Positions 1 through 64,000 of a stretch of DNA of 64,000 nucleotides are shown here, piece after piece. The stretch covers positions 1,302,001 through 1,366,000 of the forward strand of contig NZ_CP007264.1 in assembly GCF_000585495.1 (NCBI RefSeq). Direction: 5' to 3'. Under the pieces are notes generated by a model that saw only the letters and a list, made by a program, of their open reading frames with translations, did no database searches and was not told the origin of the DNA. The stretch comes from Thermococcus nautili. Its GTDB lineage: Archaea; Methanobacteriota_B; Thermococci; Thermococcales; Thermococcaceae. Within the stretch, counting starts at the first letter, position 1. Every line of letters starts with the position of its first letter. The position numbers were made by a program, and so were the translations under genes.

Positions 1-1
1 C

Positions 2-238
2 AGCAACCCGAGGAACGTTTACAGGGCCGTTTCCGAGGCCAGGAAGAGGCACAGGGTTCTAATCCTCTCTCCAAATCCGATTCTGTTTTACTCGGGAACG
101 CTTGACGAGAAAACCCTTGAGAGGCTTTACAAAGCTTATGAGGAGCGGGAGAGGCTTATAAAACGCTTCAACGCCCTCGTTCCCACGATTGACCTCGGGC
201 CGAGCGACTACCTGAGAGAGATAGCGAGGGTGATGTGA
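2..238 (+). CDS. DUF58 domain protein, C-terminal part (5' end outside window)
   Basis: The frame is open from base 2 and ends at TGA 236-238. The 78 visible residues contain LSPNPILFYSG and, near the end, VPTIDLGPSDYLREIARV, which I recognise as the C-terminus of Thermococcales DUF58 proteins. These have a von Willebrand A-like fold and usually sit with a MoxR-type AAA ATPase. The next gene starts on the base after the stop, so the two are translationally coupled. The family role is not settled, so no function is claimed. Confidence 0.7.
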   Translation, partial: SNPRNVYRAVSEARKRHRVLILSPNPILFYSGTLDEKTLERLYKAYEERERLIKRFNALVPTIDLGPSDYLREIARVM

Positions 239-781
239 GTGATTGGTGTTTTACTCTCGATAATCGCCGGTTACTGGGCCGGGACTTACGCGGGGGCGCT
301 CTCGATAGTGCCCTGGCTGCTCTCGCTGAAGAGAAGAGACGCCGGGCTGGTGGCGTTCTTTCTCTACGCCATCTACCTGGGCAACTCCGTTCAGGTTTCG
401 ACGGTGTACTCTTACTCTTCATTGATTGCAGTCCTTTCCTTTTCCCTGGCCCTCATTGTCCTCCTCGACGACGTTCTAACGGGAAGGCTTCTACCGGGGA
501 GAAGGGAGTTAATTGCGGTTCCCTTCATACTCCTCGGGGCCCTCTTTCCGGAGTCGCTGATTGTTGGCGGGGCCGTTGTTCTTGTCTCCAGAGTGAGGTT
601 TGGACGGATTGCCGGCGCGGTCTTGGGGATTACAATTGTAGCGTTCGCCCTGCTTAGGGAAACCCTGGATTACGCGGGCTCCGCTCCGGCGCAGGTGGCG
701 GTTACAGCCGCGGTTGGGGTTTTTGTAATCCTAGTTATCTTAACTCGGAAAATGTTTAAAAAAACAGTACTTAAGCTTTAG
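239..781 (+). CDS. Integral membrane protein of the DUF58 operon
   Basis: 180 residues, starting with GTG at 239 directly after the upstream TGA. At least five hydrophobic stretches span most of the length (residues about 1-25, 30-60, 65-90, 95-115, 125-170), and the protein ends in a short basic tail (RKMFKKTVLKL). It is a polytopic membrane protein with no catalytic motif that I can see. Position suggests it is the last gene of a DUF58/MoxR-type operon, where small membrane proteins of unknown role are common. An AT-rich gap with a promoter follows, so the operon probably ends here. Confidence 0.7.
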   Translation: MIGVLLSIIAGYWAGTYAGALSIVPWLLSLKRRDAGLVAFFLYAIYLGNSVQVSTVYSYSSLIAVLSFSLALIVLLDDVLTGRLLPGRRELIAVPFILLGALFPESLIVGGAVVLVSRVRFGRIAGAVLGITIVAFALLRETLDYAGSAPAQVAVTAAVGVFVILVILTRKMFKKTVLKL

Positions 782-853
782 CAAGGGTCTTTATCATGTA
801 TTTACCCACAATGTTATATAGTGGAATGGTACTTGATTGGATGTTAGGCTAAG

Positions 854-863
854 GATATAAATT
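854..863 (+). promoter_or_regulatory. TATA box of the ugd-galU-aglB-rml operon
   Basis: GATATAAATT lies about 53 nt upstream of the ugd ATG at 916. No other good TATA element appears before the next eight genes, which are closely spaced or overlapping, so this is the likely promoter for the glycan operon up to rmlD. Confidence 0.5.
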
Positions 864-915
864 AATCCGTATAAACAGTATTGATGTCGATGAGAATTAG
901 ATAGGGGTGTGGTTG

Positions 916-2199
916 ATGAGGGTTTCGGTTATCGGTTCGGGTTACGTTGGTCTGGTAACTGGGATGGGTTTTGTCAAGCTGGGGAACGAAGTCATCTTCG
1001 TGGACGTTGACGAGAGGAAAATCGAGATGATAAACAAGGCTCAACCCCCAATTTACGAGGAAGGCCTCGAAGAACTCATGAGAGAATTCAGGGGAAAGTA
1101 CCGGGCAACCAAGGACTACCGTGAGGCCATCCTCAACTCGGACGTGACTTTTATTGCCGTTGGAACTCCATCGCGCGAGGACGGGTCAATCGACCTGACT
1201 TACATCGAGCAGGCTTCGAGGGAAATCGGAAGGGCCCTCCGCGAGAAGGATGACTATCACGTTGTCGTCGTCAAGAGTACTGTTCTTCCCGGGACAACCG
1301 AGAACGTCGTCAAGCCCATAATCGAAAAGGAGTCGGGCAAAAAGGCTTTCAAAGACTTCGGCCTTGCGATGAATCCTGAATTCCTGCGTGAGGGCGTGGC
1401 TTTGAAGGACTTCCTCAACCCGGATAGGATTGTAATTGGAGTCCTGGATGAGCGGACGAGGGAGGTTTTGGGGGAGCTTTACGCGCCTATTGACGCGCCT
1501 AAACTCTTCACGGACATTAAGACTGCTGAGATGATTAAGTACGCTTCAAACGCCTTCCTGGCAACAAAAATTAGCTTTGCCAATGAGATTGGGAACATTT
1601 GTAAGAGGCTTGGCATTGACTCGTGGAAGGTGTTTGAGGGTGTTGGGTTGGACCATAGGATTAGTCCGTACTTCTTCAGGACGGGAATTGGTTGGGGTGG
1701 CTCGTGCTTCCCGAAGGACGTTAAGGCACTCATCAGGAAGGCGGAAGAAATTGGAGAGAATCCCATCATCCTTAAAGCCGTTGTTGAGGTTAATGAGAGG
1801 CAGCCGTTGAAGTTGATTGAGCTCCTCAGGAGGCATGTCCCCGAGTTGAGGGGTAAGACCATTGGCGTTCTCGGTTTGGCGTTTAAGCCGGACACGGATG
1901 ATGTTAGGGAGACGAGGGCGTATGTTATTATCAAGAAGCTCCTTGAGGCGGGTGCGAGGGTTGTTGCTTACGACCCTAAGGCGATGGGGAATTTCAAGCG
2001 CTTTTATCCGGACGTTGGTGATAGGATTGAGTACGCGAAGTCGGGGGAGGAGGTTCTCGGGAGGAGTGATGCCATCCTCATTGTAACCGAGTGGAGGGAG
2101 TTTGAGGAGCTGGATTACTCTGGGAAAATCGTGATTGACGGGAGGCGTGTAAGGAAGGCCGAAAAGACCGCAAAAACCTACGAGGGGGTATGCTGGTGA
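916..2199 (+). CDS. ugd: UDP-glucose 6-dehydrogenase
   Basis: Oxidises UDP-glucose to UDP-glucuronate with two NAD+ in the cytosol and so supplies hexuronic acid for surface glycans. The N-terminal Rossmann motif is GSGYVGLVTG (residues about 7-16). The catalytic cysteine lies in GWGGSCFPKDVKAL, and the central helix motif NPEFLREG and C-terminal domain motif LAFKPDTDDVRE are present. Length (427 aa) is normal. ATG 916 is preferred over GTG 907 because the GGGGTG ribosome site (904-909) is well spaced for it. galU follows with a 4-bp overlap, so substrate-making and substrate-using enzymes are coupled. First gene of the glycan operon. Confidence 0.95.
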   Translation: MRVSVIGSGYVGLVTGMGFVKLGNEVIFVDVDERKIEMINKAQPPIYEEGLEELMREFRGKYRATKDYREAILNSDVTFIAVGTPSREDGSIDLTYIEQASREIGRALREKDDYHVVVVKSTVLPGTTENVVKPIIEKESGKKAFKDFGLAMNPEFLREGVALKDFLNPDRIVIGVLDERTREVLGELYAPIDAPKLFTDIKTAEMIKYASNAFLATKISFANEIGNICKRLGIDSWKVFEGVGLDHRISPYFFRTGIGWGGSCFPKDVKALIRKAEEIGENPIILKAVVEVNERQPLKLIELLRRHVPELRGKTIGVLGLAFKPDTDDVRETRAYVIIKKLLEAGARVVAYDPKAMGNFKRFYPDVGDRIEYAKSGEEVLGRSDAILIVTEWREFEELDYSGKIVIDGRRVRKAEKTAKTYEGVCW

Positions 2200-3062
2200 G
2201 GGTTAGAAAAGCCGTTATTCCAGCGGCTGGACTCGGCACTAGAATGCTCCCAATAACGAAATCGATGCCAAAAGAGATGCTTCCAATAGTTGACAAGCCC
2301 GTCATCCACTACGTTGTTGAGGAAGCCATCAAGGCCGGAATCGATGACATTCTTATAATTACTGGAAAGGGAAAGCGCGCTATAGAGGATTACTTCGACA
2401 GGAGCTTTGAGCTGGAGTTCTATCTGAGGGAAAAGGGAAAGCTTGAGGAACTGAGGCAGATTGAAGAAATCGGGGAGATGGTTGACATATACTATGTCCG
2501 TCAGAAGAAGCCCCTTGGCCTCGGGGATGCTATTCGGTATGCAGAAAAGCACGTGAACGGAGAACCCTTTGCAGTTCTCTTAGGGGACGACATTATTTTT
2601 AACGGAACACCGGCAATTAAACAGCTGATGGAGGTATTTGAACGTTTGAATGCCCCCATCTTGGGTGTAGAGAGAGTCTCGTGGGAAGATGTTCGCAGAT
2701 ATGGTGTTATCAATGGAAAAGAGCTTCAAAGGGGTCTTTATGAGGTTAAGGATTTGATTGAAAAACCCTCCACAGAGGAGGCACCAAGTAACATCGCAAT
2801 TGTTGGCCGTTACATCTTAACCCCAGAAATCTTCGATGCCCTTAGGTCTGTGCATCCTGATAAAAGCGGGGAGATTCAACTAACTGATGCGCTGAGATTG
2901 CTGGTGAGCAGGGACGCTAGGGTATACGCCTCAGAAATTGAGGGAAGAAGATACGACGTGGGAACAAAATTAGGATTTATAAGAGCAAACATTGAAGTTG
3001 CTCTGGCCAGACAAGACTTGGGAGGCGATGTTGAAAGGTATCTCAGAGAACTATTGAGGTGA
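2196..3062 (+). CDS. galU: UTP-glucose-1-phosphate uridylyltransferase
   Basis: Makes UDP-glucose from UTP and glucose-1-phosphate and so feeds the upstream dehydrogenase. The nucleotidyltransferase signature is AAGLGTRMLPITKSMPKEM near the N-terminus, and VDKPVIHYVVEEA and LLGDD (metal-binding Asp) follow. The GTG at 2196 overlaps the ugd stop as GTGA and is 7 nt from GAGGGGG (2182-2188). An ATG at 2190 is in frame but too close to that site. Length (288 aa) is usual for archaeal and bacterial GalU. aglB starts 7 nt downstream. Confidence 0.93.
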   Translation: MRVRKAVIPAAGLGTRMLPITKSMPKEMLPIVDKPVIHYVVEEAIKAGIDDILIITGKGKRAIEDYFDRSFELEFYLREKGKLEELRQIEEIGEMVDIYYVRQKKPLGLGDAIRYAEKHVNGEPFAVLLGDDIIFNGTPAIKQLMEVFERLNAPILGVERVSWEDVRRYGVINGKELQRGLYEVKDLIEKPSTEEAPSNIAIVGRYILTPEIFDALRSVHPDKSGEIQLTDALRLLVSRDARVYASEIEGRRYDVGTKLGFIRANIEVALARQDLGGDVERYLRELLR

Positions 3063-3069
3063 TTAGTGC

Positions 3070-5154
3070 ATGACTAACAAGCAATTGCTGTCTTTTCTAA
3101 AGAATAAAAAAGAAACTCTCTCCCTGCTCATCCCGATAGTGCTGGGGCTGTATCTGAGGGTTCAAACTTTAAAGTGGCACCGAATCTTGGCATATGACCC
3201 TTATTTCTACTACAGGCAGGCCGTTTATTTCGCCAGCGGTGGAAGTGTTCACGACATTGACCCGATGATAGTCACCACTGTTAGAAGATTCAGTGACAAT
3301 GAGTACTTTCTTCCACTGCTCTGGGGGTACCTTGGGAAGATATTCCATGTGAATCTATGGACTCTGGGAATCTATCTCCCTCTGGTGATATTTGTTCTTC
3401 AGGTGATAATTGTTTATAAGATGGGTAAAGATGCCTTTAACTGGAGAGTAGGCTTTTTTGCGTCGCTGTTTCTCTCAGTTATGGGGGCACATGTCTACAG
3501 AACACATGCTGGTGGAATCTGGAAGGACACTTTAGGTTCATTGTTCATGCTGATGTTTCTTCATGCCACAATACTGATACTAAAGGAGAAACGGTTGGAT
3601 AAAGGTAAGGCCATTGTATTGGGAAGCTACCTGGCAGTTTCACTTTATCTGTCAATTATAACCTTCGACGGGTTTGGTGAGTTTTCTTTGGTTGTTTCAA
3701 CATACCTTATACTGGCGCCACTGACTGCTAAGCCAAGGAAGAACGAGTTTTTGATTGCAACTCTGATGGTACCAGTGCTCCTGTTGGGCGGAATGTCTGT
3801 TGGGACTTACTGGCCTTGGAGTGATTATCAGTTGAAAGAGATATATCTCTTTGTTCCCTTTTTGATTGCTGGTATTTTTGATCTGGTATTTTTGTTGTTG
3901 GCGGTTGTTATCTTTAGATATAGAAAAAAAGAAAAGGTACTATACGGTATATCTTTGATTTTGGTTGCTCTTGGAGCATTATACTTTTCTAAAAGAATTC
4001 TTCATGAAGATAATCAAAACTCTCTTGTGGGGTATTTGATTTATAAATTTTATAAATTTACAGCATATCTATTGAATCCGAATTCCTATTGGCTCTCAGC
4101 CCAGAGCAAAGCAACGTCGCCTGACGTGCTGCGGCTGTTCTTCTCAAGTCTATTAATTTTTGCGCTCTTAGGTGGTGCAGTTGTTGGATATAGAATAGCA
4201 AGGTCCTCAACAAAAATTCAGAGAAGGCTCAACCTGCTGTTTTTGATATTGTTTGCAATAGGAGCCTTCCTTGGAATTGCGACAATTAGACTGACGTATC
4301 TTATGTCCTTCGGGGTGGCGTTCCTATCGGCGGTGTTCTTTGATTGCCTGCTTGATATACTGCAAACAAAAATTTCCAACAAAAACAAAGCTATAGCAGT
4401 ATTGCTTTCAATTTTGTTAATTGCCACAGTTCCTACTTTTGTTGAAGCCAAAAAATACGTCTCCATGCCACCTCTTCCAAACGACGAATGGCTGGATGCT
4501 GTGGAGTGGATGGGCCATAATATACCAAATACAACGGTGTTTAACTGGTGGGATTGGGGTCACTGGATTCAGGCATTTGGCGTAAAGACTACGAGCGATA
4601 ATATTTATCAGAGGGGAGGTGAATATGCCTGGTTCCTTAGAGTCAGTGAAAAAGAATCCATGAAGCTCATAGAAAGAACCAAAGAGATTGCAAGAAAAAA
4701 CACTGGAAAGAATATCACTATTGACTATGTTGTGGTTAGTCGCGATTTATTGCTAAAACTGAGTACCATAAACAGGTATTATCCGCCAAATGTGAAAATT
4801 AGTGTTTATCCTTTTGTACTGGAGGGCGCAGTTGGAAACTTAAGAGTATATTCTGTAGCTAATGCAAAAATATTTGTAGAGTTTAATGAAAACAACACTA
4901 AAGCAACCCTTGTTTATGGCAACGTTAAAAGAGAGCTTAAAAACATCGTGATTGAGATGCCTTCAGGACGAAACATTGTCTACACCTATGGTCAGGATAA
5001 TTACATTGCCTATGTAACTCCGGATATTTGCTTTTTAATACCTTCCTCTCTGAAAGATACCATGTTAGTTAGGCTTCTGGTGTTTGAACAATCTGAAAAA
5101 TATAAGCTGGTTTATGACAACGGATATGTGAAGGTTTATAAAATCAATAATTAG
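3070..5154 (+). CDS. aglB: AglB/STT3-type oligosaccharyltransferase, short form
   Basis: Transfers a lipid-linked oligosaccharide to Asn in N-X-S/T sequons on the outer face of the membrane. The N-terminal two thirds are strongly hydrophobic with many membrane spans. The first external loop carries the metal-binding DPYFYYRQA, and GGIWKDTLGS matches the second acidic loop. The signature WWDWGHW (variant of WWDYG) sits at residues about 495-501 and begins the soluble C-terminal domain. At 694 aa it is of the short class; the long Thermococcales form is near 970 aa. Its 3' end has a decayed duplicate at 8751-8904. Base composition is more AT-rich than ugd, suggesting the glycan part of the operon is exchanged between strains. 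Confidence 0.88.
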   Translation: MTNKQLLSFLKNKKETLSLLIPIVLGLYLRVQTLKWHRILAYDPYFYYRQAVYFASGGSVHDIDPMIVTTVRRFSDNEYFLPLLWGYLGKIFHVNLWTLGIYLPLVIFVLQVIIVYKMGKDAFNWRVGFFASLFLSVMGAHVYRTHAGGIWKDTLGSLFMLMFLHATILILKEKRLDKGKAIVLGSYLAVSLYLSIITFDGFGEFSLVVSTYLILAPLTAKPRKNEFLIATLMVPVLLLGGMSVGTYWPWSDYQLKEIYLFVPFLIAGIFDLVFLLLAVVIFRYRKKEKVLYGISLILVALGALYFSKRILHEDNQNSLVGYLIYKFYKFTAYLLNPNSYWLSAQSKATSPDVLRLFFSSLLIFALLGGAVVGYRIARSSTKIQRRLNLLFLILFAIGAFLGIATIRLTYLMSFGVAFLSAVFFDCLLDILQTKISNKNKAIAVLLSILLIATVPTFVEAKKYVSMPPLPNDEWLDAVEWMGHNIPNTTVFNWWDWGHWIQAFGVKTTSDNIYQRGGEYAWFLRVSEKESMKLIERTKEIARKNTGKNITIDYVVVSRDLLLKLSTINRYYPPNVKISVYPFVLEGAVGNLRVYSVANAKIFVEFNENNTKATLVYGNVKRELKNIVIEMPSGRNIVYTYGQDNYIAYVTPDICFLIPSSLKDTMLVRLLVFEQSEKYKLVYDNGYVKVYKINN

Positions 5155-5177
5155 CCGGATTTTATGGGGGGATTTTG

Positions 5178-6236
5178 ATGAAGGCACTTATTCTCTCTGG
5201 CGGTCACGGAACCCGACTTAGACCCTTGACGTACTCCCAGCAGAAGCAACTAATTCCAGTTGCCAACAAGCCAGTGTTGTTCTACGCCATCGAGGACGTT
5301 ATCGAAGCCGGAATTAAAGAAATTGGAATAATAGTCGGCCCAAACGCCAAACAGGTAAAAGAGACCGTCTTAAGCAGGGATTGGGACGCGGAGATAGAGT
5401 TCATCTATCAGGGAAACCCGAAGGGTCTGGCCCACGCAATACTCGTTGCAAGGGACTTTCTGGGCGACGATGACTTTGTCATGTACCTCGGCGACAACAT
5501 CCTGAGGGAGGGCATAGTTAGACACAGGGAACACTTCGAGAAGGGAAACTACGACGCGAGCATACTCCTCACGGAGGTCCCAGACCCAAGGCAGTTTGGC
5601 GTCGCCGAGCTTAGCGAGGACGGAAAAACTATCAAGAGGCTTGTTGAGAAGCCAAAGAACCCGCCGAGCAACCTCGCCTTGGTCGGGATATACTTCTTCA
5701 AGCCTGTAATCCACGAGGCAGTCCAGAACATAAAGCCCTCCTGGAGAAACGAACTTGAGATTACCGACGCCATCCAGTGGCTCATCGACCACGGCTACAG
5801 GGTAGGATGGACCAAGGTTACGGGCTGGTGGAAGGACACGGGGAAGCCGGAGGACTTGCTTGACGCCAACCGGCTCATACTCGACGACTTGAAACCAGAC
5901 GTGAGAGTTCAAACCGAGGCAAGGATTCATGGAAGGGTTGTCATCGGTGAGGGAAGCGAGATAGACGAGAACACGGTCATAAAAGGTCCGGTAATAATCG
6001 GTAGAAACGTCAGAATCAGGAACTCATACATAGGGCCGTACACCAGCATCGGCGACAACGTCATCATCGAGAACACAGAAATAGAAGACTCAATAGTCCT
6101 CCCGGACAGTGAAATTCGGAACGCAGGCAGAATCGTCGAAAGCGTCATTGGCAGAGGCGTTAAGATTCAAAAGGGCAACACACACCCCTTTGGAAAGAAA
6201 CTCGTCGTTGGTGACAATTCAAGGATAATACTGTGA
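5178..6236 (+). CDS. rmlA: Glucose-1-phosphate thymidylyltransferase, long form
   Basis: First step of dTDP-L-rhamnose synthesis: dTTP plus glucose-1-phosphate gives dTDP-glucose. The N-terminus has LSGGHGTRLRPLT and the metal site region has YLGDN. From about residue 240 the chain has hexapeptide (left-handed beta-helix) repeats such as VVIGEGSEI, PVIIGRNVRI and YIGPYTSIGDNV, so this is the 353-aa archaeal long type and not the about 290-aa bacterial RmlA. Start ATG 5178 has GGGGGGA 5 nt upstream. Gene order rmlA-B-C-D is complete, so the cell can make its own dTDP-rhamnose. Confidence 0.93.
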   Translation: MKALILSGGHGTRLRPLTYSQQKQLIPVANKPVLFYAIEDVIEAGIKEIGIIVGPNAKQVKETVLSRDWDAEIEFIYQGNPKGLAHAILVARDFLGDDDFVMYLGDNILREGIVRHREHFEKGNYDASILLTEVPDPRQFGVAELSEDGKTIKRLVEKPKNPPSNLALVGIYFFKPVIHEAVQNIKPSWRNELEITDAIQWLIDHGYRVGWTKVTGWWKDTGKPEDLLDANRLILDDLKPDVRVQTEARIHGRVVIGEGSEIDENTVIKGPVIIGRNVRIRNSYIGPYTSIGDNVIIENTEIEDSIVLPDSEIRNAGRIVESVIGRGVKIQKGNTHPFGKKLVVGDNSRIIL

Positions 6237-6245
6237 GGTGGAAGG

Positions 6246-7247
6246 ATGAAACTCCTTGTAACGGGAGGAATGGGTTTCATAGGGAGCAACTTCATCCGCT
6301 ACGTCCTTAAAGAGCATTCTGACTGGGAGATAATCAACCTTGACAAACTCGGCTACGGTTCGAACCCAGCCAACCTGAGAGACCTTGAAGACGACCCTCG
6401 CTACACCTTTGTGAAGGGTGACATAGCGGACTTCGAACTCATAAAAGAGCTCGTAAAGCAGGTTGACGCAGTCGTAAACTTTGCCGCTGAAAGCCACGTG
6501 GACAGGAGCATCTCAAGTCCCGACCACTTCATAAGGAGCAACGTGATGGGCGTTTACACAATCCTTGAGGCAATACGAAAGGAGAACCCAGAGGTGAGAC
6601 TCGTCCATATAAGCACAGACGAGGTCTACGGGGACATACTGGAGGGTTCATTTAGAGAGGAGGACGCGCTGAAGCCTTCCTCCCCCTACTCAGCGACGAA
6701 AGCGGCCGCCGATTCCTTAGTCCTTGGATGGGCGAGAACTTATAATCTGAACGCATCAATAACTCGCTGTACCAACAACTACGGCCCATACCAGTTTCCA
6801 GAGAAGCTCATACCCAAGACGATAATACGAGCGAGTATGGGGCTCAAAGTTCCAATCTATGGAACTGGTCAGAATGTGAGGGACTGGATTTATGTGGAGG
6901 ACCATGTGAGAGCTGTCGAGAGAGTTCTGCTGAAGGGCGAACCAAGGGAAATCTACAACGTTTCTGCCGGAGAGGAGAAGACAAACCTTGAAGTCGTCAA
7001 GACGATTCTCAGGCTTCTCGGCAAGGATGAATCACTCATAGAGTTCGTTGAGGACAGGCCCGGACACGATTTGAGGTACTCCCTTGATTCATGGAAAATA
7101 ACGAGGGACTTAAAGTGGCGTCCAAAGGTGAGCTTCGAGGAAGGTATAAGGCTGACGGTTGAGTGGTACCTGAAGAACGAGGACTGGTGGAGACTGCTGG
7201 TGAATGAAAAAGTTCTCCACCCGACGCCGTGGAAGCTAGGGTGGTAA
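6246..7247 (+). CDS. rmlB: dTDP-glucose 4,6-dehydratase
   Basis: Second step of dTDP-rhamnose synthesis. Extended short-chain dehydrogenase: N-terminal TGGMGFIGSNF binds NAD+, the conserved HISTDEVYGD carries the catalytic Thr-Asp-Glu set, and YSATKAAAD holds the Tyr-x3-Lys pair. NNYGPYQFPEKLIP is typical of RmlB. 333 aa, normal length. It starts 10 nt after rmlA with a purine-rich ribosome site (GAGGTGGAAGG) and is followed by rmlC two nt after its stop. Confidence 0.95.
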   Translation: MKLLVTGGMGFIGSNFIRYVLKEHSDWEIINLDKLGYGSNPANLRDLEDDPRYTFVKGDIADFELIKELVKQVDAVVNFAAESHVDRSISSPDHFIRSNVMGVYTILEAIRKENPEVRLVHISTDEVYGDILEGSFREEDALKPSSPYSATKAAADSLVLGWARTYNLNASITRCTNNYGPYQFPEKLIPKTIIRASMGLKVPIYGTGQNVRDWIYVEDHVRAVERVLLKGEPREIYNVSAGEEKTNLEVVKTILRLLGKDESLIEFVEDRPGHDLRYSLDSWKITRDLKWRPKVSFEEGIRLTVEWYLKNEDWWRLLVNEKVLHPTPWKLGW

Positions 7248-7249
7248 CC

Positions 7250-7807
7250 ATGCCCTTCGAGTTCGAGAGGCTGGAGATTCCAGACGTGGTTCTTATCAAG
7301 CCGAAGGTCTTTGGTGATGAAAGGGGCTTCTTCATGGAGACATACAAAAAGCCAGACTTCGAGAGGGCGGGCATTAAGGGGGAGTTCGTCCAGGACAACC
7401 ACTCCCGCTCGCGCTACGGCGTGTTGCGTGGACTTCACTTTCAGCGTGAACCCTATGCTCAGGCCAAGATTGTCCGCGTTGTTCGGGGAATAATCTACGA
7501 TGTTGCCGTTGACTTACGAAGGAACTCACCAACGTTTGGAAAGTGGGTGGGAGTTATCCTATCAGAGTTCAACAAATGGCAACTCTATATTCCCCGGGGC
7601 TTCGCCCACGGTTTTGTCGTGCTAAGCGATGTTGCAGACGTGGTTTATAAGGTGGACAACGTTTACGCTCCCGACCACGAGGGTGGTATTATCTGGAACG
7701 ACCCGGAACTTGGCATAGACTGGCTAGTAGATGAACCAATAGTCTCAGAGAAAGACAAAAAATGGCCGACGCTGAAAGAGGCTATCAAGAGAGGCTGGGT
7801 GTTCTGA
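7250..7807 (+). CDS. rmlC: dTDP-4-dehydrorhamnose 3,5-epimerase
   Basis: Cupin enzyme, third step of dTDP-rhamnose synthesis. Family motifs include GDERGFFMETY, the catalytic His in GVLRGLHFQ, and IPRGFAHGFVVLS. 185 aa when started at ATG 7250, which has AGGGTGG 5 nt upstream. An in-frame GTG at 7229 lies inside rmlB and has no better ribosome site. No missing residues seen. Confidence 0.94.
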   Translation: MPFEFERLEIPDVVLIKPKVFGDERGFFMETYKKPDFERAGIKGEFVQDNHSRSRYGVLRGLHFQREPYAQAKIVRVVRGIIYDVAVDLRRNSPTFGKWVGVILSEFNKWQLYIPRGFAHGFVVLSDVADVVYKVDNVYAPDHEGGIIWNDPELGIDWLVDEPIVSEKDKKWPTLKEAIKRGWVF

Positions 7808-7816
7808 GGTGATGCT

Positions 7817-8710
7817 ATGAGGGTCGCAATCATAGGGGCAAACGGCCAGCTTGGAACTGACTTAGTAAAGGTCTTCCGGGGGGAGCCAGGCTTTGAGGTC
7901 GTCCCGCTGACCCACAGGGACCTCGACGTGACGGTTTCCGAGAGCCTGAAGATTCTGAAGGAGGTCAAACCCGACGTCATAATCAACACGGCCGCCTACG
8001 TTCGTGTGGATGATGCTGAGCTCTATCCGGAGAGGGCCTTTACTGTTAACGCTATTGGAGCGCTCAACGTTGCAAGGGTTGCAGAGGAAATCGGAGCGGT
8101 GAACGTTTACATCAGCACAGATTATGTCTTTGACGGGGAGAAAGGAGAACCATACGCCGAGGATGACGTTCCAAACCCGATAAACGTCTACGGGACGAGC
8201 AAGCTTGCGGGGGAGATTTTCACGCGGAACTACTCAAGCAAATACTACATTATCCGTGTCGCAAGCCTCTACGGTAAGGCCGGCGCAAGTGGAAAGGGCG
8301 GGAACTTCGTGAACTGGGTCATTGAGAAGGCGAAGCGGGGCGAGAGACTTAGGATAGTTGACGACCAAGTAATGAGTCCGACTCACACCCTCGACGTTGC
8401 GAAGACTTTGGTGAGGTTCATACGACTTGAACCATCAGAGTATGGAGTGTACCACATGGTGAATGAAGGTTACTGCTCTTGGTACGAGTTCACTAAGACA
8501 ATTTTTGAGATCCTTGGCTGGACCGTTGAAATTGAACCCATAAAGTCGAGCGAATTGAATCGGCTCGCAAGGAGGCCGAGGTTTTCGGCGCTGGAGAATG
8601 CAAGACTTCATGCGCTTGGCTTAAGAATGACCGGATGGAGAGAGGGATTAAGAGAGTACTTAAAAGAAATAAAGCTTCTTTACACTAGCGAAGGCAAAAC
8701 ACACGAATAG
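7817..8710 (+). CDS. rmlD: dTDP-4-dehydrorhamnose reductase
   Basis: Final NAD(P)H-dependent step giving dTDP-L-rhamnose. GANGQLGTDL is the nucleotide-binding motif, NTAAYVRVDDAE and STDYVFDGEKG are RmlD signatures, and YGTSKLAGE holds the catalytic Tyr and Lys. 297 aa. GAGGTGAT (7806-7813) precedes ATG 7817. Last intact gene of the cassette; the following 256 bp hold the remnant of an oligosaccharyltransferase 3' end and then a new promoter. Confidence 0.94.
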   Translation: MRVAIIGANGQLGTDLVKVFRGEPGFEVVPLTHRDLDVTVSESLKILKEVKPDVIINTAAYVRVDDAELYPERAFTVNAIGALNVARVAEEIGAVNVYISTDYVFDGEKGEPYAEDDVPNPINVYGTSKLAGEIFTRNYSSKYYIIRVASLYGKAGASGKGGNFVNWVIEKAKRGERLRIVDDQVMSPTHTLDVAKTLVRFIRLEPSEYGVYHMVNEGYCSWYEFTKTIFEILGWTVEIEPIKSSELNRLARRPRFSALENARLHALGLRMTGWREGLREYLKEIKLLYTSEGKTHE

Positions 8711-8750
8711 GGGAATTCAAAAGTGAATGAAGTGAATCCGGCGCTTTGCC

Positions 8751-8904
8751 GTTTACACTTGTGGTCAGGATGATTACATTGCATATGTTACGTTGATATT
8801 TGTTTTTAGTATCACTACATACCAGTAGACTCTTTAATATTTGAACTCTTCGAAAATATAAGCTGGTTCATGACAATAAATACATCAAAGCTAGATTTCA
8901 GTAA
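8751..8904 (+). pseudogene. Remnant of a second aglB-like 3' end
   Basis: This non-coding stretch matches the last 177 bp of aglB (4978-5154). It starts with codons for VYTCGQDDYIAYVT, against VYTYGQDNYIAYVT in aglB. After a deletion of about 24 bp and frame changes it ends with codons for KYKLVHDNKYIKARFQ and a stop, against KYKLVYDNGYVKVYKINN. In-frame stops lie between the two parts. It is the tail of a related but not identical oligosaccharyltransferase gene, now decayed. With aglB it brackets the rmlABCD cassette. Confidence 0.85.
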
Positions 8905-8920
8905 GTATCACAAAATCGAG

Positions 8921-8934
8921 AAAAACTTAAAAGG
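8921..8934 (+). promoter_or_regulatory. Promoter of the GMD-like gene
   Basis: AAAAACTTAAAAGG fits BRE plus TATA, about 35 nt before the ATG at 8967. It shows that the second half of the glycan locus is transcribed separately from the rml operon. Confidence 0.55.
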
Positions 8935-8966
8935 TATCTACCTGTAGGAAGTCAAGAGGTGTTGCT

Positions 8967-10196
8967 ATGAGCTGGAATGACAGAAATGTTCTAATTACCG
9001 GTGTTAGTGGATTCGTGGGCTCCTATTTGGCTAAATACCTGATTGACCAGGGAGCAAACGTTTATGGCTTAATTAGAAGAAGGGCCGACGGTAGGATACC
9101 AAAGAACCTCGTAGATAGGGGCATATACAATGAGGTAAAACTTATTGAGGCCGATTTGCTAGATTTAGCTGGTTTGGCCAACGCAATTGATGAAGCTCAA
9201 CCTGATGTTATTTTCCACCTCGCTGCGCAGTCCTTTGTTCCGAGGAGTTTCACCCATCCGTTGGAGACTTTCCAGATAAACACCCTTGGCACTGCTAATC
9301 TGCTTGAAGCAGTTAGGGTAAAGGATTACGACCCCACCATCGTCTTTGCAGGTTCCAGTGAGGAGTACGGTCTTGTAATCAGCTCGGAGGAACAGTACAA
9401 TAGGGTTAAAGCTAAGTATGGTCATGTATCCCCCGAGCCCGAGAGAATCCCTGAGGTTCCAATAAACGAGGGCAATCCACTAAGGCCAATGTCACCCTAT
9501 GCCGTCAGCAAGATTCACGGTGAATACATATTTAGAAACTACTATTACACCTACGGAATGAAGACCATCGTTTCAAGGGGATTCAACCATGAGGGGGCAG
9601 GAAGGGGAATAATGTTTGTTACCTCAGTAGTCACTAATCAGGTCATGAAGTACAAGTTTGGAGAGACGGATAAGATTCTCATTGGCAACGTCAATGCATT
9701 CAGGGACTGGAGCCATGTCATGGACATCGTCAGGGGTTACTGCCTGCTCGCGGAAAAGGGAAGACCTGGTGACGTCTACAACCAGGGTTCGATGCGGACC
9801 AACTCCGTCATGAGCTATATCCTCCTGAGCTTAGAACAGGCGGGTTGGAAGATTGAGAAAATCGAGACCATGAAGAATAACAAAGTCGTGGAGAATCCAA
9901 CTGAAATTGACGATTCCGAAATGTTTGGAGTTAAATTCGAGAAAACCAAACTGGACAGGATGATGCTGGAAAATGAGATAGAATTTACAATAGAGGATGA
10001 GGGTGTCTGGGTGCACACTGACAAGGGCAAGATACCGGTGGTCTTTGACCCCAACAGATTCAGACCATCTGAAGTTCCGATTCTAATGGCTGATACAAGG
10101 AAGATACAGAAACTTGGGTTCAAGGCCGAGCATAGATTAACGGACATAATTAGGGATCAGCTGAACTATTTCCTCAGGCCAGAGAACAGGGTATGA
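8967..10196 (+). CDS. GDP-mannose 4,6-dehydratase-like SDR enzyme
   Basis: Extended short-chain dehydrogenase that probably modifies a nucleotide-activated sugar for the surface glycan. TGVSGFVGSYL is the NAD(P)-binding motif, HLAAQSFVPRSF and AGSSEEYG match GDP-mannose dehydratases, and MSPYAVSKIHGE holds the Tyr-x3-Lys pair. NHEGAGRG and RDWSHVMDIVRGY, then FDPNRFRPSEVP near the C-terminus, are also of this family. 409 aa is longer than many family members. The exact substrate (GDP-mannose or another NDP-sugar) cannot be told from sequence. ATG 8967 follows AGAGGTGTTG. Confidence 0.8.
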   Translation: MSWNDRNVLITGVSGFVGSYLAKYLIDQGANVYGLIRRRADGRIPKNLVDRGIYNEVKLIEADLLDLAGLANAIDEAQPDVIFHLAAQSFVPRSFTHPLETFQINTLGTANLLEAVRVKDYDPTIVFAGSSEEYGLVISSEEQYNRVKAKYGHVSPEPERIPEVPINEGNPLRPMSPYAVSKIHGEYIFRNYYYTYGMKTIVSRGFNHEGAGRGIMFVTSVVTNQVMKYKFGETDKILIGNVNAFRDWSHVMDIVRGYCLLAEKGRPGDVYNQGSMRTNSVMSYILLSLEQAGWKIEKIETMKNNKVVENPTEIDDSEMFGVKFEKTKLDRMMLENEIEFTIEDEGVWVHTDKGKIPVVFDPNRFRPSEVPILMADTRKIQKLGFKAEHRLTDIIRDQLNYFLRPENRV

Positions 10197-10233
10197 ATCC
10201 TTTTCTGATTTTCCAATTTTCGGAGGAGTTGCA

Positions 10234-11478
10234 ATGTCTGCAGTTAGGACAATAACAAAGAATACGCTAGCGCTTATGGTTGCCTCTGTTGTTTCCAAAG
10301 GTCTTGCGTTCCTTACCTTAATTTTATTGGCAAGGTATTTGGGAAGCGAGAATTATGGGAAGTTGGCATTTGCAATGGCATTGACATCATTTTTTACAGT
10401 AATAGCGGATTTTGGCTTGAGTTCTTTGATAGTCAGAGAGGTTGCAAGGGGGAAGGAAAAAGCTGGGGTGTATCTGGGGACTTTCTCCATATTTAAAGTG
10501 TTCCTTGCTGTAGTAGTGTTCTTGGCTCTGGTTTTGATATCCCATTTTGGTGGTTATGACTACAGTACAAAAATTTTGATTCTTCTATTCGGGATTTACA
10601 CTATTTTGCTTTCGTATTCAACGTTCTTTATATCCTTCTTTAGAGCGTTTGAGAGGATGGAATATGAGGCATTGGTTAGAAGTATTGAGAAGGTGTTTCT
10701 TCTGGTATTGACTGCAATGTTTATTTACCTTAATAAAAAGCTCGTATATTTTGCGGTCCCATACTTGGCTTCAAGCTCTGTTGCTGTTCTCTTAGCTTTA
10801 TTTCTTGTTATACATAAGGTGGACAAGCCAAAGTTTTTATCTGACAAGGGGTTTTTAGTTGAAACACTGAAAGAATCTTTACCATTTGCCCTTACTTCAA
10901 TATTTGTTATTGTGTACTTCAAAACAGATACTGTTATGCTGTCTTTTATGATAGGGGATAGTGCAGTAGGAATTTACAATGCGGCACGTAATCTTATTGA
11001 GGGATTGATATTTTTGATACCGTACCCATTGTCAATGGCACTGTATCCGATAATGTCGAGGTATGCACTTAATTCCATAGAAGAGCTCAGAAAAGTCTAC
11101 ATTTATGGGTTTCTGGCATCTCTTCTTCTTGGTTTAGCTGGTGTGTTGTTTGTTTTGAGTTTTAGAGAGAAGATAATATTACTCATATATGGGAGCGAAT
11201 ATCTAGAAGCAACAAAAGTTTTAGCGGTTTTGGTCTGGACGTTCTTAGTTATTTGTGTGAGTACGATTTCCAGCACGTTGTTAAATGCTGTAAATAAGCA
11301 GAAGATAGTGACCATTGGGACAGCGATAGGGGCGTCTCTAAATGTTGTATTTAATTACCTTTTGATCCCCAAGTACAGCTATGTTGGGGCGGCTTATGCA
11401 ACATTAATAACGGAAGGTGTTGGATTTGGAATTTATTTGTACTATACTATGAGGTTCCTGAGATTAAGGACACCATAG
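10234..11478 (+). CDS. Oligosaccharide flippase, Wzx/MATE-like
   Basis: 414 aa with about 12-14 predicted membrane spans along the whole chain. The N-terminus (SAVRTITKNTLALMVASVV, then LLARYLGSENYGKLAFA) is typical of polysaccharide biosynthesis proteins that move lipid-linked glycans across the membrane. It would deliver the substrate of AglB. ATG 10234 has GGAGGAG upstream. The gene is AT-rich compared with the housekeeping genes. Its last 15 bp overlap, tail to tail, the end of the DUF2206 gene on the other strand. Confidence 0.88.
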   Translation: MSAVRTITKNTLALMVASVVSKGLAFLTLILLARYLGSENYGKLAFAMALTSFFTVIADFGLSSLIVREVARGKEKAGVYLGTFSIFKVFLAVVVFLALVLISHFGGYDYSTKILILLFGIYTILLSYSTFFISFFRAFERMEYEALVRSIEKVFLLVLTAMFIYLNKKLVYFAVPYLASSSVAVLLALFLVIHKVDKPKFLSDKGFLVETLKESLPFALTSIFVIVYFKTDTVMLSFMIGDSAVGIYNAARNLIEGLIFLIPYPLSMALYPIMSRYALNSIEELRKVYIYGFLASLLLGLAGVLFVLSFREKIILLIYGSEYLEATKVLAVLVWTFLVICVSTISSTLLNAVNKQKIVTIGTAIGASLNVVFNYLLIPKYSYVGAAYATLITEGVGFGIYLYYTMRFLRLRTP

Positions 11479-13746
11479 AATTTCACTTCCAGAGTTTGTG
11501 TATATTTTACTGTGGGAGATTATGGTTCGGGAATATGGAAACCTGTACGGATGAACTCCTTGTAATAACTGATCCCATGTCCATGCAGTCTTCAACTTTG
11601 TTACTGGGTATGAAAGGTAAAGATAAGATTCTTTAATTGTGGTTGATTCAGGGGATGCATGATAGATATAGATCTCTTCTTGTATAAACCCGCCATAAAC
11701 TGTAAATTCAGGATCACCTTCAACTACATCAACCCTATATATCTGAGATGGTAAATGGTACTTATATAACCACCGAGCACTAATAACATCTAACCTTTCT
11801 ACATACCCCATATAAAAGCTAGCAACTATCTGAGGATTATCACTCTTGTTAACCGAACTGTAGCTTAGAGAAATTGAATTGGGATGATCTTTTGTGATTT
11901 CATATATAAATCCACTACTGAACAACAATAATAGCACTATTCCGGCAATAGATGTTATTTTAACATAATTTATAACTTGTGAAGGCGTCTTTAACGCCGT
12001 TCTTGCTAGGTATAAAAGACCCAAAGAGTAAAAAACTCCAATAATGTAAGAAAACATATGGAACAATCTTCTCGGGTCTACAACAGCAAAGTATGGAACA
12101 ATTATTGTTGCCACTAACATTCCTATTGCATATATTGAAAAGCCTAAGTAAACATACCATTTGACTTTATTGTTTTCATTTTTTGTATGAATATGTTTAA
12201 TCTGATATAGGAAGCATCCTATAACCCCAATAGCAATTATAAACTGGATGTATAAATATAGAAATCTTGTTATTTCATGATATATATCTCCACTTTCTTT
12301 GCTTAAGATGTATGCACCTCTTGAGAATTCTAACACGAATAATTTTAACTGCACTATAACTTGAGCGATTGTATCTATCTGAATAATTAATGCCTTAAAC
12401 ACTAAGGAAGTTGCTACGCTTGAGTACCATGCAATGTGAACAATTATTCCAAACAAGATTATGAGAGCTAATTGTTTATTAATATACGTAGAAAATAATT
12501 TTCCATTAGCCTCTTTAGGAAATAATCTCAAAAATGCGCCTCCAAATGCAAGTCCCACCAAATATATAAAGGATGACGAGTAATGGGAGATAACCATGGA
12601 GAAAGTAAATATTAAGGATAAGAGTAATGTATATTTTTTGACACTAAAAAGCGATAGTAAAATCAGAACAAAAAATAACTCTGCAATCGATTGCTTAGAG
12701 ATTAGAGGAACTATTCTATAAAATGGCATGATTACACATACTAACAAAGCGGAGATTCCCGCTAGCTTATTTTCGTTCATGCCCCCAAATTTTTCTTGGT
12801 AATCTCTGTAAAAGGTCAAAAATACCTTGTATGTTGCGAGTACAGTAAAACTATAAAGGCCAGGCCCAATAATCTTGTAAATCTCATTTAAACCCAACTT
12901 CAGTATCAAAGAGTATATGGGCCATAATATGGCACAAACCAAGCTAGTATTATAGTAGGACAAGCTAAACATTGGAATATCACTTTTGTATAAGAACTCA
13001 TATGAAGGGTTCCAAATTCCGTTAATTATGGTGGTCTCAGAGACAATGTACTCCCCTATCGCATCTAGCGGAGGTATGTACTCAGTTATTAACGTTATGT
13101 GCCATATTAGAGCAATAGCTACAATCCAAATAGCGTAAGAATATAATTTTCCGGGAATTATATCAGCAAATCCAACTAACAAAACGACTAAAGCAATGAC
13201 AACAATCATAACCATTAATAAGATATTGTTAGCATAATAATTTACTAAATACGTCCCAAATATTGCCATAAATGGTATCAAGCTCAAGAACAAAAATTGT
13301 GAAGACAAAATATCCTTCAAATTAATAAAATCTGGATTGCAGTAGTCTCTATCTCTAAAATATGCCCAAATCGACAGTAGCAAGGTTGCTAGGGTGAACG
13401 TAACCACAATTGGAATTTCTGAGATAGGTTTATCTGTTATTCCAAGCATTGGATAAAACATATTCATTAGGAACCCAACAAACATATCAAAAAACAAGCT
13501 AAGCCCAACAGCATACATAAAACTCTCCTCGGATGTTAGTTTATGTATTTTAAGTATCCTAAGAAGTAAATATCCCGGAATAAATGTGATATACACAAAA
13601 CCTAGAATCTGTCTTAAAAATGGAATCTCAATACCAAGTTTGTTCATGCTAAATATTCCAAGATATGCTAACTGAATACTGAATATTACTATAAGAAAGC
13701 TTTTGATATCCCAATCGTTCATTTTAAGAGGACTTTTAATTTTCAT
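11464..13746 (-). CDS. Large DUF2206 membrane protein
   Basis: 760 aa, about 15 or more hydrophobic spans followed by a hydrophilic C-terminal domain of about 130 residues that contains YRVDVVEGDPEFTVYGG. Archaeal DUF2206 proteins lie in glycan loci and resemble membrane glycosyltransferases of the GT-C type or polymerases. A short acidic loop after the first spans and the soluble tail fit that idea, but no catalytic pair can be proven. It is strongly AT-rich. Start ATG 13746, 12 nt after the stop of the upstream glycosyltransferase, so the four minus-strand genes 16948 to 11464 form one operon. Confidence 0.75.
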   Translation of the reverse strand: MKIKSPLKMNDWDIKSFLIVIFSIQLAYLGIFSMNKLGIEIPFLRQILGFVYITFIPGYLLLRILKIHKLTSEESFMYAVGLSLFFDMFVGFLMNMFYPMLGITDKPISEIPIVVTFTLATLLLSIWAYFRDRDYCNPDFINLKDILSSQFLFLSLIPFMAIFGTYLVNYYANNILLMVMIVVIALVVLLVGFADIIPGKLYSYAIWIVAIALIWHITLITEYIPPLDAIGEYIVSETTIINGIWNPSYEFLYKSDIPMFSLSYYNTSLVCAILWPIYSLILKLGLNEIYKIIGPGLYSFTVLATYKVFLTFYRDYQEKFGGMNENKLAGISALLVCVIMPFYRIVPLISKQSIAELFFVLILLSLFSVKKYTLLLSLIFTFSMVISHYSSSFIYLVGLAFGGAFLRLFPKEANGKLFSTYINKQLALIILFGIIVHIAWYSSVATSLVFKALIIQIDTIAQVIVQLKLFVLEFSRGAYILSKESGDIYHEITRFLYLYIQFIIAIGVIGCFLYQIKHIHTKNENNKVKWYVYLGFSIYAIGMLVATIIVPYFAVVDPRRLFHMFSYIIGVFYSLGLLYLARTALKTPSQVINYVKITSIAGIVLLLLFSSGFIYEITKDHPNSISLSYSSVNKSDNPQIVASFYMGYVERLDVISARWLYKYHLPSQIYRVDVVEGDPEFTVYGGFIQEEIYIYHASPESTTIKESYLYLSYPVTKLKTAWTWDQLLQGVHPYRFPYSRTIISHSKIYTNSGSEILWCP

Positions 13747-13758
13747 ATCCCTACACCT

Positions 13759-14886
13759 TTATGTTCCATTATATACTTCTTCATATACTTTTAAGGTTTC
13801 TTCTGCTGTTTTTCTCCAGCTGAATAGCTTAGCTCTTCTTAAACCTTTTTTAGATAGTTCCTCTCTCAATCCCTTGTTAGTTAGAACTTCGTACATTGCT
13901 TTAGTCAGACCATTAACATCATAGGGATTGACCATTATTCCCGCATTACCAACGACCTCTGGCAGAGATGAAGTGTTTGATGTTATAACTGGCGTTCCAC
14001 AAGCCATGGCCTCCAGAGGGGGCAAGCCAAACCCTTCGTATAAAGATGGATAAACAAATAAATCTGCGGCATTATATAGCGATGGCAAGTCTTCTCTTGG
14101 AACATAACCAGTGAAAATAATATCTCTCTGTAGATTAAGCTTGCCAATAAGTTCAAAAATATCCTCGTATTTGTATCTCTTTACACCCGTTATTAATAGC
14201 TTATGTTCAAATTTTTTCTTTTTAAGTTTATAGTAGGCCTTAATGAGAGTTGAAACATTTTTGTTTGGTGCTAAACCCCCAACGTACAATATAAATGGAT
14301 AGTTTAGGTTGTATTTTTGTTTGATTTTTTCGACTTCATTTTCTGGTAATGGCTTGTAGTCTTCATCAACTCCCAAGTGAACAACTCTGATTTTTTCCTC
14401 TGGAATTTTGAAATATTTTATGATGTCTAACTTAGTATTATGTGAATCTGCAATAATTGCATCAGCAGTTTTGAGAGTTCTTGGAAGAAGAAACCTATAA
14501 GTATAACGAAGTGCTAAATGATAGAACTTCGGGAAAAGATATGGCATAACGTCGTGGATTGTAACTACCTTCTTATAGCTTTTTAGTTTTTGAATGATAG
14601 TTGGATTTTCTGGAATATGTATAATATCTAAATCTAACTTCTTTGTAATCAAATAATAGTTTAAATAAATATGCCAAAGATAATACGGGAGTTTTTTTGA
14701 AAATTTTTCAAATGGATTTTTTATAATTATCCTGTCTAATCCGAGAAATAAATTATTTTCCTCATAGTTTACTAAATAGAGAATATCTCTATTAATTTTT
14801 GAAATTTCGTTTATTAAGTTATAAACATAAGCACCAACTCCCATTGACGTTCTATTCAACCTATCTGCGATAATTCCAACCTTCAT
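13759..14886 (-). CDS. Glycosyltransferase, GT4 family
   Basis: 375 aa GT-B fold enzyme. The N-terminal half starts MKVGIIADRLNRTSMGVGAY and has HIPENPTI and VVTIHDVMPYLFP. The C-terminal donor-binding domain has YVGGLAPNKNVSTLI, FVYPSLYEGFGLPPLEAMACGTPVI (the E-x7-E signature), and TSNTSSLPEVVG. ATG 14886 follows AGGTGG with 5 nt spacing; a GTG at 14895 is further upstream. It probably adds one sugar to the lipid-linked glycan. Donor and linkage unknown. Confidence 0.88.
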   Translation of the reverse strand: MKVGIIADRLNRTSMGVGAYVYNLINEISKINRDILYLVNYEENNLFLGLDRIIIKNPFEKFSKKLPYYLWHIYLNYYLITKKLDLDIIHIPENPTIIQKLKSYKKVVTIHDVMPYLFPKFYHLALRYTYRFLLPRTLKTADAIIADSHNTKLDIIKYFKIPEEKIRVVHLGVDEDYKPLPENEVEKIKQKYNLNYPFILYVGGLAPNKNVSTLIKAYYKLKKKKFEHKLLITGVKRYKYEDIFELIGKLNLQRDIIFTGYVPREDLPSLYNAADLFVYPSLYEGFGLPPLEAMACGTPVITSNTSSLPEVVGNAGIMVNPYDVNGLTKAMYEVLTNKGLREELSKKGLRRAKLFSWRKTAEETLKVYEEVYNGT

Positions 14887-14895
14887 TTTATCCAC

Positions 14896-15963
14896 CTAAT
14901 TGAGCATCTTGTTGATTATATTCACGATCTCTTTCCCAATTCTCTCAGGAGTAGCTTTCTTTTTGTATACATCATATCCTCCATATGCAATTTTTTCTCT
15001 CAATTTTTCGTTATCTTTTAATTCTAAAATTTTATCGGCTAAATCATCGGAGTTTGCATGTTCCACAAATAATGCACTCTTTTTATCTTTAAGTAGCTCT
15101 CTATTTGCTGGATTGTCCCCGACTATTGTTGGTTTTCGCATTGCAATGAATTGGAATGTTTTTCCAGCTATGACCCGTTTAGCTTTATCTATATCCGAAA
15201 AATGTCCACCGAGACAGACATCAGCTTTTGCTATTTCCATCGGCAATTTCTCATATGGAATCCACTCTCTAAATGAGATGTTTTGTAAGTTTAATTTCTT
15301 GGCATATCTAATTATTCTCTCATATTCTACGCCTTTACCGATTATATTAAAATGAATGTCAGAATACTTCTCCAATTTCTTGGCGGCCTCGATGATATAT
15401 TTTACTCCATGAAGAGGAAGGTATGTAGAATAGTAAAATACTTCAAAAATCTCGTTGTCCTTTTCAATGTACCTCGGATAAAATACACTATTATCAGCGC
15501 CAACAAAGATACTCTTAAATTTGTCTCTTTCTATCCCAAAGGTGTTAACAAAATAATCTATATGAGCATTAGTATCTAACAAAACAATGTCGGCAAGTTC
15601 GCATGAAGATTTGTCCAACAGATAACTTGATTTCCCAAATAGGGAATTGGGCTTGATAATCTGCCTATCAAAGCATAAAGTGTCATATACTGAGATAAAT
15701 GCATCAAAAATTATTGGCTTTCCTGGTAACACTGACTTAACTATTGGAACTATAGGCTGGCCCAAAAAACCAACAAAAATGATGTCGACTTCTTTCTCTT
15801 TTTTTATAAGAACTTTCCTTAGAACCTCATAATATCGCTTAGAATAAGAATTTAGTTGGCTGGTGTACTCAACAACGTTAATTCCATTTTCCTTTAAACC
15901 CCTTAATATTAAGGAATTCCTCACATAACTTGGTTCTCTCCCTGAGATGAAGAGAACCTTCAT
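14896..15963 (-). CDS. Glycosyltransferase, GT4-like
   Basis: 355 aa, GT-B type. Recognisable parts are MKVLFISGREPSYVRN at the start, FNIIGKGVEYERI, ISFREWIPYEKLPMEIAKAD, and a donor region with GKTFQFIAMRKPTIVGDNPA in place of the standard E-x7-E segment, so the acceptor or donor may differ from the next gene. ATG 15963 is chosen because it follows the purine-rich GGTGGTAAGGGA; an ATG at 15993 would run into the upstream gene. AT-rich like its neighbours. Confidence 0.8.
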   Translation of the reverse strand: MKVLFISGREPSYVRNSLILRGLKENGINVVEYTSQLNSYSKRYYEVLRKVLIKKEKEVDIIFVGFLGQPIVPIVKSVLPGKPIIFDAFISVYDTLCFDRQIIKPNSLFGKSSYLLDKSSCELADIVLLDTNAHIDYFVNTFGIERDKFKSIFVGADNSVFYPRYIEKDNEIFEVFYYSTYLPLHGVKYIIEAAKKLEKYSDIHFNIIGKGVEYERIIRYAKKLNLQNISFREWIPYEKLPMEIAKADVCLGGHFSDIDKAKRVIAGKTFQFIAMRKPTIVGDNPANRELLKDKKSALFVEHANSDDLADKILELKDNEKLREKIAYGGYDVYKKKATPERIGKEIVNIINKMLN

Positions 15964-15976
15964 TCCCTTACCACCG

Positions 15977-16948
15977 TTACTCCTTTTTCTCATACTCCAA
16001 CTTCTTCAATCTGTAAAGTACATCATCCAATAGCATCCTCTGGGACTTAAGCATATCTGCCAACAATCCCAAAACTACCGTTTGAACCCCTATTATAAGC
16101 AACAAAGTTGCAAGTATCGCGGAAGGTAACCTGCTACCAACGCTTCCAGTGGTGTAGTAATATGAAAGGACCCTCCACCCAAAGTACAATCCGACGATTA
16201 TAAAAATGGCCCCTACAATTCCAAAAACCTTCAATGGATTGTAATCCCTGTATGACCTCAGTATTATCATACCTGCTCTTTTGGCATATCCAAAGATGTT
16301 TGAAATCAACCTGGATTTTCCGTCTCCCTGTCTCTTTCTAAACTGCACAGGTACTTCAACAATCTTTAATCCGTAGTGATTTGCCTGGATAATAGTCTCC
16401 TGGACATAAGTATAATCCGCCAAAACATGTAATCTCATCGCAGCATCCCTTGAAAAAGCTCTAAATCCAGTTTGCGCATCAGATGTCGGAAATCCTGAAG
16501 CAATCCTTGTTACCCACGTTGCTATTTTATTTCCAATGCGCTTCTGCATTGGCATGTACTCAATCCATCCTTTAAACCTTGAGCCTAAGACTATGTCGGC
16601 CTTGCCATCAAGTATTGGTTTCACTAATTTTGGAATCTCTTTGGCGTTGTACTGGCCATCGGCATCGATGTTAACAATTATATCCGCGCCGATTTCAAGG
16701 GCGGTTTCTATTCCCTGCCTGAATGCCCTCGCTAGCCCTCTGTTCCTCCTGAAGCTAACCACTATATCTGCTCCAGCTTCTTTGGCGACTCTTGCGGTGT
16801 TATCTTTGGAGCCATCATTAACAACGATTATTTTGATATCATCTATTTTCCCTTCAAAATCATCAGGCTTAAGCTCCCGTATTTCTCTGATGACATTGGG
16901 AATTGTTTTCTCTTCATTGTATGCGGGAATCGTGACTGCAAGCTTCAT
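15977..16948 (-). CDS. GT2 glycosyltransferase, dolichyl-phosphate sugar synthase-like
   Basis: 323 aa. The GT-A domain (residues 1-230) has IPAYNEEKTI, VVNDGSKDNTA, NIDADGQY (metal-binding DxD) and GSRFKG. Two membrane spans follow (about 238-260 and 278-305), then a basic coiled tail. This build is that of dolichyl-phosphate mannose/glucose synthases that charge a polyprenyl phosphate with one sugar. It is the first gene of the minus-strand glycan operon. GC content is nearer the genome average than that of the following genes. Confidence 0.88.
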   Translation of the reverse strand: MKLAVTIPAYNEEKTIPNVIREIRELKPDDFEGKIDDIKIIVVNDGSKDNTARVAKEAGADIVVSFRRNRGLARAFRQGIETALEIGADIIVNIDADGQYNAKEIPKLVKPILDGKADIVLGSRFKGWIEYMPMQKRIGNKIATWVTRIASGFPTSDAQTGFRAFSRDAAMRLHVLADYTYVQETIIQANHYGLKIVEVPVQFRKRQGDGKSRLISNIFGYAKRAGMIILRSYRDYNPLKVFGIVGAIFIIVGLYFGWRVLSYYYTTGSVGSRLPSAILATLLLIIGVQTVVLGLLADMLKSQRMLLDDVLYRLKKLEYEKKE

Positions 16949-17015
16949 GAGATTACACCTCTCTAACTTAAGATGTCACGATCTCATTATTACTAGCGCT
17001 ACGTTAATACAGTCT

Positions 17016-17030
17016 AATTTTTAAGGGTTT
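17016..17030 (-). promoter_or_regulatory. Promoter of the minus-strand glycosyltransferase operon
   Basis: Read on the minus strand, AACCCTTAAAAATTA gives BRE plus TATA. Transcription should start near 16995, about 45 nt before the GT2 start codon, leaving room for the AGAGAGGTGT ribosome site. Confidence 0.5.
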
Positions 17031-17090
17031 TCCTTAGTGTCTGGGTACATTTTTGAGAGTATGAATTGGGGCCCTGCTTATGTGCATAAC

Positions 17091-17105
17091 CGAAAACTTT
17101 TTAAA
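17091..17105 (+). promoter_or_regulatory. Promoter of tRNA-Glu and tRNA-Ile
   Basis: CGAAAACTTTTTAAA is a strong BRE/TATA pair, with the box about 30 nt before the tRNA-Glu 5' end. The tRNA-Ile gene begins 10 nt after tRNA-Glu with no promoter of its own, so both are probably made from this site. Confidence 0.65.
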
Positions 17106-17132
17106 CCCTCCCTCGCCCTTAATCTCGGACAC

Positions 17133-17210
17133 GCCCCGGTGGTGTAGCCCGGTCAATCATGCGGGACTCTCGATCCCGCGACCCGGGTTCAAATCCCGGC
17201 CGGGGCACCA
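17133..17210 (+). tRNA. tRNA-Glu (CTC)
   Basis: The 7-bp acceptor stem GCCCCGG pairs with CCGGGGC, followed by discriminator A and an encoded CCA. The anticodon stem CGGGA/TCCCG closes the loop CTCTCGA, with anticodon CTC (reads GAG). The T arm contains GGTTCAAAT. No intron. Confidence 0.95.
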
Positions 17211-17220
17211 GAATTCTTAT

Positions 17221-17298
17221 GGGCCCGTGGCTCAGCCTGGTCAGAGCGCCCGCCTGATAAGCGGGAGGTCCGGGGTTCGAAGCCCCGCGGGCCCACCA
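17221..17298 (+). tRNA. tRNA-Ile (GAT)
   Basis: Acceptor stem GGGCCCG pairs with CGGGCCC, then A and encoded CCA. The anticodon stem CCCGC/GCGGG closes the loop CTGATAA with anticodon GAT (reads ATC). T arm contains GGTTCGAAG. A repeat-rich non-coding region begins 2 nt after the CCA. Confidence 0.95.
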
Positions 17299-17300
17299 TT

Positions 17301-17880
17301 ACAGCCCTTTCTGACGAAAGCGCTGGCGGAAAGTTAAGTGCTTTTCTAAGGATTGGCAAGTTCTGAGATGGGTTCTACTCAACTTGCCCTTTGATTAGTG
17401 TTTCACTCTAGACTAAGAAGGCGTCCTTCGGACGCCGATGATAAGTTGAAACTATCTCAAGAGGGTTTTATTGTAGTGTTAACCCCTATTAACTTGCCTC
17501 TTTTGTTAGTGCACGACTGACTTTTTGCTCGTTAGTGATAAGGGCAATCCTTTGGTCAAGCTTTCCTAAAGCTTGCTCGCCTGCGCGAAGTTTGACCAGG
17601 GTTTGTGATTCTTCTCCAAAAATGCGATTTCTAAGAAGTTTGCACTCTTAAAAGACAGTGTTATCAGGAGAATTCTCTTCAAAGGGGCCATTTAGGAGGG
17701 GTTCCTCTAAGAAGCGCTCCTCCGGAGCGCGAGAAAAGGTAAACCCACGTGAGAAAGCTTCCAGAAGTGAGAATTCCAAAACATCTCCTAGATGTTGAAA
17801 GTGCAAACGCTCTTGAAGAAGCCCTTGTCAAATGAATCACAAACTTTGATGAAACTTTTGCTTGGCAAAAGTTTCTAGGG
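17301..17880 (+). repeat. Structured non-coding repeat region between tRNA genes
   Basis: No ORF of note lies in this 0.6 kb. It begins with a 32-bp block (ACAGCCCTT, then AAGCGCTGGCGGAAA) that recurs at 62284. It holds several perfect or near-perfect hairpins: GGCAAGTT/AACTTGCC (17355-17362 with 17381-17388), GGCGTCC-TTC-GGACGCC (17420-17436), GCGCTCC-TCC-GGAGCGC (17714-17730) and GAAACTTTTG/CAAAAGTTTC (17851-17860 with 17866-17875). AACTTGCC(C/T)..TTAGTG occurs twice as a direct repeat (from 17381 and from 17491). It looks like a nest of small non-autonomous elements beside a tRNA gene. Confidence 0.6.
17588..17857. mobile_element. Possible 270-bp MITE-like element with terminal inverted repeats
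   Basis: The left end AAGTTTGACCAGGGTTTGTGATTC (17588-17611) and the reverse complement of the right end (17834-17857) agree at the outer AAGTTT and the inner GTTTGTGATTC (11 bp identical) and differ mainly in the middle 7 bases. There is no coding potential inside and no transposase nearby. I infer a non-autonomous element or a fold-back RNA region; no target-site duplication was recognised. Confidence 0.4.
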
Positions 17881-17885
17881 AGTAA

Positions 17886-17896
17886 AATTTATAAAT
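17886..17896 (+). promoter_or_regulatory. Promoter of tRNA-Gln
   Basis: AATTTATAAAT lies 28 nt before the tRNA-Gln 5' end, the normal archaeal spacing. It sits directly after the repeat region, so tRNA-Gln is expressed independently of it. Confidence 0.65.
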
Positions 17897-17923
17897 CCTC
17901 CCCTTTAGCTATTCAACGGGCAC

Positions 17924-17999
17924 AGCCCCGTGGTGTAGCGGCCAAGCATGCGGGACTCTGGATCCCGCGACCGGGGTTCGAATCCCCGCGGGGCTACCA
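17924..17999 (+). tRNA. tRNA-Gln (CTG)
   Basis: Acceptor stem AGCCCCG pairs with CGGGGCT, then discriminator A and encoded CCA. The anticodon stem CGGGA/TCCCG closes CTCTGGA with anticodon CTG (reads CAG). T arm contains GGTTCGAAT. No intron. Confidence 0.95.
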
Positions 18000-18030
18000 T
18001 CGTCTAAGGGCTCCAGAACCCCGAACCCCC

Positions 18031-18315
18031 TCTCTTAAATTCCCTTCTCGAACCTCATGTTATACCCCAAAACGTATTTTTGTCGTTGATGTTTATCCTA
18101 ACACGTCGCGATTTTCCTGGTCTTTCCCATGAATTCGCCTTCAAAGATGAGCTGGATGCACGGTTCTACCTGTTTATTTTGGAAAATCCGTGAAATTCCG
18201 TTTGATGTTCCGACTATTTCTGCCTTTGTTTTTGAACATAGGCCTTTTGTTGAGCGTTTTTACCAGAATTCAGCCTGATTCACTTTCTCTTCTTCTCTAA
18301 CTTCCCTTCTCGAAC
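18031..18315. repeat. Gene-free region with a 22-bp direct repeat at its edges
   Basis: No gene is visible between tRNA-Gln and 18393. TCTCTTAAATTCCCTTCTCG followed by AAC (18031-18053) recurs as TCTCTAACTTCCCTTCTCG plus AAC (18294-18315). Read on the minus strand, the left copy ends a short open stretch (codons for YNMRFEKGI, then stop), so part of the segment may be a gene remnant, but I cannot name the parent. The TATA box for the next gene, GTTTAAATAC, is at 18327-18336. Confidence 0.4.
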
Positions 18316-18392
18316 TTTTGAGGCAGGTTTAAATACTACCTTTCCCTATTCTTCCCAAGGCCGGGTCTTACTCCGGCCGGGAGGTCGTAGTC

Positions 18393-18599
18393 ATGAAGAG
18401 GGATTTTGAGAGTGAAATGGTTGAGATGCTCCGCGAGAGGGAGCTGACCGTTGCATTCATCACCCGTTTTCTTATGGAAAGGGGCTTTGACGTCACGAGG
18501 CAGGGGGTCGAGCGGGCCCTCAGACGGTTGGCCAAGGCCGGTCTCGTCGAGACGAGGGTCGGCAACAACGGTAGAAAACACTACAGGTTAGCACGGTGA
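18393..18599 (+). CDS. Small winged-helix DNA-binding protein
   Basis: 68 aa. The sequence MVEMLRERELTVAFITRFLM, then GVERALRRLAKAGLVETR and GRKHYRLAR, is a compact winged helix with the recognition helix at about residues 35-50 and the wing near the end. It fits an archaeal transcription regulator with no ligand domain. ATG 18393 has GGGAGGTCG upstream, and a GC-rich hairpin (GGCCGGGT...CCGGCC) lies between the TATA box and the start. The next regulator gene begins 6 nt downstream. The pair stands directly before the DUF1102 operon and is a candidate controller of it. Confidence 0.75.
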   Translation: MKRDFESEMVEMLRERELTVAFITRFLMERGFDVTRQGVERALRRLAKAGLVETRVGNNGRKHYRLAR

Positions 18600-18604
18600 T
18601 TGCC

Positions 18605-19036
18605 ATGGGAACCTCCTCGGTCATACTCGGAAACAGCAGGAGGATGCTCATGATTGAGTACCTCCAGAAGTCCGACGGGAGGGCCGAGCTGAGGGATATG
18701 GTTGAGTACATAGCCGAGAACGAGGGGAACACTGACCGGAAGCACAGAAAGAGCGTTTACGTGAGCCTGGTTCAGACGCATATTCCGAAGCTCGAGCGCG
18801 AGGGGGTTATAACCTTCAAGCACGGCGTCATAACCCTCGTGAAGGTGCCCGACGATGTCACAGTTTACATGGAGACCGTCAAGAAGAACGACATAAGCTG
18901 GAGCTCCTTCTACATTGGGCTCTCGCTGATGTTCTTCATAACGGCCCTCTACCTGAACAACCTTCACCTCGCCCTCGCATCGCTGGTTTACGCCGGTGTT
19001 GGGGTTATCCACCACAGGAAAATGAAGCGCATTTAG
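18605..19036 (+). CDS. DUF7344-type winged-helix membrane protein
   Basis: 143 aa. The N-terminal domain (about 1-85) has LGNSRRMLMIEYLQ, MVEYIAENEGNT, RKSVYVSLVQTHIPKLEREG and GVITL. I recognise this as the DUF7344 winged helix, common in haloarchaea near signal peptidase and DUF1102/DUF5305 genes. Two membrane segments (about 99-115 and 118-133) follow, so DNA binding would occur at the membrane. ATG 18605 is preferred over GTG 18596 for its spacing from GGTGAT. The gene points toward the secretion operon that follows. Confidence 0.75.
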   Translation: MGTSSVILGNSRRMLMIEYLQKSDGRAELRDMVEYIAENEGNTDRKHRKSVYVSLVQTHIPKLEREGVITFKHGVITLVKVPDDVTVYMETVKKNDISWSSFYIGLSLMFFITALYLNNLHLALASLVYAGVGVIHHRKMKRI

Positions 19037-19084
19037 GCCTTCTTTTCTTGGGTAATCTCCCATTACCGGCCGTTAATCCGACAT

Positions 19085-19096
19085 TTCATATATACC
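19085..19096 (+). promoter_or_regulatory. TATA box of the DUF1102 operon
   Basis: TTCATATATACC; a start of transcription about 25 nt downstream would be near 19115, giving a leader of about 143 nt before the ATG at 19258. That is unusually long for this genome and begins just before the hairpins described for the leader. Confidence 0.55.
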
Positions 19097-19114
19097 CCAA
19101 TGGGTCAAGGAATT

Positions 19115-19257
19115 AGTGAGCAACCCGATGGGGTTGCAGAGGCACTGCGTTGATTTCACCGTTGCAGTGGTCGTGAGTGTGTCTTGGTTTAGGGATGAAC
19201 CTTCACTCTCACCGCTGGCTTCTCTGCCACAGTGCCTCCAATCTGGAGGCGAAAAAA
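19115..19257 (+). promoter_or_regulatory. Candidate RNA switch in the 5' leader of the DUF1102 operon
   Basis: The leader contains complementary segments that exclude one another. GCCTCC (19234-19239) and GGAGGC (19245-19250) form a perfect hairpin over the ribosome-binding site, 7 nt before ATG 19258. GAGGCACTG (19139-19147) is perfectly complementary to CAGTGCCTC (19230-19238), which would open that hairpin. CACTGC (19143-19148) can instead pair with GCAGTG (19164-19169), which would free the hairpin to form. Other helices are CAACCC-GATG-GGGTTG (19121-19136), GTGAG/CTCAC (19173-19177 with 19208-19212) and GGTT/AACC. This is the logic of a translational riboswitch or thermosensor. It matches no class I know. 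Confidence 0.55.
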
Positions 19258-19851
19258 ATGAGAAAGAATATTGCCCTTGGAATTTTTGGCCTGTTGGTGG
19301 CCTTTGGTCTCGTGTTAGGGGCTGGAGCCAACTTCAGGGACTACAACGCTGACAGGAGTGTCCACTGGGACATCGTCAGCGATGATAACGAGCTCATTGA
19401 TTTAACGCCCATTCAGCCCTACGCGTACATAAACGACGGTGGCGTTCTCGTCGTTGATATAAGCCCGGACAACCCGAACTACCCAGGCTACGGCCAGGGC
19501 CTCAGCCCGAACTCGGAGTACAACTTCGATGAGGTCTTTGAGGTAAGCAACGACCTTTGGGAGGACAACATGACCATCGTCGTCAGGATTACCAACGCCA
19601 ACACCGCAATACAGTTCTACGGCGCCGACCACGACGTTCATGATGCTAACACTAGTGCAATCGTTTACGCCAGCGACATGGCCAAGAACGACGTCTGCTT
19701 TACACTAGGTCCTGGAGAGGCCGTTAAGGTTGGTATGGACTTCACCGTTGGGAACTCGCTCCCCGGAGACAGCGAGAGCAGCACCATACACATCCAGGCA
19801 TGGAGACTCGGCACCGAACCGGCAGACTTAGTTGGAAAGTGCGGGCAGTGA
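19258..19851 (+). CDS. Secreted DUF1102/TasA-like protein 1
   Basis: 197 aa. Signal peptide at residues 1-22 (RKNIALGIFGLLVAFGLVLG), then GANFRDYNADR and a DIVSDDNELIDL block shared with the next gene. The mature part is acidic, rich in beta-type sequence, with SNDLWEDN and NFT/NMT-like sequons, and no other membrane span. Thermococcales DUF1102 proteins in this kind of operon resemble the bacterial camelysin/TasA fibre family, which also uses a SipW peptidase; that link is inference. ATG 19258 has the GGAGGC site that the leader hairpin can cover. A longer reading from 19177 would run through the leader and is rejected. Confidence 0.8.
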   Translation: MRKNIALGIFGLLVAFGLVLGAGANFRDYNADRSVHWDIVSDDNELIDLTPIQPYAYINDGGVLVVDISPDNPNYPGYGQGLSPNSEYNFDEVFEVSNDLWEDNMTIVVRITNANTAIQFYGADHDVHDANTSAIVYASDMAKNDVCFTLGPGEAVKVGMDFTVGNSLPGDSESSTIHIQAWRLGTEPADLVGKCGQ

Positions 19852-19865
19852 AGGGGGTATGAAAG

Positions 19866-20411
19866 ATGAATAAACTATTTGGATTGGCTTTACTGATGGT
19901 TGGAATGCTCCTGGCGGTTGGAGCCGGGGCAAACTTCAGGTATTACTCTGCCGACAGGCAGGCGAGCTTTGATGTCGTCTCCGACGACAACGAGCTGATT
20001 GATTTGACGGCCCTTCAGCCCTACGTGACCTACGATGCCGGAAAGCTTTACGTCGACATCAGCCAGTACAACCTGAACCACCCAACAGGTGGTGGAAACG
20101 GCATGAGCCCGAACACGACCTACGTCTTTGAGGAGATGTTCCAGGTAAGCAACGAGCTCTGGGAAAACAACAACACGGAGTATCCTATATGCGTCACCAT
20201 CAAGACCCAGCACGATGACGTCTTAATCTTCGCGGGAACCTACGACAGCCCCATAGCGGGACCTGCCCACAACATAAACTTCACCGTGACCCACGGAAAC
20301 CCCATTCCCATTGGAATGATATTCGACAACACGAACTCGACAACTGGAAGCTACCAGTTCCAGATGAGCATTGAAGCCGTTGCCGGCGAATGCACCGGTG
20401 GACCCCAGTGA
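19866..20411 (+). CDS. Secreted DUF1102/TasA-like protein 2
   Basis: 181 aa, a paralogue of the preceding gene: signal peptide (residues about 1-20) then GANFRYYSADR, DVVSDDNELIDL, LQPYVTYD, SPNTTYVFEEMFQVSNELWE. The alignment is close through the first 110 residues and drops off after. Two cysteines (one in YPICVT, one near the C-terminus) could form a disulfide. GGGGGTATGAAAG precedes ATG 19866. With two similar secreted proteins followed by a dedicated signal peptidase, these are likely subunits of an extracellular fibre or matrix. Confidence 0.8.
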   Translation: MNKLFGLALLMVGMLLAVGAGANFRYYSADRQASFDVVSDDNELIDLTALQPYVTYDAGKLYVDISQYNLNHPTGGGNGMSPNTTYVFEEMFQVSNELWENNNTEYPICVTIKTQHDDVLIFAGTYDSPIAGPAHNINFTVTHGNPIPIGMIFDNTNSTTGSYQFQMSIEAVAGECTGGPQ

Positions 20412-20457
20412 TTTCTTTTCGGGGCCTTTGCCCCAACCCCTTTGAGGGGGAGTTGCT

Positions 20458-21516
20458 ATGAAAAAAATACTTGAGTTCACCTTTGCTTTCATTGTGATTG
20501 CCTTTCTCCTTGGCTCGTTAGCGGGCTTTTTCTTGGACCGCCCCGTGTTTCTCTCGTACGTTTACTCCGATAGCATGACGCCCACCATAAACAGGGGCGA
20601 CCTCTTCTTGATGAATCCCTTTGCGAAGAACTTTGAGGTTGGCGATATCATAGTTTTCCACAGGCGCGACGGCTGGACGGTTCACAGAGTCTTCGCGGTT
20701 ACCGAGGAGGGCATTATAACAAAGGGCGACAACAACGTTGCCACCGACCAGCAGGACGGCCTTTATCCGCCCGTAAACAACTCTGACGTGGCAGGAAAGG
20801 TGGTCGTTCTCTTCGGCAAACCCCTTGTCCTGAGGGGAGGGGGGAACTTAATCCAGTCCCTGAGGGCAAGGCTCAGCAACGTCTACGCGATAGCGGTCCT
20901 CCTTATCGTCGGGGCGTTCCTTACGTTTTCGGGGGACTCCAAAAGGAAGAAGCGAGTTAAGTACTACCGCGTGAGCATTAGAACCCTATACGCGGTTGCA
21001 TCGGCCCTGATAGTGGCAGGTTTTCTCTTCGTGACGGTAGCCTCGTGGGGAACGCTGGCATTCACTTACTCCTCAACGCTCGCCGGCGGCCAGAGGGAGG
21101 GATGGTACCTTCCGGGTTCAACCTTCGATAAGAACCTGAGCGTCGAGAACAAGGCCCTGTACCCGTTCTACTACTTCATCAGCGGCGACGGCGAACGGGC
21201 CCAGCTGCTGGGGCCGACTTTTTTCCGCATTGGTGGAGGTTCAAGCGTTGAAGTTCCCGTCCACGTCACCGTTCCAGAGGACACAAAGATTTACAGGGAG
21301 GAGTTCCAGGTCAGGTCTTATCCGGCAATCCTTCCCGCTTCACTCGTGATTTTCCTGTACTCCTTCAGCCCGTATCTCCCGCTCGTAGCCTACGCCCTGC
21401 TAATCTCGGCAGTGCTCCTGGCCTTCTACCATCTCGCGGGGATTTCGGAGGGGGACGTTCTTAGAATCAGGAAACGGAGGGGAAGTATCCTCTCCAAGGT
21501 ACTCGGAGATGGTTAG
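20458..21516 (+). CDS. Signal peptidase I, SipW-like, with long C-terminal membrane domain
   Basis: 352 aa. After the first span (residues 5-27) the catalytic box YSDSMTPTINRGDLF carries the Ser. WTVHRVFAV has His in the place of the bacterial Lys, as in ER and archaeal enzymes, and TKGDNNVATD is the third conserved box. Residues about 140-352 add further membrane segments around an external domain (about 195-285), which is not part of the minimal enzyme. Placed between secreted paralogues, it probably processes them specifically. GGGGGAG precedes ATG 20458. Confidence 0.88.
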   Translation: MKKILEFTFAFIVIAFLLGSLAGFFLDRPVFLSYVYSDSMTPTINRGDLFLMNPFAKNFEVGDIIVFHRRDGWTVHRVFAVTEEGIITKGDNNVATDQQDGLYPPVNNSDVAGKVVVLFGKPLVLRGGGNLIQSLRARLSNVYAIAVLLIVGAFLTFSGDSKRKKRVKYYRVSIRTLYAVASALIVAGFLFVTVASWGTLAFTYSSTLAGGQREGWYLPGSTFDKNLSVENKALYPFYYFISGDGERAQLLGPTFFRIGGGSSVEVPVHVTVPEDTKIYREEFQVRSYPAILPASLVIFLYSFSPYLPLVAYALLISAVLLAFYHLAGISEGDVLRIRKRRGSILSKVLGDG

Positions 21517-21517
21517 C

Positions 21518-22387
21518 ATGAGAAAATTCATACTTATTACGACTTTCCTCCTCGGGCTGCTCCTGATAGTGGGTTCGAGCGGGAATTTTCGGGCTTACAC
21601 TGCAAGTAGGAGTGCCGAGTTTGATGTTGTGAGCGGAAGCGATTCCTACATAGCATACCGCTGTCTGTCGGAGCCGGTTCCGGTTAACGCAAGCTCGGGC
21701 GTGGAGTTCACGGCCATAACAGTTGAAAACCTGATGGACCGGCCGATAACGTTCCACGTGGAGGGGGACTACTCAGCCCTTCCGGATGGCCTCAGCGGGA
21801 GCGTTAACGGTTCAACTTACACCCTTGAGCCGGGCGAATCGGCTGCAATCGGCGGGAGCTTCTCGGCGGATGACGACGTTGATGACGGCACCTACGGAGT
21901 TCCCCTGACCGTTTACGCGGAGTGGGATGGGGGAAGCGCCGAGCTCAAGGACTGCTCGATGTACGCTAAGGTTGAGAAGCCAACCTACGTGCTCAGGAAG
22001 GCCATAGTTGGGGACGTTTACAACTACACTGTTTGGAACTGGTATTCAATAACCCTGCAACTCAACTTCACCAACAACGGTCCGGAGGGCGACTTCGTCA
22101 TAAAGGACTTCATTCCCTCGCAAAGGGGCGCGTTGTACGTGCCGTTCCATCCCGACGCGAGTTCTGGCGATGCCGACATGCATTTCCGGGTTGGTCACTG
22201 CGGCTGCTGGGGCTGGCTCATAGTGTGGCACGTCCACGTGGCCCATGGGGAGACGGTAACCCTGAACATTCCAATGAGCGTTATCTTCTACTGCCCGCGT
22301 GATTACGTCCTCAACTGCGGGGCTCACCTGTGCGGCACCGACGTCGTCTCGAATAAAATCACGGTTCACGTAACTGGAGGTCGTTGA
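21518..22387 (+). CDS. Secreted DUF1102/TasA-like protein 3, Cys-rich C-terminus
   Basis: 289 aa. Signal peptide, then SGNFRAYTASRSAEFDVVSG, which parallels the GANFRxYxADR...DVVSDD start of the two earlier proteins. A VTVENLMDRPITFHVEGDY-like beta domain follows, with GESAAIGGSF. The C-terminal third contains GHCGCWGWLIVWHVHVAHG and six or more cysteines (YCPRDY, NCGAHLCG), which is rare in secreted Thermococcus proteins and suggests disulfides or a metal site. ATG 21518 is preferred to ATG 21509, which lies inside the upstream gene. Confidence 0.75.
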   Translation: MRKFILITTFLLGLLLIVGSSGNFRAYTASRSAEFDVVSGSDSYIAYRCLSEPVPVNASSGVEFTAITVENLMDRPITFHVEGDYSALPDGLSGSVNGSTYTLEPGESAAIGGSFSADDDVDDGTYGVPLTVYAEWDGGSAELKDCSMYAKVEKPTYVLRKAIVGDVYNYTVWNWYSITLQLNFTNNGPEGDFVIKDFIPSQRGALYVPFHPDASSGDADMHFRVGHCGCWGWLIVWHVHVAHGETVTLNIPMSVIFYCPRDYVLNCGAHLCGTDVVSNKITVHVTGGR

Positions 22388-22389
22388 TT

Positions 22390-23352
22390 ATGAAGATTGA
22401 TAAAAAGCGGGCGCTCCTCGGAGGTCTCGCCCTCTCGGTTTCCCTCGCCTTCATCTTTGCCATCTACTCGGGCGTTGCCTACTCGAGGGAGCCGGTAACA
22501 ACGAAGGCAACCTACTCAAAAGCCTACGCGCAGGAGGGACACTTTACGGCCTATGGGCTGTTCTCGAACGAAACCGTTTACGGTAACGGGACTTCCCTTG
22601 AGTACTATCCCTCAAAGATAACCGACGTGATAGTTGGGACATACGAGTTCTCATCGGACGGTGCCAGGGGAAGCTACGAAGCCGTTCTCCACGTCAACTA
22701 CTACGTCACCTCGGGCAAGAAGAGGGTCTACATCGTCAACGACACGAAGCTCCTCGCCAAGGGCACCTTCGTGAATTCCTTCGAGGTTCCAGTTGAGCTG
22801 AACTTTACTGAGCTGAATGAGAGACTCCAGATGGTTCGCGAAGGAACGGGCCTCTACCGTGCCGAGAGGGAAGTTTACGTCACCGTGAAAGTTCTGGCCA
22901 ACGGGAGGGAGTCCTTCACCCAGGAAATCCGGCTGAAGCGCGACGCATCAGGGATGCTGTACTTCAGCGGAACGGACAAGGAGTACCAGAAGGTCGTGAG
23001 GACCGTCAGCACGACCACGAACTCGCTCTCCTTTGCCGGCTCGGACGTCGGGGTTTCGACGGCCAGAACCGTTTTCCCGGCCATGGCACTGCTCTTCGCG
23101 ATTCCTCCGGCGGGGTTCATCTACGCCAAGCGCGAAAAGAAGGAACGCGAGCCCAAGGAGCTGAAGGGCCTGAAGAAGTACACGGTTGAGGGAACGTCCC
23201 CCGACGGGAAGCGCGTTGAGCTGTCCTCCCCAAAGGACCTTGAGAGGGTCTTCGAGCTCGTTGACAGGCCGATAGTGCACTACCGCGACGGCGAAACTGA
23301 CGTCTATGCGATAACCGACGGTGAAACCGTTTACGAGTACCGGGCGAATTAG
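22390..23352 (+). CDS. DUF5305 membrane-anchored protein
   Basis: 320 aa. N-terminal span (about residues 9-28), a long external beta-rich domain with SREPVTTKATYSKAYAQEG, and a second span (about 220-240: VFPAMALLFAIPPAGFIYA). A basic cytoplasmic tail follows, with a small C-terminal domain (VELSSPKDLERVF). DUF5305 genes are regular partners of signal peptidase in archaea. It may hold or export the fibre proteins at the membrane. ATG 22390 has GGAGGTC 6 nt upstream. Last gene of the operon; a new promoter follows. Confidence 0.8.
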   Translation: MKIDKKRALLGGLALSVSLAFIFAIYSGVAYSREPVTTKATYSKAYAQEGHFTAYGLFSNETVYGNGTSLEYYPSKITDVIVGTYEFSSDGARGSYEAVLHVNYYVTSGKKRVYIVNDTKLLAKGTFVNSFEVPVELNFTELNERLQMVREGTGLYRAEREVYVTVKVLANGRESFTQEIRLKRDASGMLYFSGTDKEYQKVVRTVSTTTNSLSFAGSDVGVSTARTVFPAMALLFAIPPAGFIYAKREKKEREPKELKGLKKYTVEGTSPDGKRVELSSPKDLERVFELVDRPIVHYRDGETDVYAITDGETVYEYRAN

Positions 23353-23367
23353 CCCGGACACCAACAA

Positions 23368-23376
23368 CTTTAAAAG
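23368..23376 (+). promoter_or_regulatory. TATA box of the pyrophosphatase gene
   Basis: CTTTAAAAG, with an A-rich BRE (CCAACAA) before it, lies about 55 nt upstream of the ppa ATG. Confidence 0.5.
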
Positions 23377-23428
23377 CCCAAGCGGAAAGCCACCTTAGGA
23401 ATTCTAAAAGGGTTAGAGGTGGTTAGAG

Positions 23429-23962
23429 ATGAACCCGTTCCACGAGCTTGAGCCCGGACCGAACGTTCCGGACGTTGTGTACGCGCTCATAGAGATTCCG
23501 AAGGGGAGCAGGAACAAGTACGAGCTCGACAAGAAGACCGGACTCCTCAAGCTTGACCGCGTCCTTTACAGCCCGTTCTTCTACCCGGTGGACTACGGAA
23601 TAATACCCCAGACCTGGTACGACGACGGCGACCCCTTCGACATAATGGTCATCATGCGCGAGCCCGTTTACCCGCTCACCATCATTGAGGCCAGGCCGAT
23701 AGGCATAATGAAGATGGAGGACAGCGGAGACAAGGACTGGAAGGTTCTCGCCGTCCCGGTTGAGGACCCGTACTTCAAGGACTGGAAGGACATCGACGAC
23801 GTTCCCAAGGCCTTCCTCGACGAGATTGCCCACTTCTTCCAGCGCTACAAGGAGCTCCAGGGCAAGGTCACCAAGATTGAGGGCTGGGGCAACGCCGAGG
23901 AGGCCAAGAAGGAAATCCTCCGTGCCATAGAGCTCTACAAGGAGAAGTTTGGAAAGGAGTGA
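23429..23962 (+). CDS. ppa: Inorganic pyrophosphatase
   Basis: Family I soluble pyrophosphatase, 177 aa, the usual archaeal length. It hydrolyses PPi and drives biosynthesis forward. Metal and PPi residues are seen in [22 protein letters not shown] and [10 protein letters not shown], and DWKDIDDVP follows. GTTAGAGGTGGTT lies before ATG 23429. Expected to be highly expressed, consistent with codon use. The RNA polymerase gene starts 30 nt downstream. Confidence 0.97.
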
Positions 23963-23992
23963 TTCCTTTCAACTCTTTTTGGAGGTCAGGCC

Positions 23993-24553
23993 ATGTACAA
24001 GCTTTTGACGGTTAAGGACGTCGTCAGGATTCCGCCCAGGATGTTCACGATGGACCCGAAGGAGGCAGCCAAGAAGGTCCTCCGCGAGACCTACGAGGGC
24101 ATCTACGATAGGGACGAGGGAGTTATCCTGGCAATCCTTGACGTCCACGACGTTGGGCAGGGAATAATCGTCCCGGGCGACGGGGCCACTTACCACGAGG
24201 TAACCTTTGACGTCCTCGTCTGGAAGCCCGAGAACCAGGAGGTCGTTGAGGGCGAGGTCGTTGAGATGATGCCCTACGGCGCCTTCATCAGAATCGGCCC
24301 GATGGACGGTCTTGTCCACATAAGCCAGCTCATGGACGACTACGTCGTCTTCGACGAGAAGAACAGGCAGTTCATAGGCAAGGAAACCAACCGCGTCCTC
24401 AAGCTCGGCGACTTCGTGAGGGCGAGGATAATCGGCATAAGCGTCAAGAGCAGAATCATCAGGGAGAACAAGATTAACATGACCATGCGCCAGCCCGGTC
24501 TCGGAAAGTTCGAGTGGATTGAGAAGGAGAAGAGAAAGGCCAAGGAGGAGTGA
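23993..24553 (+). CDS. rpoE: RNA polymerase subunit E' (Rpo7)
   Basis: 186 aa. N-terminal RNP-like domain beginning MYKLLTVKDVVRIPPRMF and C-terminal S1 RNA-binding domain (GEVVEMMPYGAFIRIGPMDGLVHISQL). With Rpo4 it forms the stalk of archaeal RNA polymerase. Followed by spt4 two nt after its stop, the conserved rpoE-spt4-S24e-S27ae order of Thermococcales. GGAGGTC precedes ATG 23993. Confidence 0.96.
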   Translation: MYKLLTVKDVVRIPPRMFTMDPKEAAKKVLRETYEGIYDRDEGVILAILDVHDVGQGIIVPGDGATYHEVTFDVLVWKPENQEVVEGEVVEMMPYGAFIRIGPMDGLVHISQLMDDYVVFDEKNRQFIGKETNRVLKLGDFVRARIIGISVKSRIIRENKINMTMRQPGLGKFEWIEKEKRKAKEE

Positions 24554-24555
24554 GC

Positions 24556-24759
24556 ATGGCGAAGGAGAGGGCCTGCAGGCACTGCCACTACATAACGACC
24601 GAGGACCGCTGTCCCGTCTGCGGGAGCAGGGATTTGAGCGACGACTGGTTCGACCTCGTCATAATCCTCGACACCGAGAGCAAAATTGCCAAGAAGCTCC
24701 GCGAGAGCATACCAGAGGCCGCCAAAGTTCCTGGCAAATACGCCATAAGGGTCAGGTGA
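24556..24759 (+). CDS. spt4: Transcription elongation factor Spt4 (RpoE'')
   Basis: 67 aa zinc protein. CRHCHYITTEDRCPVCGS gives the CxxC...CxxC zinc site, and DWFDLVIILD binds Spt5. Archaeal Spt4/5 clamps RNA polymerase on DNA. ATG 24556 is preferred; an in-frame GTG at 24550 overlaps rpoE. Followed by the next gene one nt after its stop. Confidence 0.95.
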   Translation: MAKERACRHCHYITTEDRCPVCGSRDLSDDWFDLVIILDTESKIAKKLRESIPEAAKVPGKYAIRVR

Positions 24760-24760
24760 A

Positions 24761-25288
24761 ATGCTGTTCCGCCTAACTGAAGAGCTCCGGCGAGAGCTCA
24801 AGGAACCGCTGGGAGAGCTGATAAAGGGCCCGATTCCGGAGCCCTACCTTCGGATTAAGGACGAGCTTAGGGGTAAAACCGTAATCACCGTCGGGGACGT
24901 CGTTACGGAGAACGTCCTCAAGCTCGGCATTTCCCCTTCCCTTGCCCTCTACGACCTCAGGACGAAGAGGACCGACTATTCTCCCGACATAAACGCGAAG
25001 GCCGTCTTCATGACCGTTTCAAATCCCCCCGGGACCATAACGAAAGCTTTATTAGACGCCATCAGAAAGGCCTTCCGCCTCGTCGAGCGGGGCAGGCCGG
25101 TTCACATACTCGTCAGCGGTGAGGAGGATTTGGGGGCGATTCCGGCGGTGCTCTACGCCCCTCTCAACTCGGTCGTCCTCTACGGCCAGCCCGACGAGGG
25201 GGTAGTGCTTATAAAGGTAACACCCGAATGCAAGCGCAGGTGTGCGCAAATACTTGCCAAGATGGAGGTGGTTCGTGATGGAGATTAA
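24761..25288 (+). CDS. GTP-dependent dephospho-CoA kinase (DUF359)
   Basis: 175 aa. DUF359 family; the T. kodakarensis member TK1697 was shown to phosphorylate dephospho-CoA with GTP, the last step of CoA synthesis. Motifs seen are the GDVVTENVL box, [10 protein letters not shown], and a C-terminal [12 protein letters not shown] segment. It bears no similarity to bacterial CoaE. The last 11 bp overlap the S24e start. Position inside the transcription and translation operon is conserved in the order. Confidence 0.9.
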
Positions 25289-25574
25289 GGTGACCGAGAT
25301 AAAGGAGAACAAGCTCCTCGGGAGAAAGGAGATATACTTCGACATCATCCACGAGGGCGAGCCTACCCCGAGCAGGGAAGCGGTGAAGGGTAAGCTCGTC
25401 GCCATGCTCGACCTCGACCCGAACACCACCGTTCTCCAGTACATCAGGAGCTACTTCGGAAGCCACGTCAGCAAGGGCTACGCCAAGGCCTACGAGACGA
25501 GGGAGAGGATGCTCTACATAGAGCCTGAGTACATCCTCGTTAGGGACGGCCTCATTCAGAAGGAGGAAGAGTGA
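25278..25574 (+). CDS. rps24e: Ribosomal protein S24e
   Basis: 98 aa from ATG 25278, with GGAGGTG at 25264-25270. [18 protein letters not shown] is the family N-terminus, and [17 protein letters not shown] is conserved. A longer start at 25242 lies inside the upstream gene and has no ribosome site. Small-subunit protein found in archaea and eukaryotes. Confidence 0.95.
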
Positions 25575-25584
25575 GGTGGTGTAA

Positions 25585-25758
25585 ATGGCCAAGGGCAAGA
25601 AGAAGACCAGCCAGAAGTGGAAGCTCTACGAGGTTAAGGGTGGAAAGGTCGTCAGGAAGAACAAGTTCTGCCCGCGCTGCGGGCCGGGCGTTTTCATGGC
25701 CAACCACAAGGACCGCTGGTCCTGCGGAAGGTGCGGCTACACCGAGTGGAAGAAGTGA
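25585..25758 (+). CDS. rps27ae: Ribosomal protein S27ae
   Basis: 57 aa. A lysine-rich N-terminus ([15 protein letters not shown]) is followed by a zinc ribbon [20 protein letters not shown] and [10 protein letters not shown]. The four cysteines CxxC...CxxC are intact. It starts 10 nt after the S24e stop, behind GAGGTGGT. Last gene of the operon. Confidence 0.97.
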
Positions 25759-25824
25759 TTTCCCTTTCTTTCCTTTGAACTGGACTTTTCTGAGGACTTC
25801 TCGAAGAAGATAAAAGAGAGGAAA

Positions 25825-27105
25825 TCAGCCAAGAGCCGCCTGGACTGCCAGGTCGGCCCTGACTATTCCGTAGCCGTAGTAGATGTCCCATCCGGGGTCT
25901 CCGAGGTCGTCGGCGGTAACGTGGAGGATTCCCCTGACGGTGTTGGTGTTCATGTCATCGAAGGTTCCGACCGGGAGAACCTTGCCGTACTTGTTGTAGT
26001 AGGCCGCCTGGATGAGCGCAACGACACCGCTGACGTGCGGGGTGGCCATTGAGGTTCCGCTGAGGCTCTCGTAGGTGTCGTCCGGGTAGGTGCTGAGCAC
26101 GTCAACGCCCGGGGCGCTAACTTCGGGCTGGAGGTTGCTGAAGTAAGCTACGGCGTCGCTCGAGTCGGTGGCTCCAACCGCTATGACCTCCGGGTAGATG
26201 GCCGGGTAGCTCGGCTGGTCGGCGGCCTCGTTACCGCTCGCGGCGACGATGACGACGCCGTAGTTGTAGGCCTTGATTATCATGTCGTGGAGGTACTCAT
26301 CGTCGCTCGGTCCTCCGAGGGACATGCTTATGACCTCGGCGGCGTCATCATCCGGGTCTCCAACGATTATTCCGTCCCCGTCCTTGTCAAGTATTCCGTC
26401 CGGACCGAGAAGGGCCTGCTCGATTCCTATCGCTATGTCGGTGTACGCTCCACTTCCCCTGTCGTCAAGAACCTTTATGGCGTAGATTTCAACGTTCGGG
26501 GCGACTCCGACGACGCCGATGTCGTTGTTAAGCGCCGCGATGGTTCCGGCGACGTGGGTTCCGTGGCCGTTGCCGTCGTACCAGTCAGCGGGGTCGGTGC
26601 TAACCTCGCCGCCTATGGTGCTGACGCCCCAGGCGATGTTGTCCTTGAGGTCGGGGTGGTCCCAGTCTATTCCGGTGTCGAGTATGGCAACCTCGATGAC
26701 GCCGTTGCTGGCGCCGGTGGTTATACTCCATGTGTCGGGAGCCTTAACGCGCTCTATTCCCCAGGGAATCTCCTGGGCGGGCTGTGTGGGCTCTGGAACG
26801 AGCCACCTCGGCCCTCCCCTGTAGAGCTGGGCCTGGGCGTCGAACTCGACATTCTTAACTCCCTCAAGCTTGGCGAGCTTTCCAACCGCGTTGGGAGGAA
26901 TGTCAATGACGACGGCATCAATCAGCTTGAACTCGTAGACGATTTTACCGCCTATGCCCCTTACTGCATCTCCCCTGAAGTCGTCCCTGTCTATAAGGGC
27001 AACCACCCTAACCGTGTCGCTGCCCTTGGCAGCGGTTGGCACAGCAAAGAGGGACAGAACCAGTGCCAGGACGAGCAGTCCGCCAACTACTACCCTCCGC
27101 TCCAT
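25825..27105 (-). CDS. Secreted subtilisin-like serine protease
   Basis: 426 aa, close in length and sequence to Tk-subtilisin of T. kodakarensis. Signal peptide at 1-26, then a propeptide that acts as inhibitor and chaperone (to about residue 105). The mature domain has catalytic Asp in AILDTGIDWDHPDLK, His in GHGTHVAGTI and Ser in SGTSMATPHVSG; the oxyanion Asn is in AASGNEA. A Ca-binding insertion DGILDKDGDGIIVGDPDDD is present. The known homologue folds only with calcium. Single gene with its own promoter. Confidence 0.96.
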   Translation of the reverse strand: MERRVVVGGLLVLALVLSLFAVPTAAKGSDTVRVVALIDRDDFRGDAVRGIGGKIVYEFKLIDAVVIDIPPNAVGKLAKLEGVKNVEFDAQAQLYRGGPRWLVPEPTQPAQEIPWGIERVKAPDTWSITTGASNGVIEVAILDTGIDWDHPDLKDNIAWGVSTIGGEVSTDPADWYDGNGHGTHVAGTIAALNNDIGVVGVAPNVEIYAIKVLDDRGSGAYTDIAIGIEQALLGPDGILDKDGDGIIVGDPDDDAAEVISMSLGGPSDDEYLHDMIIKAYNYGVVIVAASGNEAADQPSYPAIYPEVIAVGATDSSDAVAYFSNLQPEVSAPGVDVLSTYPDDTYESLSGTSMATPHVSGVVALIQAAYYNKYGKVLPVGTFDDMNTNTVRGILHVTADDLGDPGWDIYYGYGIVRADLAVQAALG

Positions 27106-27154
27106 ATTAGTTCACCCCTGCATGTTTTAGCGCACTCATATCAAATCTGGTCTA

Positions 27155-27170
27155 CTTAAGTCTTTTGTAG
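27155..27170 (-). promoter_or_regulatory. Putative subtilisin promoter
   Basis: On the minus strand AAAAGACTTAAGTAGA resembles BRE/TATA, about 50 nt before the subtilisin start. The rest of 27171-27349 holds only the promoter of the opposite gene. Confidence 0.35.
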
Positions 27171-27349
27171 ATTACATATGTCGCACTGTCAACAAAAATA
27201 GACTGTCTCTTCACATGTGCTTTCCGTTTCCACTTCCCCCTGTCATTTTGATAAACACCAAGTTTTTAGATAGGTATGCCAAAAAATTTTCGAGATATCT
27301 CCTGGTTAACTGCCGAAAGTCCCATAAACACGCTTTGTAATGTGCCACC

Positions 27350-27925
27350 ATGCCACATTACTACGGTCTCAGAATCCTGCTCGACGAGAACGTCTATGAG
27401 CCGGCGGAGGATACGTTTCTCCTCGCCGAGACCCTTGAGGTTAAACCCGGTGAAGTGGCGCTCGACGTTGGAACCGGGACGGGGATTATAGCCCTCCTCA
27501 TGGCGAGGAAAGCCAAACGCGTCCTCGGCGTTGACGTGAATCCAATGGCTATAGAACTCGCCAGGAAGAACGCCCTGCTGAACGGAATCAGAAACGTCGA
27601 GTTCCGCCTGAGCGACCTTTTTGAGAACGTCTCGGGAAGGTTCGACGTGATAACGTTCAACGCCCCCTACCTGCCGGGTGAGCCGGAAGAGCCAATAGAC
27701 TTGGCCCTCGTCGGTGGGAAAACCGGGAGGGAGGTGATAGACCGGTTCATCCGGGAGGTGCCTGATTATCTGACCGAGAACGGCAGGGTTTACCTCGTCC
27801 AGAGCTCGATAACCGGGATTGAAGAAACGCTGAATCTTTTCCGGGAAGTCGGCCTTAGGGCTGAGGTTGTCGCCAAAAGGCACCTCTTCTTTGAGGACAT
27901 CGTGGTTATTCAGGCCAGGCGGTAG
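27350..27925 (+). CDS. HemK/Mtq2-type SAM-dependent methyltransferase
   Basis: 191 aa class I methyltransferase. SAM site: LDVGTGTGIIALLMA, then GVDVNPMAIELARKNA. The active-site motif is NAPYLPGEPEEP, a variant of NPPY used for Gln side chains. Archaeal/eukaryal HemK2-Mtq2 enzymes of this size methylate the GGQ Gln of release factor aRF1; that substrate is inferred. No ribosome site precedes ATG 27350, and a TATA-like CCATAAACAC sits about 25 nt upstream, so the mRNA may be leaderless. Its 3' end overlaps a small gene on the minus strand. Confidence 0.85.
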   Translation: MPHYYGLRILLDENVYEPAEDTFLLAETLEVKPGEVALDVGTGTGIIALLMARKAKRVLGVDVNPMAIELARKNALLNGIRNVEFRLSDLFENVSGRFDVITFNAPYLPGEPEEPIDLALVGGKTGREVIDRFIREVPDYLTENGRVYLVQSSITGIEETLNLFREVGLRAEVVAKRHLFFEDIVVIQARR

Positions 27926-28044
27926 CGCCTTATCTCGTGGAGGAGCTTTACCTTGGGCCTCTCGTTACCTTCCTCGGGCTCCTCGCCAGGGAAGAGAACT
28001 ATCTCCCTCGGCTTGAGCATGGGTTCGGGTTTTATGCGCATCAT
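27910..28044 (-). CDS. Small 44-aa protein, leaderless mRNA
   Basis: MMRIKPEPMLKPREIVLFPG, then acidic EEPEEGNERP and a basic end KVKLLHEIRRYRLA. It is read from ATG 28044. A strong BRE/TATA (GAAAGGTTTAAAAGG, minus strand, 28065-28079) lies at the distance that puts the transcription start at about 28044, so the message would begin at the start codon. Codon use resembles neighbouring real genes. The last 16 bp overlap the methyltransferase gene tail to tail. Function unknown; charge pattern suggests a nucleic-acid or protein partner. Confidence 0.6.
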   Translation of the reverse strand: MMRIKPEPMLKPREIVLFPGEEPEEGNERPKVKLLHEIRRYRLA

Positions 28045-28064
28045 GGTTGTGGGCTCGGCCTTGA

Positions 28065-28079
28065 CCTTTTAAACCTTTC
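28065..28079 (-). promoter_or_regulatory. Strong promoter of the 44-aa gene
   Basis: GAAAGGTTTAAAAGG on the minus strand, one of the best TATA/BRE matches in the window, about 25 nt from ATG 28044. Confidence 0.65.
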
Positions 28080-28127
28080 GCAGATTGACGAAGGAATTTT
28101 CGACGATGCACAGTCGCGACCAATCAG

Positions 28128-28139
28128 GTTTTTAAAACC
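28128..28139 (+). promoter_or_regulatory. Promoter of taw1
   Basis: GTTTTTAAAACC, 29 nt before ATG 28168. Diverges from the promoter at 28065-28079. Confidence 0.55.
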
Positions 28140-28167
28140 TCGCCCGAGTTTGGGTTAGGTGAGACTA

Positions 28168-29169
28168 ATGGCGATAGTGGTTAAGGCCAACCCGAACATG
28201 CCCGAGGAAATCGCGCTCCTCTTCAGAAAACAGCACTACGAGCTCGTTGGCAGGCACAGCGGAGTTAAGCTCTGCCACTGGCTCAAGGAGAGCCTCACCA
28301 AGGGTCGCTTCTGCTACAAGCAGAAGTTCTACGGCATAGCGAGCCACAGATGCCTTCAGATGACGCCGGTCTTGGCCTGGTGCACCCACAACTGCATCTT
28401 CTGCTGGCGCCCGATGGAGGGCTTCCTCGGCACCGAGTTGCCAGAACCCTGGGATGACCCTGCTTTCATCGTCGAGGAGAGCATAAAGGCCCAGAGGAAG
28501 CTTCTCGTCGGCTACAAAGGCAACCCCAAGGTTCCGAAGGAGAAGTTCGAGGAAGCGTGGAACCCGAAGCACGCGGCGATTAGCCTATCGGGCGAGCCGA
28601 TGCTCTACCCGTACATGGGCGACCTCGTTGAGGAGTTCCACAAGAGGGGCTTCACGACCTTCATAGTCACCAACGGAACCGTTCCGGAGAGGCTGGAGGA
28701 GATGATTAGAGAAGATAAGCTTCCAACGCAGTTCTACGTCTCGCTGACCGCTCCTGACATCGAGACTTACAACCGCGTCAACGTCCCGATGATTCCCGAC
28801 GGCTGGGAGAAGATAAAGGAAACCCTCAGGCTCATGCGCGACGCGGAAACGAGGACGGTGATTAGGCTCACCCTTGTCAAGGGCGAGAACATGCACAGCC
28901 CCGAAAAGTACGCCGAGCTGATTAAGATAGCGAACCCGATGTTCGTCGAGGCCAAAGCCTACATGTTCGTCGGCTTCTCGAGGAACAGGCTCACAATCAA
29001 CAACATGCCGAGGCACGAGGAAATCAGGGCCTTCGCCGAGGAGCTCGTGAAGCACCTGCCCGGCTACCACATCGAGGACGAGTACGAGCCGAGCAGGGTC
29101 GTTCTCATCATGCGCGACGACGTGGACGGCAGAGGAAGGGGATTGACGGGAAGGTTCATTTCTGATTGA
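28168..29169 (+). CDS. taw1: tRNA 4-demethylwyosine synthase Taw1 (TYW1)
   Basis: 333 aa radical SAM enzyme. It makes imidazopurine 4-demethylwyosine at G37 of tRNA-Phe from N1-methylguanosine and pyruvate. The cluster motif is in AWCTHNCIFCWRP (CxxxCxxC), and an earlier Cys (KLCHWLKES) and FCYKQKFYGI fit the second cluster site of archaeal TYW1. SGEPMLYPY is the SAM-binding GGE-like motif. ATG 28168 with TTAGGTGA upstream; the reading from 28159 is less likely. Full length. Confidence 0.94.
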   Translation: MAIVVKANPNMPEEIALLFRKQHYELVGRHSGVKLCHWLKESLTKGRFCYKQKFYGIASHRCLQMTPVLAWCTHNCIFCWRPMEGFLGTELPEPWDDPAFIVEESIKAQRKLLVGYKGNPKVPKEKFEEAWNPKHAAISLSGEPMLYPYMGDLVEEFHKRGFTTFIVTNGTVPERLEEMIREDKLPTQFYVSLTAPDIETYNRVNVPMIPDGWEKIKETLRLMRDAETRTVIRLTLVKGENMHSPEKYAELIKIANPMFVEAKAYMFVGFSRNRLTINNMPRHEEIRAFAEELVKHLPGYHIEDEYEPSRVVLIMRDDVDGRGRGLTGRFISD

Positions 29170-29188
29170 TTCCACGCCACGTGGAAAA

Positions 29189-29199
29189 CTTTATTTATC
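29189..29199 (+). promoter_or_regulatory. Promoter of the cyclase-repeat/cetZ operon
   Basis: CTTTATTTATC with an upstream GGAAAA (BRE), about 33 nt before ATG 29232. Confidence 0.5.
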
Positions 29200-29231
29200 T
29201 TCCCCACCATTTTTGGTTGGGGTGTGAGTAT

Positions 29232-31457
29232 ATGAACAGGATAGCGGCGGTTTTAATGGTTCTCCTCCTGGTAATTCCCGGCGCTTACGCTGGCCAAATC
29301 AGCTGGAGCGTTAACTTTCTCGAAGATACCTCTTCCAACGTTCAGAGCGTTCGAGAAATGAGCCTCGTTCTCATGGCCCTGTCCGGTGCCCAGAAAGCCG
29401 TTGGTAACACGTCTGCCGATAAAATCGACTCCCTCGCCATGAGGCTGCTCTCCCTTCAGAACTCCGACGGCGGGTGGGGTTACCTTCCGAACGAGACAAG
29501 CAACGTGGTTGACACTTCTTATGCCCTTATTGCCCTTCTTAAGGCAGAACCTTACGTTTCTCCGGTTCACCGCTCCGCTCTCATCGAGGGTGTTTCGGGT
29601 GCGGTGTCGTACCTTCTCACGTCATCGTCCGGTAATGGCTGGGGCTACGTCCCGGACAGTGCTCCCGCCTTCTACCCGACCGTCATGGCCGTCTGGGCCC
29701 TCGGTGAGTACGGCTACTACTATACTGAGAGCCCAATAAAGAACGCAGTCGGCTTCCTCCTCTCCGCCCCCTCGACCCTCCCTGCTCCTCAGGCTCTTGC
29801 GCTCAAGGTTATAGCCCTCCACGCCGTTAACTACCCTGTGCCCGACGACATCGTCTCCAACGTTGAGGAACTCCTCAGGAGCGACTCTATAACGACCCTC
29901 GACAGGGCCATGCTCACTTATGCCCTTGAGCTCGTCAGGCCCCTTGACTTCACCACCTCCTTCTTCGTGAGCAAACTGCTCGAACTCGCCAACGTTTCCG
30001 GCGACTACGCCTACTGGCTCTCGTCGCCAACGTATCCCCTCACGACTCCCGAGGTAGTCAAGACGTCTGCATTCGCACTCATGGCCGTTGCATATCTCGA
30101 GCAGTACACCCCTCAGCTTCCTGCTGAGCAGAACCCCTACGTTGCCCCGTGCTCCGCCCTTGAGTCCCTCCAGAACGACGACGGGGGCTGGCCCCTTGTT
30201 AAACCCGGCCCGTCAAACGAGAAGGCAACCTACTACGCCCTCCTCGCTCTCAAATACTGCGTTCCGACCAACAAGTCCGTCGAGAAGGCTCTCTCGTGGG
30301 CCAGGGAAGCTCTTACCGTCGATGGGGCGAGGATGGTGAGCACCCACAGGTTCTCCCCCGCTTACTTCTACGCCCTTGAGACACTGCTCCACTCCAACGC
30401 CCTCTCGGCGGAGGAAAAGGAGAAGGCAATCAACGACATAATCTCCTCCCAGCTTCCCTATGGAATTGGCCTCTGGGGCAACAACCTTGGTCCCCAGCCC
30501 TACCAGACGGCACTCGCCGTCAGGGCTCTCGTTGACCTCGGCGTTCCTGCCAACGACTCCCTCATCCAGCGCGCAGTTAAGTGGGTTCTGGACACCTCCA
30601 ACGGGGGATGGGGAATCTACGTTTCGACGCCCTACTTCTCCTACATGCTGAGGCCCGACGTCATGACGACCGTTTCGATAATCGAGGCCCTTCAGGGAAT
30701 CGTGCCCGAGGACAAGCTCAGGCCCCACGCGGACTGGCTCGTTTCCCAGCGCGTTGACGGTGGCTGGGCCTACTGGAAGCCCTACTACGATCCGATGAGC
30801 GGCCGCGTTATCCAGGAGAAACCCACCGTTGAGCTGACCGTCCGCGTCACCGACGTTCTGGCTGAGTTCGGCTACAACTTCAGCAGGGACACCCTCAACT
30901 TTGTCATCGGGGCCAAGCAGAGCGGCGAAATCAACGGAAAGTCCGTCGAGACGGCCTTTGCAGTGATGTACCTTTCCCGCTACAAGTTCGTTCCGAAGGT
31001 CACCCTTGATGACGTCAGGCTGGCCCTCGGTTCGGAGCTCTTTACACTCGTGACATCCGGACTCTCCAAGAACGAGACCGAAAAGGTTGTGGGTTCTCTC
31101 ATCGAGCTCTACGGGAACTCCTTTGTGGTTGCCAACACGACTGAAATCGGTGAGGGTTACTACATAGTCGTGGCGCCCTACGGAAGCTACAATGTCTCAG
31201 CATACAACCCCTACCTCAGCTTCCGCGTTGAGAATGGAAGCGTAGTGGTGGCCAACTACACCGCGCCGGTGGATTCCTCGATAGTGCTGGTTCCAGGTTA
31301 TACCGCAAAGGGGAAGGTACTCTTCGTGTTCTACTCCCCATCGAGCAGGTGGATGGCCGTCGAGCTATTCACAACGGGCTTCATACGCTACATTCACGGT
31401 GATGCAATGGTGCTGACGTACGAGAACGACAGGTTCATCCAGAAGGTCGTGGGGTGA
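29232..31457 (+). CDS. Secreted protein with prenyltransferase/squalene-cyclase-type repeats
   Basis: 741 aa. Signal peptide at 1-20 (NRIAAVLMVLLLVIPGAYA). At least five QW-like alpha-toroid repeats: LQNSDGGWGYLPN, GNGWGYVPDSA, LQNDDGGWPLVKP, TSNGGWGIYV and QRVDGGWAYWKP, each followed by a helix with xxALxALxxY. The acidic DXDD of true cyclases is absent, so it is more likely a binding or scaffold protein of the alpha-alpha toroid type. A beta-rich C-terminal domain (about 640-741) follows. No membrane anchor at the end. GGGGTGTGA precedes ATG 29232. Genes to 32561 are 6 nt or less apart. Confidence 0.75.
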   Translation: MNRIAAVLMVLLLVIPGAYAGQISWSVNFLEDTSSNVQSVREMSLVLMALSGAQKAVGNTSADKIDSLAMRLLSLQNSDGGWGYLPNETSNVVDTSYALIALLKAEPYVSPVHRSALIEGVSGAVSYLLTSSSGNGWGYVPDSAPAFYPTVMAVWALGEYGYYYTESPIKNAVGFLLSAPSTLPAPQALALKVIALHAVNYPVPDDIVSNVEELLRSDSITTLDRAMLTYALELVRPLDFTTSFFVSKLLELANVSGDYAYWLSSPTYPLTTPEVVKTSAFALMAVAYLEQYTPQLPAEQNPYVAPCSALESLQNDDGGWPLVKPGPSNEKATYYALLALKYCVPTNKSVEKALSWAREALTVDGARMVSTHRFSPAYFYALETLLHSNALSAEEKEKAINDIISSQLPYGIGLWGNNLGPQPYQTALAVRALVDLGVPANDSLIQRAVKWVLDTSNGGWGIYVSTPYFSYMLRPDVMTTVSIIEALQGIVPEDKLRPHADWLVSQRVDGGWAYWKPYYDPMSGRVIQEKPTVELTVRVTDVLAEFGYNFSRDTLNFVIGAKQSGEINGKSVETAFAVMYLSRYKFVPKVTLDDVRLALGSELFTLVTSGLSKNETEKVVGSLIELYGNSFVVANTTEIGEGYYIVVAPYGSYNVSAYNPYLSFRVENGSVVVANYTAPVDSSIVLVPGYTAKGKVLFVFYSPSSRWMAVELFTTGFIRYIHGDAMVLTYENDRFIQKVVG

Positions 31458-31463
31458 AGGCCC

Positions 31464-32561
31464 TTGAGGGCCCTGATAATAGGAATCGGCCAGTGCGGGA
31501 CGAAGATAGCCGACCTGTTCGCGCTAGTTGACTTCGAAACCCTCGCGGTGAACACCTCCCGCGGCGACCTCGAGTACCTCAAGCACGTCCCACAGGACAG
31601 GAGGATACTCATAGGTGAGAGCCTCACAGGCGGTAAGGGCGTCAACGCTAACCCCATACTGGGCAGGGAGGCAATGAAGCGCGACCTGCCGCTGGTGATG
31701 CGCAAGATAAACTCCATAGTCGGCTACGAGGACGTTGACATCTTCTTCCTTACCTTTGGCTTCGGCGGTGGAACCGGTGCCGGCGGAACGCCCGTCCTGG
31801 CTGAGGCCCTCAAGGAGGAGTACCCTGATTCGCTCGTCGTTGCCATCGGCGCGCTCCCGCTCAGGGAGGAGGGCATAAGGCCCACCATCAACGCCGCCAT
31901 AACGATAGACAAGCTGTCCAAGATTGCGGACTCGATAATAGCGATAGACAACAACAAGCTGAAGGAGGGCAACGACGACATAAGCAGGGCCTACGAGAGG
32001 ATTAACTACACCATAGTCGAGAGGATAGCCTCTCTTCTGGCCCTCGTGGATGTTCCCGGCGAGCAGACCCTTGACGCGAGCGACCTCAAGTTCGTCCTCA
32101 AGGCCTTTGGAAGCTTCGCCACCGTTGGCTACGCGAAGGCCGAGGCGAGCAAGGTGAAGAGCCTGTCGAGGCTGATAATCAAGTCCTTTGAGAGCGAGGG
32201 TCTCTACCTCGACGCCAACATCGAGTCCGCCCTCTACGGCCTCGTCGCGGTACACGGCCCGCCGGAGGTTCTCAAGGCTGGAGACATCTTCGAGGCCCTC
32301 GATTACCTCACGAGCAAAATCAGGGGCAAGCAGATTTTCAGGGGCTTTTATCCGGACCCGCGCGAGAGAGAAGTTGAGGTCGTCACGCTCCTCAGCGGAA
32401 TCTACGAGAGCAGGAGCATCGAGGAAATCGTCAAAACCGCCAAGCAGTACGCGAGGTCCTTCATGGAGGCCAAGAAAGAGGCGGAAACAAAGAAGAGCGA
32501 GCTCCTCAGCGGTTTGCCCGACTTCGACGACATCTACCCAGTTCCCGAGGGTGAGGAGTGA
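31464..32561 (+). CDS. cetZ: Tubulin-like protein CetZ
   Basis: 365 aa. GIGQCGTKIAD is the N-terminal nucleotide motif, GFGGGTGAGGTP is the tubulin/FtsZ signature, and NNKLKEGNDDISRAYERIN and PGEQTLDASDLK are in the activation domain. CetZ proteins are archaeal cytoskeletal GTPases that shape the cell and help place motility structures (shown in Haloferax). TTG at 31464 is used, with GGGGTGAAGG 3 nt upstream. The stop overlaps the next start (ATGA). Its place before a pilin-like operon invites a link in positioning. Confidence 0.92.
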   Translation: MRALIIGIGQCGTKIADLFALVDFETLAVNTSRGDLEYLKHVPQDRRILIGESLTGGKGVNANPILGREAMKRDLPLVMRKINSIVGYEDVDIFFLTFGFGGGTGAGGTPVLAEALKEEYPDSLVVAIGALPLREEGIRPTINAAITIDKLSKIADSIIAIDNNKLKEGNDDISRAYERINYTIVERIASLLALVDVPGEQTLDASDLKFVLKAFGSFATVGYAKAEASKVKSLSRLIIKSFESEGLYLDANIESALYGLVAVHGPPEVLKAGDIFEALDYLTSKIRGKQIFRGFYPDPREREVEVVTLLSGIYESRSIEEIVKTAKQYARSFMEAKKEAETKKSELLSGLPDFDDIYPVPEGEE

Positions 32562-33178
32562 TGGAGAACATCAAGGACTCGGTGGAGGTCGCGCTCGAAC
32601 TCGATGAGAAGTCCGTTTACTCTCACATCGCCCACGAAAGTGCGGAGGATATAATCCGGATTATCTCCTCCCTCGACGCCGAGAGGGCAAAGCTTCGTGG
32701 GGAGGTCATTTACTACACCGACGACTGGGACGCGCTGATAAGGGAGAGGATGGCCAAGGGAAAGCGTCATACGGCCTTCGACTTCTACAACCCCGCCCTG
32801 CTCGACATCTGGGAGGAGAAGGTTAAACTCGGGAAGAAGCTCAAGAGGCTTGAAAGGCTCTCCTACGCGGTTCTCGGGACTGTTGTTGGGCTGACCGGCC
32901 TTGCGACGGTTCTGATGGGCACACCGTTCATCCTGCTCGGTCTTGCCATTCTCCCCCTGGCGGTCGCCGTGAGGGACAGGGTGAAGAGCTCGCTCGACCT
33001 GCTCTACTACGAACTCACCCAGTTCTTCATAGATGAACTCCGGGCAATCGTCACCAAACACGGGCTCACCCCCGAGAAATACAAGTTTAAGCTGTTCACA
33101 GGGGGTTATTTTGGCGTAGAAACAAAGAGAACGCCTTCGGGCATATTTGCGGTCGTTGAAGACAAATCTGGGGAGTAA
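32561..33178 (+). CDS. Two-span membrane protein coupled to cetZ
   Basis: 205 aa. Soluble N-terminal part (1-105) with a charged, probably helical stretch (SAEDIIRIISSLDAERAKL), a hydrophobic hairpin (about 108-150: LSYAVLGTVVGLTGLATVLM and FILLGLAILPLAVAV), and a C-terminal soluble part. ATGA overlap with cetZ implies coupled translation and possibly a membrane anchor for the polymer; this is inference. No family recognised. Confidence 0.65.
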   Translation: MENIKDSVEVALELDEKSVYSHIAHESAEDIIRIISSLDAERAKLRGEVIYYTDDWDALIRERMAKGKRHTAFDFYNPALLDIWEEKVKLGKKLKRLERLSYAVLGTVVGLTGLATVLMGTPFILLGLAILPLAVAVRDRVKSSLDLLYYELTQFFIDELRAIVTKHGLTPEKYKFKLFTGGYFGVETKRTPSGIFAVVEDKSGE

Positions 33179-33179
33179 C

Positions 33180-33190
33180 CGTTAAATATG
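33180..33190 (+). promoter_or_regulatory. Promoter of the pilin-like operon
   Basis: CGTTAAATATG, with TAAC before it, about 35-40 nt upstream of ATG 33223. The next strong promoter on this strand is after 43080, so about 9.5 kb may be one transcript. Confidence 0.45.
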
Positions 33191-33222
33191 GTTCAATCCT
33201 ATGACCTTATGGAGGGAGTGAG

Positions 33223-33837
33223 ATGGGGTTAGTCCTTAGAAGGCGCGGTCAAATTTCGCTTGAGTTCATGCTTGTGTTCTCGATAATGCTGATTATGCTA
33301 CTCTACTCAGTCAAGAACGTGGGGTTTGATTCAAGCTCTCCCTCCTCGGGTACCCTGGCGATTCAAATCGCCCTTGAGGAAAAGAGCGTTGCGAACGTTA
33401 TAGCCGGGGCAATTGACCAGGTTTACGCCCAGGGTCCGGGGTCAAAGGTTACCGTTTACGCGCACTTCAACCTGCTCCGCAACTCCGAGTACCTCTCCAA
33501 GGCATTTAACCTGACATCCCCTCAGGTTCAGTTGCTTTTCATAGGGACTAACGACCCGCTCTTCCCTACCGGCGCTGAGAACTCCGTGGTTGCCGTCGCG
33601 GTCGCCAACTCAACGGTCGGACCCGTGCTTACCGGCTCCAACAGAACAGGTGTCTGGGTTCAGACCTACTTCCTGTACAATTCCACGACACAATCAAAAT
33701 TCATGGTTCCGCTCAACCCGGCAGACGTGCCCGGGACGATGAGAATTGTTGTTGAATGGAACCCTGAGTTGCCGGTTTCGATGGCGTACAACGCCACGTC
33801 TAAAACGCTCTACATAAACATCAAGCCGGGTGCCTGA
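33223..33837 (+). CDS. Class III signal-peptide pilin-like protein
   Basis: 204 aa. MGLVLRRRGQISLEFMLVFS: basic leader, then the QxSxE motif and a hydrophobic helix, the type III (DUF361) pre-pilin signal of euryarchaea cut by EppA. The rest is beta-rich, with several N-x-S/T sequons (NSTVGP, NRTGV, NSTTQ, NATSK) for AglB. Likely the main subunit or an early minor pilin of a type IV pilus-like fibre. GGAGGGAGTGAG precedes ATG 33223. No EppA or pilus ATPase is inside this window. Confidence 0.78.
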   Translation: MGLVLRRRGQISLEFMLVFSIMLIMLLYSVKNVGFDSSSPSSGTLAIQIALEEKSVANVIAGAIDQVYAQGPGSKVTVYAHFNLLRNSEYLSKAFNLTSPQVQLLFIGTNDPLFPTGAENSVVAVAVANSTVGPVLTGSNRTGVWVQTYFLYNSTTQSKFMVPLNPADVPGTMRIVVEWNPELPVSMAYNATSKTLYINIKPGA

Positions 33838-33838
33838 A

Positions 33839-34267
33839 ATGAGGGGTCAGATAAGTCTTGACCTGCTCTTTGCAGTCGCCATAATCTCGATAACCATGCT
33901 GAGCGTGATGAACGTTGCCCTGAGCGAGAAGACTGAGACCGAGGTCCTCGGCACGTCGGCCCAGCTGAAGGCCTTTGCCATAGACATAAGAGGAACTGTC
34001 GCGAGGCTCTACGCGTCCCCTGGAATCACCGTTGTGAAGGAGTCTCCCGTTGAGCTTGGGCCAGGGGAGTGGATTAACGTGACCCTGAGGGCCGATGGAT
34101 ACCTGCAGATTCGCGCCCAAATCGGTGGTAGGGAGTACGTTGTGGTGGAGAAGCTCCAAGTGCCCCCTGGAACGACGAGCTCGGTCCTGCTGACCCAAAC
34201 CATGAGGGAGTTTAAACTGTCGTCTAGGAGGTTGCCCGATGGTGTGGAAGTCGTCGTCGAAACGTAG
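33839..34267 (+). CDS. Small class III pilin-like protein
   Basis: 142 aa. MRGQISLDLLFAVAIISITM repeats the pre-pilin motif with Asp for Glu at position 5 of the mature helix. A beta-rich domain follows with GPGEWINVTLRADGYLQI. ATG 33839 is one nt after the upstream stop; GTG 33830 would overlap. The next gene overlaps by 29 bp. Its size suggests a minor pilin that starts assembly. Confidence 0.72.
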   Translation: MRGQISLDLLFAVAIISITMLSVMNVALSEKTETEVLGTSAQLKAFAIDIRGTVARLYASPGITVVKESPVELGPGEWINVTLRADGYLQIRAQIGGREYVVVEKLQVPPGTTSSVLLTQTMREFKLSSRRLPDGVEVVVET

Positions 34268-34709
34268 GGGTCAGACCGCAATCGAGTTGCTGTTCATAAC
34301 TGCGATAATCCTGACCGGGATAGTCTACATTCTCCCCTCCGTCGTGTACTCGAATCAGGCTGTCTCGCTCTCGGATGCCTTCAGAACCGCCGGTTCGGAC
34401 GTTTGCTCTTACCTCAACACCGGCGTCGTGGTCAACGACTCCCTTCACGCGCCCCTCAACAACCTCGTTGAGCTGTGGAACTACACCCCCCTTGGGTGTC
34501 GCTTCGTTGGCCTGTCCGTTGAGACGAACTCCTCCGTTAACGCAACACTCGTCTTCGAGTATCCAGGGGGAGCCTTTCCCAACGCCTTTGAGGGCAACGT
34601 GACGCTCTACCTTAAGCTCAGGCTTTCGCGTATCTCGGGCTTCAAGCTGGTCGGCGAGAACCTGTACTACGGCGAGAAACCGGTTAACATTACGGTGGTG
34701 GTGAGATGA
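34239..34709 (+). CDS. Pilin-like protein with class III-type leader
   Basis: 156 aa. MVWKSSSKRRGQTAIELLFI has a basic leader and Q-x3-E before the hydrophobic segment (about 15-35). Two cysteines (SDVCSY and LGCRF) could bond. Sequons NDSL, NSSV, NATL, NVT. GGAGGT at 34227-34232 precedes ATG 34239. Ends in an ATGA overlap with the next gene. Confidence 0.7.
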   Translation: MVWKSSSKRRGQTAIELLFITAIILTGIVYILPSVVYSNQAVSLSDAFRTAGSDVCSYLNTGVVVNDSLHAPLNNLVELWNYTPLGCRFVGLSVETNSSVNATLVFEYPGGAFPNAFEGNVTLYLKLRLSRISGFKLVGENLYYGEKPVNITVVVR

Positions 34710-36505
34710 GGCGAGGTCAGCTCTTGAGTTTTGATGCCCTCCTTGCGATTGTTATAGTGATATTCATGCTCGGCGCGGTTAGTGCTACCTCCGACAACCT
34801 GAAAGCGGGCATAACGAACCTTCTCGGCTGGTATGACAGGACGAGCATTCCAGATACCATGCTCGATGTTCTCCTCCAGAGCGCGGGCACTCCCTCAAAC
34901 TGGGACGAGAACATCTCAGCCCTCGTGGTTCCAGGACTGAGGGCGTCCTCCGGCCAATACGTCGACTACAACAAGGCGGTTACCTTCTTTGACCTGCTCA
35001 AGAACAACGATTCCCGCGTTCAAAGTGCCCTCCTGAACCTCAGTCTGGGTCACCCGTTCCTGCTCGATTTCTATTTGGGCAAGTGGTCATTTGAGGCCAA
35101 CTTCACATGGAACCCGAACGCGGGAGGAGGTATTCCGCCGGGTGTGGTTCAGTATGACTGTAACAATGCAACTAAAATTCAGGCTAGTGCTTATCCTGTT
35201 TTAATAAACTGTTCTAATCTCTTAGTTAATTACCATATTTCATCATTCTGTTCAATATGCACAACGGGCTCAGTAACTTTACGGACCAGACCGGAATCTG
35301 AAATTGATATTATTGGGGGATACTATCAGTGTCCCAATCTATATCTTGCCATTGGAGGAACCCTTAGTGTGTATGGTGGTGCTGCTAGAGCGGTAAAAGT
35401 GGAGGAAGGGTCTATCTATATTAAGGGGGGCATAACCTTAAGAGGTTCTGCAAATCTCCATATTACCGCTATGTACAATTTGTATGTGTTTAGCGATGGG
35501 GCGTCATCGCCTATTCTAGATTTCAGTGGGGGTGCTAATACAACTGTTGATGTTGGGTATGGAGGAGGCGGAAACTTGTATATTAAGGTTGGGGACACTT
35601 GGTATGCTGTTACGGGAAATCCTGCTGATAAGGATAACTGGTACCGGTGGGATAATGACCATTGGATTAAAGCTCCTGAGGAGATTAGTATAAAGGACGT
35701 TGGTGCCGGAAAGTTTGTAGTATATGCTGGTTCGATTCAGGTAATCGATGCAAGTGGGGCGAATATACAGTTTAATATTAGGGGTATTTCACCTCCTCCC
35801 TTGGAGTGGCAACCCGTTGTTCCTTATTGTTGGCAACTGGGTCCCTCTGGTCCGCCCCTAACTGTCTTCTCTCTCGAGGGCAACTACATCTACCCTCAAC
35901 AGCTCAACGCGAGCCAGGCATGGAATCGCGTCGCGTACCTCAACGGCTCGTTCCTTGTAAATCCAACCAACGTTTCCAGTGTGCTGAAGGCCAGGGCAAA
36001 CGCGAGTTGGGTGTCATACTCGGAGAGGAACACCGTTATCAGCATGTTCCAGTACAACAGAACCACTACTATCGTCGGCAACGCTTCGGGAATAATCCTG
36101 GCAGGTGTCCTCCGCTATGATATTCCAGACTACGCCATGCTCCGCGTGGATGTCCCGGCTGAGAGTGGTTACGTTCTTCTTGTGGCAGTTGATGGAGGAA
36201 CACTCAAGGCTATAGGCTTTTGGAAGACCTCTCCAGAGGACGCCCTCAATGCCGAAGTTTGGGAGTCGAGCGGCGGAAACGTCAGCGTGGTTGCAACATA
36301 TCGGGGCTCAAACACCTCTGTAACGATTCCCTGGGGTGTAATATTCAGCGGGCCGGCCGGATTTGGCAGGCCGGTCATGCTGTACCTGTACTCCAACGGC
36401 TTCACTGGGCCCGTTACCCTAACCGATGAAGGGGACATCGGTGTTTTGATGACCCCTATGTACGAGCCTCTGCTTGTAAAACTCTGGGTGTGGGATGAAC
36501 CATGA
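34706..36505 (+). CDS. Large pilin-like protein with AT-rich central insert
   Basis: 599 aa. MRRGQLLSFDALLAIVIVIF has an RRGQ leader with the acidic residue one place later than in the smaller pilins. Residues about 148-365 (35150-35800) are encoded by AT-rich DNA unlike its flanks. For example, 35161-35220 has 18 G/C of 60, against 30 of 60 in 34981-35040. The insert is Gly/Thr/Ile-rich and short-repeat-like (LYLAIGGTLSVYGG, YIKGGITLRGSANLHI), which suggests a beta-helix or beta-solenoid. Both ends resume normal codon use. Possibly a pilus tip adhesin. 4-bp overlaps on both sides. Confidence 0.7.
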   Translation: MRRGQLLSFDALLAIVIVIFMLGAVSATSDNLKAGITNLLGWYDRTSIPDTMLDVLLQSAGTPSNWDENISALVVPGLRASSGQYVDYNKAVTFFDLLKNNDSRVQSALLNLSLGHPFLLDFYLGKWSFEANFTWNPNAGGGIPPGVVQYDCNNATKIQASAYPVLINCSNLLVNYHISSFCSICTTGSVTLRTRPESEIDIIGGYYQCPNLYLAIGGTLSVYGGAARAVKVEEGSIYIKGGITLRGSANLHITAMYNLYVFSDGASSPILDFSGGANTTVDVGYGGGGNLYIKVGDTWYAVTGNPADKDNWYRWDNDHWIKAPEEISIKDVGAGKFVVYAGSIQVIDASGANIQFNIRGISPPPLEWQPVVPYCWQLGPSGPPLTVFSLEGNYIYPQQLNASQAWNRVAYLNGSFLVNPTNVSSVLKARANASWVSYSERNTVISMFQYNRTTTIVGNASGIILAGVLRYDIPDYAMLRVDVPAESGYVLLVAVDGGTLKAIGFWKTSPEDALNAEVWESSGGNVSVVATYRGSNTSVTIPWGVIFSGPAGFGRPVMLYLYSNGFTGPVTLTDEGDIGVLMTPMYEPLLVKLWVWDEP

Positions 36506-38748
36506 GGCGAGGCTTTGTGTTCACCCTGGACGCTGTCCTTGCCCTCTTCCTTGTCTTAATCATGATAACCGCAATTACAACGGCCGAGAGTCAAGTTCAG
36601 TCTGTTTACAAAACGAAGATGCGTATGGGAGAGCTTGGAGACGCGAACGCAATGCTTAAACTTCTTAGAACGGTTCCGCTAAGTCAGCTCGTCCCGGCTA
36701 GCGTTATCCAGGACTGGGAGTCAGGAACTGACCCGGTTCTTAACCTGACCCTGGTCACCCCGGATATGAGCCCTCTTGAGATAGCCGCCACGTACTGGGC
36801 CGTGAGTCCAATTTATCCTGGCCAGGATTACAGAAAGAAGGCCTCTGTAATCCTCGGCTACATTCTGAATTCGACTCTTAGGGGTTACAACTACGAGCTC
36901 CTCATAAACAACTGGACGAACGCGTTCATGAGCAAGGGGGCCTATAACTACTCCCTCGCTAAGGACGTGTCCTCAGCGACCCTTGTACTCAGTGGTTACG
37001 CCTACAACCAGACTCCCCGGGGCTACGTTGCAAGGGCATTCCTCAGCAAGCTGAAGGCCAAGGTTACGAGCTACACTTACTTTGGTAGCTCTGCGTTTGC
37101 TTATGGTCCAAACGAGAACGACTATACTGTGGTTAGGTATTACATCCCAAACGAAGGTGAACTTCCAGTTGATGCAAATATTACTGAAGTAGAGTGGTTC
37201 CCTCAGCCGAGATGGTTTAGCTGTGGAGGAAGTTATTCGTACATGGAGCTATATATTGATGGGGAGCCTGTAAAGTGTGGTCAGTTTAAGGAAGGCCAAT
37301 TTGTGGCATATAAAACGTGGGAAGTCCTTAAGGATGATAGCTTGACAAATAGTTGCAACATATTGGATATATTGAAGCGTCACTCCGACCTAAGAAGGCA
37401 CGTGTTTGAGGTGCGTGTTTATAATCCTTGTGCAGGGGGTGTTCATCCGAACTCCTTTATAACAATCAAGTATACAACCTCCCAGGCAAACACCTTCAAC
37501 TATCCACACCAGTTCCACTTTGATGAGATAATCACCAGGCACCCATTCCAGGTTGAAAACGCAGTGTTTATCCCTGGCCAGTTCAGGAACATGAGCGTCC
37601 AGGTGAAGATAATAAACGCCTCGGAGGTTGGCAAAGCTCCGAAACTTTACATCACGTATAGGGACAAGCGGGTTGAGATTGGTTACGGAACTTACATTGG
37701 TGATGATACCTTCAAGTGGACTAACGAGCAAATCTTATCGAAATTGGAGGGAGAAGGGATAACGTCTGATGAGTTATCGGATACATATCTATGGTTTGCT
37801 GTCACATTTGGAATGGATTATAAATCCCCATTATATCCTCCAACGGTGACCTTTAACTCGGAGGTTAAGCTTGATTTCCAAGACTCATATGTGGACATTG
37901 ATTATGTCCCATCAACATACATCTCGATGTATTCAATAGACATTACTCGGTCAATAACCGCGGAAGATGTCGTTAATGAAGAATATGAAAAAAGTAAGTA
38001 TGGCACTGAATTTTACACCATGCTTGAGTGGAGGTTTAACATCTCTGAATCAGCAACGCCCCTCTTTGCTCGTCTTCATATCGTGAGATTACACACAATA
38101 GGGTGTGATGAGGATAGTTACGACCAGAAACTCTACATTAAGAATGACAAAATCTCATGGACTACAGTCTACTGTCATGGGGGGAACTGTAATCCGAATA
38201 ATCCGTTTATTGACCCAGGGTTTACTAGGTGGGGCTTTGTGAATGGGATGCCTGATTATAGGGGCAATCCTATTAACGACGCCCTGTACCCAGGTGATAA
38301 TTATATCGAAGCCAAAACCGGTTCGTGTTACGTTATGTCAAAAGAGTTCACTACTGGGGACTATACATACCTCCTCAACGCCTACGCTCCCTACGGCAAC
38401 GTCAAGCCCTACCTCATGCAGGGATATCCGAACATCAAAGCCTACAACCTAACCTATGCGTACGATGTAGGCGGTTCCGTTGAGTACGGCTCTATAATAG
38501 TTGGCGATACGAAGGCGATAGCCAGTGGAGAATACGCCAACATAACTGCCTGTCAGCTCGACCCCGATAAATACGCCGTTGACGACGCCGTTTTGAGGCT
38601 TTTCAAGAACCTTGGGGGAGATGGCTGTACAAAGCCCGTGCTCGTTGACCTGGGGGACACGATGATAAGCTACGTCTCCCTTCCGGGCGTTCCCAGGTCT
38701 ATATCTCCGATAACGGTGACCCTTAGGATATGGAGGGTGGGAGGATGA
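36502..38748 (+). CDS. Very large pilin-like protein, mosaic centre
   Basis: 748 aa. MRRGFVFTLDAVLALFLVLI: the RRG leader remains, but Gln is replaced by Phe, and Asp is at place 6. Residues about 210-625 (37130-38370) are AT-rich (21 G/C of 60 in 37981-38040) and contain several cysteines (FSCGGSY, VKCGQF, TNSCNIL, NPCAGG, YCHGGNCNPN). Flanks use the normal GC-rich codons. It may be an adhesive minor pilin whose centre is exchanged. No known domain recognised in the centre. Confidence 0.68.
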   Translation: MRRGFVFTLDAVLALFLVLIMITAITTAESQVQSVYKTKMRMGELGDANAMLKLLRTVPLSQLVPASVIQDWESGTDPVLNLTLVTPDMSPLEIAATYWAVSPIYPGQDYRKKASVILGYILNSTLRGYNYELLINNWTNAFMSKGAYNYSLAKDVSSATLVLSGYAYNQTPRGYVARAFLSKLKAKVTSYTYFGSSAFAYGPNENDYTVVRYYIPNEGELPVDANITEVEWFPQPRWFSCGGSYSYMELYIDGEPVKCGQFKEGQFVAYKTWEVLKDDSLTNSCNILDILKRHSDLRRHVFEVRVYNPCAGGVHPNSFITIKYTTSQANTFNYPHQFHFDEIITRHPFQVENAVFIPGQFRNMSVQVKIINASEVGKAPKLYITYRDKRVEIGYGTYIGDDTFKWTNEQILSKLEGEGITSDELSDTYLWFAVTFGMDYKSPLYPPTVTFNSEVKLDFQDSYVDIDYVPSTYISMYSIDITRSITAEDVVNEEYEKSKYGTEFYTMLEWRFNISESATPLFARLHIVRLHTIGCDEDSYDQKLYIKNDKISWTTVYCHGGNCNPNNPFIDPGFTRWGFVNGMPDYRGNPINDALYPGDNYIEAKTGSCYVMSKEFTTGDYTYLLNAYAPYGNVKPYLMQGYPNIKAYNLTYAYDVGGSVEYGSIIVGDTKAIASGEYANITACQLDPDKYAVDDAVLRLFKNLGGDGCTKPVLVDLGDTMISYVSLPGVPRSISPITVTLRIWRVGG

Positions 38749-41700
38749 AAAGGCGCGGCTTTATAATAAACTCAACAGTCCTCGTTCTGCTCATACCCTT
38801 ACTCCTGCTCCTTGCAACGTACAGCAACGTTACTTCCTACGTTCTTCAAGCACAGTCGCAGGCAGCTCGTCTAAAAACAACGCAGGACGTGGTCTCGTAT
38901 CTCCAATTTGACCTTCAGAACGTTATGCGTCTGTCCCTAAAGAGGGCCCTCGTTCTCAGCATTGCCTTCGTTACAACTGTTGAGCCCCTTGACAACGCTC
39001 AGCTTGCCCTGGAAAGTCTGGTTAAGTATGGAAGCTACTCGCAGATAAATTCTGCTGGTGCCGATTGGATTTCTCGGGAAAGGCAGTTCATGGGCAACGC
39101 AACCCTGCTCGATTGGCTGAACAACATGAGGGACTACCTGGCAACCATGGGTTATAGAATGGTCACTCCACCATCCCAGATACTCAATGACATCCGCCTT
39201 ACTATAGCCCCCCTTGATTCGTTCCATATCGTTGCAAACATCACGATTCCCCAGATTGTCATAGAGGATTCCTCCGGCAAGATAGTTTACAACTCCAGCA
39301 TACCTCCTACGGGCTCCCTTTACGTCGTCGTGCCTGTGACAAACCTTGAAGACCCTCTGATTTCCTACCTAACCAAGGGTAGGCTATCTCGGGTTATCGT
39401 CCCCTGTAAGTTCGCATATCCAAACATAACCCCTCCGTATTATCTCGTAAACGGCTATGGCGACCCCCAGACAAAGCCCCTTAAGTTTGCGGCCCCATTT
39501 GCTTCGGCCATCTCCTCCGACGCAATCTACTATGGGGACACATACCCGGGCGGCGGTGCTCTAGCTTACGTTCTCAAAGAGCAGCCGACAACAACCCCGA
39601 GCTCCGCCTTTGTTTTTGACACCCGCGTAAATGGGTCCCTGATTTCTCCGGCTAGTGTTTTCAACGATGGGGACATGGGCGTCATGGTGTTCTCCGGTAG
39701 GGTTGGTGCTGGGACTTCCTGGTGCAACGACAACTATCAAATGAAGGCTGGCTTTACGCTCTCGGGAGTCTCTGATGGACAGATTGTTCTCCTGAAGTTC
39801 AACCCCTCCTCTGTCCCGTTCTCTCAGATACGTCACAATGGAGCGTATGCGGACATGGCAATATACACATCCAGCTGTACCCTTGCCAATTACTGGATTG
39901 AGAAGTGGGACTCAAACGAGATTCTTATATGGCTGAAGGTTACGGGTACCTCCTATTCAATCTACTATTCCTCCGATGGAACCCAGCCTCTGAGCAGGGG
40001 GCAGTTGTACTACGTTTTCGGGGATAACTACACAGAGAACGTTGACCTCTCTCCGGGTCAGTCTATGTTCCTCTTCAACACCGATTCTCCCGTCTTTGTC
40101 CGCTACAACGCCTCCGCATCTGCTAATTCTGACTTTGGTGGGGGGGTTGAGCTTAACGTTCCGGCACTGGTGCCGTCAAATGTTCTTAAAGTTTCCATTG
40201 ACTATCCCTATACCGTTTCAGACGTGCAGGTTCCAATTTATCTGAACTCAACCTGGGCATCGCGGATTCCACACTCTGGGAACGAAGCCCAAATCGAGGT
40301 CTACTCTGATTCCGGCCTGACCCAGCGGTTGCCCTTCTGGATTGAGTACTGGAACGACAACGGGGCCCTGATATGGGTCAGGACTAGCGTTCCAGGCGAC
40401 GTCTACATTAAGTTCGGAGACGACCTACCGCTCACCAGAGGGGATGGGGATGAGGTGTTCTTGTTCTTTGATGATTTTAACGAGAGCCTGAGTCAGCTTG
40501 AGGAGAAGTGGATAATAGACCCGTACAATCAAGGTGTGTCCGTGAGCATAAATCCCTCAGGAAACGGTACCATGACGATATCCGGTGGAGATTCGATATT
40601 CGCCATGAGGAACAAGAACCCCCTCGATATAACTAGCGACTTCGTAGTTGAGTTCAGGATGAAACCAAACTTCACTTACGTCGGTGACTGGGATGCAGGG
40701 ATTGGACTGTGGGATGGAGAGTGGGGGTATTATGATGAGAGTGGTCCTTGGTGGGATAGGACTTATTACTACCTCCTCCAGCAGCTCTTCACGGACGACA
40801 TTGGATATTATGGTAACCCTCTATCAATCCACTGGGCTGAGTGGGAAACGAGGAAGTCAAACCCGACATCTATACAGGACTTTAGTCTGTACTATTTCTG
40901 GGCCGAGGAAGACTCAGATTCTGACATAACAACCAACAGGGACTATGGCTTCCACACCTATGAGGTCATCGAGTTATTATCTCAAGATGAGACCTACTTC
41001 AAGGACCTAACCCGTGGAGAAACAAACACGTACGATAGTGATTACACTACCCTTGACTTCCTCAAGTACATCTACCTCGTCATAGACAGCGAGGAAAAGA
41101 GCAGGGGGGCAGTCTTTGACTGGATTTTCATCAGAAAATACCTGAATCTCGCAGACCTAGACGAAAGTATCTCCCGGGTTTATACCCCTGAGCCAATTTC
41201 ATTCCAGCTCGTTGACAACTGGACGACGGCTGGAAGACTGTTCATACTCCAGGACTGGGGGACAACCCTCGCGAGCTACTCAACTGGCACCTGGCCGATT
41301 AACGTTCCCAACCGCTATGAGGTTGATGTGGTGCCTTCCAGCACTGGGCTCTTCCTCAACTACACTCACAACCCCAACTCCGTGATTCCCGAGAACTCAA
41401 GGACGGTGGTGGATGTTTCCATCGCCGGTGACGTTGGTGTCTACCTTACTGTAAGAAACAGCGCTGGAAACTCCGCCCACTTTTCCTGGGTCTTCTGGGG
41501 TCCGTACCCCTACGCCGTTCTTTCGCCCCTCGTTGGGGTTCCCGAGCAGAAGCCACCAGAGGGCAACTATGTGACCGCGAGGGTCTTTGACATTCAGCCA
41601 TTCCGCCAATGCGTTATCGACGAAAGGTACTTCGGTGTCGCGGGTGCTCCATCCTTCTTCGAGCGCCTTGAGGGTGGAAGCTCGGCACACCGCGCCCACT

Positions 41701-42029
41701 ACATCTCCCTGGCTGAGGCTATGCAGAGGGCGGTTTACGGTGGTGTCAGATATCCGATTGGCCTGGTGAGCTTCATACTTCCCAAGAACCTTCCGGCAAA
41801 CCTTAACTTCCTGGTTCGCGAGCAACCTGCGGTTGACTACATATACCTTGACTACGCTGACTATCCAGGTGACGACCCAGACGCAATGCAGGTCCTTGGA
41901 ATCTCAGCCACGGGAGGAATAACGTCAACTCCCGTCCTGGACCAGAACTTTTACCTTACTCCGGCCACCGCAAGCCTCATATTCGGCCCGTACGCCAACG
42001 ACCTGCTCGTTCCAATAGGCTCAGGGTGA
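38745..42029 (+). CDS. Giant pilin-like surface protein with DUF2341/lectin-like domains
   Basis: 1094 aa. MKRRGFIINSTVLVLLIPLL has only a trace of the pilin leader (RRG) with a hydrophobic helix. Around residues 480-570 and 800-805 lie DUF2341-type parts (IDYPYTVSDVQVPIYL, FWIEYWNDNGALIWV, VYIKFGDD, FLFFDDFN, FDWIFIRKY), a concanavalin-like module common in archaeal surface proteins. A similar shorter copy is at about 380-430 (YWIEKWDSNEILIWL). ATG 38745 forms ATGA with the previous stop. It is probably the outermost, ligand-binding part. Confidence 0.72.
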   Translation: MKRRGFIINSTVLVLLIPLLLLLATYSNVTSYVLQAQSQAARLKTTQDVVSYLQFDLQNVMRLSLKRALVLSIAFVTTVEPLDNAQLALESLVKYGSYSQINSAGADWISRERQFMGNATLLDWLNNMRDYLATMGYRMVTPPSQILNDIRLTIAPLDSFHIVANITIPQIVIEDSSGKIVYNSSIPPTGSLYVVVPVTNLEDPLISYLTKGRLSRVIVPCKFAYPNITPPYYLVNGYGDPQTKPLKFAAPFASAISSDAIYYGDTYPGGGALAYVLKEQPTTTPSSAFVFDTRVNGSLISPASVFNDGDMGVMVFSGRVGAGTSWCNDNYQMKAGFTLSGVSDGQIVLLKFNPSSVPFSQIRHNGAYADMAIYTSSCTLANYWIEKWDSNEILIWLKVTGTSYSIYYSSDGTQPLSRGQLYYVFGDNYTENVDLSPGQSMFLFNTDSPVFVRYNASASANSDFGGGVELNVPALVPSNVLKVSIDYPYTVSDVQVPIYLNSTWASRIPHSGNEAQIEVYSDSGLTQRLPFWIEYWNDNGALIWVRTSVPGDVYIKFGDDLPLTRGDGDEVFLFFDDFNESLSQLEEKWIIDPYNQGVSVSINPSGNGTMTISGGDSIFAMRNKNPLDITSDFVVEFRMKPNFTYVGDWDAGIGLWDGEWGYYDESGPWWDRTYYYLLQQLFTDDIGYYGNPLSIHWAEWETRKSNPTSIQDFSLYYFWAEEDSDSDITTNRDYGFHTYEVIELLSQDETYFKDLTRGETNTYDSDYTTLDFLKYIYLVIDSEEKSRGAVFDWIFIRKYLNLADLDESISRVYTPEPISFQLVDNWTTAGRLFILQDWGTTLASYSTGTWPINVPNRYEVDVVPSSTGLFLNYTHNPNSVIPENSRTVVDVSIAGDVGVYLTVRNSAGNSAHFSWVFWGPYPYAVLSPLVGVPEQKPPEGNYVTARVFDIQPFRQCVIDERYFGVAGAPSFFERLEGGSSAHRAHYISLAEAMQRAVYGGVRYPIGLVSFILPKNLPANLNFLVREQPAVDYIYLDYADYPGDDPDAMQVLGISATGGITSTPVLDQNFYLTPATASLIFGPYANDLLVPIGSG

Positions 42030-42034
42030 TGTAA

Positions 42035-42778
42035 ATGGCAGTGGACGAGTTCCTCTACTCAATCGGTGAGGGGGTAGAGCGCATCGCCTCCGCCTTCAGG
42101 TCTTTCCTTTTCCCGGAACCCGCCGAGAACCCACCGCGTTTCGGTTTCACGCGGAGGCTCGTTAAATCCAGGGTCACACTCCACGAGCTCTTCAGCCTTC
42201 ATCTTCAGCTCTGCTTCCTGCTCTACCTGGTCCTGAACTTTGTGGTGGTGTTCCTGGTGAGTAACCCCCTGTGGGTGCTCATCCTGGCGGTTCCCTACTT
42301 CCTGTACCTCCGCTATCTTTTCAACCGCTACGGTCACTTTCTCCTCGAGGAAAAGCCATACCTGGTGTTTTACACAGTAATTTCGGCGCTCTCTTTCCTC
42401 GCGTTCTTTGGCTACTCAATCGTCAGGCTCTACGCCGGTGGGGTCCTCTACGTCTACGCCTACGTGATGGGGATAGCCGTCCTCGTCCTGCTCTTCCGCT
42501 GGTACTTCAAGAGAACCTTTGGCAGGGACTACACGTACGGTGTCGTCGAGGAGCTCAAAGGCGACCTCGTCAGGGTCTTCGTGCACGATGACCTCTCCGC
42601 CAACGTCAAGCCCGGCCTTTACTGGCTCCCGGCCGTTCCGGATGCGGAACCCGGCAGGGTCGTCAAGGTTCTCGTGGAGGACAGGGCCTTCAGGAGCGCC
42701 AAGCCCGTGAGGATAATCGAGGTCTATCTCTCTCAGTCCTCCCAGAGCTCCACCGAGCCGAAGAACGCTATGGAATGA
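42035..42778 (+). CDS. DUF2101 membrane protein
   Basis: 247 aa. Four hydrophobic spans between residues about 55 and 160, in pairs, with the C-terminal 80 residues soluble (RTFGRDYTYGVVEELKGDLVRVF, SANVKPGLYWLPAVPDAEPG). Archaeal DUF2101 proteins are of unknown function. It ends the pilin-like operon, starting 5 nt after the giant gene, and could be a membrane platform component. Its last 46 bp overlap a convergent gene. Confidence 0.72.
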   Translation: MAVDEFLYSIGEGVERIASAFRSFLFPEPAENPPRFGFTRRLVKSRVTLHELFSLHLQLCFLLYLVLNFVVVFLVSNPLWVLILAVPYFLYLRYLFNRYGHFLLEEKPYLVFYTVISALSFLAFFGYSIVRLYAGGVLYVYAYVMGIAVLVLLFRWYFKRTFGRDYTYGVVEELKGDLVRVFVHDDLSANVKPGLYWLPAVPDAEPGRVVKVLVEDRAFRSAKPVRIIEVYLSQSSQSSTEPKNAME

Positions 42779-43008
42779 AGGACGAGCAGGTAAATGGAGT
42801 GGTGAGGTTCTACCAGGTTGGTTTTGGCGAACCCCTCTCCCCTTTTCTCTATCACCAGGGGTTCGACCAGCGGGTGTCCGGGGTCGAGTGTCAGGGAGTC
42901 TCCTTGGCTCTTCACCTGGTACCCTATTCCCCGCGCAACCCTTTCCACGAACCTCCTGAACATCTCCCACCTGTAGACCCGGGTTCTGTAGTAAACCGTG
43001 TGCCCCAC
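42733..43008 (-). CDS. Conserved 91-aa hypothetical protein
   Basis: GTG start at 43008. Begins MGHTVYYRTRVYRWEMFRRF, then VERVARGIGYQVK and a beta-rich acidic middle (DSLTLDPGHPLVEPLV). I recall similar small Thermococcales proteins but no function. A good minus-strand promoter, CCTTAAAAAG read in reverse (43037-43046), places the start of transcription only a few nt before the GTG. 46-bp tail overlap with DUF2101. Confidence 0.6.
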   Translation of the reverse strand: MGHTVYYRTRVYRWEMFRRFVERVARGIGYQVKSQGDSLTLDPGHPLVEPLVIEKRGEGFAKTNLVEPHHSIYLLVLHSIAFFGSVELWED

Positions 43009-43085
43009 ACTATCACCAACGAAGGTAATGTTAAAACCTTAAAAAGTTTTTCTTAATGCAACTTTGTAACGTAACAACCCCATTA

Positions 43086-43096
43086 AGTTTTTAAGG
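43086..43096 (+). promoter_or_regulatory. Promoter of the MarC/SnatA gene
   Basis: AGTTTTTAAGG with transcription start near 43118; ATG 43126 follows closely, so the leader is very short. Confidence 0.5.
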
Positions 43097-43125
43097 ACAG
43101 CCCATCGTGCTCGGTTGGTGGTGTC

Positions 43126-43776
43126 ATGATAGACGTTGTGACCCTTTTTAAGTACCTCCTGATTCTCTACGGTGGTCTGTTTGCGATAACGAACCCCGTT
43201 GGAGCCGTTCCTGTGTTCTTGAGTGTTACCCATGACCTCAGCCTGAGGGAGAGGCGGGAGATAGCGACGAAAACGGCCCTGACCGTTATCGTGACCCTAA
43301 TCGTTTTTGCCCTCATCGGTCAGTGGATTTTCAAGTTCTTCGGCTCGAGCGTTGACGCCTTCGCGATAGCCGGTGGAATCCTCCTCTTCAGGATGGCAAT
43401 GGACATGCTCTCGGGCAGACTCTCCTCCGTCAAGATAAGCAGGGAAGAGACAGAGGAGTTCGATGAAGAAGTCGTCACGCTTGAGGAGGTCGCCATAATA
43501 CCCCTCGCAATCCCCCTGATTTCCGGCCCAGGTGCCATAACGACGGTGATGCTCTACATGGCGAAGGCCGGGAGCGTCGCCGAGAGGGCGGTTGTCCTGC
43601 TCACGATAGTTCTCATCGGCGTTACGGTCTGGCTCGTTCTCTGCTCGGCGAACGTGATTAAGGCCCGCCTCGGGAGGGTCGGCATAAAGGTAATGACGAG
43701 GATGATGGGTCTAATCCTGACGTCGATGGCCGTCCAGATGATTATAAACGGCATCAAGGGGGCCTTTGGCCTCTGA
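43126..43776 (+). CDS. snatA: MarC-family transporter (SnatA type)
   Basis: 216 aa with six membrane spans in two triplets. AITNPVGAVPVFLSVT and its partner IPLAIPLISGPGAITTVM are the paired NPxG and GPGA signatures of the MarC/UPF0056 family. A Thermococcus KS-1 member, SnatA, transports small neutral amino acids, so amino-acid transport is the best guess. The charged loop between the halves (KISREETEEFDEEVVTLEE) is normal. Own promoter. Confidence 0.88.
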   Translation: MIDVVTLFKYLLILYGGLFAITNPVGAVPVFLSVTHDLSLRERREIATKTALTVIVTLIVFALIGQWIFKFFGSSVDAFAIAGGILLFRMAMDMLSGRLSSVKISREETEEFDEEVVTLEEVAIIPLAIPLISGPGAITTVMLYMAKAGSVAERAVVLLTIVLIGVTVWLVLCSANVIKARLGRVGIKVMTRMMGLILTSMAVQMIINGIKGAFGL

Positions 43777-43784
43777 TTTTTCCA

Positions 43785-43798
43785 AAACCCTTAAATCG
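43785..43798 (+). promoter_or_regulatory. Promoter of the encapsulin-like gene
   Basis: AACCCTTAAATCG-like BRE/TATA, about 30-40 nt before ATG 43828. Confidence 0.45.
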
Positions 43799-43827
43799 TC
43801 CGGGTTGAACTTTCATCGGTGTTGAAA

Positions 43828-44106
43828 ATGCGTGGAGACCTGATAAGGATTCTGAGCGCCGTTGAGGAGAAGGCGAACGAGCTGAAGCTTGAGGGTTTCG
43901 AGCCCGACGTGGTTCTCGTTGGAGGCGAGGCCTACGAGTTCATAAAGGCCCAAGTGAACGAGGAGTTCGGTGGCGACGAGGAGGTTCTTGAGCTCTCTGG
44001 GCTTCCCGTGAGGATAGTTGATGAACTCGGCAAGGATGCGGTTGTGATAGACAGCAAGGCCCTCGGCTACGCACCCGCTGCCAAGCGTTTCACCGTTGTG
44101 AGGTGA
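43828..44106 (+). CDS. Family 4 encapsulin-type shell protein (DUF1884, PF0899-like)
   Basis: 92 aa. MRGDLIRILSAVEEKANELK and GFEPDVVLVGGEAYEFI, then LGKDAVVIDSKALGYAPAAK, agree with my memory of P. furiosus PF0899 (structure 2PK8). PF0899 is a stand-alone A-domain of the HK97 phage capsid fold, later classed as family 4 encapsulin. Other family-4 genes are reported next to metabolic enzymes; here the direct neighbours are MarC and, convergent with 17 bp overlap, a CitG-like gene. Whether it builds a shell is unknown. ATG 43828 is preferred to GTG 43819. Confidence 0.8.
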   Translation: MRGDLIRILSAVEEKANELKLEGFEPDVVLVGGEAYEFIKAQVNEEFGGDEEVLELSGLPVRIVDELGKDAVVIDSKALGYAPAAKRFTVVR

Positions 44107-45013
44107 CCAGCCAGGCCCTTCCGTTTCTCATTTCGACCCGTACTCCGGCCAGAAACAGCAGGCTCAGCGAGACTGCCATAACGTCCGCCAGACTGCCCGG
44201 GTTCCTTAAGTCACCCTTCTCGCGCATGAACGCGTCGAACTCCTCAAGGCTCATCCTTCCCCCCACGACGTCTCTTGCCTTTTCCCTAACGAGCTCAGCT
44301 TCATCCCTACCGGCCTTGCGCAGGATTAGCGTGTCGAGGTTTTCAGCGAGGAGTTCAATGAAGACCCCAACAATGGTCTCCTCCAGCGGGCAGGGGATTC
44401 TTTCTGCGAGCCTCTCGAAGGTCCCGTAGGTGAGCCTGTAACCCTCAATCCACTCGCGGAAGATGAGCTCCCGCTCTCTGCTAATCTCGGCAATCCTGGA
44501 AAGGTTTATCCTGTCTCGGAAGAGTTCCTCGAAGGCCTTCTCCGAGTAGACATCGTACTTCACCCCGCTCGGGAGCCCCTTGGGGTTCGCGATTCTTATC
44601 GCCCGGTAGAGCTCCATCGTGTCCCCCACCGTTGACTCCTCGATGAGTAGCTTCGCCTTCTCGCCACCCTCCAGTATCTTCCTCGTCATCGAGAGCCCCA
44701 TCAGGAGCGGAATCGAGAGGACGATTACCCCGAAGTTCGGGTTGGCATCTTGTACCCTCTTGCTCGCCTCAACGCCACGCCTTATGAGCTCACCTATTCC
44801 GGCCTCGTTCGGCCTGAGAAGACCGGAGCGGATTGACTCAGCCCGCTTTATCGCCTCGTGGTAGATGCCGGCCAAAGCAGGATACGCAACGAGAAAGTTG
44901 TAGATGCTCAAATCCTCGAAGTCCCTTCTCCTGCTCACGTTCCCTGGCTTTGGAACGGCTACCTCTATTAACGGCCCCGTGAGAAAAGCCCTGATGAGCT
45001 CCCACCGGTTCAT
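44090..45013 (-). CDS. Triphosphoribosyl-dephospho-CoA synthase family (CitG-like)
   Basis: 307 aa. VAVPKPGNVSRRRDFEDL and HEAIKRAE near the N-terminus, ANPNFGVIVLSIPL, and GDLRNPGSLADVMAVSL are CitG/MdcB signatures. In bacteria the family makes the prosthetic group of citrate lyase. No citrate lyase genes are here, so the archaeal enzyme may transfer another group or use another acceptor. Acts in the cytosol. Convergent overlap with the encapsulin-like gene. Confidence 0.82.
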   Translation of the reverse strand: MNRWELIRAFLTGPLIEVAVPKPGNVSRRRDFEDLSIYNFLVAYPALAGIYHEAIKRAESIRSGLLRPNEAGIGELIRRGVEASKRVQDANPNFGVIVLSIPLLMGLSMTRKILEGGEKAKLLIEESTVGDTMELYRAIRIANPKGLPSGVKYDVYSEKAFEELFRDRINLSRIAEISRERELIFREWIEGYRLTYGTFERLAERIPCPLEETIVGVFIELLAENLDTLILRKAGRDEAELVREKARDVVGGRMSLEEFDAFMREKGDLRNPGSLADVMAVSLSLLFLAGVRVEMRNGRAWLVTSQR

Positions 45014-45057
45014 TCTTCCACCGGTAGAAAAGAGGGGAGAAACCTTAAAACGCTTTC

Positions 45058-45558
45058 TCAGCGGAGCAGTTTGACGAACTCCCTCATCCAGGCGTACAAA
45101 TCCCCGGGGTGCCTTGAGCTGACCCAGTTGCCGTCAACGACAACCGGCTCATCAACCCATTCTACCCCAGCGTTCCTCATGTCGTCCCTTATTCCGGCGT
45201 AGCTCGTCCCCTTCCTGCCCTTGAGCACACCGGCTGAGATGAGTATCTGCGGCCCGTGGCAGATGCTCGCGACCGGCTTTCCGTCCTCGAACATCTTCCT
45301 CGCTATCGCCACGGCCTTCTCGTTGAGCCTCACCCTCTCGGGTGCCCTTCCGCCCGGAAGGACGAGGGCGTCGAATTCATCGGGGTCAACCTCGTCAAAG
45401 GCCAGCTGGACTTCGACGGTGTAGCCGTGCTTTCCGGTAATCTTCCCGCGCTCGAAGCTTGCTATGTAAACCTCGTGCCCCTCCTCCTTGAGCCTGTGAA
45501 GCGGATAAATCAGCTCGACGTCCTCAAAATCGTTGGCGCTGAGGAACAGAACCTTCAC
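45058..45558 (-). CDS. pfpI: PfpI/DJ-1 family deglycase-protease
   Basis: 166 aa, same length as P. furiosus PfpI and nearly collinear with it. Nucleophile Cys in ASICHGPQILISAG, with the Glu of the elbow in FEDVEL. VLPGGRAPERVR and NWVSSRHPGDLYAWMRE are conserved. Family members form hexamers; PfpI was described as an intracellular protease and later as related to glyoxal-repair deglycases. GTG 45558 is the start, with GGGGGTGATT upstream. The longer reading to 45741 is rejected. Confidence 0.94.
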   Translation of the reverse strand: MKVLFLSANDFEDVELIYPLHRLKEEGHEVYIASFERGKITGKHGYTVEVQLAFDEVDPDEFDALVLPGGRAPERVRLNEKAVAIARKMFEDGKPVASICHGPQILISAGVLKGRKGTSYAGIRDDMRNAGVEWVDEPVVVDGNWVSSRHPGDLYAWMREFVKLLR

Positions 45559-45628
45559 TTCAATCACCCCCTTAACGTTCAGAAGAATATATGGGTGACC
45601 GCTTATAACCCTAACTGGACAAAAATGG

Positions 45629-46084
45629 TTAGAGCGGGAGCTCAGTAGTTTCCTTGTGGGTCTTGAGAACGACCATCGTGTGGGTTGATTCGACCCCGTC
45701 GACCTCTCCAATCTTGTCGAGGAACTCGTTGAGCTCTTCACTGCTCCTCGTTCTGATTTTGACGAGCATGTCGTAGTCCCCGGTCGTCTCGTAGACCTCG
45801 CATATCTGGGGGTACTTCTTGAGCTCGTCCGCGACGTGGCCGTACATCCCGGCGCGGGCCTTTATGAGAATGAAGGCGAGAATCTTGAAGCCCAGTGAGT
45901 CCGGGTCGAGAATGACCGTGAACTTCTTTATTATTCCCCTATCCTTCAGCTTCTTTATGCGCTCGTATATGGTTGATTCGGCGAGACCGACTTCCTTAGA
46001 AATCTCACGAAGGGGCGTTCTGCTGTTCCGCTGGAGTATCGTGAGTATTTTTCTATCAACCTCATCCAGACCGCTCCTCGTCAT
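45629..46084 (-). CDS. Lrp/AsnC family transcription regulator
   Basis: 151 aa. The helix-turn-helix is DEVDRKILTILQRNSRTPLR, then EISKEVGLAESTIYERIKKL; the RAM (amino-acid-binding) domain has HVADELKKYPQICEVYETTG and ends in VVLKTHKETTELPL. Ligand unknown. ATG 46084 has GGTGGTGAG upstream. The longer reading to 46510 would cross the divergent promoters and is rejected. Divergent from the GTPase gene. Confidence 0.92.
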   Translation of the reverse strand: MTRSGLDEVDRKILTILQRNSRTPLREISKEVGLAESTIYERIKKLKDRGIIKKFTVILDPDSLGFKILAFILIKARAGMYGHVADELKKYPQICEVYETTGDYDMLVKIRTRSSEELNEFLDKIGEVDGVESTHTMVVLKTHKETTELPL

Positions 46085-46118
46085 TCTCACCACCGTCATG
46101 GAAAATTTTCGGCAATCC

Positions 46119-46129
46119 TTATAAATTTG
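46119..46129 (-). promoter_or_regulatory. Promoter of the Lrp-type regulator
   Basis: Minus-strand AAATTTATAAG. It lies only about 20 bp from the divergent GTPase promoter at 46149-46160; a GAAAATTTTC palindrome at 46101-46110 lies near the start site and could be an operator for autoregulation. Confidence 0.5.
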
Positions 46130-46148
46130 CCGATTCTCGATAACCATA

Positions 46149-46160
46149 CGTTTATAAAAC
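46149..46160 (+). promoter_or_regulatory. Promoter of the Drg-type GTPase
   Basis: CGTTTATAAAAC, 40 nt before ATG 46200, with GGGGGTGAG as ribosome site. Confidence 0.55.
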
Positions 46161-46199
46161 GCCGTTCGTCTTTTAGTTTCGGGCCGGGGGTGAGCAGGA

Positions 46200-47366
46200 A
46201 TGCCAACGAACGTAACAGCGGAGTACCTTGCCGCGGAGGAGGAATACAGGAACGCAAAGACAATTCCCGAGAAGATTCGAGCCCTTGAAAAGATGTACGC
46301 GACGGTTCCGAAGCACAAGGGAACCGAGAAGCTCAGGCTCCAGATAAAGCGCAAGTTAGCGGAGCTCAGGAAGGAGCTTGAGAAGCAGAGGCAGATGAGG
46401 AAAGGCGGTGGCGGGCCCTCGATGGCCGTCAGGAAAGAGGGCGCGGCGCAGATAGTTTTAGCTGGTCTTCCCAACGTTGGCAAGAGCTCCCTCCTCAAGG
46501 CCCTTACCAATGTGGATGCCGACGTTGCCGACTACGCCTTCACAACCGTTCAGCCGATTCCGGGAATGATGCACCACAAGGACGTTCAAATCCAGCTCGT
46601 TGAGGTTCCCGGCCTCGTTGAGGGCGCCGCTCTGGGTAAAGGAATGGGTCCGCAGCTCCTTAGCGTCATTAGGAACGCCGATGCAATAGCTATAGTCGTT
46701 GACCTCTCCCAGGACCCGGTCAAGCAGATGGAGATTCTCCTCAGGGAGTTCGAGAGAGCCGGAATAAAGGTCAACAAGAGGAAGCCGAGGGTCGAAATCA
46801 AGAGAACGGCGATGGGCGGAATCGTCATCAACGGCCAGGAGAACATAAAGGGCGACATTCAGGAAGTCATGAAGATGCTCCGCGAGGAGCGCATACACTC
46901 GGCTGAGATAACGGTCAAGGAGCCCGTAACGCTCGAGGAGTTCGCCGATGCCATAGACGAGAGCCTCGTCTGGAGAAGGGCCATAATCATAGCCAACAAG
47001 GGCGACGCTCCCGGCAGTAAGGAGAACTACGAGAGGCTCGTTAAGGCCTACGGCGACCGCTTCAAGATAATTCCGATATCGGCGAAGAAGGGCATAAACC
47101 TCGACAAACTCAAGGACGAGCTCTACGATTTGGCCGGAATCATCCGCGTCTTCACCAAGAGCCCCGGCGAGGAGCCGGCTTATCCTCCGGTCGCGCTCAA
47201 GAAGGGCTCTACCGTTATGGATTTGGCCGAGAGGATTCACAAGGACTTCGCCAAGAACTTCCGCTATGCGAGGGTCTGGGGAAAGAGCGTCAAGTTCCCC
47301 GGCCAGAGGGTCGGTGCCGACCACGTGCTCGAGGACGGCGACATAGTGGAGATTCACGCCCGCTAA
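46200..47366 (+). CDS. Drg/Rbg-type GTP-binding protein with TGS domain
   Basis: 388 aa. N-terminal helical part (1-75), G1 motif GLPNVGKSSLLKAL, G2/G3 region FTTVQPIPGMM and VEVPGLVEGAALGKG, G4 NKGD and G5 ISAK. The C-terminal TGS domain carries KSPGEEPAYPPVALKKGSTV and ends RVGADHVLEDGDIVEIH. Drg proteins bind translating ribosomes in eukaryotes; the archaeal role is thought to be similar but is not proven. Full length. Confidence 0.93.
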   Translation: MPTNVTAEYLAAEEEYRNAKTIPEKIRALEKMYATVPKHKGTEKLRLQIKRKLAELRKELEKQRQMRKGGGGPSMAVRKEGAAQIVLAGLPNVGKSSLLKALTNVDADVADYAFTTVQPIPGMMHHKDVQIQLVEVPGLVEGAALGKGMGPQLLSVIRNADAIAIVVDLSQDPVKQMEILLREFERAGIKVNKRKPRVEIKRTAMGGIVINGQENIKGDIQEVMKMLREERIHSAEITVKEPVTLEEFADAIDESLVWRRAIIIANKGDAPGSKENYERLVKAYGDRFKIIPISAKKGINLDKLKDELYDLAGIIRVFTKSPGEEPAYPPVALKKGSTVMDLAERIHKDFAKNFRYARVWGKSVKFPGQRVGADHVLEDGDIVEIHAR

Positions 47367-47845
47367 CGGCAGAAGGGCCCCTTGCAGGTTCTTCTCCCCT
47401 TCCCGGTCAGTACGTCAAGGCTGTATTCCTTTCCGTCGAGGCTGTCGAGGATTAACCTCTCGCCATCCTTCTCGTAGAGCCAGAAGACCTTGTAGGCGAG
47501 TTCTTCTCGAACGACCTCAATCCTCGGGAGCCACCACGAAATCACGCGCGAGTTTCCCCAGGTTATGGCGCTCTCAAAGGCCTTCATCCTCGCCTCCTCT
47601 TCATTGACTAGCGGGTTCATAACGGCCTTTTCCTCAACCTCCCACTCCTGGAGTTCTATGAACCTGTCCCCTCTCTCGGCACCGAGCCGGTAGAGGTCGA
47701 CGTAGGCGAAGTAGTCGAAGACCTTATCCCTCATTCTCAACCTCTTGTAGTAGAGCCTTAGGTGGTATATCCTGTATGGATACAAAACGAAGCTCGATTC
47801 TATTTCAGGGCGGAATATAGGCTTCATGACTTTTACCCGGTTCAT
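47363..47845 (-). CDS. Hypothetical protein, 160 aa
   Basis: MNRVKVMKPIFRPEIESSFV, then YPYRIYHLRLYYKRLRMRDK, WWLPRIEVVREELAYKVFWL and a C-terminal CKGPFC. No family that I can name; beta-rich, with aromatic and basic residues. The start is ambiguous: ATG 47845 is used (GGTGTTGGGC before it), though 47827 and 47893 are also in frame. 4-bp overlap with the GTPase gene tail. No signal peptide. Confidence 0.6.
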   Translation of the reverse strand: MNRVKVMKPIFRPEIESSFVLYPYRIYHLRLYYKRLRMRDKVFDYFAYVDLYRLGAERGDRFIELQEWEVEEKAVMNPLVNEEEARMKAFESAITWGNSRVISWWLPRIEVVREELAYKVFWLYEKDGERLILDSLDGKEYSLDVLTGKGRRTCKGPFCR

Positions 47846-47921
47846 GCCCAACACCGTAACGGTTTGTACTAATTCGGCTTCCCGAATTCCCACAAACTAT
47901 TCAACATATAGTTTTGAACGA

Positions 47922-47934
47922 TAGGTTTATAACT
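47922..47934 (+). promoter_or_regulatory. Promoter of the 57-aa gene and putP
   Basis: GGTTTATAACTTT; transcription start near 47950. The leader then contains the hairpin at 47955-47971. Confidence 0.55.
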
Positions 47935-47954
47935 TTTTGGCAATAATATACAGC

Positions 47955-47971
47955 GCTGGCCATTGGCCAGC
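47955..47971 (+). promoter_or_regulatory. Perfect stem-loop in the putP leader
   Basis: GCTGGCC-ATT-GGCCAGC forms a 7-bp stem just after the expected transcription start. As DNA it is also an interrupted palindrome that a dimeric regulator could bind. It lies 10 nt upstream of the AGGAGGG ribosome site and does not cover it. Confidence 0.45.
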
Positions 47972-47994
47972 ATATATATGCAGGAGGGTTCAAT

Positions 47995-48168
47995 ATGGGG
48001 CTCAGTGCCGGTGGATGGGCATTGCTACTGGTTCCAACCCTTTTGGGAATAGCAACGATGCTCCTCTATGGTTTTTGGGACAGAATAACCGGCGAGGAGT
48101 ACTACGTTGACGACGACATTCTCGCCTACGACGAAGACCTGATTAGACAGCAGGAGGGAGGGGCATGA
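47995..48168 (+). CDS. 57-aa membrane protein coupled to putP
   Basis: MGLSAGGWALLLVPTLLGIA, one membrane span (about residues 6-27) followed by YGFWDRITGEEYYVDDDILA and an acidic tail. ATGA overlap with putP and AGGAGGG before ATG 47995. It looks like a small accessory subunit of the symporter. I know of short membrane partners for some solute symporters but cannot assign this to a family. Confidence 0.75.
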   Translation: MGLSAGGWALLLVPTLLGIATMLLYGFWDRITGEEYYVDDDILAYDEDLIRQQEGGA

Positions 48169-49781
48169 ACACCGAGATACTGATTGGCTTCCTCTTCTAC
48201 CTCGCGCTGCTGGCCTACATCGGCTGGTGGGCCAACAAGTACACCAAGACCGAGGACCAGTACTTCGTGGGCGGAAGAAAGGTTCATGTCCTGGCCGCTA
48301 CACTTTCCGATAAGGCGAGCGACTTCAGTGGCTGGCTGATGCTCGGCTATCCGGGAAGCGCCTTCAAAGCCGGTCTCGGTGCATTCTGGGCTGCGGTGGG
48401 CTGTCTCTTCGGAACGCTCGCGGACTACGTGCTCATTGGACCAAGGCTGAGAATCTACGCCGGTAAATTCAGGGCGATAACCGTTCCGGACTACCTTGAG
48501 GCCAGGCTCAAGGACGACACAAAGATGATAAGAATCCTCAGCGCGCTGATAATCCTCATATTCATGACCGCTTACGTCGCCGCCCAGTTCACGGCCGGTG
48601 GAAAGACGTTTGCAGAGGGCTTTGGAATCAGCGACAACGCGGGAATAATTCTGACGGTGATAATCCTGACCGCCTACGTCATAACCGGCGGCTTCTTTGC
48701 GGTCGTCTGGACCGACGTCGTTCAGGCAATGTTCATGCTCCTGACGCTGATAATCGTCCCGTTCCTGGCGCTCGCTGAGATTGGAGGCTTCGACAAGGCC
48801 ACCCAGATAATAGCCCAGGCCGACCCGACCAAGCTCGACCCGTTCGGAGGGGCAACCGGCTGGGCCGCGATAATCTTCGCCATCGGCTACGCCTCCTGGA
48901 TAGTCGGCTACCTCGGCCAGCCCCACATAGTTACGCGCTACATGAGCGTTGAGGACCCGAGGAAGCTCAGAAGGCCTGGAATCTTCATCAGCGGAACCTG
49001 GACGATACTCGTCCTCTGGGGTGCTTTCTTCGCTGGATTCCTCGGCTTTGCGATGTACCAGGCCGGAATGCTCCAGGTCAGCGACCCGGAGAAGGTAATC
49101 CCTGCGATGGCCGTCGAGCTCATGCCCGGCTGGCTGGCCGGCTTCGTCATAGCAGGTATAATCTCGGCCGTCATGAGCACCGCCGACTCACAGTTGCTCG
49201 TCGCTTCCTCCGCCATAGCGAGGGACTTCTACCACAAGGTCCTCGGCAAGGAGGTCGGCAAGAGGCAGATGGTTAACATATCGAGGCTCGTCGTTGCCGG
49301 CGTCGCCCTCGTCGGCCTCTGGTTCGCGCTGACCGGCAACAAGGTCGTCTATGAGATGGTAGCGACTGCCTGGGGCGGTCTCGCGGTCGGTTTCGGCCCG
49401 ATTCTCGTGCTGAGCCTCTGGTGGAAGCGGGTCACCAAGGAAGGCGCAATCGTCGGCATGGCCTACGGACTAATCAGTGAGGTTCTCCTTGAGGCCAAGG
49501 TCTACGGATGGGCCTTCAACCCGGACGCCCCCGGAATCTTCGGAACAATCGGCTCCTGGTTCAACGGCGTCCCTGTGTTCTTCATCAACTTCTTCGTTAC
49601 CCTGTTCGTCATAATCGTCGTCAGCCTATTCACAAAGCCGCCAGAGGACGTTGTGAAGCTCCACGAGGAGCTCTTCAAGAAGGTTCCCATCGAGACCGGA
49701 AAGAAGAGCCTCACCGAAACCAGGGCCAAGAGCCAGGTTGAGAACGTCGCCGACTTCCTCATCGAGCGCGGTCTTGCCTGA
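48165..49781 (+). CDS. putP: Sodium/proline symporter, SSS family
   Basis: 538 aa with about 13 membrane spans. SSS motifs: DKASDFSGWLMLGYPG near span 2 (Na+ and substrate site), GYLGQPHIVTRYMS, and ISAVMSTADSQLLVASSAIARDF in the later core. The next two genes encode a proline dehydrogenase pair, which supports proline as the substrate. Soluble C-terminal tail of about 50 residues. Coupled by ATGA to the 57-aa gene. Confidence 0.9.
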   Translation: MNTEILIGFLFYLALLAYIGWWANKYTKTEDQYFVGGRKVHVLAATLSDKASDFSGWLMLGYPGSAFKAGLGAFWAAVGCLFGTLADYVLIGPRLRIYAGKFRAITVPDYLEARLKDDTKMIRILSALIILIFMTAYVAAQFTAGGKTFAEGFGISDNAGIILTVIILTAYVITGGFFAVVWTDVVQAMFMLLTLIIVPFLALAEIGGFDKATQIIAQADPTKLDPFGGATGWAAIIFAIGYASWIVGYLGQPHIVTRYMSVEDPRKLRRPGIFISGTWTILVLWGAFFAGFLGFAMYQAGMLQVSDPEKVIPAMAVELMPGWLAGFVIAGIISAVMSTADSQLLVASSAIARDFYHKVLGKEVGKRQMVNISRLVVAGVALVGLWFALTGNKVVYEMVATAWGGLAVGFGPILVLSLWWKRVTKEGAIVGMAYGLISEVLLEAKVYGWAFNPDAPGIFGTIGSWFNGVPVFFINFFVTLFVIIVVSLFTKPPEDVVKLHEELFKKVPIETGKKSLTETRAKSQVENVADFLIERGLA

Positions 49782-49852
49782 TACCTTTACAATTTTTTCG
49801 AGGGACAAGGCGTTTTCAACCTTTTGGTTTTAAACCATTTTTGGTCAACCTA

Positions 49853-49863
49853 ACGTTTATAAG
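49853..49863 (+). promoter_or_regulatory. Promoter of the alpha4beta4-type proline dehydrogenase genes
   Basis: CGTTTATAAGG, 48 nt before ATG 49911. Upstream, TGGTTTTAAACCA is a near-palindrome that could be an operator. Confidence 0.5.
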
Positions 49864-49910
49864 GTTTGGATGACATACGTAAAGATGACTAAAATTTCGG
49901 AGGTATGGGC

Positions 49911-51389
49911 ATGAGACCCCTCGACCTTACCGAGAAGGACCCTTCTAAGAGAGTTACAATCTACTTCGAGGGCCGACCCCTTGAGGCATACGAGGGGGAA
50001 AAGGTTACCGTCGCCCTGCTCGCGAACGGCGTCTACTGGCTAACGACGAGCACCGGGGGAAGAAAGAGGGGCGCCTTTACTTTTGGGCCCGTCCCGATGG
50101 TCGTCAACGGCGTCAAGAACGTCAACGCAAGGAAAACCGCCGTAAAGGACGGCATGAGGCTCGAGAGACAGGGCTACGGCGACTTCCAGGAGAGGGTAGA
50201 AATCGATGAAGGCAAGCCCGTTCTCCAGTACGTGGTTGATGTAGCTATCATTGGCGCCGGTCCTGCCGGCCTCGGCGTCGTCAAGGAAATCGGCGGAAGG
50301 CTCACGACGGCGATAATCGAGGAGAGGGGCTGGCTTGGTGGAGACTTAAAGCTCAAGGGCGTCGAGCAGGAGGGCTTTGGAGACCCCAGTGAGGCCCTGA
50401 AGGAGCTCTCCGATTTGCCCGAGAACACCCGCGTCTTCCTGAAGAGCGTCGCCATTGGAGTTTTCGACAAGGGTGAGTACTTCCTCGTGCCGATAGTGAG
50501 GGGCGACCAGCTGATTGAAATTCTCGCCAAGCGCGTGGTTTTAGCTACCGGAGCCGTTGACAACATCATGCTCTTCGAGAACAACGATTACCCCGGCGTC
50601 TTCAGGAGGAGCGACGCGCTTGAGGTCATGAACGTCTGGGGAGTTGCGCCAGGAAAGAAGGTCGCTGTCGTTGGGGCCTTTCCTGAGGAGCTGACTGCCG
50701 AACTCGACCGCTGGGGAATTGAGTACGTCGTCGTGCCCAACCCGAAGCGCGTTGAGGGCAACGAGAAGGTCGAGAGGCTCATAGATGCAAACGGCAACGT
50801 TTACGAAGTTGACGCCGTTATAGTCTCCGACGGCAGGAGGCCCGACATAAACCCCGTAACCCAGGCCGGCGGAAGGCTGTACTTCAAGCGCGGCTACTAC
50901 CGTCCGGTTCTCGACTCGAACCACAGAATCCGCGAGGGAATCTACGTGGCAGGCAGTGCGGTTTCGATAAAGCCCCACTACGCGAACTACCTCGAGGGAA
51001 GGCTAGTCGGCGCGTACATTCTCAGGGAGTTCGGCTTCGACGCCGAGCCGTGCGTCTACGAGGAGAGGCTCAAGAACTACGAGCCGATAGCCGTCCCAGT
51101 CCACAGGCTTCCGCTCGACGAGTTCAACGGCGAGGACGTTCAGATTTGCGGCTGTGACGTGACGCTGAGAAAGGTTGACGACGTTGTGAAGTCCGGCATC
51201 ACCGACCTCCAGATAATCAAAAGGCTGACCCACCTCGCCATGGGCTTCTGCCAGGGACGCTTCTGCCTCTTCAACGGTGCAGTGGTGGTCTCCCAGAGAA
51301 CCGGAACGCCGATGGATAAACTTGACATTCCGGTCGCGAGGCCCCCGCTCAAGAACATCCGCATGAAGGTCCCCGCGAGGAGGGATTGA
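49911..51389 (+). CDS. Dye-linked L-proline dehydrogenase alpha subunit (PDH1 type)
   Basis: 492 aa. Flavoprotein with IIGAGPAGLGVVKEI (FAD/ATP-binding) and GIYVAGSAVSIKPHY near the C-terminus. Its N-terminal ferredoxin-like domain has lost the cluster cysteines present in pdhA at 62466-63902. GAFTFGPVPMVVNG stands where that protein has GLFCAIGKCSSCLMVVNG. A C-terminal BFD-like domain, ICGCDV...GFCQGRFC, is fused on, so it keeps a four-Cys site. This agrees with the P. horikoshii PDH1 alpha subunit (alpha4beta4 complex with FAD, FMN, ATP and iron). ATG 49911 fits CGGAGGT better than ATG 49905. Confidence 0.85.
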   Translation: MRPLDLTEKDPSKRVTIYFEGRPLEAYEGEKVTVALLANGVYWLTTSTGGRKRGAFTFGPVPMVVNGVKNVNARKTAVKDGMRLERQGYGDFQERVEIDEGKPVLQYVVDVAIIGAGPAGLGVVKEIGGRLTTAIIEERGWLGGDLKLKGVEQEGFGDPSEALKELSDLPENTRVFLKSVAIGVFDKGEYFLVPIVRGDQLIEILAKRVVLATGAVDNIMLFENNDYPGVFRRSDALEVMNVWGVAPGKKVAVVGAFPEELTAELDRWGIEYVVVPNPKRVEGNEKVERLIDANGNVYEVDAVIVSDGRRPDINPVTQAGGRLYFKRGYYRPVLDSNHRIREGIYVAGSAVSIKPHYANYLEGRLVGAYILREFGFDAEPCVYEERLKNYEPIAVPVHRLPLDEFNGEDVQICGCDVTLRKVDDVVKSGITDLQIIKRLTHLAMGFCQGRFCLFNGAVVVSQRTGTPMDKLDIPVARPPLKNIRMKVPARRD

Positions 51390-51391
51390 AG

Positions 51392-52552
51392 ATGCCGACG
51401 AGGGAACTTCCCGAGAGGAGCGAGATAACGATTATCGGTGGTGGAATAGTCGGCGTCACGATAGCGCACGAGTTAGCTAAGCGCGGTGAGGAAGTTACAG
51501 TCATAGAGAAGCGCTTCATCGGCTCGGGCTCCACCTTCCGCTGTGGGACGGGCATAAGACAGCAGTTCAACGACGAGGCCAACGTCCAGGTTATGAAGCG
51601 CTCCGTCGAGCTGTGGAAGAAGTACAGCGAGGAGTACGGCTTCTCCTTCGAGCAGACCGGCTACCTCTTCCTGCTCTACGACGACGAGGAGGTCGAGGAG
51701 TTCAAGCGCAACATCGCGATACAGAACCGCTTCGGCGTTCCGACGAGGCTCATAACGCCGGAAGAGGCCAAGGAGATAGTGCCGCTCCTCGACATCAGCG
51801 AGGTTATCGCCGCTTCCTGGAACCCCACAGACGGAAAGGCGGACCCCTTCCACTCCACCGCGAAGTTCGCGATAAAGGCCGAGGAGTTCGGGGCCAAGCT
51901 CGTAGAGTATACCGAGGTCAAGGACTTCATCATCGAGAACGGCGAGATTAAGGGGCTGAAGACGAGCAGGGGAGTCATAAAGACGGGCATAGTCGTCAAC
52001 GCCACCAACGCCTGGGCCAAGCTCATCAACGCGATGGCCGGGATAAGCACTCCAATTCCGATAGAGCCCTACAAGCACCAGGCGGTCATCACACAGCCCA
52101 TAAGGAAGGGGGCCATCAGGCCTATGGTCATCTCCTTCAAGTACGGCCACGCCTACCTCACCCAGACCGCCCACGGCGGTGTCGTCGGCGGAGTCGGCTA
52201 CGAGCTCGGGCCAACCTACGACCTCAGCCCGACCTACGAGTTCCTGCGCGAGGTGAGCTACTACTTCACCAAGATTATTCCGGCCCTCAGAGAGCTCCTA
52301 ATCCTCAGGACATGGGCCGGCTACTACGCAAAGACACCCGACAGCAATCCTGCGATAGGAAAAATCGAGGAGCTGAGCGATTATTACATTGCCGCTGGTT
52401 TCAGCGGGCACGGCTTCATGATGGCTCCTGCAGTGGCAGAGATGGTCGCCGACCTAATCACGAAGGGCAGAACAGACCTGCCGGTCGAGTGGTACGACCC
52501 GTACCGCTTCGAGCGCGGAGAACTGCGCGGGCAGGCGCTTCAGATGGGCTGA
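51392..52552 (+). CDS. L-proline dehydrogenase beta subunit (PDH1 type)
   Basis: 386 aa FAD-dependent amine oxidase (DAO fold). IIGGGIVGVTIAHEL is the FAD site and GSGSTFRCGTGIRQQF is shared with pdhB below. AGYYAKTPDSNPAIGK and AGFSGHGFMMAPAVAEM are typical of the proline dehydrogenase beta subunit. It oxidises proline to pyrroline-5-carboxylate. Starts 2 nt after the alpha subunit. About 1.1 kb of sequence similarity to pdhB at 60335-61501 marks an old paralogy. Confidence 0.88.
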   Translation: MPTRELPERSEITIIGGGIVGVTIAHELAKRGEEVTVIEKRFIGSGSTFRCGTGIRQQFNDEANVQVMKRSVELWKKYSEEYGFSFEQTGYLFLLYDDEEVEEFKRNIAIQNRFGVPTRLITPEEAKEIVPLLDISEVIAASWNPTDGKADPFHSTAKFAIKAEEFGAKLVEYTEVKDFIIENGEIKGLKTSRGVIKTGIVVNATNAWAKLINAMAGISTPIPIEPYKHQAVITQPIRKGAIRPMVISFKYGHAYLTQTAHGGVVGGVGYELGPTYDLSPTYEFLREVSYYFTKIIPALRELLILRTWAGYYAKTPDSNPAIGKIEELSDYYIAAGFSGHGFMMAPAVAEMVADLITKGRTDLPVEWYDPYRFERGELRGQALQMG

Positions 52553-52593
52553 TTGCCCACGATTTCCACCCTTTTCTTATCATTTCGACGGAA

Positions 52594-52605
52594 ATTTTAT
52601 AAGTC
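52594..52605 (+). promoter_or_regulatory. Promoter of the MFS gene
   Basis: TTTTATAAGTCC-like TATA, about 25-30 nt before ATG 52626, so the mRNA is close to leaderless. Confidence 0.45.
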
Positions 52606-52625
52606 CCTCGCCGGTTCTTCCAGCG

Positions 52626-53864
52626 ATGAGCAAGCGAGAACTCGTTGTCACCCAGGGAAAGCGCGAGAAAACGCTCAAGCTCAAGAAGCTCCGGGTTAAG
52701 CGGAGGAACGTCGTAATCCTAGCCGTAGCCATGTTCATCGCCAACGTCGCCTTTGGAATGGCCTTTCCCTACCTCAGCGTCTACATGCGCCTCCTCGGCG
52801 CGAGCATGTTCATGGTCGGCCTTCTGAGCGTGGCCTTCAACCTGACCTCGACGGTCTTCCAGTACCCCTTCGGCTGGCTCTCCGACTCGACCGGCAACAG
52901 GAAGGGCTTCATAGCCTTCGGCGTGGCCTCGATAGGATTCTTCTACATCGTCATGGCCTTCGTCGGCTCCGCCACCAGCGTTCTAATCCTGAGAACCCTC
53001 CAGGGTGTTTTCGGTTCCGCCATGACCCCGGCGCATTCAGCGCTGATTTCAGAGCTCTCCACGAGGGCGGGCTCGATATTCGGCCTCTTCAACTCCATCG
53101 AGAACGCCGGTTACATGGTGGGCAACTTCCTCGGCTCCGCGATAGTCGGCTACCTTGGCGTCAGGAAGCTCTTCCTAATCTCCGGCCTCCTCCTGTTCGT
53201 ATCTGCCGGAATAGTCCTTCTAATCCGCGAGCGTCCGACGGGAAGGCGCTCCCTCCTCGGTATGATTCTCGTGCAGGAAGGCAGGGAAAGCTGGAGGGCG
53301 ACGGTCAAGGGCTCGGCCTTCAAGAGGCTCATGCGCGGGCACCTCGGGCTATTCTACGTCACGGTTTTCCTCGTCATGATAGCGAGCGGGCAGTTCTACA
53401 GCGTTTCCTCCGTTTACTTCAAGGAGACCTTCGGCGAGTGGAGCGTTGGCGTAATCTTCGGCATAGAGAGCCTCGCCGCGGCGCTAACGGGCTACTTCCT
53501 CGGGAAGCTGATAGACAGGCACGGCGCGAAGCGGTTCTACCTGGTTGCGATAGCGGGCTACGGTTTGGCCTTCCTGCTCTATGCCGTCGTTAGAAACGTC
53601 TGGCTCGTCTTTGGAATAGCCTTCCTCTCGGGCGTCAAGTGGGTTCTGACAATAAACTCGACCTCCGCCTACGTGGCTCAGAACGTTAAGGTGAGCGAGA
53701 GGGCACAGGGAATGGGCCTGCTCAACGCCATGATGAGCCTTGGCTGGGTCGTCGGGCCTTTGATTGGGGGCTACCTCTCGGGAATAAGCTTCCAGCTGAA
53801 CTTCATGAGCACGCTGATTCCCCTCGGGCTGGCCTTTCTGCTCGCCCTCAGACTGCCAGGGTGA
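52626..53864 (+). CDS. MFS transporter
   Basis: 412 aa, 12 membrane spans after a basic N-terminal tail of about 25 residues. The loop 2-3 motif [12 protein letters not shown] (MFS A-motif) and its second-half match [11 protein letters not shown] are seen. Substrate unknown; position after the proline dehydrogenase genes could hint at export or uptake of a related compound, but it has its own promoter. Last 17 bp overlap kptA tail to tail. Confidence 0.85.
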
Positions 53865-54384
53865 TACACTCGGGCGGAACGCGCTCGACGATTCTCACGT
53901 TCTTTCCGGCCTTGTAAACCCTCAGGCCTTTTCTCCTCAGGCATTCCGCATCTATGATGAGCAGGACCACGTCCCTCCCGTGCCTTCTGCCCGTTTCTAT
54001 CGCCTCCTCCCTGCTCGTGCTGAGGTGAACGAACTGCCTCCTCATCGGCTTGAGGCCCTCGCGCATAATCCTCCCGAGGTTCCTCCTCGGCGTGCCGTGG
54101 TAGAGAACCCTTGACTCCGTGTCCTCCTCGTGGTCGAGCTTAACTTTGAAGCTGTGGCCGTAGCGGGCGCGGATTTTGCCGTCTCTAATCTCGTAGCGTC
54201 CCTTGGAGTCCCCATCAACTATTTCCCTCACGAACTCCTCTGTAACGTCAGGATAAACAGTTTGGAGGGCTTTAACGAGCTCGTTCAGCGGGACGAAGCC
54301 TTCTTCGTCTGGCTTCAGCCCGAACTCCTCTGGCGAGTGCCTGAGAATGTAGGCCATGAGCTTGCTGACCTTCACGCGGTTCAT
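53848..54384 (-). CDS. kptA: RNA 2'-phosphotransferase (Tpt1/KptA)
   Basis: 178 aa. Transfers an internal 2'-phosphate of RNA to NAD+. [20 protein letters not shown] is the N-terminal winged-helix start, and the ADP-ribosyltransferase core has [40 protein letters not shown]. In archaea its natural substrate is uncertain because splicing uses another ligation route. ATG 54384 with GGGGGTGGGT upstream. Confidence 0.93.
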
Positions 54385-54416
54385 ACCCACCCCCGAGAAA
54401 GAAAAGGGACGGTGCC

Positions 54417-55175
54417 TTAAGTCCCTTTCCCGGTTTTGATTTCTTGGAACTCTATCCGTTCGACCGCGGTTACAATGTTAGTAATCCTCACGCCTCCCTG
54501 CTCTGAAACTGTTTTGAGGGTGTACCTGAAGACGACCTCAACGGGGTATCCTCCCCCGAACCTCAGAATCGCAGTTCCGTTAATGGTGACGTTTCCGTTT
54601 CCCTCGATTCCTGGAACTTCGCCGAGCATCATTGTATTGGTGACATTGTAGTAGAACTCCTGAGTGCCGTTCATGAAGTCCACATTGAAGGGTTCAAGCT
54701 CCGTTAGATACCTTCTCACGACTTCAAGGACGTTGGTGGATTCCCAGAGCTTCTCAACGGCCTCTGGCTCGGTCAGGTTCTCGCCCCTGCCCGCGAACTC
54801 GAAGTAAGCGCTTTCGTTGGTCACGATGATTCTCGATTTGATAGTCGACGGGCCCACCGTGGCGGTGGAGTTTACCTCTGCCCTCCTGCGGGCGATGTCA
54901 ACGTAGCCTACTTTACTGCCCTTTATCTCCATCGTCTGGTTTGCGTTTCCAATTATGACCACTGTAACGCCCGTTGTTTCTTCCCGGAACCTAAGAAACG
55001 TTATCCTGTCGAGATTCTGAAGGAGCTCTTCTTGGGTGTAGTTCCTTGGCTCTCCCGCAGGCAGGAGTGTGGTGGTTGGAGTTGGGGACGTTTTTGTCGA
55101 CCTTCCGCTTTCTCCCGAGATGCACCCCGAGGCAATGACGACGATTAAAAGGAGAACGATGAGGTGATGTTTCAT
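54417..55175 (-). CDS. Secreted lipoprotein of unknown function
   Basis: 252 aa. [20 protein letters not shown] carries a lipobox-like ASGC at residues 15-18, followed by a Ser/Thr/Pro linker ([14 protein letters not shown]). The mature beta-rich domain has several N-x-T sequons (NQTME, NSTAT, NESAY, NVTNT), so it is likely glycosylated and membrane-bound on the outside. Similar Thermococcales lipoproteins exist; no function is known to me. Confidence 0.72.
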
Positions 55176-55229
55176 TCAATCACCCAAAAAGGTTAGAAAA
55201 ACTGACTTTAAAAAGTTGTTGAAATGGAC

Positions 55230-56549
55230 TCAGCGGAACTTTCTCAGCGCCATCTCGGCCGCGACGCTTATCGGGTCTATCGTCGGGCTTATCGGCGGGG
55301 CGTAGGCTGTCTCAAGGTAAACGATATCTTCTACCGTCGCTCCCTTCTGAGCCAAGGCCGAGAGCGTCATTATTCTGCCCCAGACGCGTTCGCCGCCGAC
55401 TATCTGCGCGCCGACGAGCTTCCTGTCCGACTTCCTGAAGAGAACTTTTACCGTTATCGGCTTTCCGCCGGGGTAGTACTCGGGCTTTGTTGAGCCCTTG
55501 AACTTGCCGACGGCAACTTCAATCCCTTCTTTCTTCGCCCTCTCCTCAGTGATGCCAAAGGTGCCTATCTCGAGGCCGAAGAGCTCTGTTATCGCTGTAT
55601 TGAAGACGGGTCTAAAGGAGACGTCCTTTCCTGCTATGTGCTCCGCTGCCACTTTCGCCATTCTAACAGCGCTCGTTCCGAGCTGGCTGAGAGTTCTTTC
55701 CCCAGTTACAGCATCTATCACCTCGGCGCAGTCGCCTATCGCATAGATATCCGGGTCGCTCGTCTGGAGGTGCTCGTTGACCACTATTCCCCTGTTCACC
55801 TCAAGCCCTGCCTCCTTTGCGAGGTCCGTGTTGGCCCTAACGCCGGTCGCAACGAGAACCAGCTCGGCCGGAACCTCCTCGTCGCCTATCCTAACCGCCT
55901 CAACGGGACTGCCGATTATCTCGCTAACTCCAACGCCGAAGCGGAAGGAGACGCCGTTGGCTTCCATCTCCTTCTGGACGAGCTTGGCGGTGTCTTTGTC
56001 GAGCATCGTCGGCATGAGCCTGTCCATGAGCTCGACGACCAGAACCTCCATTCCGAGCTTCGCGAAGGCCTCGGCCCCCTCAAGGCCGATTAGACCCGCG
56101 CCGATGACTACCGCTTTCTTCGGCTTTCTCTCGGCGATGTAAGCTTTAATCCTCCTCACGTCGTCGAGGCTCTTGAGGGTGAAGACGCCCTCGTTCTGAA
56201 CCCCTCTAATCGGCGGGACGAAAGCTTTGGAGCCGAGGGCAAGGACGAGCTTGTCGTAGGGAACCTCGCCCTTGTCGGTAATTACGACCTTCCTATCGCG
56301 GTCAATTGCCTTTGCCTCGGTGTTGAGCATGAGCTTTATCTTCTGCTTTTCGTAGAACTCGTTCGGGAAGACGATGACGTCTTCGGGCTTCTCTATCGTC
56401 CCGCTGATGACGTGGGGCAAAGCGCAGGGCGAGTACTGCATCGTGCCTTCCTTCCCGATGACGATGATTTCGGCCTTCCTGTCGAGCTTTCTCATAAAGA
56501 GGGCGAAGTTGCTCCCGGCTGTTCCAGAACCGATAACGACGATTTTCAT
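55230..56549 (-). CDS. CoA-disulfide reductase / NAD(P)H oxidase family flavoenzyme
   Basis: 439 aa. FAD motif VIGSGTAGSNFALF, NAD(P) motif VIGAGLIGLEGAEAF and IYAIGDCAEV. The active-site Cys is in MQYSPCALPHVISG, typical of CoA-disulfide reductase and sulfur-reducing NAD(P)H oxidases of Thermococcales. The C-terminal dimer domain has VGAQIVGGERVWGRI and YAPPISPTIDP. Likely role: reduction of CoA disulfide, polysulfide or oxygen. ATG 56549 has GGTGGTG upstream. Confidence 0.88.
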   Translation of the reverse strand: MKIVVIGSGTAGSNFALFMRKLDRKAEIIVIGKEGTMQYSPCALPHVISGTIEKPEDVIVFPNEFYEKQKIKLMLNTEAKAIDRDRKVVITDKGEVPYDKLVLALGSKAFVPPIRGVQNEGVFTLKSLDDVRRIKAYIAERKPKKAVVIGAGLIGLEGAEAFAKLGMEVLVVELMDRLMPTMLDKDTAKLVQKEMEANGVSFRFGVGVSEIIGSPVEAVRIGDEEVPAELVLVATGVRANTDLAKEAGLEVNRGIVVNEHLQTSDPDIYAIGDCAEVIDAVTGERTLSQLGTSAVRMAKVAAEHIAGKDVSFRPVFNTAITELFGLEIGTFGITEERAKKEGIEVAVGKFKGSTKPEYYPGGKPITVKVLFRKSDRKLVGAQIVGGERVWGRIMTLSALAQKGATVEDIVYLETAYAPPISPTIDPISVAAEMALRKFR

Positions 56550-56673
56550 GAGCACCACCAGCTTGAGAAGGGAGGGGAGGTATAAAAAGTTGGCTTTGGA
56601 AAGGGCGTTGTCTTTTCAAAAAGAATGCGCAGGAGAGGAGACAAACGTCAAGGTTTCCCGTCAGAACATCCAT

Positions 56674-57135
56674 TTACGGGTTATCATACCTTCCAACGAC
56701 CTCAAGGAACTCCGCCGGCGTTAGAATCAGGAACTCATGACCTTTCAGGGCGAATCTCCTGTTCTCGTTTCTCAGCTTCAGCACGTGCTGTTTATCGAGG
56801 CTTATCAGGAAGTCGGCCTTGGCAGAATAAACCACGTCAAAGAACTTGTTGTCGTCGAGGTCGGGGGAGACCTCAAACCTCACTGCCGGGTTCACAACGA
56901 TGGACGAGGCCCGAAAAACCCTGTAAATCCAGAGCGCATAAATCCTACTCTCAAGGTATTTTAGAACCTTCTCGCTCGTCAGCTTAAAGCGTAGCTCCTC
57001 AAGTATCGCTTCGGAAGTGTAGGAAACGACTCTTCTTTTAACTACCAAATCCATAACCTTTCCGGAACTTCCGAAGGGGTTTATAGTGGCCGTTATGACG
57101 ACGTTGGTGTCTAAGACGACCTTGCGCGCTTCCAT
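56674..57135 (-). CDS. PIN-domain toxin (COG1569 type)
   Basis: 153 aa. VVLDTNVVITA with the first acidic residue, SEAILEELRFKL, LDDNKFFDVVYSAKADFLISLDKQ with the further acidic residues of the PIN nuclease site. These make a Mg-dependent RNase. Overlaps the RHH antitoxin gene by 25 bp, the usual order antitoxin first. Full length. Confidence 0.88.
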   Translation of the reverse strand: MEARKVVLDTNVVITATINPFGSSGKVMDLVVKRRVVSYTSEAILEELRFKLTSEKVLKYLESRIYALWIYRVFRASSIVVNPAVRFEVSPDLDDNKFFDVVYSAKADFLISLDKQHVLKLRNENRRFALKGHEFLILTPAEFLEVVGRYDNP

Positions 57136-57377
57136 TCCTCGTCCACTTCCTCGAGGAGCTTTTCAATTTCTTCCTCCGGCGGAATCCTCCGCTCCCTCGC
57201 GAGGAGCTTGTAGGTCTCCCACAGCTCCTCTGGGGACTCGTAGTGGAGCAGGAAGAACCTCACGGCTTCCTTGATGAGCTCGCTTCGGCTTGAGAACTCG
57301 CCCTTTTCGACGAGCTCGTCAATCTGCCTCATCAGGCCTGAATGGAAGCGGACCGACACCTTGTCCGTTGTGGACAT
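57111..57377 (-). CDS. RHH-type antitoxin
   Basis: 88 aa. The N-terminal ribbon-helix-helix MSTTDKVSVRFHSGLMRQID, then GEFSSRSELIKEAVRFFLLH, binds DNA as a dimer. The acidic-basic C-terminal tail (EEEIEKLLEEVDEEWKRA) would wrap the PIN toxin. It likely represses its own promoter, CAACCCTTATATATTC read on the minus strand at about 57405-57420. Confidence 0.85.
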   Translation of the reverse strand: MSTTDKVSVRFHSGLMRQIDELVEKGEFSSRSELIKEAVRFFLLHYESPEELWETYKLLARERRIPPEEEIEKLLEEVDEEWKRARSS

Positions 57378-57428
57378 TCAACCACCGTAGGACAATAGTC
57401 GGACAGAATATATAAGGGTTGCGAAGGT

Positions 57429-57690
57429 TCAGCGATACGCCCTTTCGCGGGGGTTCGGCTTTTAGGAACGGTATCCTCATCCCAGCGGACGGTGTAGAGA
57501 ACCCTGTAATTGCCGAGTCTAACGCGGTAGGCCCTTTCAGAACCACGCATCTTCTTAACGTCAAAGCTCTCAACTGGGACGGGGTTGATTTTCAGCGTCT
57601 CAACGAGTTCCGCAAAACGCTTTAAATGAGCCGGAGAAGACTTCTTATCCCTTTCTCGGCTCTTTTGCCGATGATTATCCTGAAGCTCAT
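57429..57690 (-). pseudogene. Frameshifted RelE-type toxin
   Basis: It starts at ATG 57690 (overlapping the antitoxin stop as ATGA) with MSFRIIIGKRAEK, then changes frame near the GAGAAAGGG run at about 57645-57655. It continues as SPAHLKRFAELVETLKINPV, MRGSERAYRVRLGNYRVLYT and VRWDEDTV. A second frame change follows (57470s) before LKAEP, and a third (one extra C) before RERAYR and a stop at 57429-57431. The order of pieces is that of RelE/ParE-type mRNA interferases. Three separate shifts argue for decay and not for one reading error. Confidence 0.8.
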
Positions 57691-57896
57691 AGGCCGAGCT
57701 CCTTCTTCAGCTCTTCCCAGTCCTTCCCGCTCTCAAGTGCTTCCCTTTCGAGGGCTTCTATCTCCTCCGGGCTTTCCCCTTCTTCCTCTTCAATTAACCT
57801 TGCTTTGAGCATTAGAAGGGCCTTCTCCATCTCATCAAGTCGTTTCTTCATCTCACGGATATCGTAGAGGAGAACGTTTATCGGGTCAGCTTCCAT
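57687..57896 (-). CDS. Antitoxin-like coiled-coil protein of the broken relE pair
   Basis: 69 aa. MEADPINVLLYDIREMKKRL, then a highly charged helix (LKARLIEEEEGESPEEIEAL) and DWEELKKELGL. Acidic, helical, no DNA-binding motif of the RHH kind; typical of archaeal RelB-like antitoxins by position and charge. Promoter CCCTTTTATATTC on the minus strand at about 57925-57940. It remains intact while the toxin is broken. Confidence 0.72.
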   Translation of the reverse strand: MEADPINVLLYDIREMKKRLDEMEKALLMLKARLIEEEEGESPEEIEALEREALESGKDWEELKKELGL

Positions 57897-57941
57897 GCCC
57901 CCACCACTTCTGAATAAACGAGAGAATATAAAAGGGTTGAG

Positions 57942-59492
57942 TCAGCGCATCCACTTCCTCGCTATCACCGCGACGATGAGGGCCATAAAGACGGCTCCGG
58001 TTAAGGCTTCAAGGGCGCTCAGAGCCTTGAGCCAGCCGGTAGGATGCATGTCCCCGTAGCCAAGGGTCGTGAAGGTGACGAGGGAGTAGTAGAGGGCGTT
58101 GGCGAAACGGATGACAATGTTTGAGGTTTTTGGGAATCCCTTAATGAAGTTGCTCCATATTGTGTAGGGAATGGTGTTTCCAATGATTACCAAAAGCGAA
58201 AATAAAAACAGGCGAACCCAGTTCGTGCCGTATTCTGAGGGCAAATCTGCTAAAAGCCATTCAACAAAGTTATGGAGTCTTGCTTTAATCTGCTCGAACT
58301 TGCTCCTTGCGTTTTGTAAGCGTGCACGTCTCTTAGCTCTCATTTCTAGGACGAACATTCTATCGGCTTCGTCGCGTTTGCCCTCTTTTTCGTAACTGAG
58401 ACGTTGGACACGACGAGCTTCGATTTCCGCTTCGGGGAGTTTGAACCATTCAGTTGGGATGTCAATATCAATGCCTTTTCGGATGTCCACATGAGAAAAA
58501 TCGAGCTTTCCGTAGAATTTGAATTTTTCATTTTTAGGTTTCCCCTGGAAAGATACAGGCTCATTAAATGAAGCTCCCTCGAAGGAGACGTCTCCCTTAA
58601 AAACAGAGTCCGTAAAATAGACATACCCGTTGAAAGTTGTAGCTGAGAAGTCGGAGTTATTCAAGAATATTATGTTTTCAAAATTGCAACGAAGACCCAC
58701 ATATAATTCAGAGAAGTTTGCTTCGTCGATTTTACAGTTATGAAGTTCAAGAAATCCCGTAAACTGAGAACCTGAAAAGTCACCTGCCACAATTTTTGAG
58801 TTGGTTATAACGAATTCTTTGCCGATGATGCAATCATTTATACTTAATGAGAAGGCGTTGATATTCTTGAGTACAATATTCTGTAACTTAGAATCCCAAA
58901 ACGTTAACCCAATCTTAGTAAACTCAATGTTTTCTCCTAAAATCCCCTCTAGAGTAGATTCTATGAGGACTAGTTCTCCTCCAAAAATACAGTTATTAAA
59001 TATCAAAATTCCTGAGGGGGAATCAGTTACAATTTCAACATTTTCTTCAAATGTGCTTCCGGAAAAATCTAACCCCGGATACAGTCTTGTTTTGTGCAAT
59101 TTTAGCACTCCACTAAAGGTTACATCATGAAAATTAAAATACATATTGCTCTTAAATATTGAGTTACTTAAATTTATTTCATGTTTAAATACTGCATTTT
59201 CAAACGTAAATCTCTGATTCCACTCGTTGCCTTTCTTGTCCTTATATTCAATCGTCACGTCTGGAATTTCTGGGAAAACAAAACCTCTTGCATCCACAGG
59301 CTTTTCAAAAACAAATCTCTTTATTTTCCTTCCATCAACTTCAATCTCTTCAACATGTGGCTTAAATCTATCTAAGAACTTTTTATAGAACTCTACAGCT
59401 TCCTCCCCACTCTTATTTGGCTTATGAAAAATGCAGTACTCTTGGTCTGCTGTCTCAGTGTCGCAGTTCCCGAAGTGCGCCATCTTGCACAT
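57942..59492 (-). CDS. Pentapeptide-repeat-like protein fused to a K+ channel pore
   Basis: 516 aa. N-terminal Cys/His cluster MCKMAHFGNCDTETADQEYC plus IFH may bind zinc. Residues about 90-310 are pentapeptide-like turns (FSGVLKLHKTRL, DFSGSTFEENVEI, NCIFGGELVLI, GDFSGSQFTGFLELHNCKI, ANFSEL, FSATTFNGYVYF, SVFKGDVSFEGASF). A basic helix (about 340-400) leads to two membrane spans around the selectivity filter TFTTLGYGDMHPTG. A two-span K+ channel with such a sensor domain is unusual. The repeat-coding part is AT-rich (15 G/C of 60 in 59101-59160), a sign of transfer. Confidence 0.8.
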   Translation of the reverse strand: MCKMAHFGNCDTETADQEYCIFHKPNKSGEEAVEFYKKFLDRFKPHVEEIEVDGRKIKRFVFEKPVDARGFVFPEIPDVTIEYKDKKGNEWNQRFTFENAVFKHEINLSNSIFKSNMYFNFHDVTFSGVLKLHKTRLYPGLDFSGSTFEENVEIVTDSPSGILIFNNCIFGGELVLIESTLEGILGENIEFTKIGLTFWDSKLQNIVLKNINAFSLSINDCIIGKEFVITNSKIVAGDFSGSQFTGFLELHNCKIDEANFSELYVGLRCNFENIIFLNNSDFSATTFNGYVYFTDSVFKGDVSFEGASFNEPVSFQGKPKNEKFKFYGKLDFSHVDIRKGIDIDIPTEWFKLPEAEIEARRVQRLSYEKEGKRDEADRMFVLEMRAKRRARLQNARSKFEQIKARLHNFVEWLLADLPSEYGTNWVRLFLFSLLVIIGNTIPYTIWSNFIKGFPKTSNIVIRFANALYYSLVTFTTLGYGDMHPTGWLKALSALEALTGAVFMALIVAVIARKWMR

Positions 59493-59572
59493 GGCTGTAT
59501 ATTACCGGGCTTAATGATAAAAACGTTTTGGCTCAGCAAAATTAGTCAGCAACCAAAATCAAAAGAAAGACT

Positions 59573-60280
<708 letters not shown>

Positions 60281-60334
60281 TTATAACCTTTTTCTTGACG
60301 GAGGGATGTTAAAAGGAAAAGCCGGAGAAAAAGC

Positions 60335-61501
60335 TCACCCAATCTGGAACGCCGAGCTTCTCAGCTCTCCGCGCTCGAAGCGGTACGGGTCGTACCACTC
60401 CCAGTCCAGGGGAGCCTTAGAACGACCCTTCGAGATTAGCTCGGCCATGGCCTGGGCAACGGCCGGCGCCATCATGAAGCCGTGGCCAGAAAAGCCCGCC
60501 GCGATGTAGAAGTTGTCCAAAAGCTTCCCGATTGCCGGGTTGCTGTCGGGTGTCTTCGCGTAGAAGCCGGCCCACTGCCTTACAACGTGGGCGTAGCGGA
60601 GCGGAGGGGCGATTCTCACTGCGTAGCGGAGGACCCCGCGCAGGAAGTCGTAGGTCGGCTCAACATCTTCTAAGCTCTTCGCCTCGTGCTCTATCCCCGC
60701 ACCGCAGATGATTCCGCCGTCCTCGCCGTCCTGAATTATGTAGGCGTCTTCCCACGCTGGCGGGCACACCAAAGGCTCGGCCTGTCCCCTCTCAAGCGGT
60801 TCGGTCTTGACTAGCTGGTGCTTGTAGGCCTTAATCGGAACGAGGTCACGCCTTAAGCCCGCCATCTCGTTGATTAGAGGTTCCCAGGCGTTGGAAGCAT
60901 TTAGGACAGCGTCAACCTTAACGCTCTCAACCTTCCCGTTGCTCCTGAACTTTACGGCGGTTATAGTGTCCCCCTCACGCTCAAGTCCAACGACCTCTGT
61001 GTGCTCGCGCGCGTCAGCGCCAAGCTCCCTCGCCCTCCGCAGATAGGCGAAGAGCGTCTTGAATGGGTTCGCCTTGGCGTCCTTTGGGTTCCATGCTCCC
61101 GCCAAAAACGGCTCGGTGTTGAGGATTGGCACTATCTCCTTCGCCTCGTCCATGTCGATGAGCCTCGTCGGGACGCCGAAGCGGTTCTGCAACTTTATGT
61201 TGGCCCTGAACGCCTCAACTTCTTCTTCGCTCGTCGCTAAGAACAGGTAGCCGGTCTGGTTGAAGCCTATATCCGCCCCAAGCTCCTCCTCAAGCCTCTC
61301 CCAGCGCTCAACCGAGTGCTTCATGAGCTTGATGTTAGCCTCGTCCGTGAACTGGGCGCGTATTCCAGTGGCACAGCGGAAGGTGGAGCCCGAACCGAAG
61401 TAGTTCTTCTCGAAGAGGACCACCTCCTCGCCGAGCTTGGCCAGCTCGTAGGCCGTGGCAACCCCTATTATTCCGCCTCCGATTACCGCGATTCTACTCA
61501 T
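60335..61501 (-). CDS. pdhB: L-proline dehydrogenase beta subunit (four-subunit complex)
   Basis: 388 aa. FAD motif VIGGGIIGVATAYEL and FGSGSTFRCATGIRAQF, with AGFYAKTPDSNPAIGK and AGFSGHGFMMAPAVAQ. Catalytic subunit that oxidises proline. Fourth gene of an operon pdhA-F-X-B that matches the order described for Thermococcus profundus. ATG 61501; 8 bp overlap with pdhX. Paralogue of the gene at 51392. Confidence 0.93.
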   Translation of the reverse strand: MSRIAVIGGGIIGVATAYELAKLGEEVVLFEKNYFGSGSTFRCATGIRAQFTDEANIKLMKHSVERWERLEEELGADIGFNQTGYLFLATSEEEVEAFRANIKLQNRFGVPTRLIDMDEAKEIVPILNTEPFLAGAWNPKDAKANPFKTLFAYLRRARELGADAREHTEVVGLEREGDTITAVKFRSNGKVESVKVDAVLNASNAWEPLINEMAGLRRDLVPIKAYKHQLVKTEPLERGQAEPLVCPPAWEDAYIIQDGEDGGIICGAGIEHEAKSLEDVEPTYDFLRGVLRYAVRIAPPLRYAHVVRQWAGFYAKTPDSNPAIGKLLDNFYIAAGFSGHGFMMAPAVAQAMAELISKGRSKAPLDWEWYDPYRFERGELRSSAFQIG

Positions 61502-61766
61502 CGGCACCACCCACGATGACCTCTACGCGAACCGGTCGAATCGGAACCCTCGCCTTCGGGAGCGGTATTTCCTCGGGCCTCTTCCCGGTCTTCCTCGCGA
61601 GGATTGAGATTACGATTGGAATGCACGTCCTCCCCTGGCACGGCCCCATGCCGACGCGGAGGAGCCTTTTAATTTCCTCAATGTCCGTGACGCCTGAATC
61701 TATGAGCCTCTCGACGTCTTCAACTGTTACGTCGTTACAGCGGCAGACGATTTTCTTTCCGGTCAT
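61494..61766 (-). CDS. pdhX: Proline dehydrogenase delta subunit, BFD-like 2Fe-2S protein
   Basis: 90 aa. VCRCNDVTVEDVERLIDSG and GMGPCQGRTCIPIV give the CxC...CxxxxC of BFD-like [2Fe-2S] proteins. In the alpha4beta4-type enzyme at 49911 the same domain is fused to the alpha subunit. Overlaps pdhF by 4 bp. Transfers electrons inside the complex. Confidence 0.9.
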   Translation of the reverse strand: MTGKKIVCRCNDVTVEDVERLIDSGVTDIEEIKRLLRVGMGPCQGRTCIPIVISILARKTGKRPEEIPLPKARVPIRPVRVEVIVGGADE

Positions 61767-62270
61767 TCTCTCACCACCTTAACCGCCCGAACGTCCCAGG
61801 CCAGCTCAATTGGCACCTCAACAACGATTATCGGCGTGTCGCCCTTGCTCTTCTCCCTCGGGACGACGGTAATTACCTTCCCCTTTCCGACCGGCTCGCC
61901 GACCCTGTTGAGAAGAACGACCTCCTCGCCCTTCTCGGGAACCGGAAGAAGCTCGTGGGGCATCGTTATGCGCGCTTTGTCGCCGACGTAGTGCACCATG
62001 AAGAACGCCAGGCCTGGACAGATTTGGACGCAGAGGGAGCATCCGATGCACTTGTCGTAGTCAACAATCGGTAGGTCGTTCGGGGTGGGCATGTTTATTG
62101 CGCCCGTCGGGCATATCTCCCTGCACGGGGCGCACGGTATCTCCTGCGGGCACTCAGGAACTGCGACGGGTCTCTTCCTGAGCCTCTCCTCGCTCGGCTT
62201 CGGAATTATTGAGAACAACTCCTCCGGGGTTATGTATCCCCTCTGAAGGTAAGCAGGAATCTCGTTCATG
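61763..62270 (-). CDS. pdhF: Proline dehydrogenase gamma subunit, ferredoxin-type
   Basis: 169 aa. A full 4Fe-4S motif DKCIGCSLCVQICPG and a second Cys set CPQEIPCAPCREICPTG. C-terminal beta domain (EEVVLLNRVGEPVGKGKV). ATG 62270 has GGGAGGCGAG upstream; the longer frame to 62353 is read from repeat DNA and is rejected. Lies behind the repeat that separates it from pdhA. Confidence 0.9.
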
Positions 62271-62283
62271 CTCTCGCCTCCCA

Positions 62284-62455
62284 CAGCCCTTGCTTCGCAA
62301 GCGCTGGCGGAAAAGTAGAAACTCTCAAAATCTGCCCAATTTTGTTTGGGCACCTAACCAATGCCAACGACTCGTTGTTTACCCCTCGAAATTGCCCTTC
62401 GGGCGAGATGGGTTTGTAAACTCCTAAAAACGGTGCCATATGAAAGATGTGCCCA
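62284..62455. repeat. Dispersed repeat inside the pdh operon
   Basis: 180 bp of non-coding DNA between pdhA and pdhF, while the other junctions of this operon overlap. It starts with ACAGCCCTTGCTTCGCAAGC then GCTGGCGGAAAAGT, matching 17301-17334 beside tRNA-Ile. Hairpins: CTTGC-TTC-GCAAG (62290-62302), TGCCCAA/TTGGGCA (about 62332-62351) and GCCC-TTC-GGGC (62393-62403). TTC loops recur as in the first region. A member of a small Thermococcus repeat family, by inference non-autonomous. Confidence 0.6.
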
Positions 62456-62465
62456 AGTGAAACGT

Positions 62466-63902
62466 TCATTCTCCCACCACCAGTGCTTTTTTAATCCCCT
62501 CCGCTACATGCCTGCCGAAGGGCCCGGAGCGGAACTCGTCGAGGTCGCGCTGGGCCTTCTCTATCTCATCAACCCAGCTCTCGTCCGCTATTCCGAGCCT
62601 CAGCGCTGCCGCTATTCCCGCTATCTTGCCCTCGAGCATCGCGGTGGTTGCCTCCTCAATTCCGGCCGAATCTCCCGCAACGAAGATTCCCCGAACGGTC
62701 GTTTCCATCCATTCGTCGCGAACCGCCACGTGGCCTCCCAGCTCGCGGACGTACTTTATCTGACAGCCGGCCTGGTGGAGCAGTTCAATGCTGGGCCTCA
62801 GGCCAACGGCGAGCGCTATGACGTCAACCTCGAAGGTCTTCTCGGTTCCCGGAATCGGCCTCCAGTTCTCGTCGAGCTGGGCCACAACGGCCCTCTCGAC
62901 CTTTTCTTTTCCTTCGGCCCGGAGGATTGTGTGCCTCGTGAGTATTGGAACTCCAAGCCTTCTGACCTTCGCCGCGTGGACGAAGTAGCCGCCGACTTTG
63001 GGCATGGCCTCTACTATCGCCTTCACCTCGACGCCGGCCTGTATGAGCTGGTAGGCGAGGATAAGCCCCACGTTTCCCGCTCCAACGATGAGAACCCTGT
63101 CTCCGGGCTTGACGCCATAGGTGTTCATGAGCGTCTGGATTGCTCCGGCGCCGTAAACCCCGGGCAAATCGTTGTTCTCGAAGGGAATCATCCTCTCCAT
63201 CGCGCCGGTGGCGACGATAACTGCCCTTCCCCTGAACTCTATCAGCTCGCGCTCCTTTCTGACCGCCAGGACGAGCTTCTCTTCGCCCTCCTGGAAGATG
63301 CCAACCGCTGAGGTTTCAAGGAAGGCTTTGACGTTCTCGCTCTTCCTCAGCTCCTCCTCGAGGATTCTCGCGATTTCCACTCCTCTAACTCCCGCGAACT
63401 GCTCACGCTTTCCGAAGAACTTGTGGGTCTGCTTGACGAGCTGGCCGCCGAGCATGTGGTTCTCGTCTATGAGAACGACCTTGGCCCCGGCCCTCGATGC
63501 GTGAATTGCCGCCATCAGCCCAGCGGGGCCGCCGCCTACTACAATGATATCCACTCTAACGACCTTCGCATCTTTGAATTCCGGCGGCTTGGCCTTAGTC
63601 GGGAGCCTGGACCTTCCGTGCTGGCGCTCTATCCTCATGCCGTCCTCGACGAGGGTTATACACGTCCTGACGTTTGGAATCCCGTTGACGACCATCAGGC
63701 AGGAGGAACACTTGCCGATGGCGCAGAAGAGGCCCCTCGGGCGCTTCTCGTTCGGGGAGTAGTTGAGGACCCTGATTCCCGCGGCGTACAAAGCTGTCGC
63801 TATCATCTCGCCCTCGTAGGCTTTGAGGGGTTTCCCTTCAAAGTATATTGTAACCTCCCTGCCACGTTCAAACCTGAGAACAGGATGTTCATTGAGGCGC
63901 AT
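62466..63902 (-). CDS. pdhA: Proline dehydrogenase alpha subunit (NADH-dehydrogenase-like)
   Basis: 478 aa. The N-terminal Fer2-like domain has all cluster cysteines (GLFCAIGKCSSCLMVVNG and VRTCITLV). Two nucleotide sites: VVGGGPAGLMAAIHA (FAD) and IVGAGNVGLILAYQL (NADH), and GIFVAGDSAGIEEAT. First gene of the pdhA-F-X-B operon. It likely passes electrons from the beta subunit onward and may work alone as a dye-linked NADH dehydrogenase, as reported for the T. profundus protein. ATG 63902. Confidence 0.92.
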   Translation of the reverse strand: MRLNEHPVLRFERGREVTIYFEGKPLKAYEGEMIATALYAAGIRVLNYSPNEKRPRGLFCAIGKCSSCLMVVNGIPNVRTCITLVEDGMRIERQHGRSRLPTKAKPPEFKDAKVVRVDIIVVGGGPAGLMAAIHASRAGAKVVLIDENHMLGGQLVKQTHKFFGKREQFAGVRGVEIARILEEELRKSENVKAFLETSAVGIFQEGEEKLVLAVRKERELIEFRGRAVIVATGAMERMIPFENNDLPGVYGAGAIQTLMNTYGVKPGDRVLIVGAGNVGLILAYQLIQAGVEVKAIVEAMPKVGGYFVHAAKVRRLGVPILTRHTILRAEGKEKVERAVVAQLDENWRPIPGTEKTFEVDVIALAVGLRPSIELLHQAGCQIKYVRELGGHVAVRDEWMETTVRGIFVAGDSAGIEEATTAMLEGKIAGIAAALRLGIADESWVDEIEKAQRDLDEFRSGPFGRHVAEGIKKALVVGE

Positions 63903-64000
63903 TAACGGTCACCTATGAATGGATGCTTCGTTTTGTTTATGAAAATTTTTCAACCCGAAGGTTCTTCACCTTTGGTTTTCGAGCCGAGATGTACGTGAGA

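Follow-up and report, generated by a model that had tools for sequence, protein, structure and literature searches.

A conserved minor-pilin operon of Thermococcus nautili with a putatively exchangeable cassette of giant pilins

The stretch of the Thermococcus nautili genome analysed here (the window; 64,000 nucleotides, contig NZ_CP007264.1, positions 1,302,001 to 1,366,000) carries six consecutive genes for pilin-like proteins, P1 to P6, followed by a gene for a DUF2101 membrane protein (Table 1). A first-pass annotation had described these as a seven-gene operon of proteins growing from 142 to 1094 residues. The genes and their lengths have been upheld, as has the giant size of the last three pilins, but the unit is larger than proposed, comprising ten genes from a promoter at 29183, with those for a secreted toroid protein, the tubulin-like protein CetZ and a 206-residue protein (u206) preceding the pilins, and the increase in size is not monotonic, P1 being longer than both P2 and P3. 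The unit is kept whole in the 23 Thermococcaceae loci compared, save for the toroid gene, which is missing from two (L036 and L055). Its promoter probably marks the start of the operon, to judge from the sequence, and the same GGAAAA(A/C)(G)TTTATTTAT element comes after the TYW1 gene in all eight relatives inspected; a scan for bacterial sigma-70 promoters was set aside as inapplicable to archaea. The toroid protein has weak PDB matches to squalene-hopene cyclase and shares 35-37% identity with its counterpart in the nearest relative, whose CetZ is 97% identical, and its gene is allelic and dispensable. A Pfam search with u206 gave no match. Overlaps of 4 bases between P3 and P4 and between P4 and P5 are kept in most relatives; they indicate co-translation instead of the fixed stoichiometric order earlier read from them, and the gene order in methanogens differs from that of the Thermococcaceae operon.

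Table 1. Features of the minor-pilin operon (positions in the window)
Feature	Position	Strand	Basis
BRE/TATA-like archaeal promoter, GGAAAACTTTATTTAT	29183..29198	+	sequence; element kept in relatives
Secreted alpha/alpha-toroid protein (squalene-cyclase/prenyltransferase-like), 741 aa from ATG 29232	29232..31457	+	Pfam SQHop_cyclase, E 6e-11
CetZ tubulin-like protein, 365 aa	31464..32561	+	Pfam Tubulin 2e-30, CetZ_C 9e-17
u206, cytosolic/membrane protein, 206 aa	32558..33178	+	position between CetZ and P1 conserved
P1, minor pilin, 204 aa; RRRG/QISLEF (E+5)	33223..33837	+	Pfam Class_IIIsignal 5.6e-5
P2, minor pilin, 142 aa from internal ATG; MRG/QISLD (D+5)	33839..34267	+	
P3, minor pilin, 156 aa; RRG/QTAIE (E+5)	34239..34709	+	
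P4, giant minor pilin, 599 aa; RRG/QLLSFD (D+6)	34706..36505	+	
P5, giant minor pilin, 748 aa; RRG/FVFTLD (D+6)	36502..38748	+	
P6, giant minor pilin, 1094 aa; KRRG/FIINST (no acid at +5/+6; Pro13)	38745..42029	+	
DUF2341 domain within P6	40293..40511	+	Pfam PF10102, E 6.7e-17
Hypervariable cassette P4-P6, exchanged horizontally	34706..42029	+	alignment breaks, tree conflict, AU tests, protein identities
DUF2101 membrane protein, last gene	42035..42778	+	Pfam PF09874, E 4.4e-72

All six pilin leaders are basic and end in RG, with the hydrophobic helix beginning at once, as had been recognised earlier; comparison has added that their register is invariant in 23-24 relatives. P1 has Q+1 and E+5 in 24/24 relatives, P2 has D+5 and P3 has E+5 (23/23 each), P4 has Q+1, S+4 and D+6 (24/24) and P5 has F+1, T+4 and D+6 in all 23 relatives with a readable leader. 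In P6, N+4 is found in 24/24 relatives and the acidic +5 residue is missing, the 24 proteins having S, M, A or T at +5 and T, S or A at +6. Such constancy is not attributable to chance, and the sequences point to a register fixed for each slot, acidic at +5 in P1-P3, aspartate at +6 in P4 and P5 and acid-free in P6. The class III motif earlier ascribed to the first three pilins is plain to the eye, but the corresponding Pfam model (PF04021) fits them poorly, with P1 just under the cut-off, P3 weak and P2 giving no match.

Structure prediction suggests that P5 is a chain of beta-sandwich domains (AF2 pLDDT 80, with low confidence at the N terminus), for which weak BcsB/PNGase-like matches were obtained. 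P6, modelled with a pLDDT of 83 and a low pTM of 0.49, consists of a constant N-terminal and a constant C-terminal core separated by a removable middle of 29-755 residues. A DUF2341 domain is present in 15 of 23 P6 proteins, and a bactofilin-like insert occurs in P4 of two of 23 relatives. Foldseek searches with the P6 model returned ConA-like/jelly-roll matches, namely the lectin domains of legume lectins, Emp46 and calreticulin (TMt 0.40-0.52, rmsd about 8-12 A), matches which hold at the level of fold class only, given TM values up to about 0.5 against small lectins. Profiles of P5 and P6 retrieved nothing useful from PDB sequences, including any lectin match for P6, and neither sequence nor fold searches of the PDB linked P6 to GspK or a pilin. 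Receptor-binding domains of clostridial neurotoxins also rank high among the fold matches of P6, but kinship was rejected at TM values of about 0.1-0.3 and without sequence similarity, and these matches would reflect a generic lectin-like jelly roll. PilY1/PilC adhesins are non-pilin secreted proteins with a C-terminal beta-propeller. Membership of P6 in this group was likewise rejected, as it has a class III leader and lacks the C-terminal beta-propeller Pfam domain; DUF2341 is the only feature reported as common to the two (PMC4858521). Very large ectodomains, a beta-sandwich chain with BcsB/PNGase-like matches and an operon encoding a secreted toroid protein would also suit EppA-processed, membrane-anchored surface proteins with class III signals, comparable to the sugar-binding proteins of the Sulfolobus bindosome, or a short secretion pseudopilus. 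For P4-P6 this is regarded as unlikely, since registers are invariant per slot, small E+5 pilins occupy the same operon, the module is linked to EppA and an ATPase, and large modular minor pilins are known in bacteria.

The EppA peptidase and the pilus ATPase and platform, for which the first-pass annotation had suggested a search elsewhere in the genome, were found there at separate loci. An EppA-type prepilin peptidase (G000:C1:981797-983014; PF06819, E 1.4e-31) lies 0.35 Mb from the operon and adjoins a 58-residue class III pilin, MRRAQTALEYLF, while a second small stand-alone pilin of 64 residues is encoded at 357 kb. An intein-bearing T2SSE ATPase reading frame and two T2SSF platform proteins (G000:C1:1557236-1562838) are situated 0.2 Mb from the operon; gene arrangement and a DUF515 neighbour would place this ATPase in clade 1 of Makarova. 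Machinery and minor pilins are spread over three loci in T. nautili, and their partnership is suggested by homology and by linkage in other phyla. Outside the Thermococci, EppA-P1-DUF2101-P4-P5-P6 arrays occur in about ten methanogen-like loci, and one Hadesarchaea contig (L093) carries P1, P4, P6 and DUF2101 together with EppA, two TadC proteins and the ATPase; in all, the minor-pilin genes directly adjoin EppA in two archaeal phyla besides that of the Thermococci. Slot-to-slot hhalign comparisons with methanogens gave E values of 4.5e-14 for P4, 7.8e-13 for P5 and 7.2e-11 for P6, with weaker off-diagonals; each of the three giant pilins has its own single counterpart in another archaeal phylum. 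No EppA was found when the class to which another archaeon (G060) belongs was searched, and so this gave no direct link to Methanococcus. The archaellum operon that lies beside EppA (L071/L072) is a less likely partner machine, as it has its own ATPase and its archaellin leader, RRGAVGIGTL, differs.

The nucleotide alignment of the operon collapses between P3/P4 and DUF2101, with flanks 82-92% identical in DNA. Among close pairs, median protein identity is 97% for CetZ and 87% for P1, followed by 38, 56 and 54% for P4, P5 and P6; within DUF2101 it is 42-95% in the N-terminal half and 83-95% in the C-terminal half, so that the former appears to co-vary with the cassette. Trees of P5 and P6 unite L054, L032, L033 and L056 with 100% support, whereas a TYW1+CetZ tree parts the same loci into three clades, and AU tests of the conflicting topologies gave p values from 1e-4 to 7e-79, for clades picked after 'quick' trees had been seen. 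The P5 proteins of L045 and L040 are 92% identical and their P6 proteins about 51-54%; L045 and L049, whose flanks are more similar than those of L045 and L040, nonetheless share only 50-51% in P5. Taken together, these comparisons indicate that P4-P6 are a hypervariable island with sharp boundaries, which has been exchanged between species with nearly unchanged flanks. Fast drift of exposed domains under diversifying selection has been weighed as a source of the variability, as surface proteins evolve fast and divergence rises stepwise over P1-P3; it is nevertheless very unlikely to be sufficient, given the well-supported conflicting clades and AU rejections, the discordance of the P5 and P6 identities with the flanks in the L045 pairs, and the abruptness of the alignment breaks. 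No repeats or inverted repeats were found in 33-43 kb and no second, silent copy of P5 or P6 in the genome, and a shufflon or gene-conversion source was rejected on these grounds. The PilV shufflon of I-complex plasmids offers a parallel, in that one portion of this minor pilin adhesin stays constant and its interchangeable ectodomains determine which cell is bound, but it relies on a dedicated recombinase within one plasmid (PMC9045228), while P4-P6 are exchanged between lineages, with no repeats or silent copies.

Archaeal minor pilins are mostly annotated as 'hypothetical'. A pilus system has been proposed for Thermococci by Makarova 2016, with EppA, an ATPase, two TadC proteins, small stand-alone major pilins and at least five minor pilins, as in T. 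nautili; large DUF2341 proteins were suggested by analogy as PilY-like tip adhesins, and the minor pilins were put near the base, in contrast to the tip position favoured here. In its accessible portion, that work contains no leader-register code, giant slot orthology, DUF2101 linkage or cassette exchange (PMC4858521). Brown and Duggin 2023 reported cetZ beside 5-6 predicted pilins in 15/15 Thermococcales examined, in a study centred on CetZ that leaves pilins, variability and DUF2101 unanalysed (PMC9856176). The system is thus already known (PMC4858521; PMC9856176), whereas leader register, slot orthology and the exchange of P4-P6 were not found in the literature searched. The Epd pili of Methanococcus maripaludis, with EppA and EpdA-C, are similar in being EppA-dependent; their small major pilin has Q+1 and E+5, and their cluster includes a DUF2341 gene besides the minor pilin operon (PMC3875500; PMC10133366). 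The accessible parts of these papers describe minor pilins of 130-156 residues, other pilin-like proteins of 200-299 residues, E+5 in 6/6 tested, and no giant D+6 or acid-free pilins (PMC3875500; PMC10133366). A transposon screen for transformation in this organism hit epd pilins, eppA and a DUF2341 gene in a homologous-type cluster (PMC10133366), from which it could be argued that the same pilus serves DNA uptake and that its giant minor pilins make up a tip for binding DNA or for transformation, not an adhesin for surfaces or partners. This is considered rather unlikely, as piliation and transformation are hard to tell apart in that screen and DNA is a uniform ligand, which explains neither a 7-kb exchange of tip ectodomains nor lectin-like modules.

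It is quite probable that the locus encodes the modular minor pilins of an EppA-dependent pilus, forming an exchangeable adhesive tip; the leaders, conserved operon, slot orthology, machinery linkage and cassette exchange on which this draws were all computed. The operon would supply the accessory and minor-pilin set of an archaeal type IV pilus of clade 1 of Makarova ('Epd-like'), whose prepilins would enter the membrane and be cut by the EppA-type peptidase after the leader glycine, with the ATPase/TadC machine polymerising a fibre made up for the most part of small stand-alone major pilins. P1-P6 would constitute the initiation and tip complex, in which P1-P3, with their acid at +5, may connect to the filament, and P4-P6, modular pilins with large beta-rich ectodomains, are probably the sticky tip. 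The acid-free P6 would most likely cap this tip and display DUF2341/lectin-like modules binding glycans or surfaces. Of the pilus with an adhesive, lectin-like tip suggested in the first-pass annotation, the filament with oversized minor pilins is supported by computation, and the adhesive tip is plausible by analogy, in view of DUF2341, the jelly-roll fold class and the GspK-like lack of an acid in P6.

Related arrangements have been described in bacteria, where GspK has no Glu5 and caps the tip of the GspHIJK complex, and where Streptococcus sanguinis PilC, a lectin-bearing pilin and at about 53 kDa the largest modular pilin described there, is part of the PilA/PilB/PilC set (PMC9934059). 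These systems resemble P1-P6, with lectin modules grafted on minor pilins, one operon, one Glu5-less subunit and a tip complex; homology beyond the pilin helix is, however, not evident (PMC9934059). P6 may act like GspK, but is not classed as GspK, as sequence and fold homology are lacking. Swapping P4-P6 between species as an allelic cassette would give neighbouring lineages different tips on the same pilus, possibly for reasons of surface, partner or virus specificity. An evenly balanced proposal is that the exchanged cassette sets the adhesion of a lineage to a surface or partner, and not to its virus, with pilus body and CetZ kept, breakpoints at P3/P4 and at the N-terminal DUF2101 half, and a leader code (three with an acid at +5, two with D+6, one with none) ordering the subunits from filament to cap. 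Given fixed cross-phylum slots with distinct leader registers, simple point mutations can be used to test the order in which the subunits assemble and which of them forms the tip. Exchangeable giant tip subunits would be an archaeal counterpart of phase-variable bacterial pilus adhesins, and P4-P6 offer a concrete place to seek partner, surface or virus specificity in the genetically tractable Thermococcus. A hypervariable immunoglobulin-domain gene module of Thermococcales, which likewise encodes a large surface protein and occurs in the same taxonomic order, has been proposed to act in self/non-self recognition; it is made up of different genes, which are not pilins (PMC8416519).

The seven open reading frames of the first-pass annotation were recovered with the frames and overlaps given there, six pilin-like genes (P1-P6) being followed by one matching DUF2101 (Pfam, 4.4e-72). 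The P1-P6 proteins have 204, 142, 156, 599, 748 and 1094 residues, so the proposed size increase is not strictly monotonic. The class III motif ascribed to P1-P3 was matched by the Pfam signal model marginally in P1, weakly in P3 and not at all in P2. The unit also extends further than had been proposed. After the GGAAAACTTTATTTAT element come a secreted alpha/alpha-toroid protein, CetZ, a 206-aa protein (u206), P1-P6 and DUF2101. In 23 Thermococcaceae loci, the genes from the toroid to DUF2101 are tightly packed, overlapping or with short gaps, the toroid gene being absent from two (L036 and L055). The few loci where the ORF caller gave an opposite-strand ORF instead of one of the small genes (u206, P2 or P3) were excluded from the counts.

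Coordinates of the features in the window and, where G000:C1 is given, on the T. nautili chromosome
Feature	Position	Description
GGAAAACTTTATTTAT element	29183-29198	directly 3' of the TYW1-like radical SAM gene; kept in 8/8 relatives inspected
SQC toroid	29232-31457	
P1-P6	33223-42029 (+)	
DUF2101 gene	42035-42778	
AT-rich island	11464-16948	core 33% GC vs about 55%; three glycosyltransferases and a DUF2206 membrane protein, minus strand
Pentapeptide-repeat protein fused with an ion-channel pore domain	57942-59492	516 aa; locally AT-rich stretch
Pilus ATPase ORF	L075:7215-10838 = G000:C1:1559215-1562838	1207 aa; LAGLIDADG intein (Intein_splicing, 5e-24)
Second DUF2341 protein	L077:6515-7951 = G000:C1:728515-729951	478 aa; non-pilin, Sec-type N terminus, stand-alone

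The prepilin peptidase and the pilus ATPase and platform were sought elsewhere in the genome and found. At 981.6 kb, the gene for a 58-aa class III pilin is immediately followed by one for an EppA-type peptidase (PF06819, 1.4e-31). The region at 1557-1565 kb encodes a T4P ATPase, two T2SSF platform proteins and DUF515. These loci and P1-P6 lie apart, and the archaellum operon is separate. In other archaea the counterparts are found together, with EppA, P1, DUF2101, P4, P5 and P6 in that order in about ten methanogen-like loci, and EppA, three or four E+5 pilins and DUF2101 together in Hydrothermarchaeum and relatives. One Hadesarchaea contig carries P1, P4-, P5- and P6-like genes, DUF2101, EppA, two TadC and the ATPase. 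In profile-profile comparison, thermococcal P4, P5 and P6 pair with methanogen P4, P5 and P6 (E 4.5e-14, 7.8e-13 and 7.2e-11), off-diagonal pairings being much weaker; methanogen P5 already has about 700 aa, whereas methanogen P4 and P6, with about 300 and 355 aa, are smaller than their thermococcal counterparts. The locus is very likely the minor-pilin set of an EppA-type pilus.

The locus belongs to a known kind. A Thermococci pilus of this class has been modelled with DUF2341 tip adhesins (Makarova et al., 2016; PMC4858521), and a cetZ-pilin neighbourhood has been reported in all Thermococcales examined (Brown and Duggin, 2023; PMC9856176). In M. maripaludis, EppA and Epd minor pilins are required for piliation (PMC3875500), and eppA, epd genes and one DUF2341 gene were hit in a transformation screen (PMC10133366). 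The new elements are a per-slot leader code, slot orthology across phyla and an exchangeable putative tip cassette, P4-P6. A literature search on hypervariable pilins in Thermococcus, covering open-licence papers without supplements, found no description of the cassette; the main text of a genome-scale protein-variability survey including Thermococcales gives one other variable pilin family, arCOG04026 (PMC9425974).

With the leader G/A taken as the predicted cleavage site, mature residues do not vary within a slot, being Q1/E5 in P1 (24/24) and P3 (23/23), Q1/D5 in P2 (23/23), Q1/S4/D6 in P4 (24/24) and F1/T4/D6 in all 23 P5 proteins having a readable leader. P6 has F/Y1 and N4, with an acid at +5 or +6 in none. 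The D+6 register is also present in most P4- and P5-like proteins from other phyla, where P6-like proteins likewise have an aromatic residue at +1, lack the acid and carry Pro at +13. Because the bacterial tip-capping K subunit is without Glu5 (PMC9934059), P6 would by functional analogy be a natural candidate for a cap; PDB sequence and fold searches found no GspK homology.

In nine pairs of relatives whose CetZ proteins are at least 95.5% identical, median protein identity is 95% for TYW1, 97% for CetZ and 87, 86 and 79% for P1-P3, then 38, 56 and 54% for P4-P6 and 76% for DUF2101. DNA alignments of five pairs of relatives' loci (L048/L054, L050/L056, L049/L045, L045/L040 and L032/L033) are continuous at 82-92% from the upstream flank through P3 or early P4 (only into P1 in L050/L056), are lost over all or part of P4-P6 and are restored in or just before DUF2101. 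Breakpoints are not fixed, L045/L040 differing only in distal parts of P4 and P6. Loci L054, L032, L033 and L056, each of which combines a short P6 with a long P5, group together in the P5 and P6 trees with 100% support and are spread over three separate clades in the TYW1+CetZ tree. With groups picked after the trees were seen, AU tests on P5 and P6 rejected the species groupings (p 6.6e-79, 1.7e-42, 1.0e-58 and 1.5e-4), and those on the flanks rejected the cassette grouping (p 1.2e-4). Horizontal exchange of the cassette is highly probable. Searches for repeats, recombination signals and silent copies found none. The N-terminal half of DUF2101 diverges along with the cassette (42-95%) and the C-terminal half does not (83-95%), a hint which suggests that the former may directly contact P4-P6. 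The toroid gene, too, is allelic, its product being 35-37% identical to that of the window's nearest relative, with CetZ at 97% and flanks at 97-99%.

P6 comprises cores near-constant in size (N core 215-242 aa, C core 112-155 aa) around a middle that ranges from 29 to 755 aa and falls into discrete size classes. Pfam finds DUF2341 in the window's P6 (6.8e-17), and 15 of 23 P6 proteins carry this domain. The AF2 model of P6 (pLDDT 83, pTM 0.49) shows an extended N-terminal helix and, after it, beta domains, with Foldseek matches at fold-class level to ConA-type lectin domains, and that of P5 (pLDDT 80) is a beta-sandwich chain with weak BcsB- and PNGase-like matches. The lectin-like function earlier proposed for the tip is therefore a sensible guess rather than a finding. 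A tip position and an adhesive role for P4-P6 are fairly likely. Elsewhere in the window, the AT-rich island is probably of foreign origin and devoted to surface glycans.
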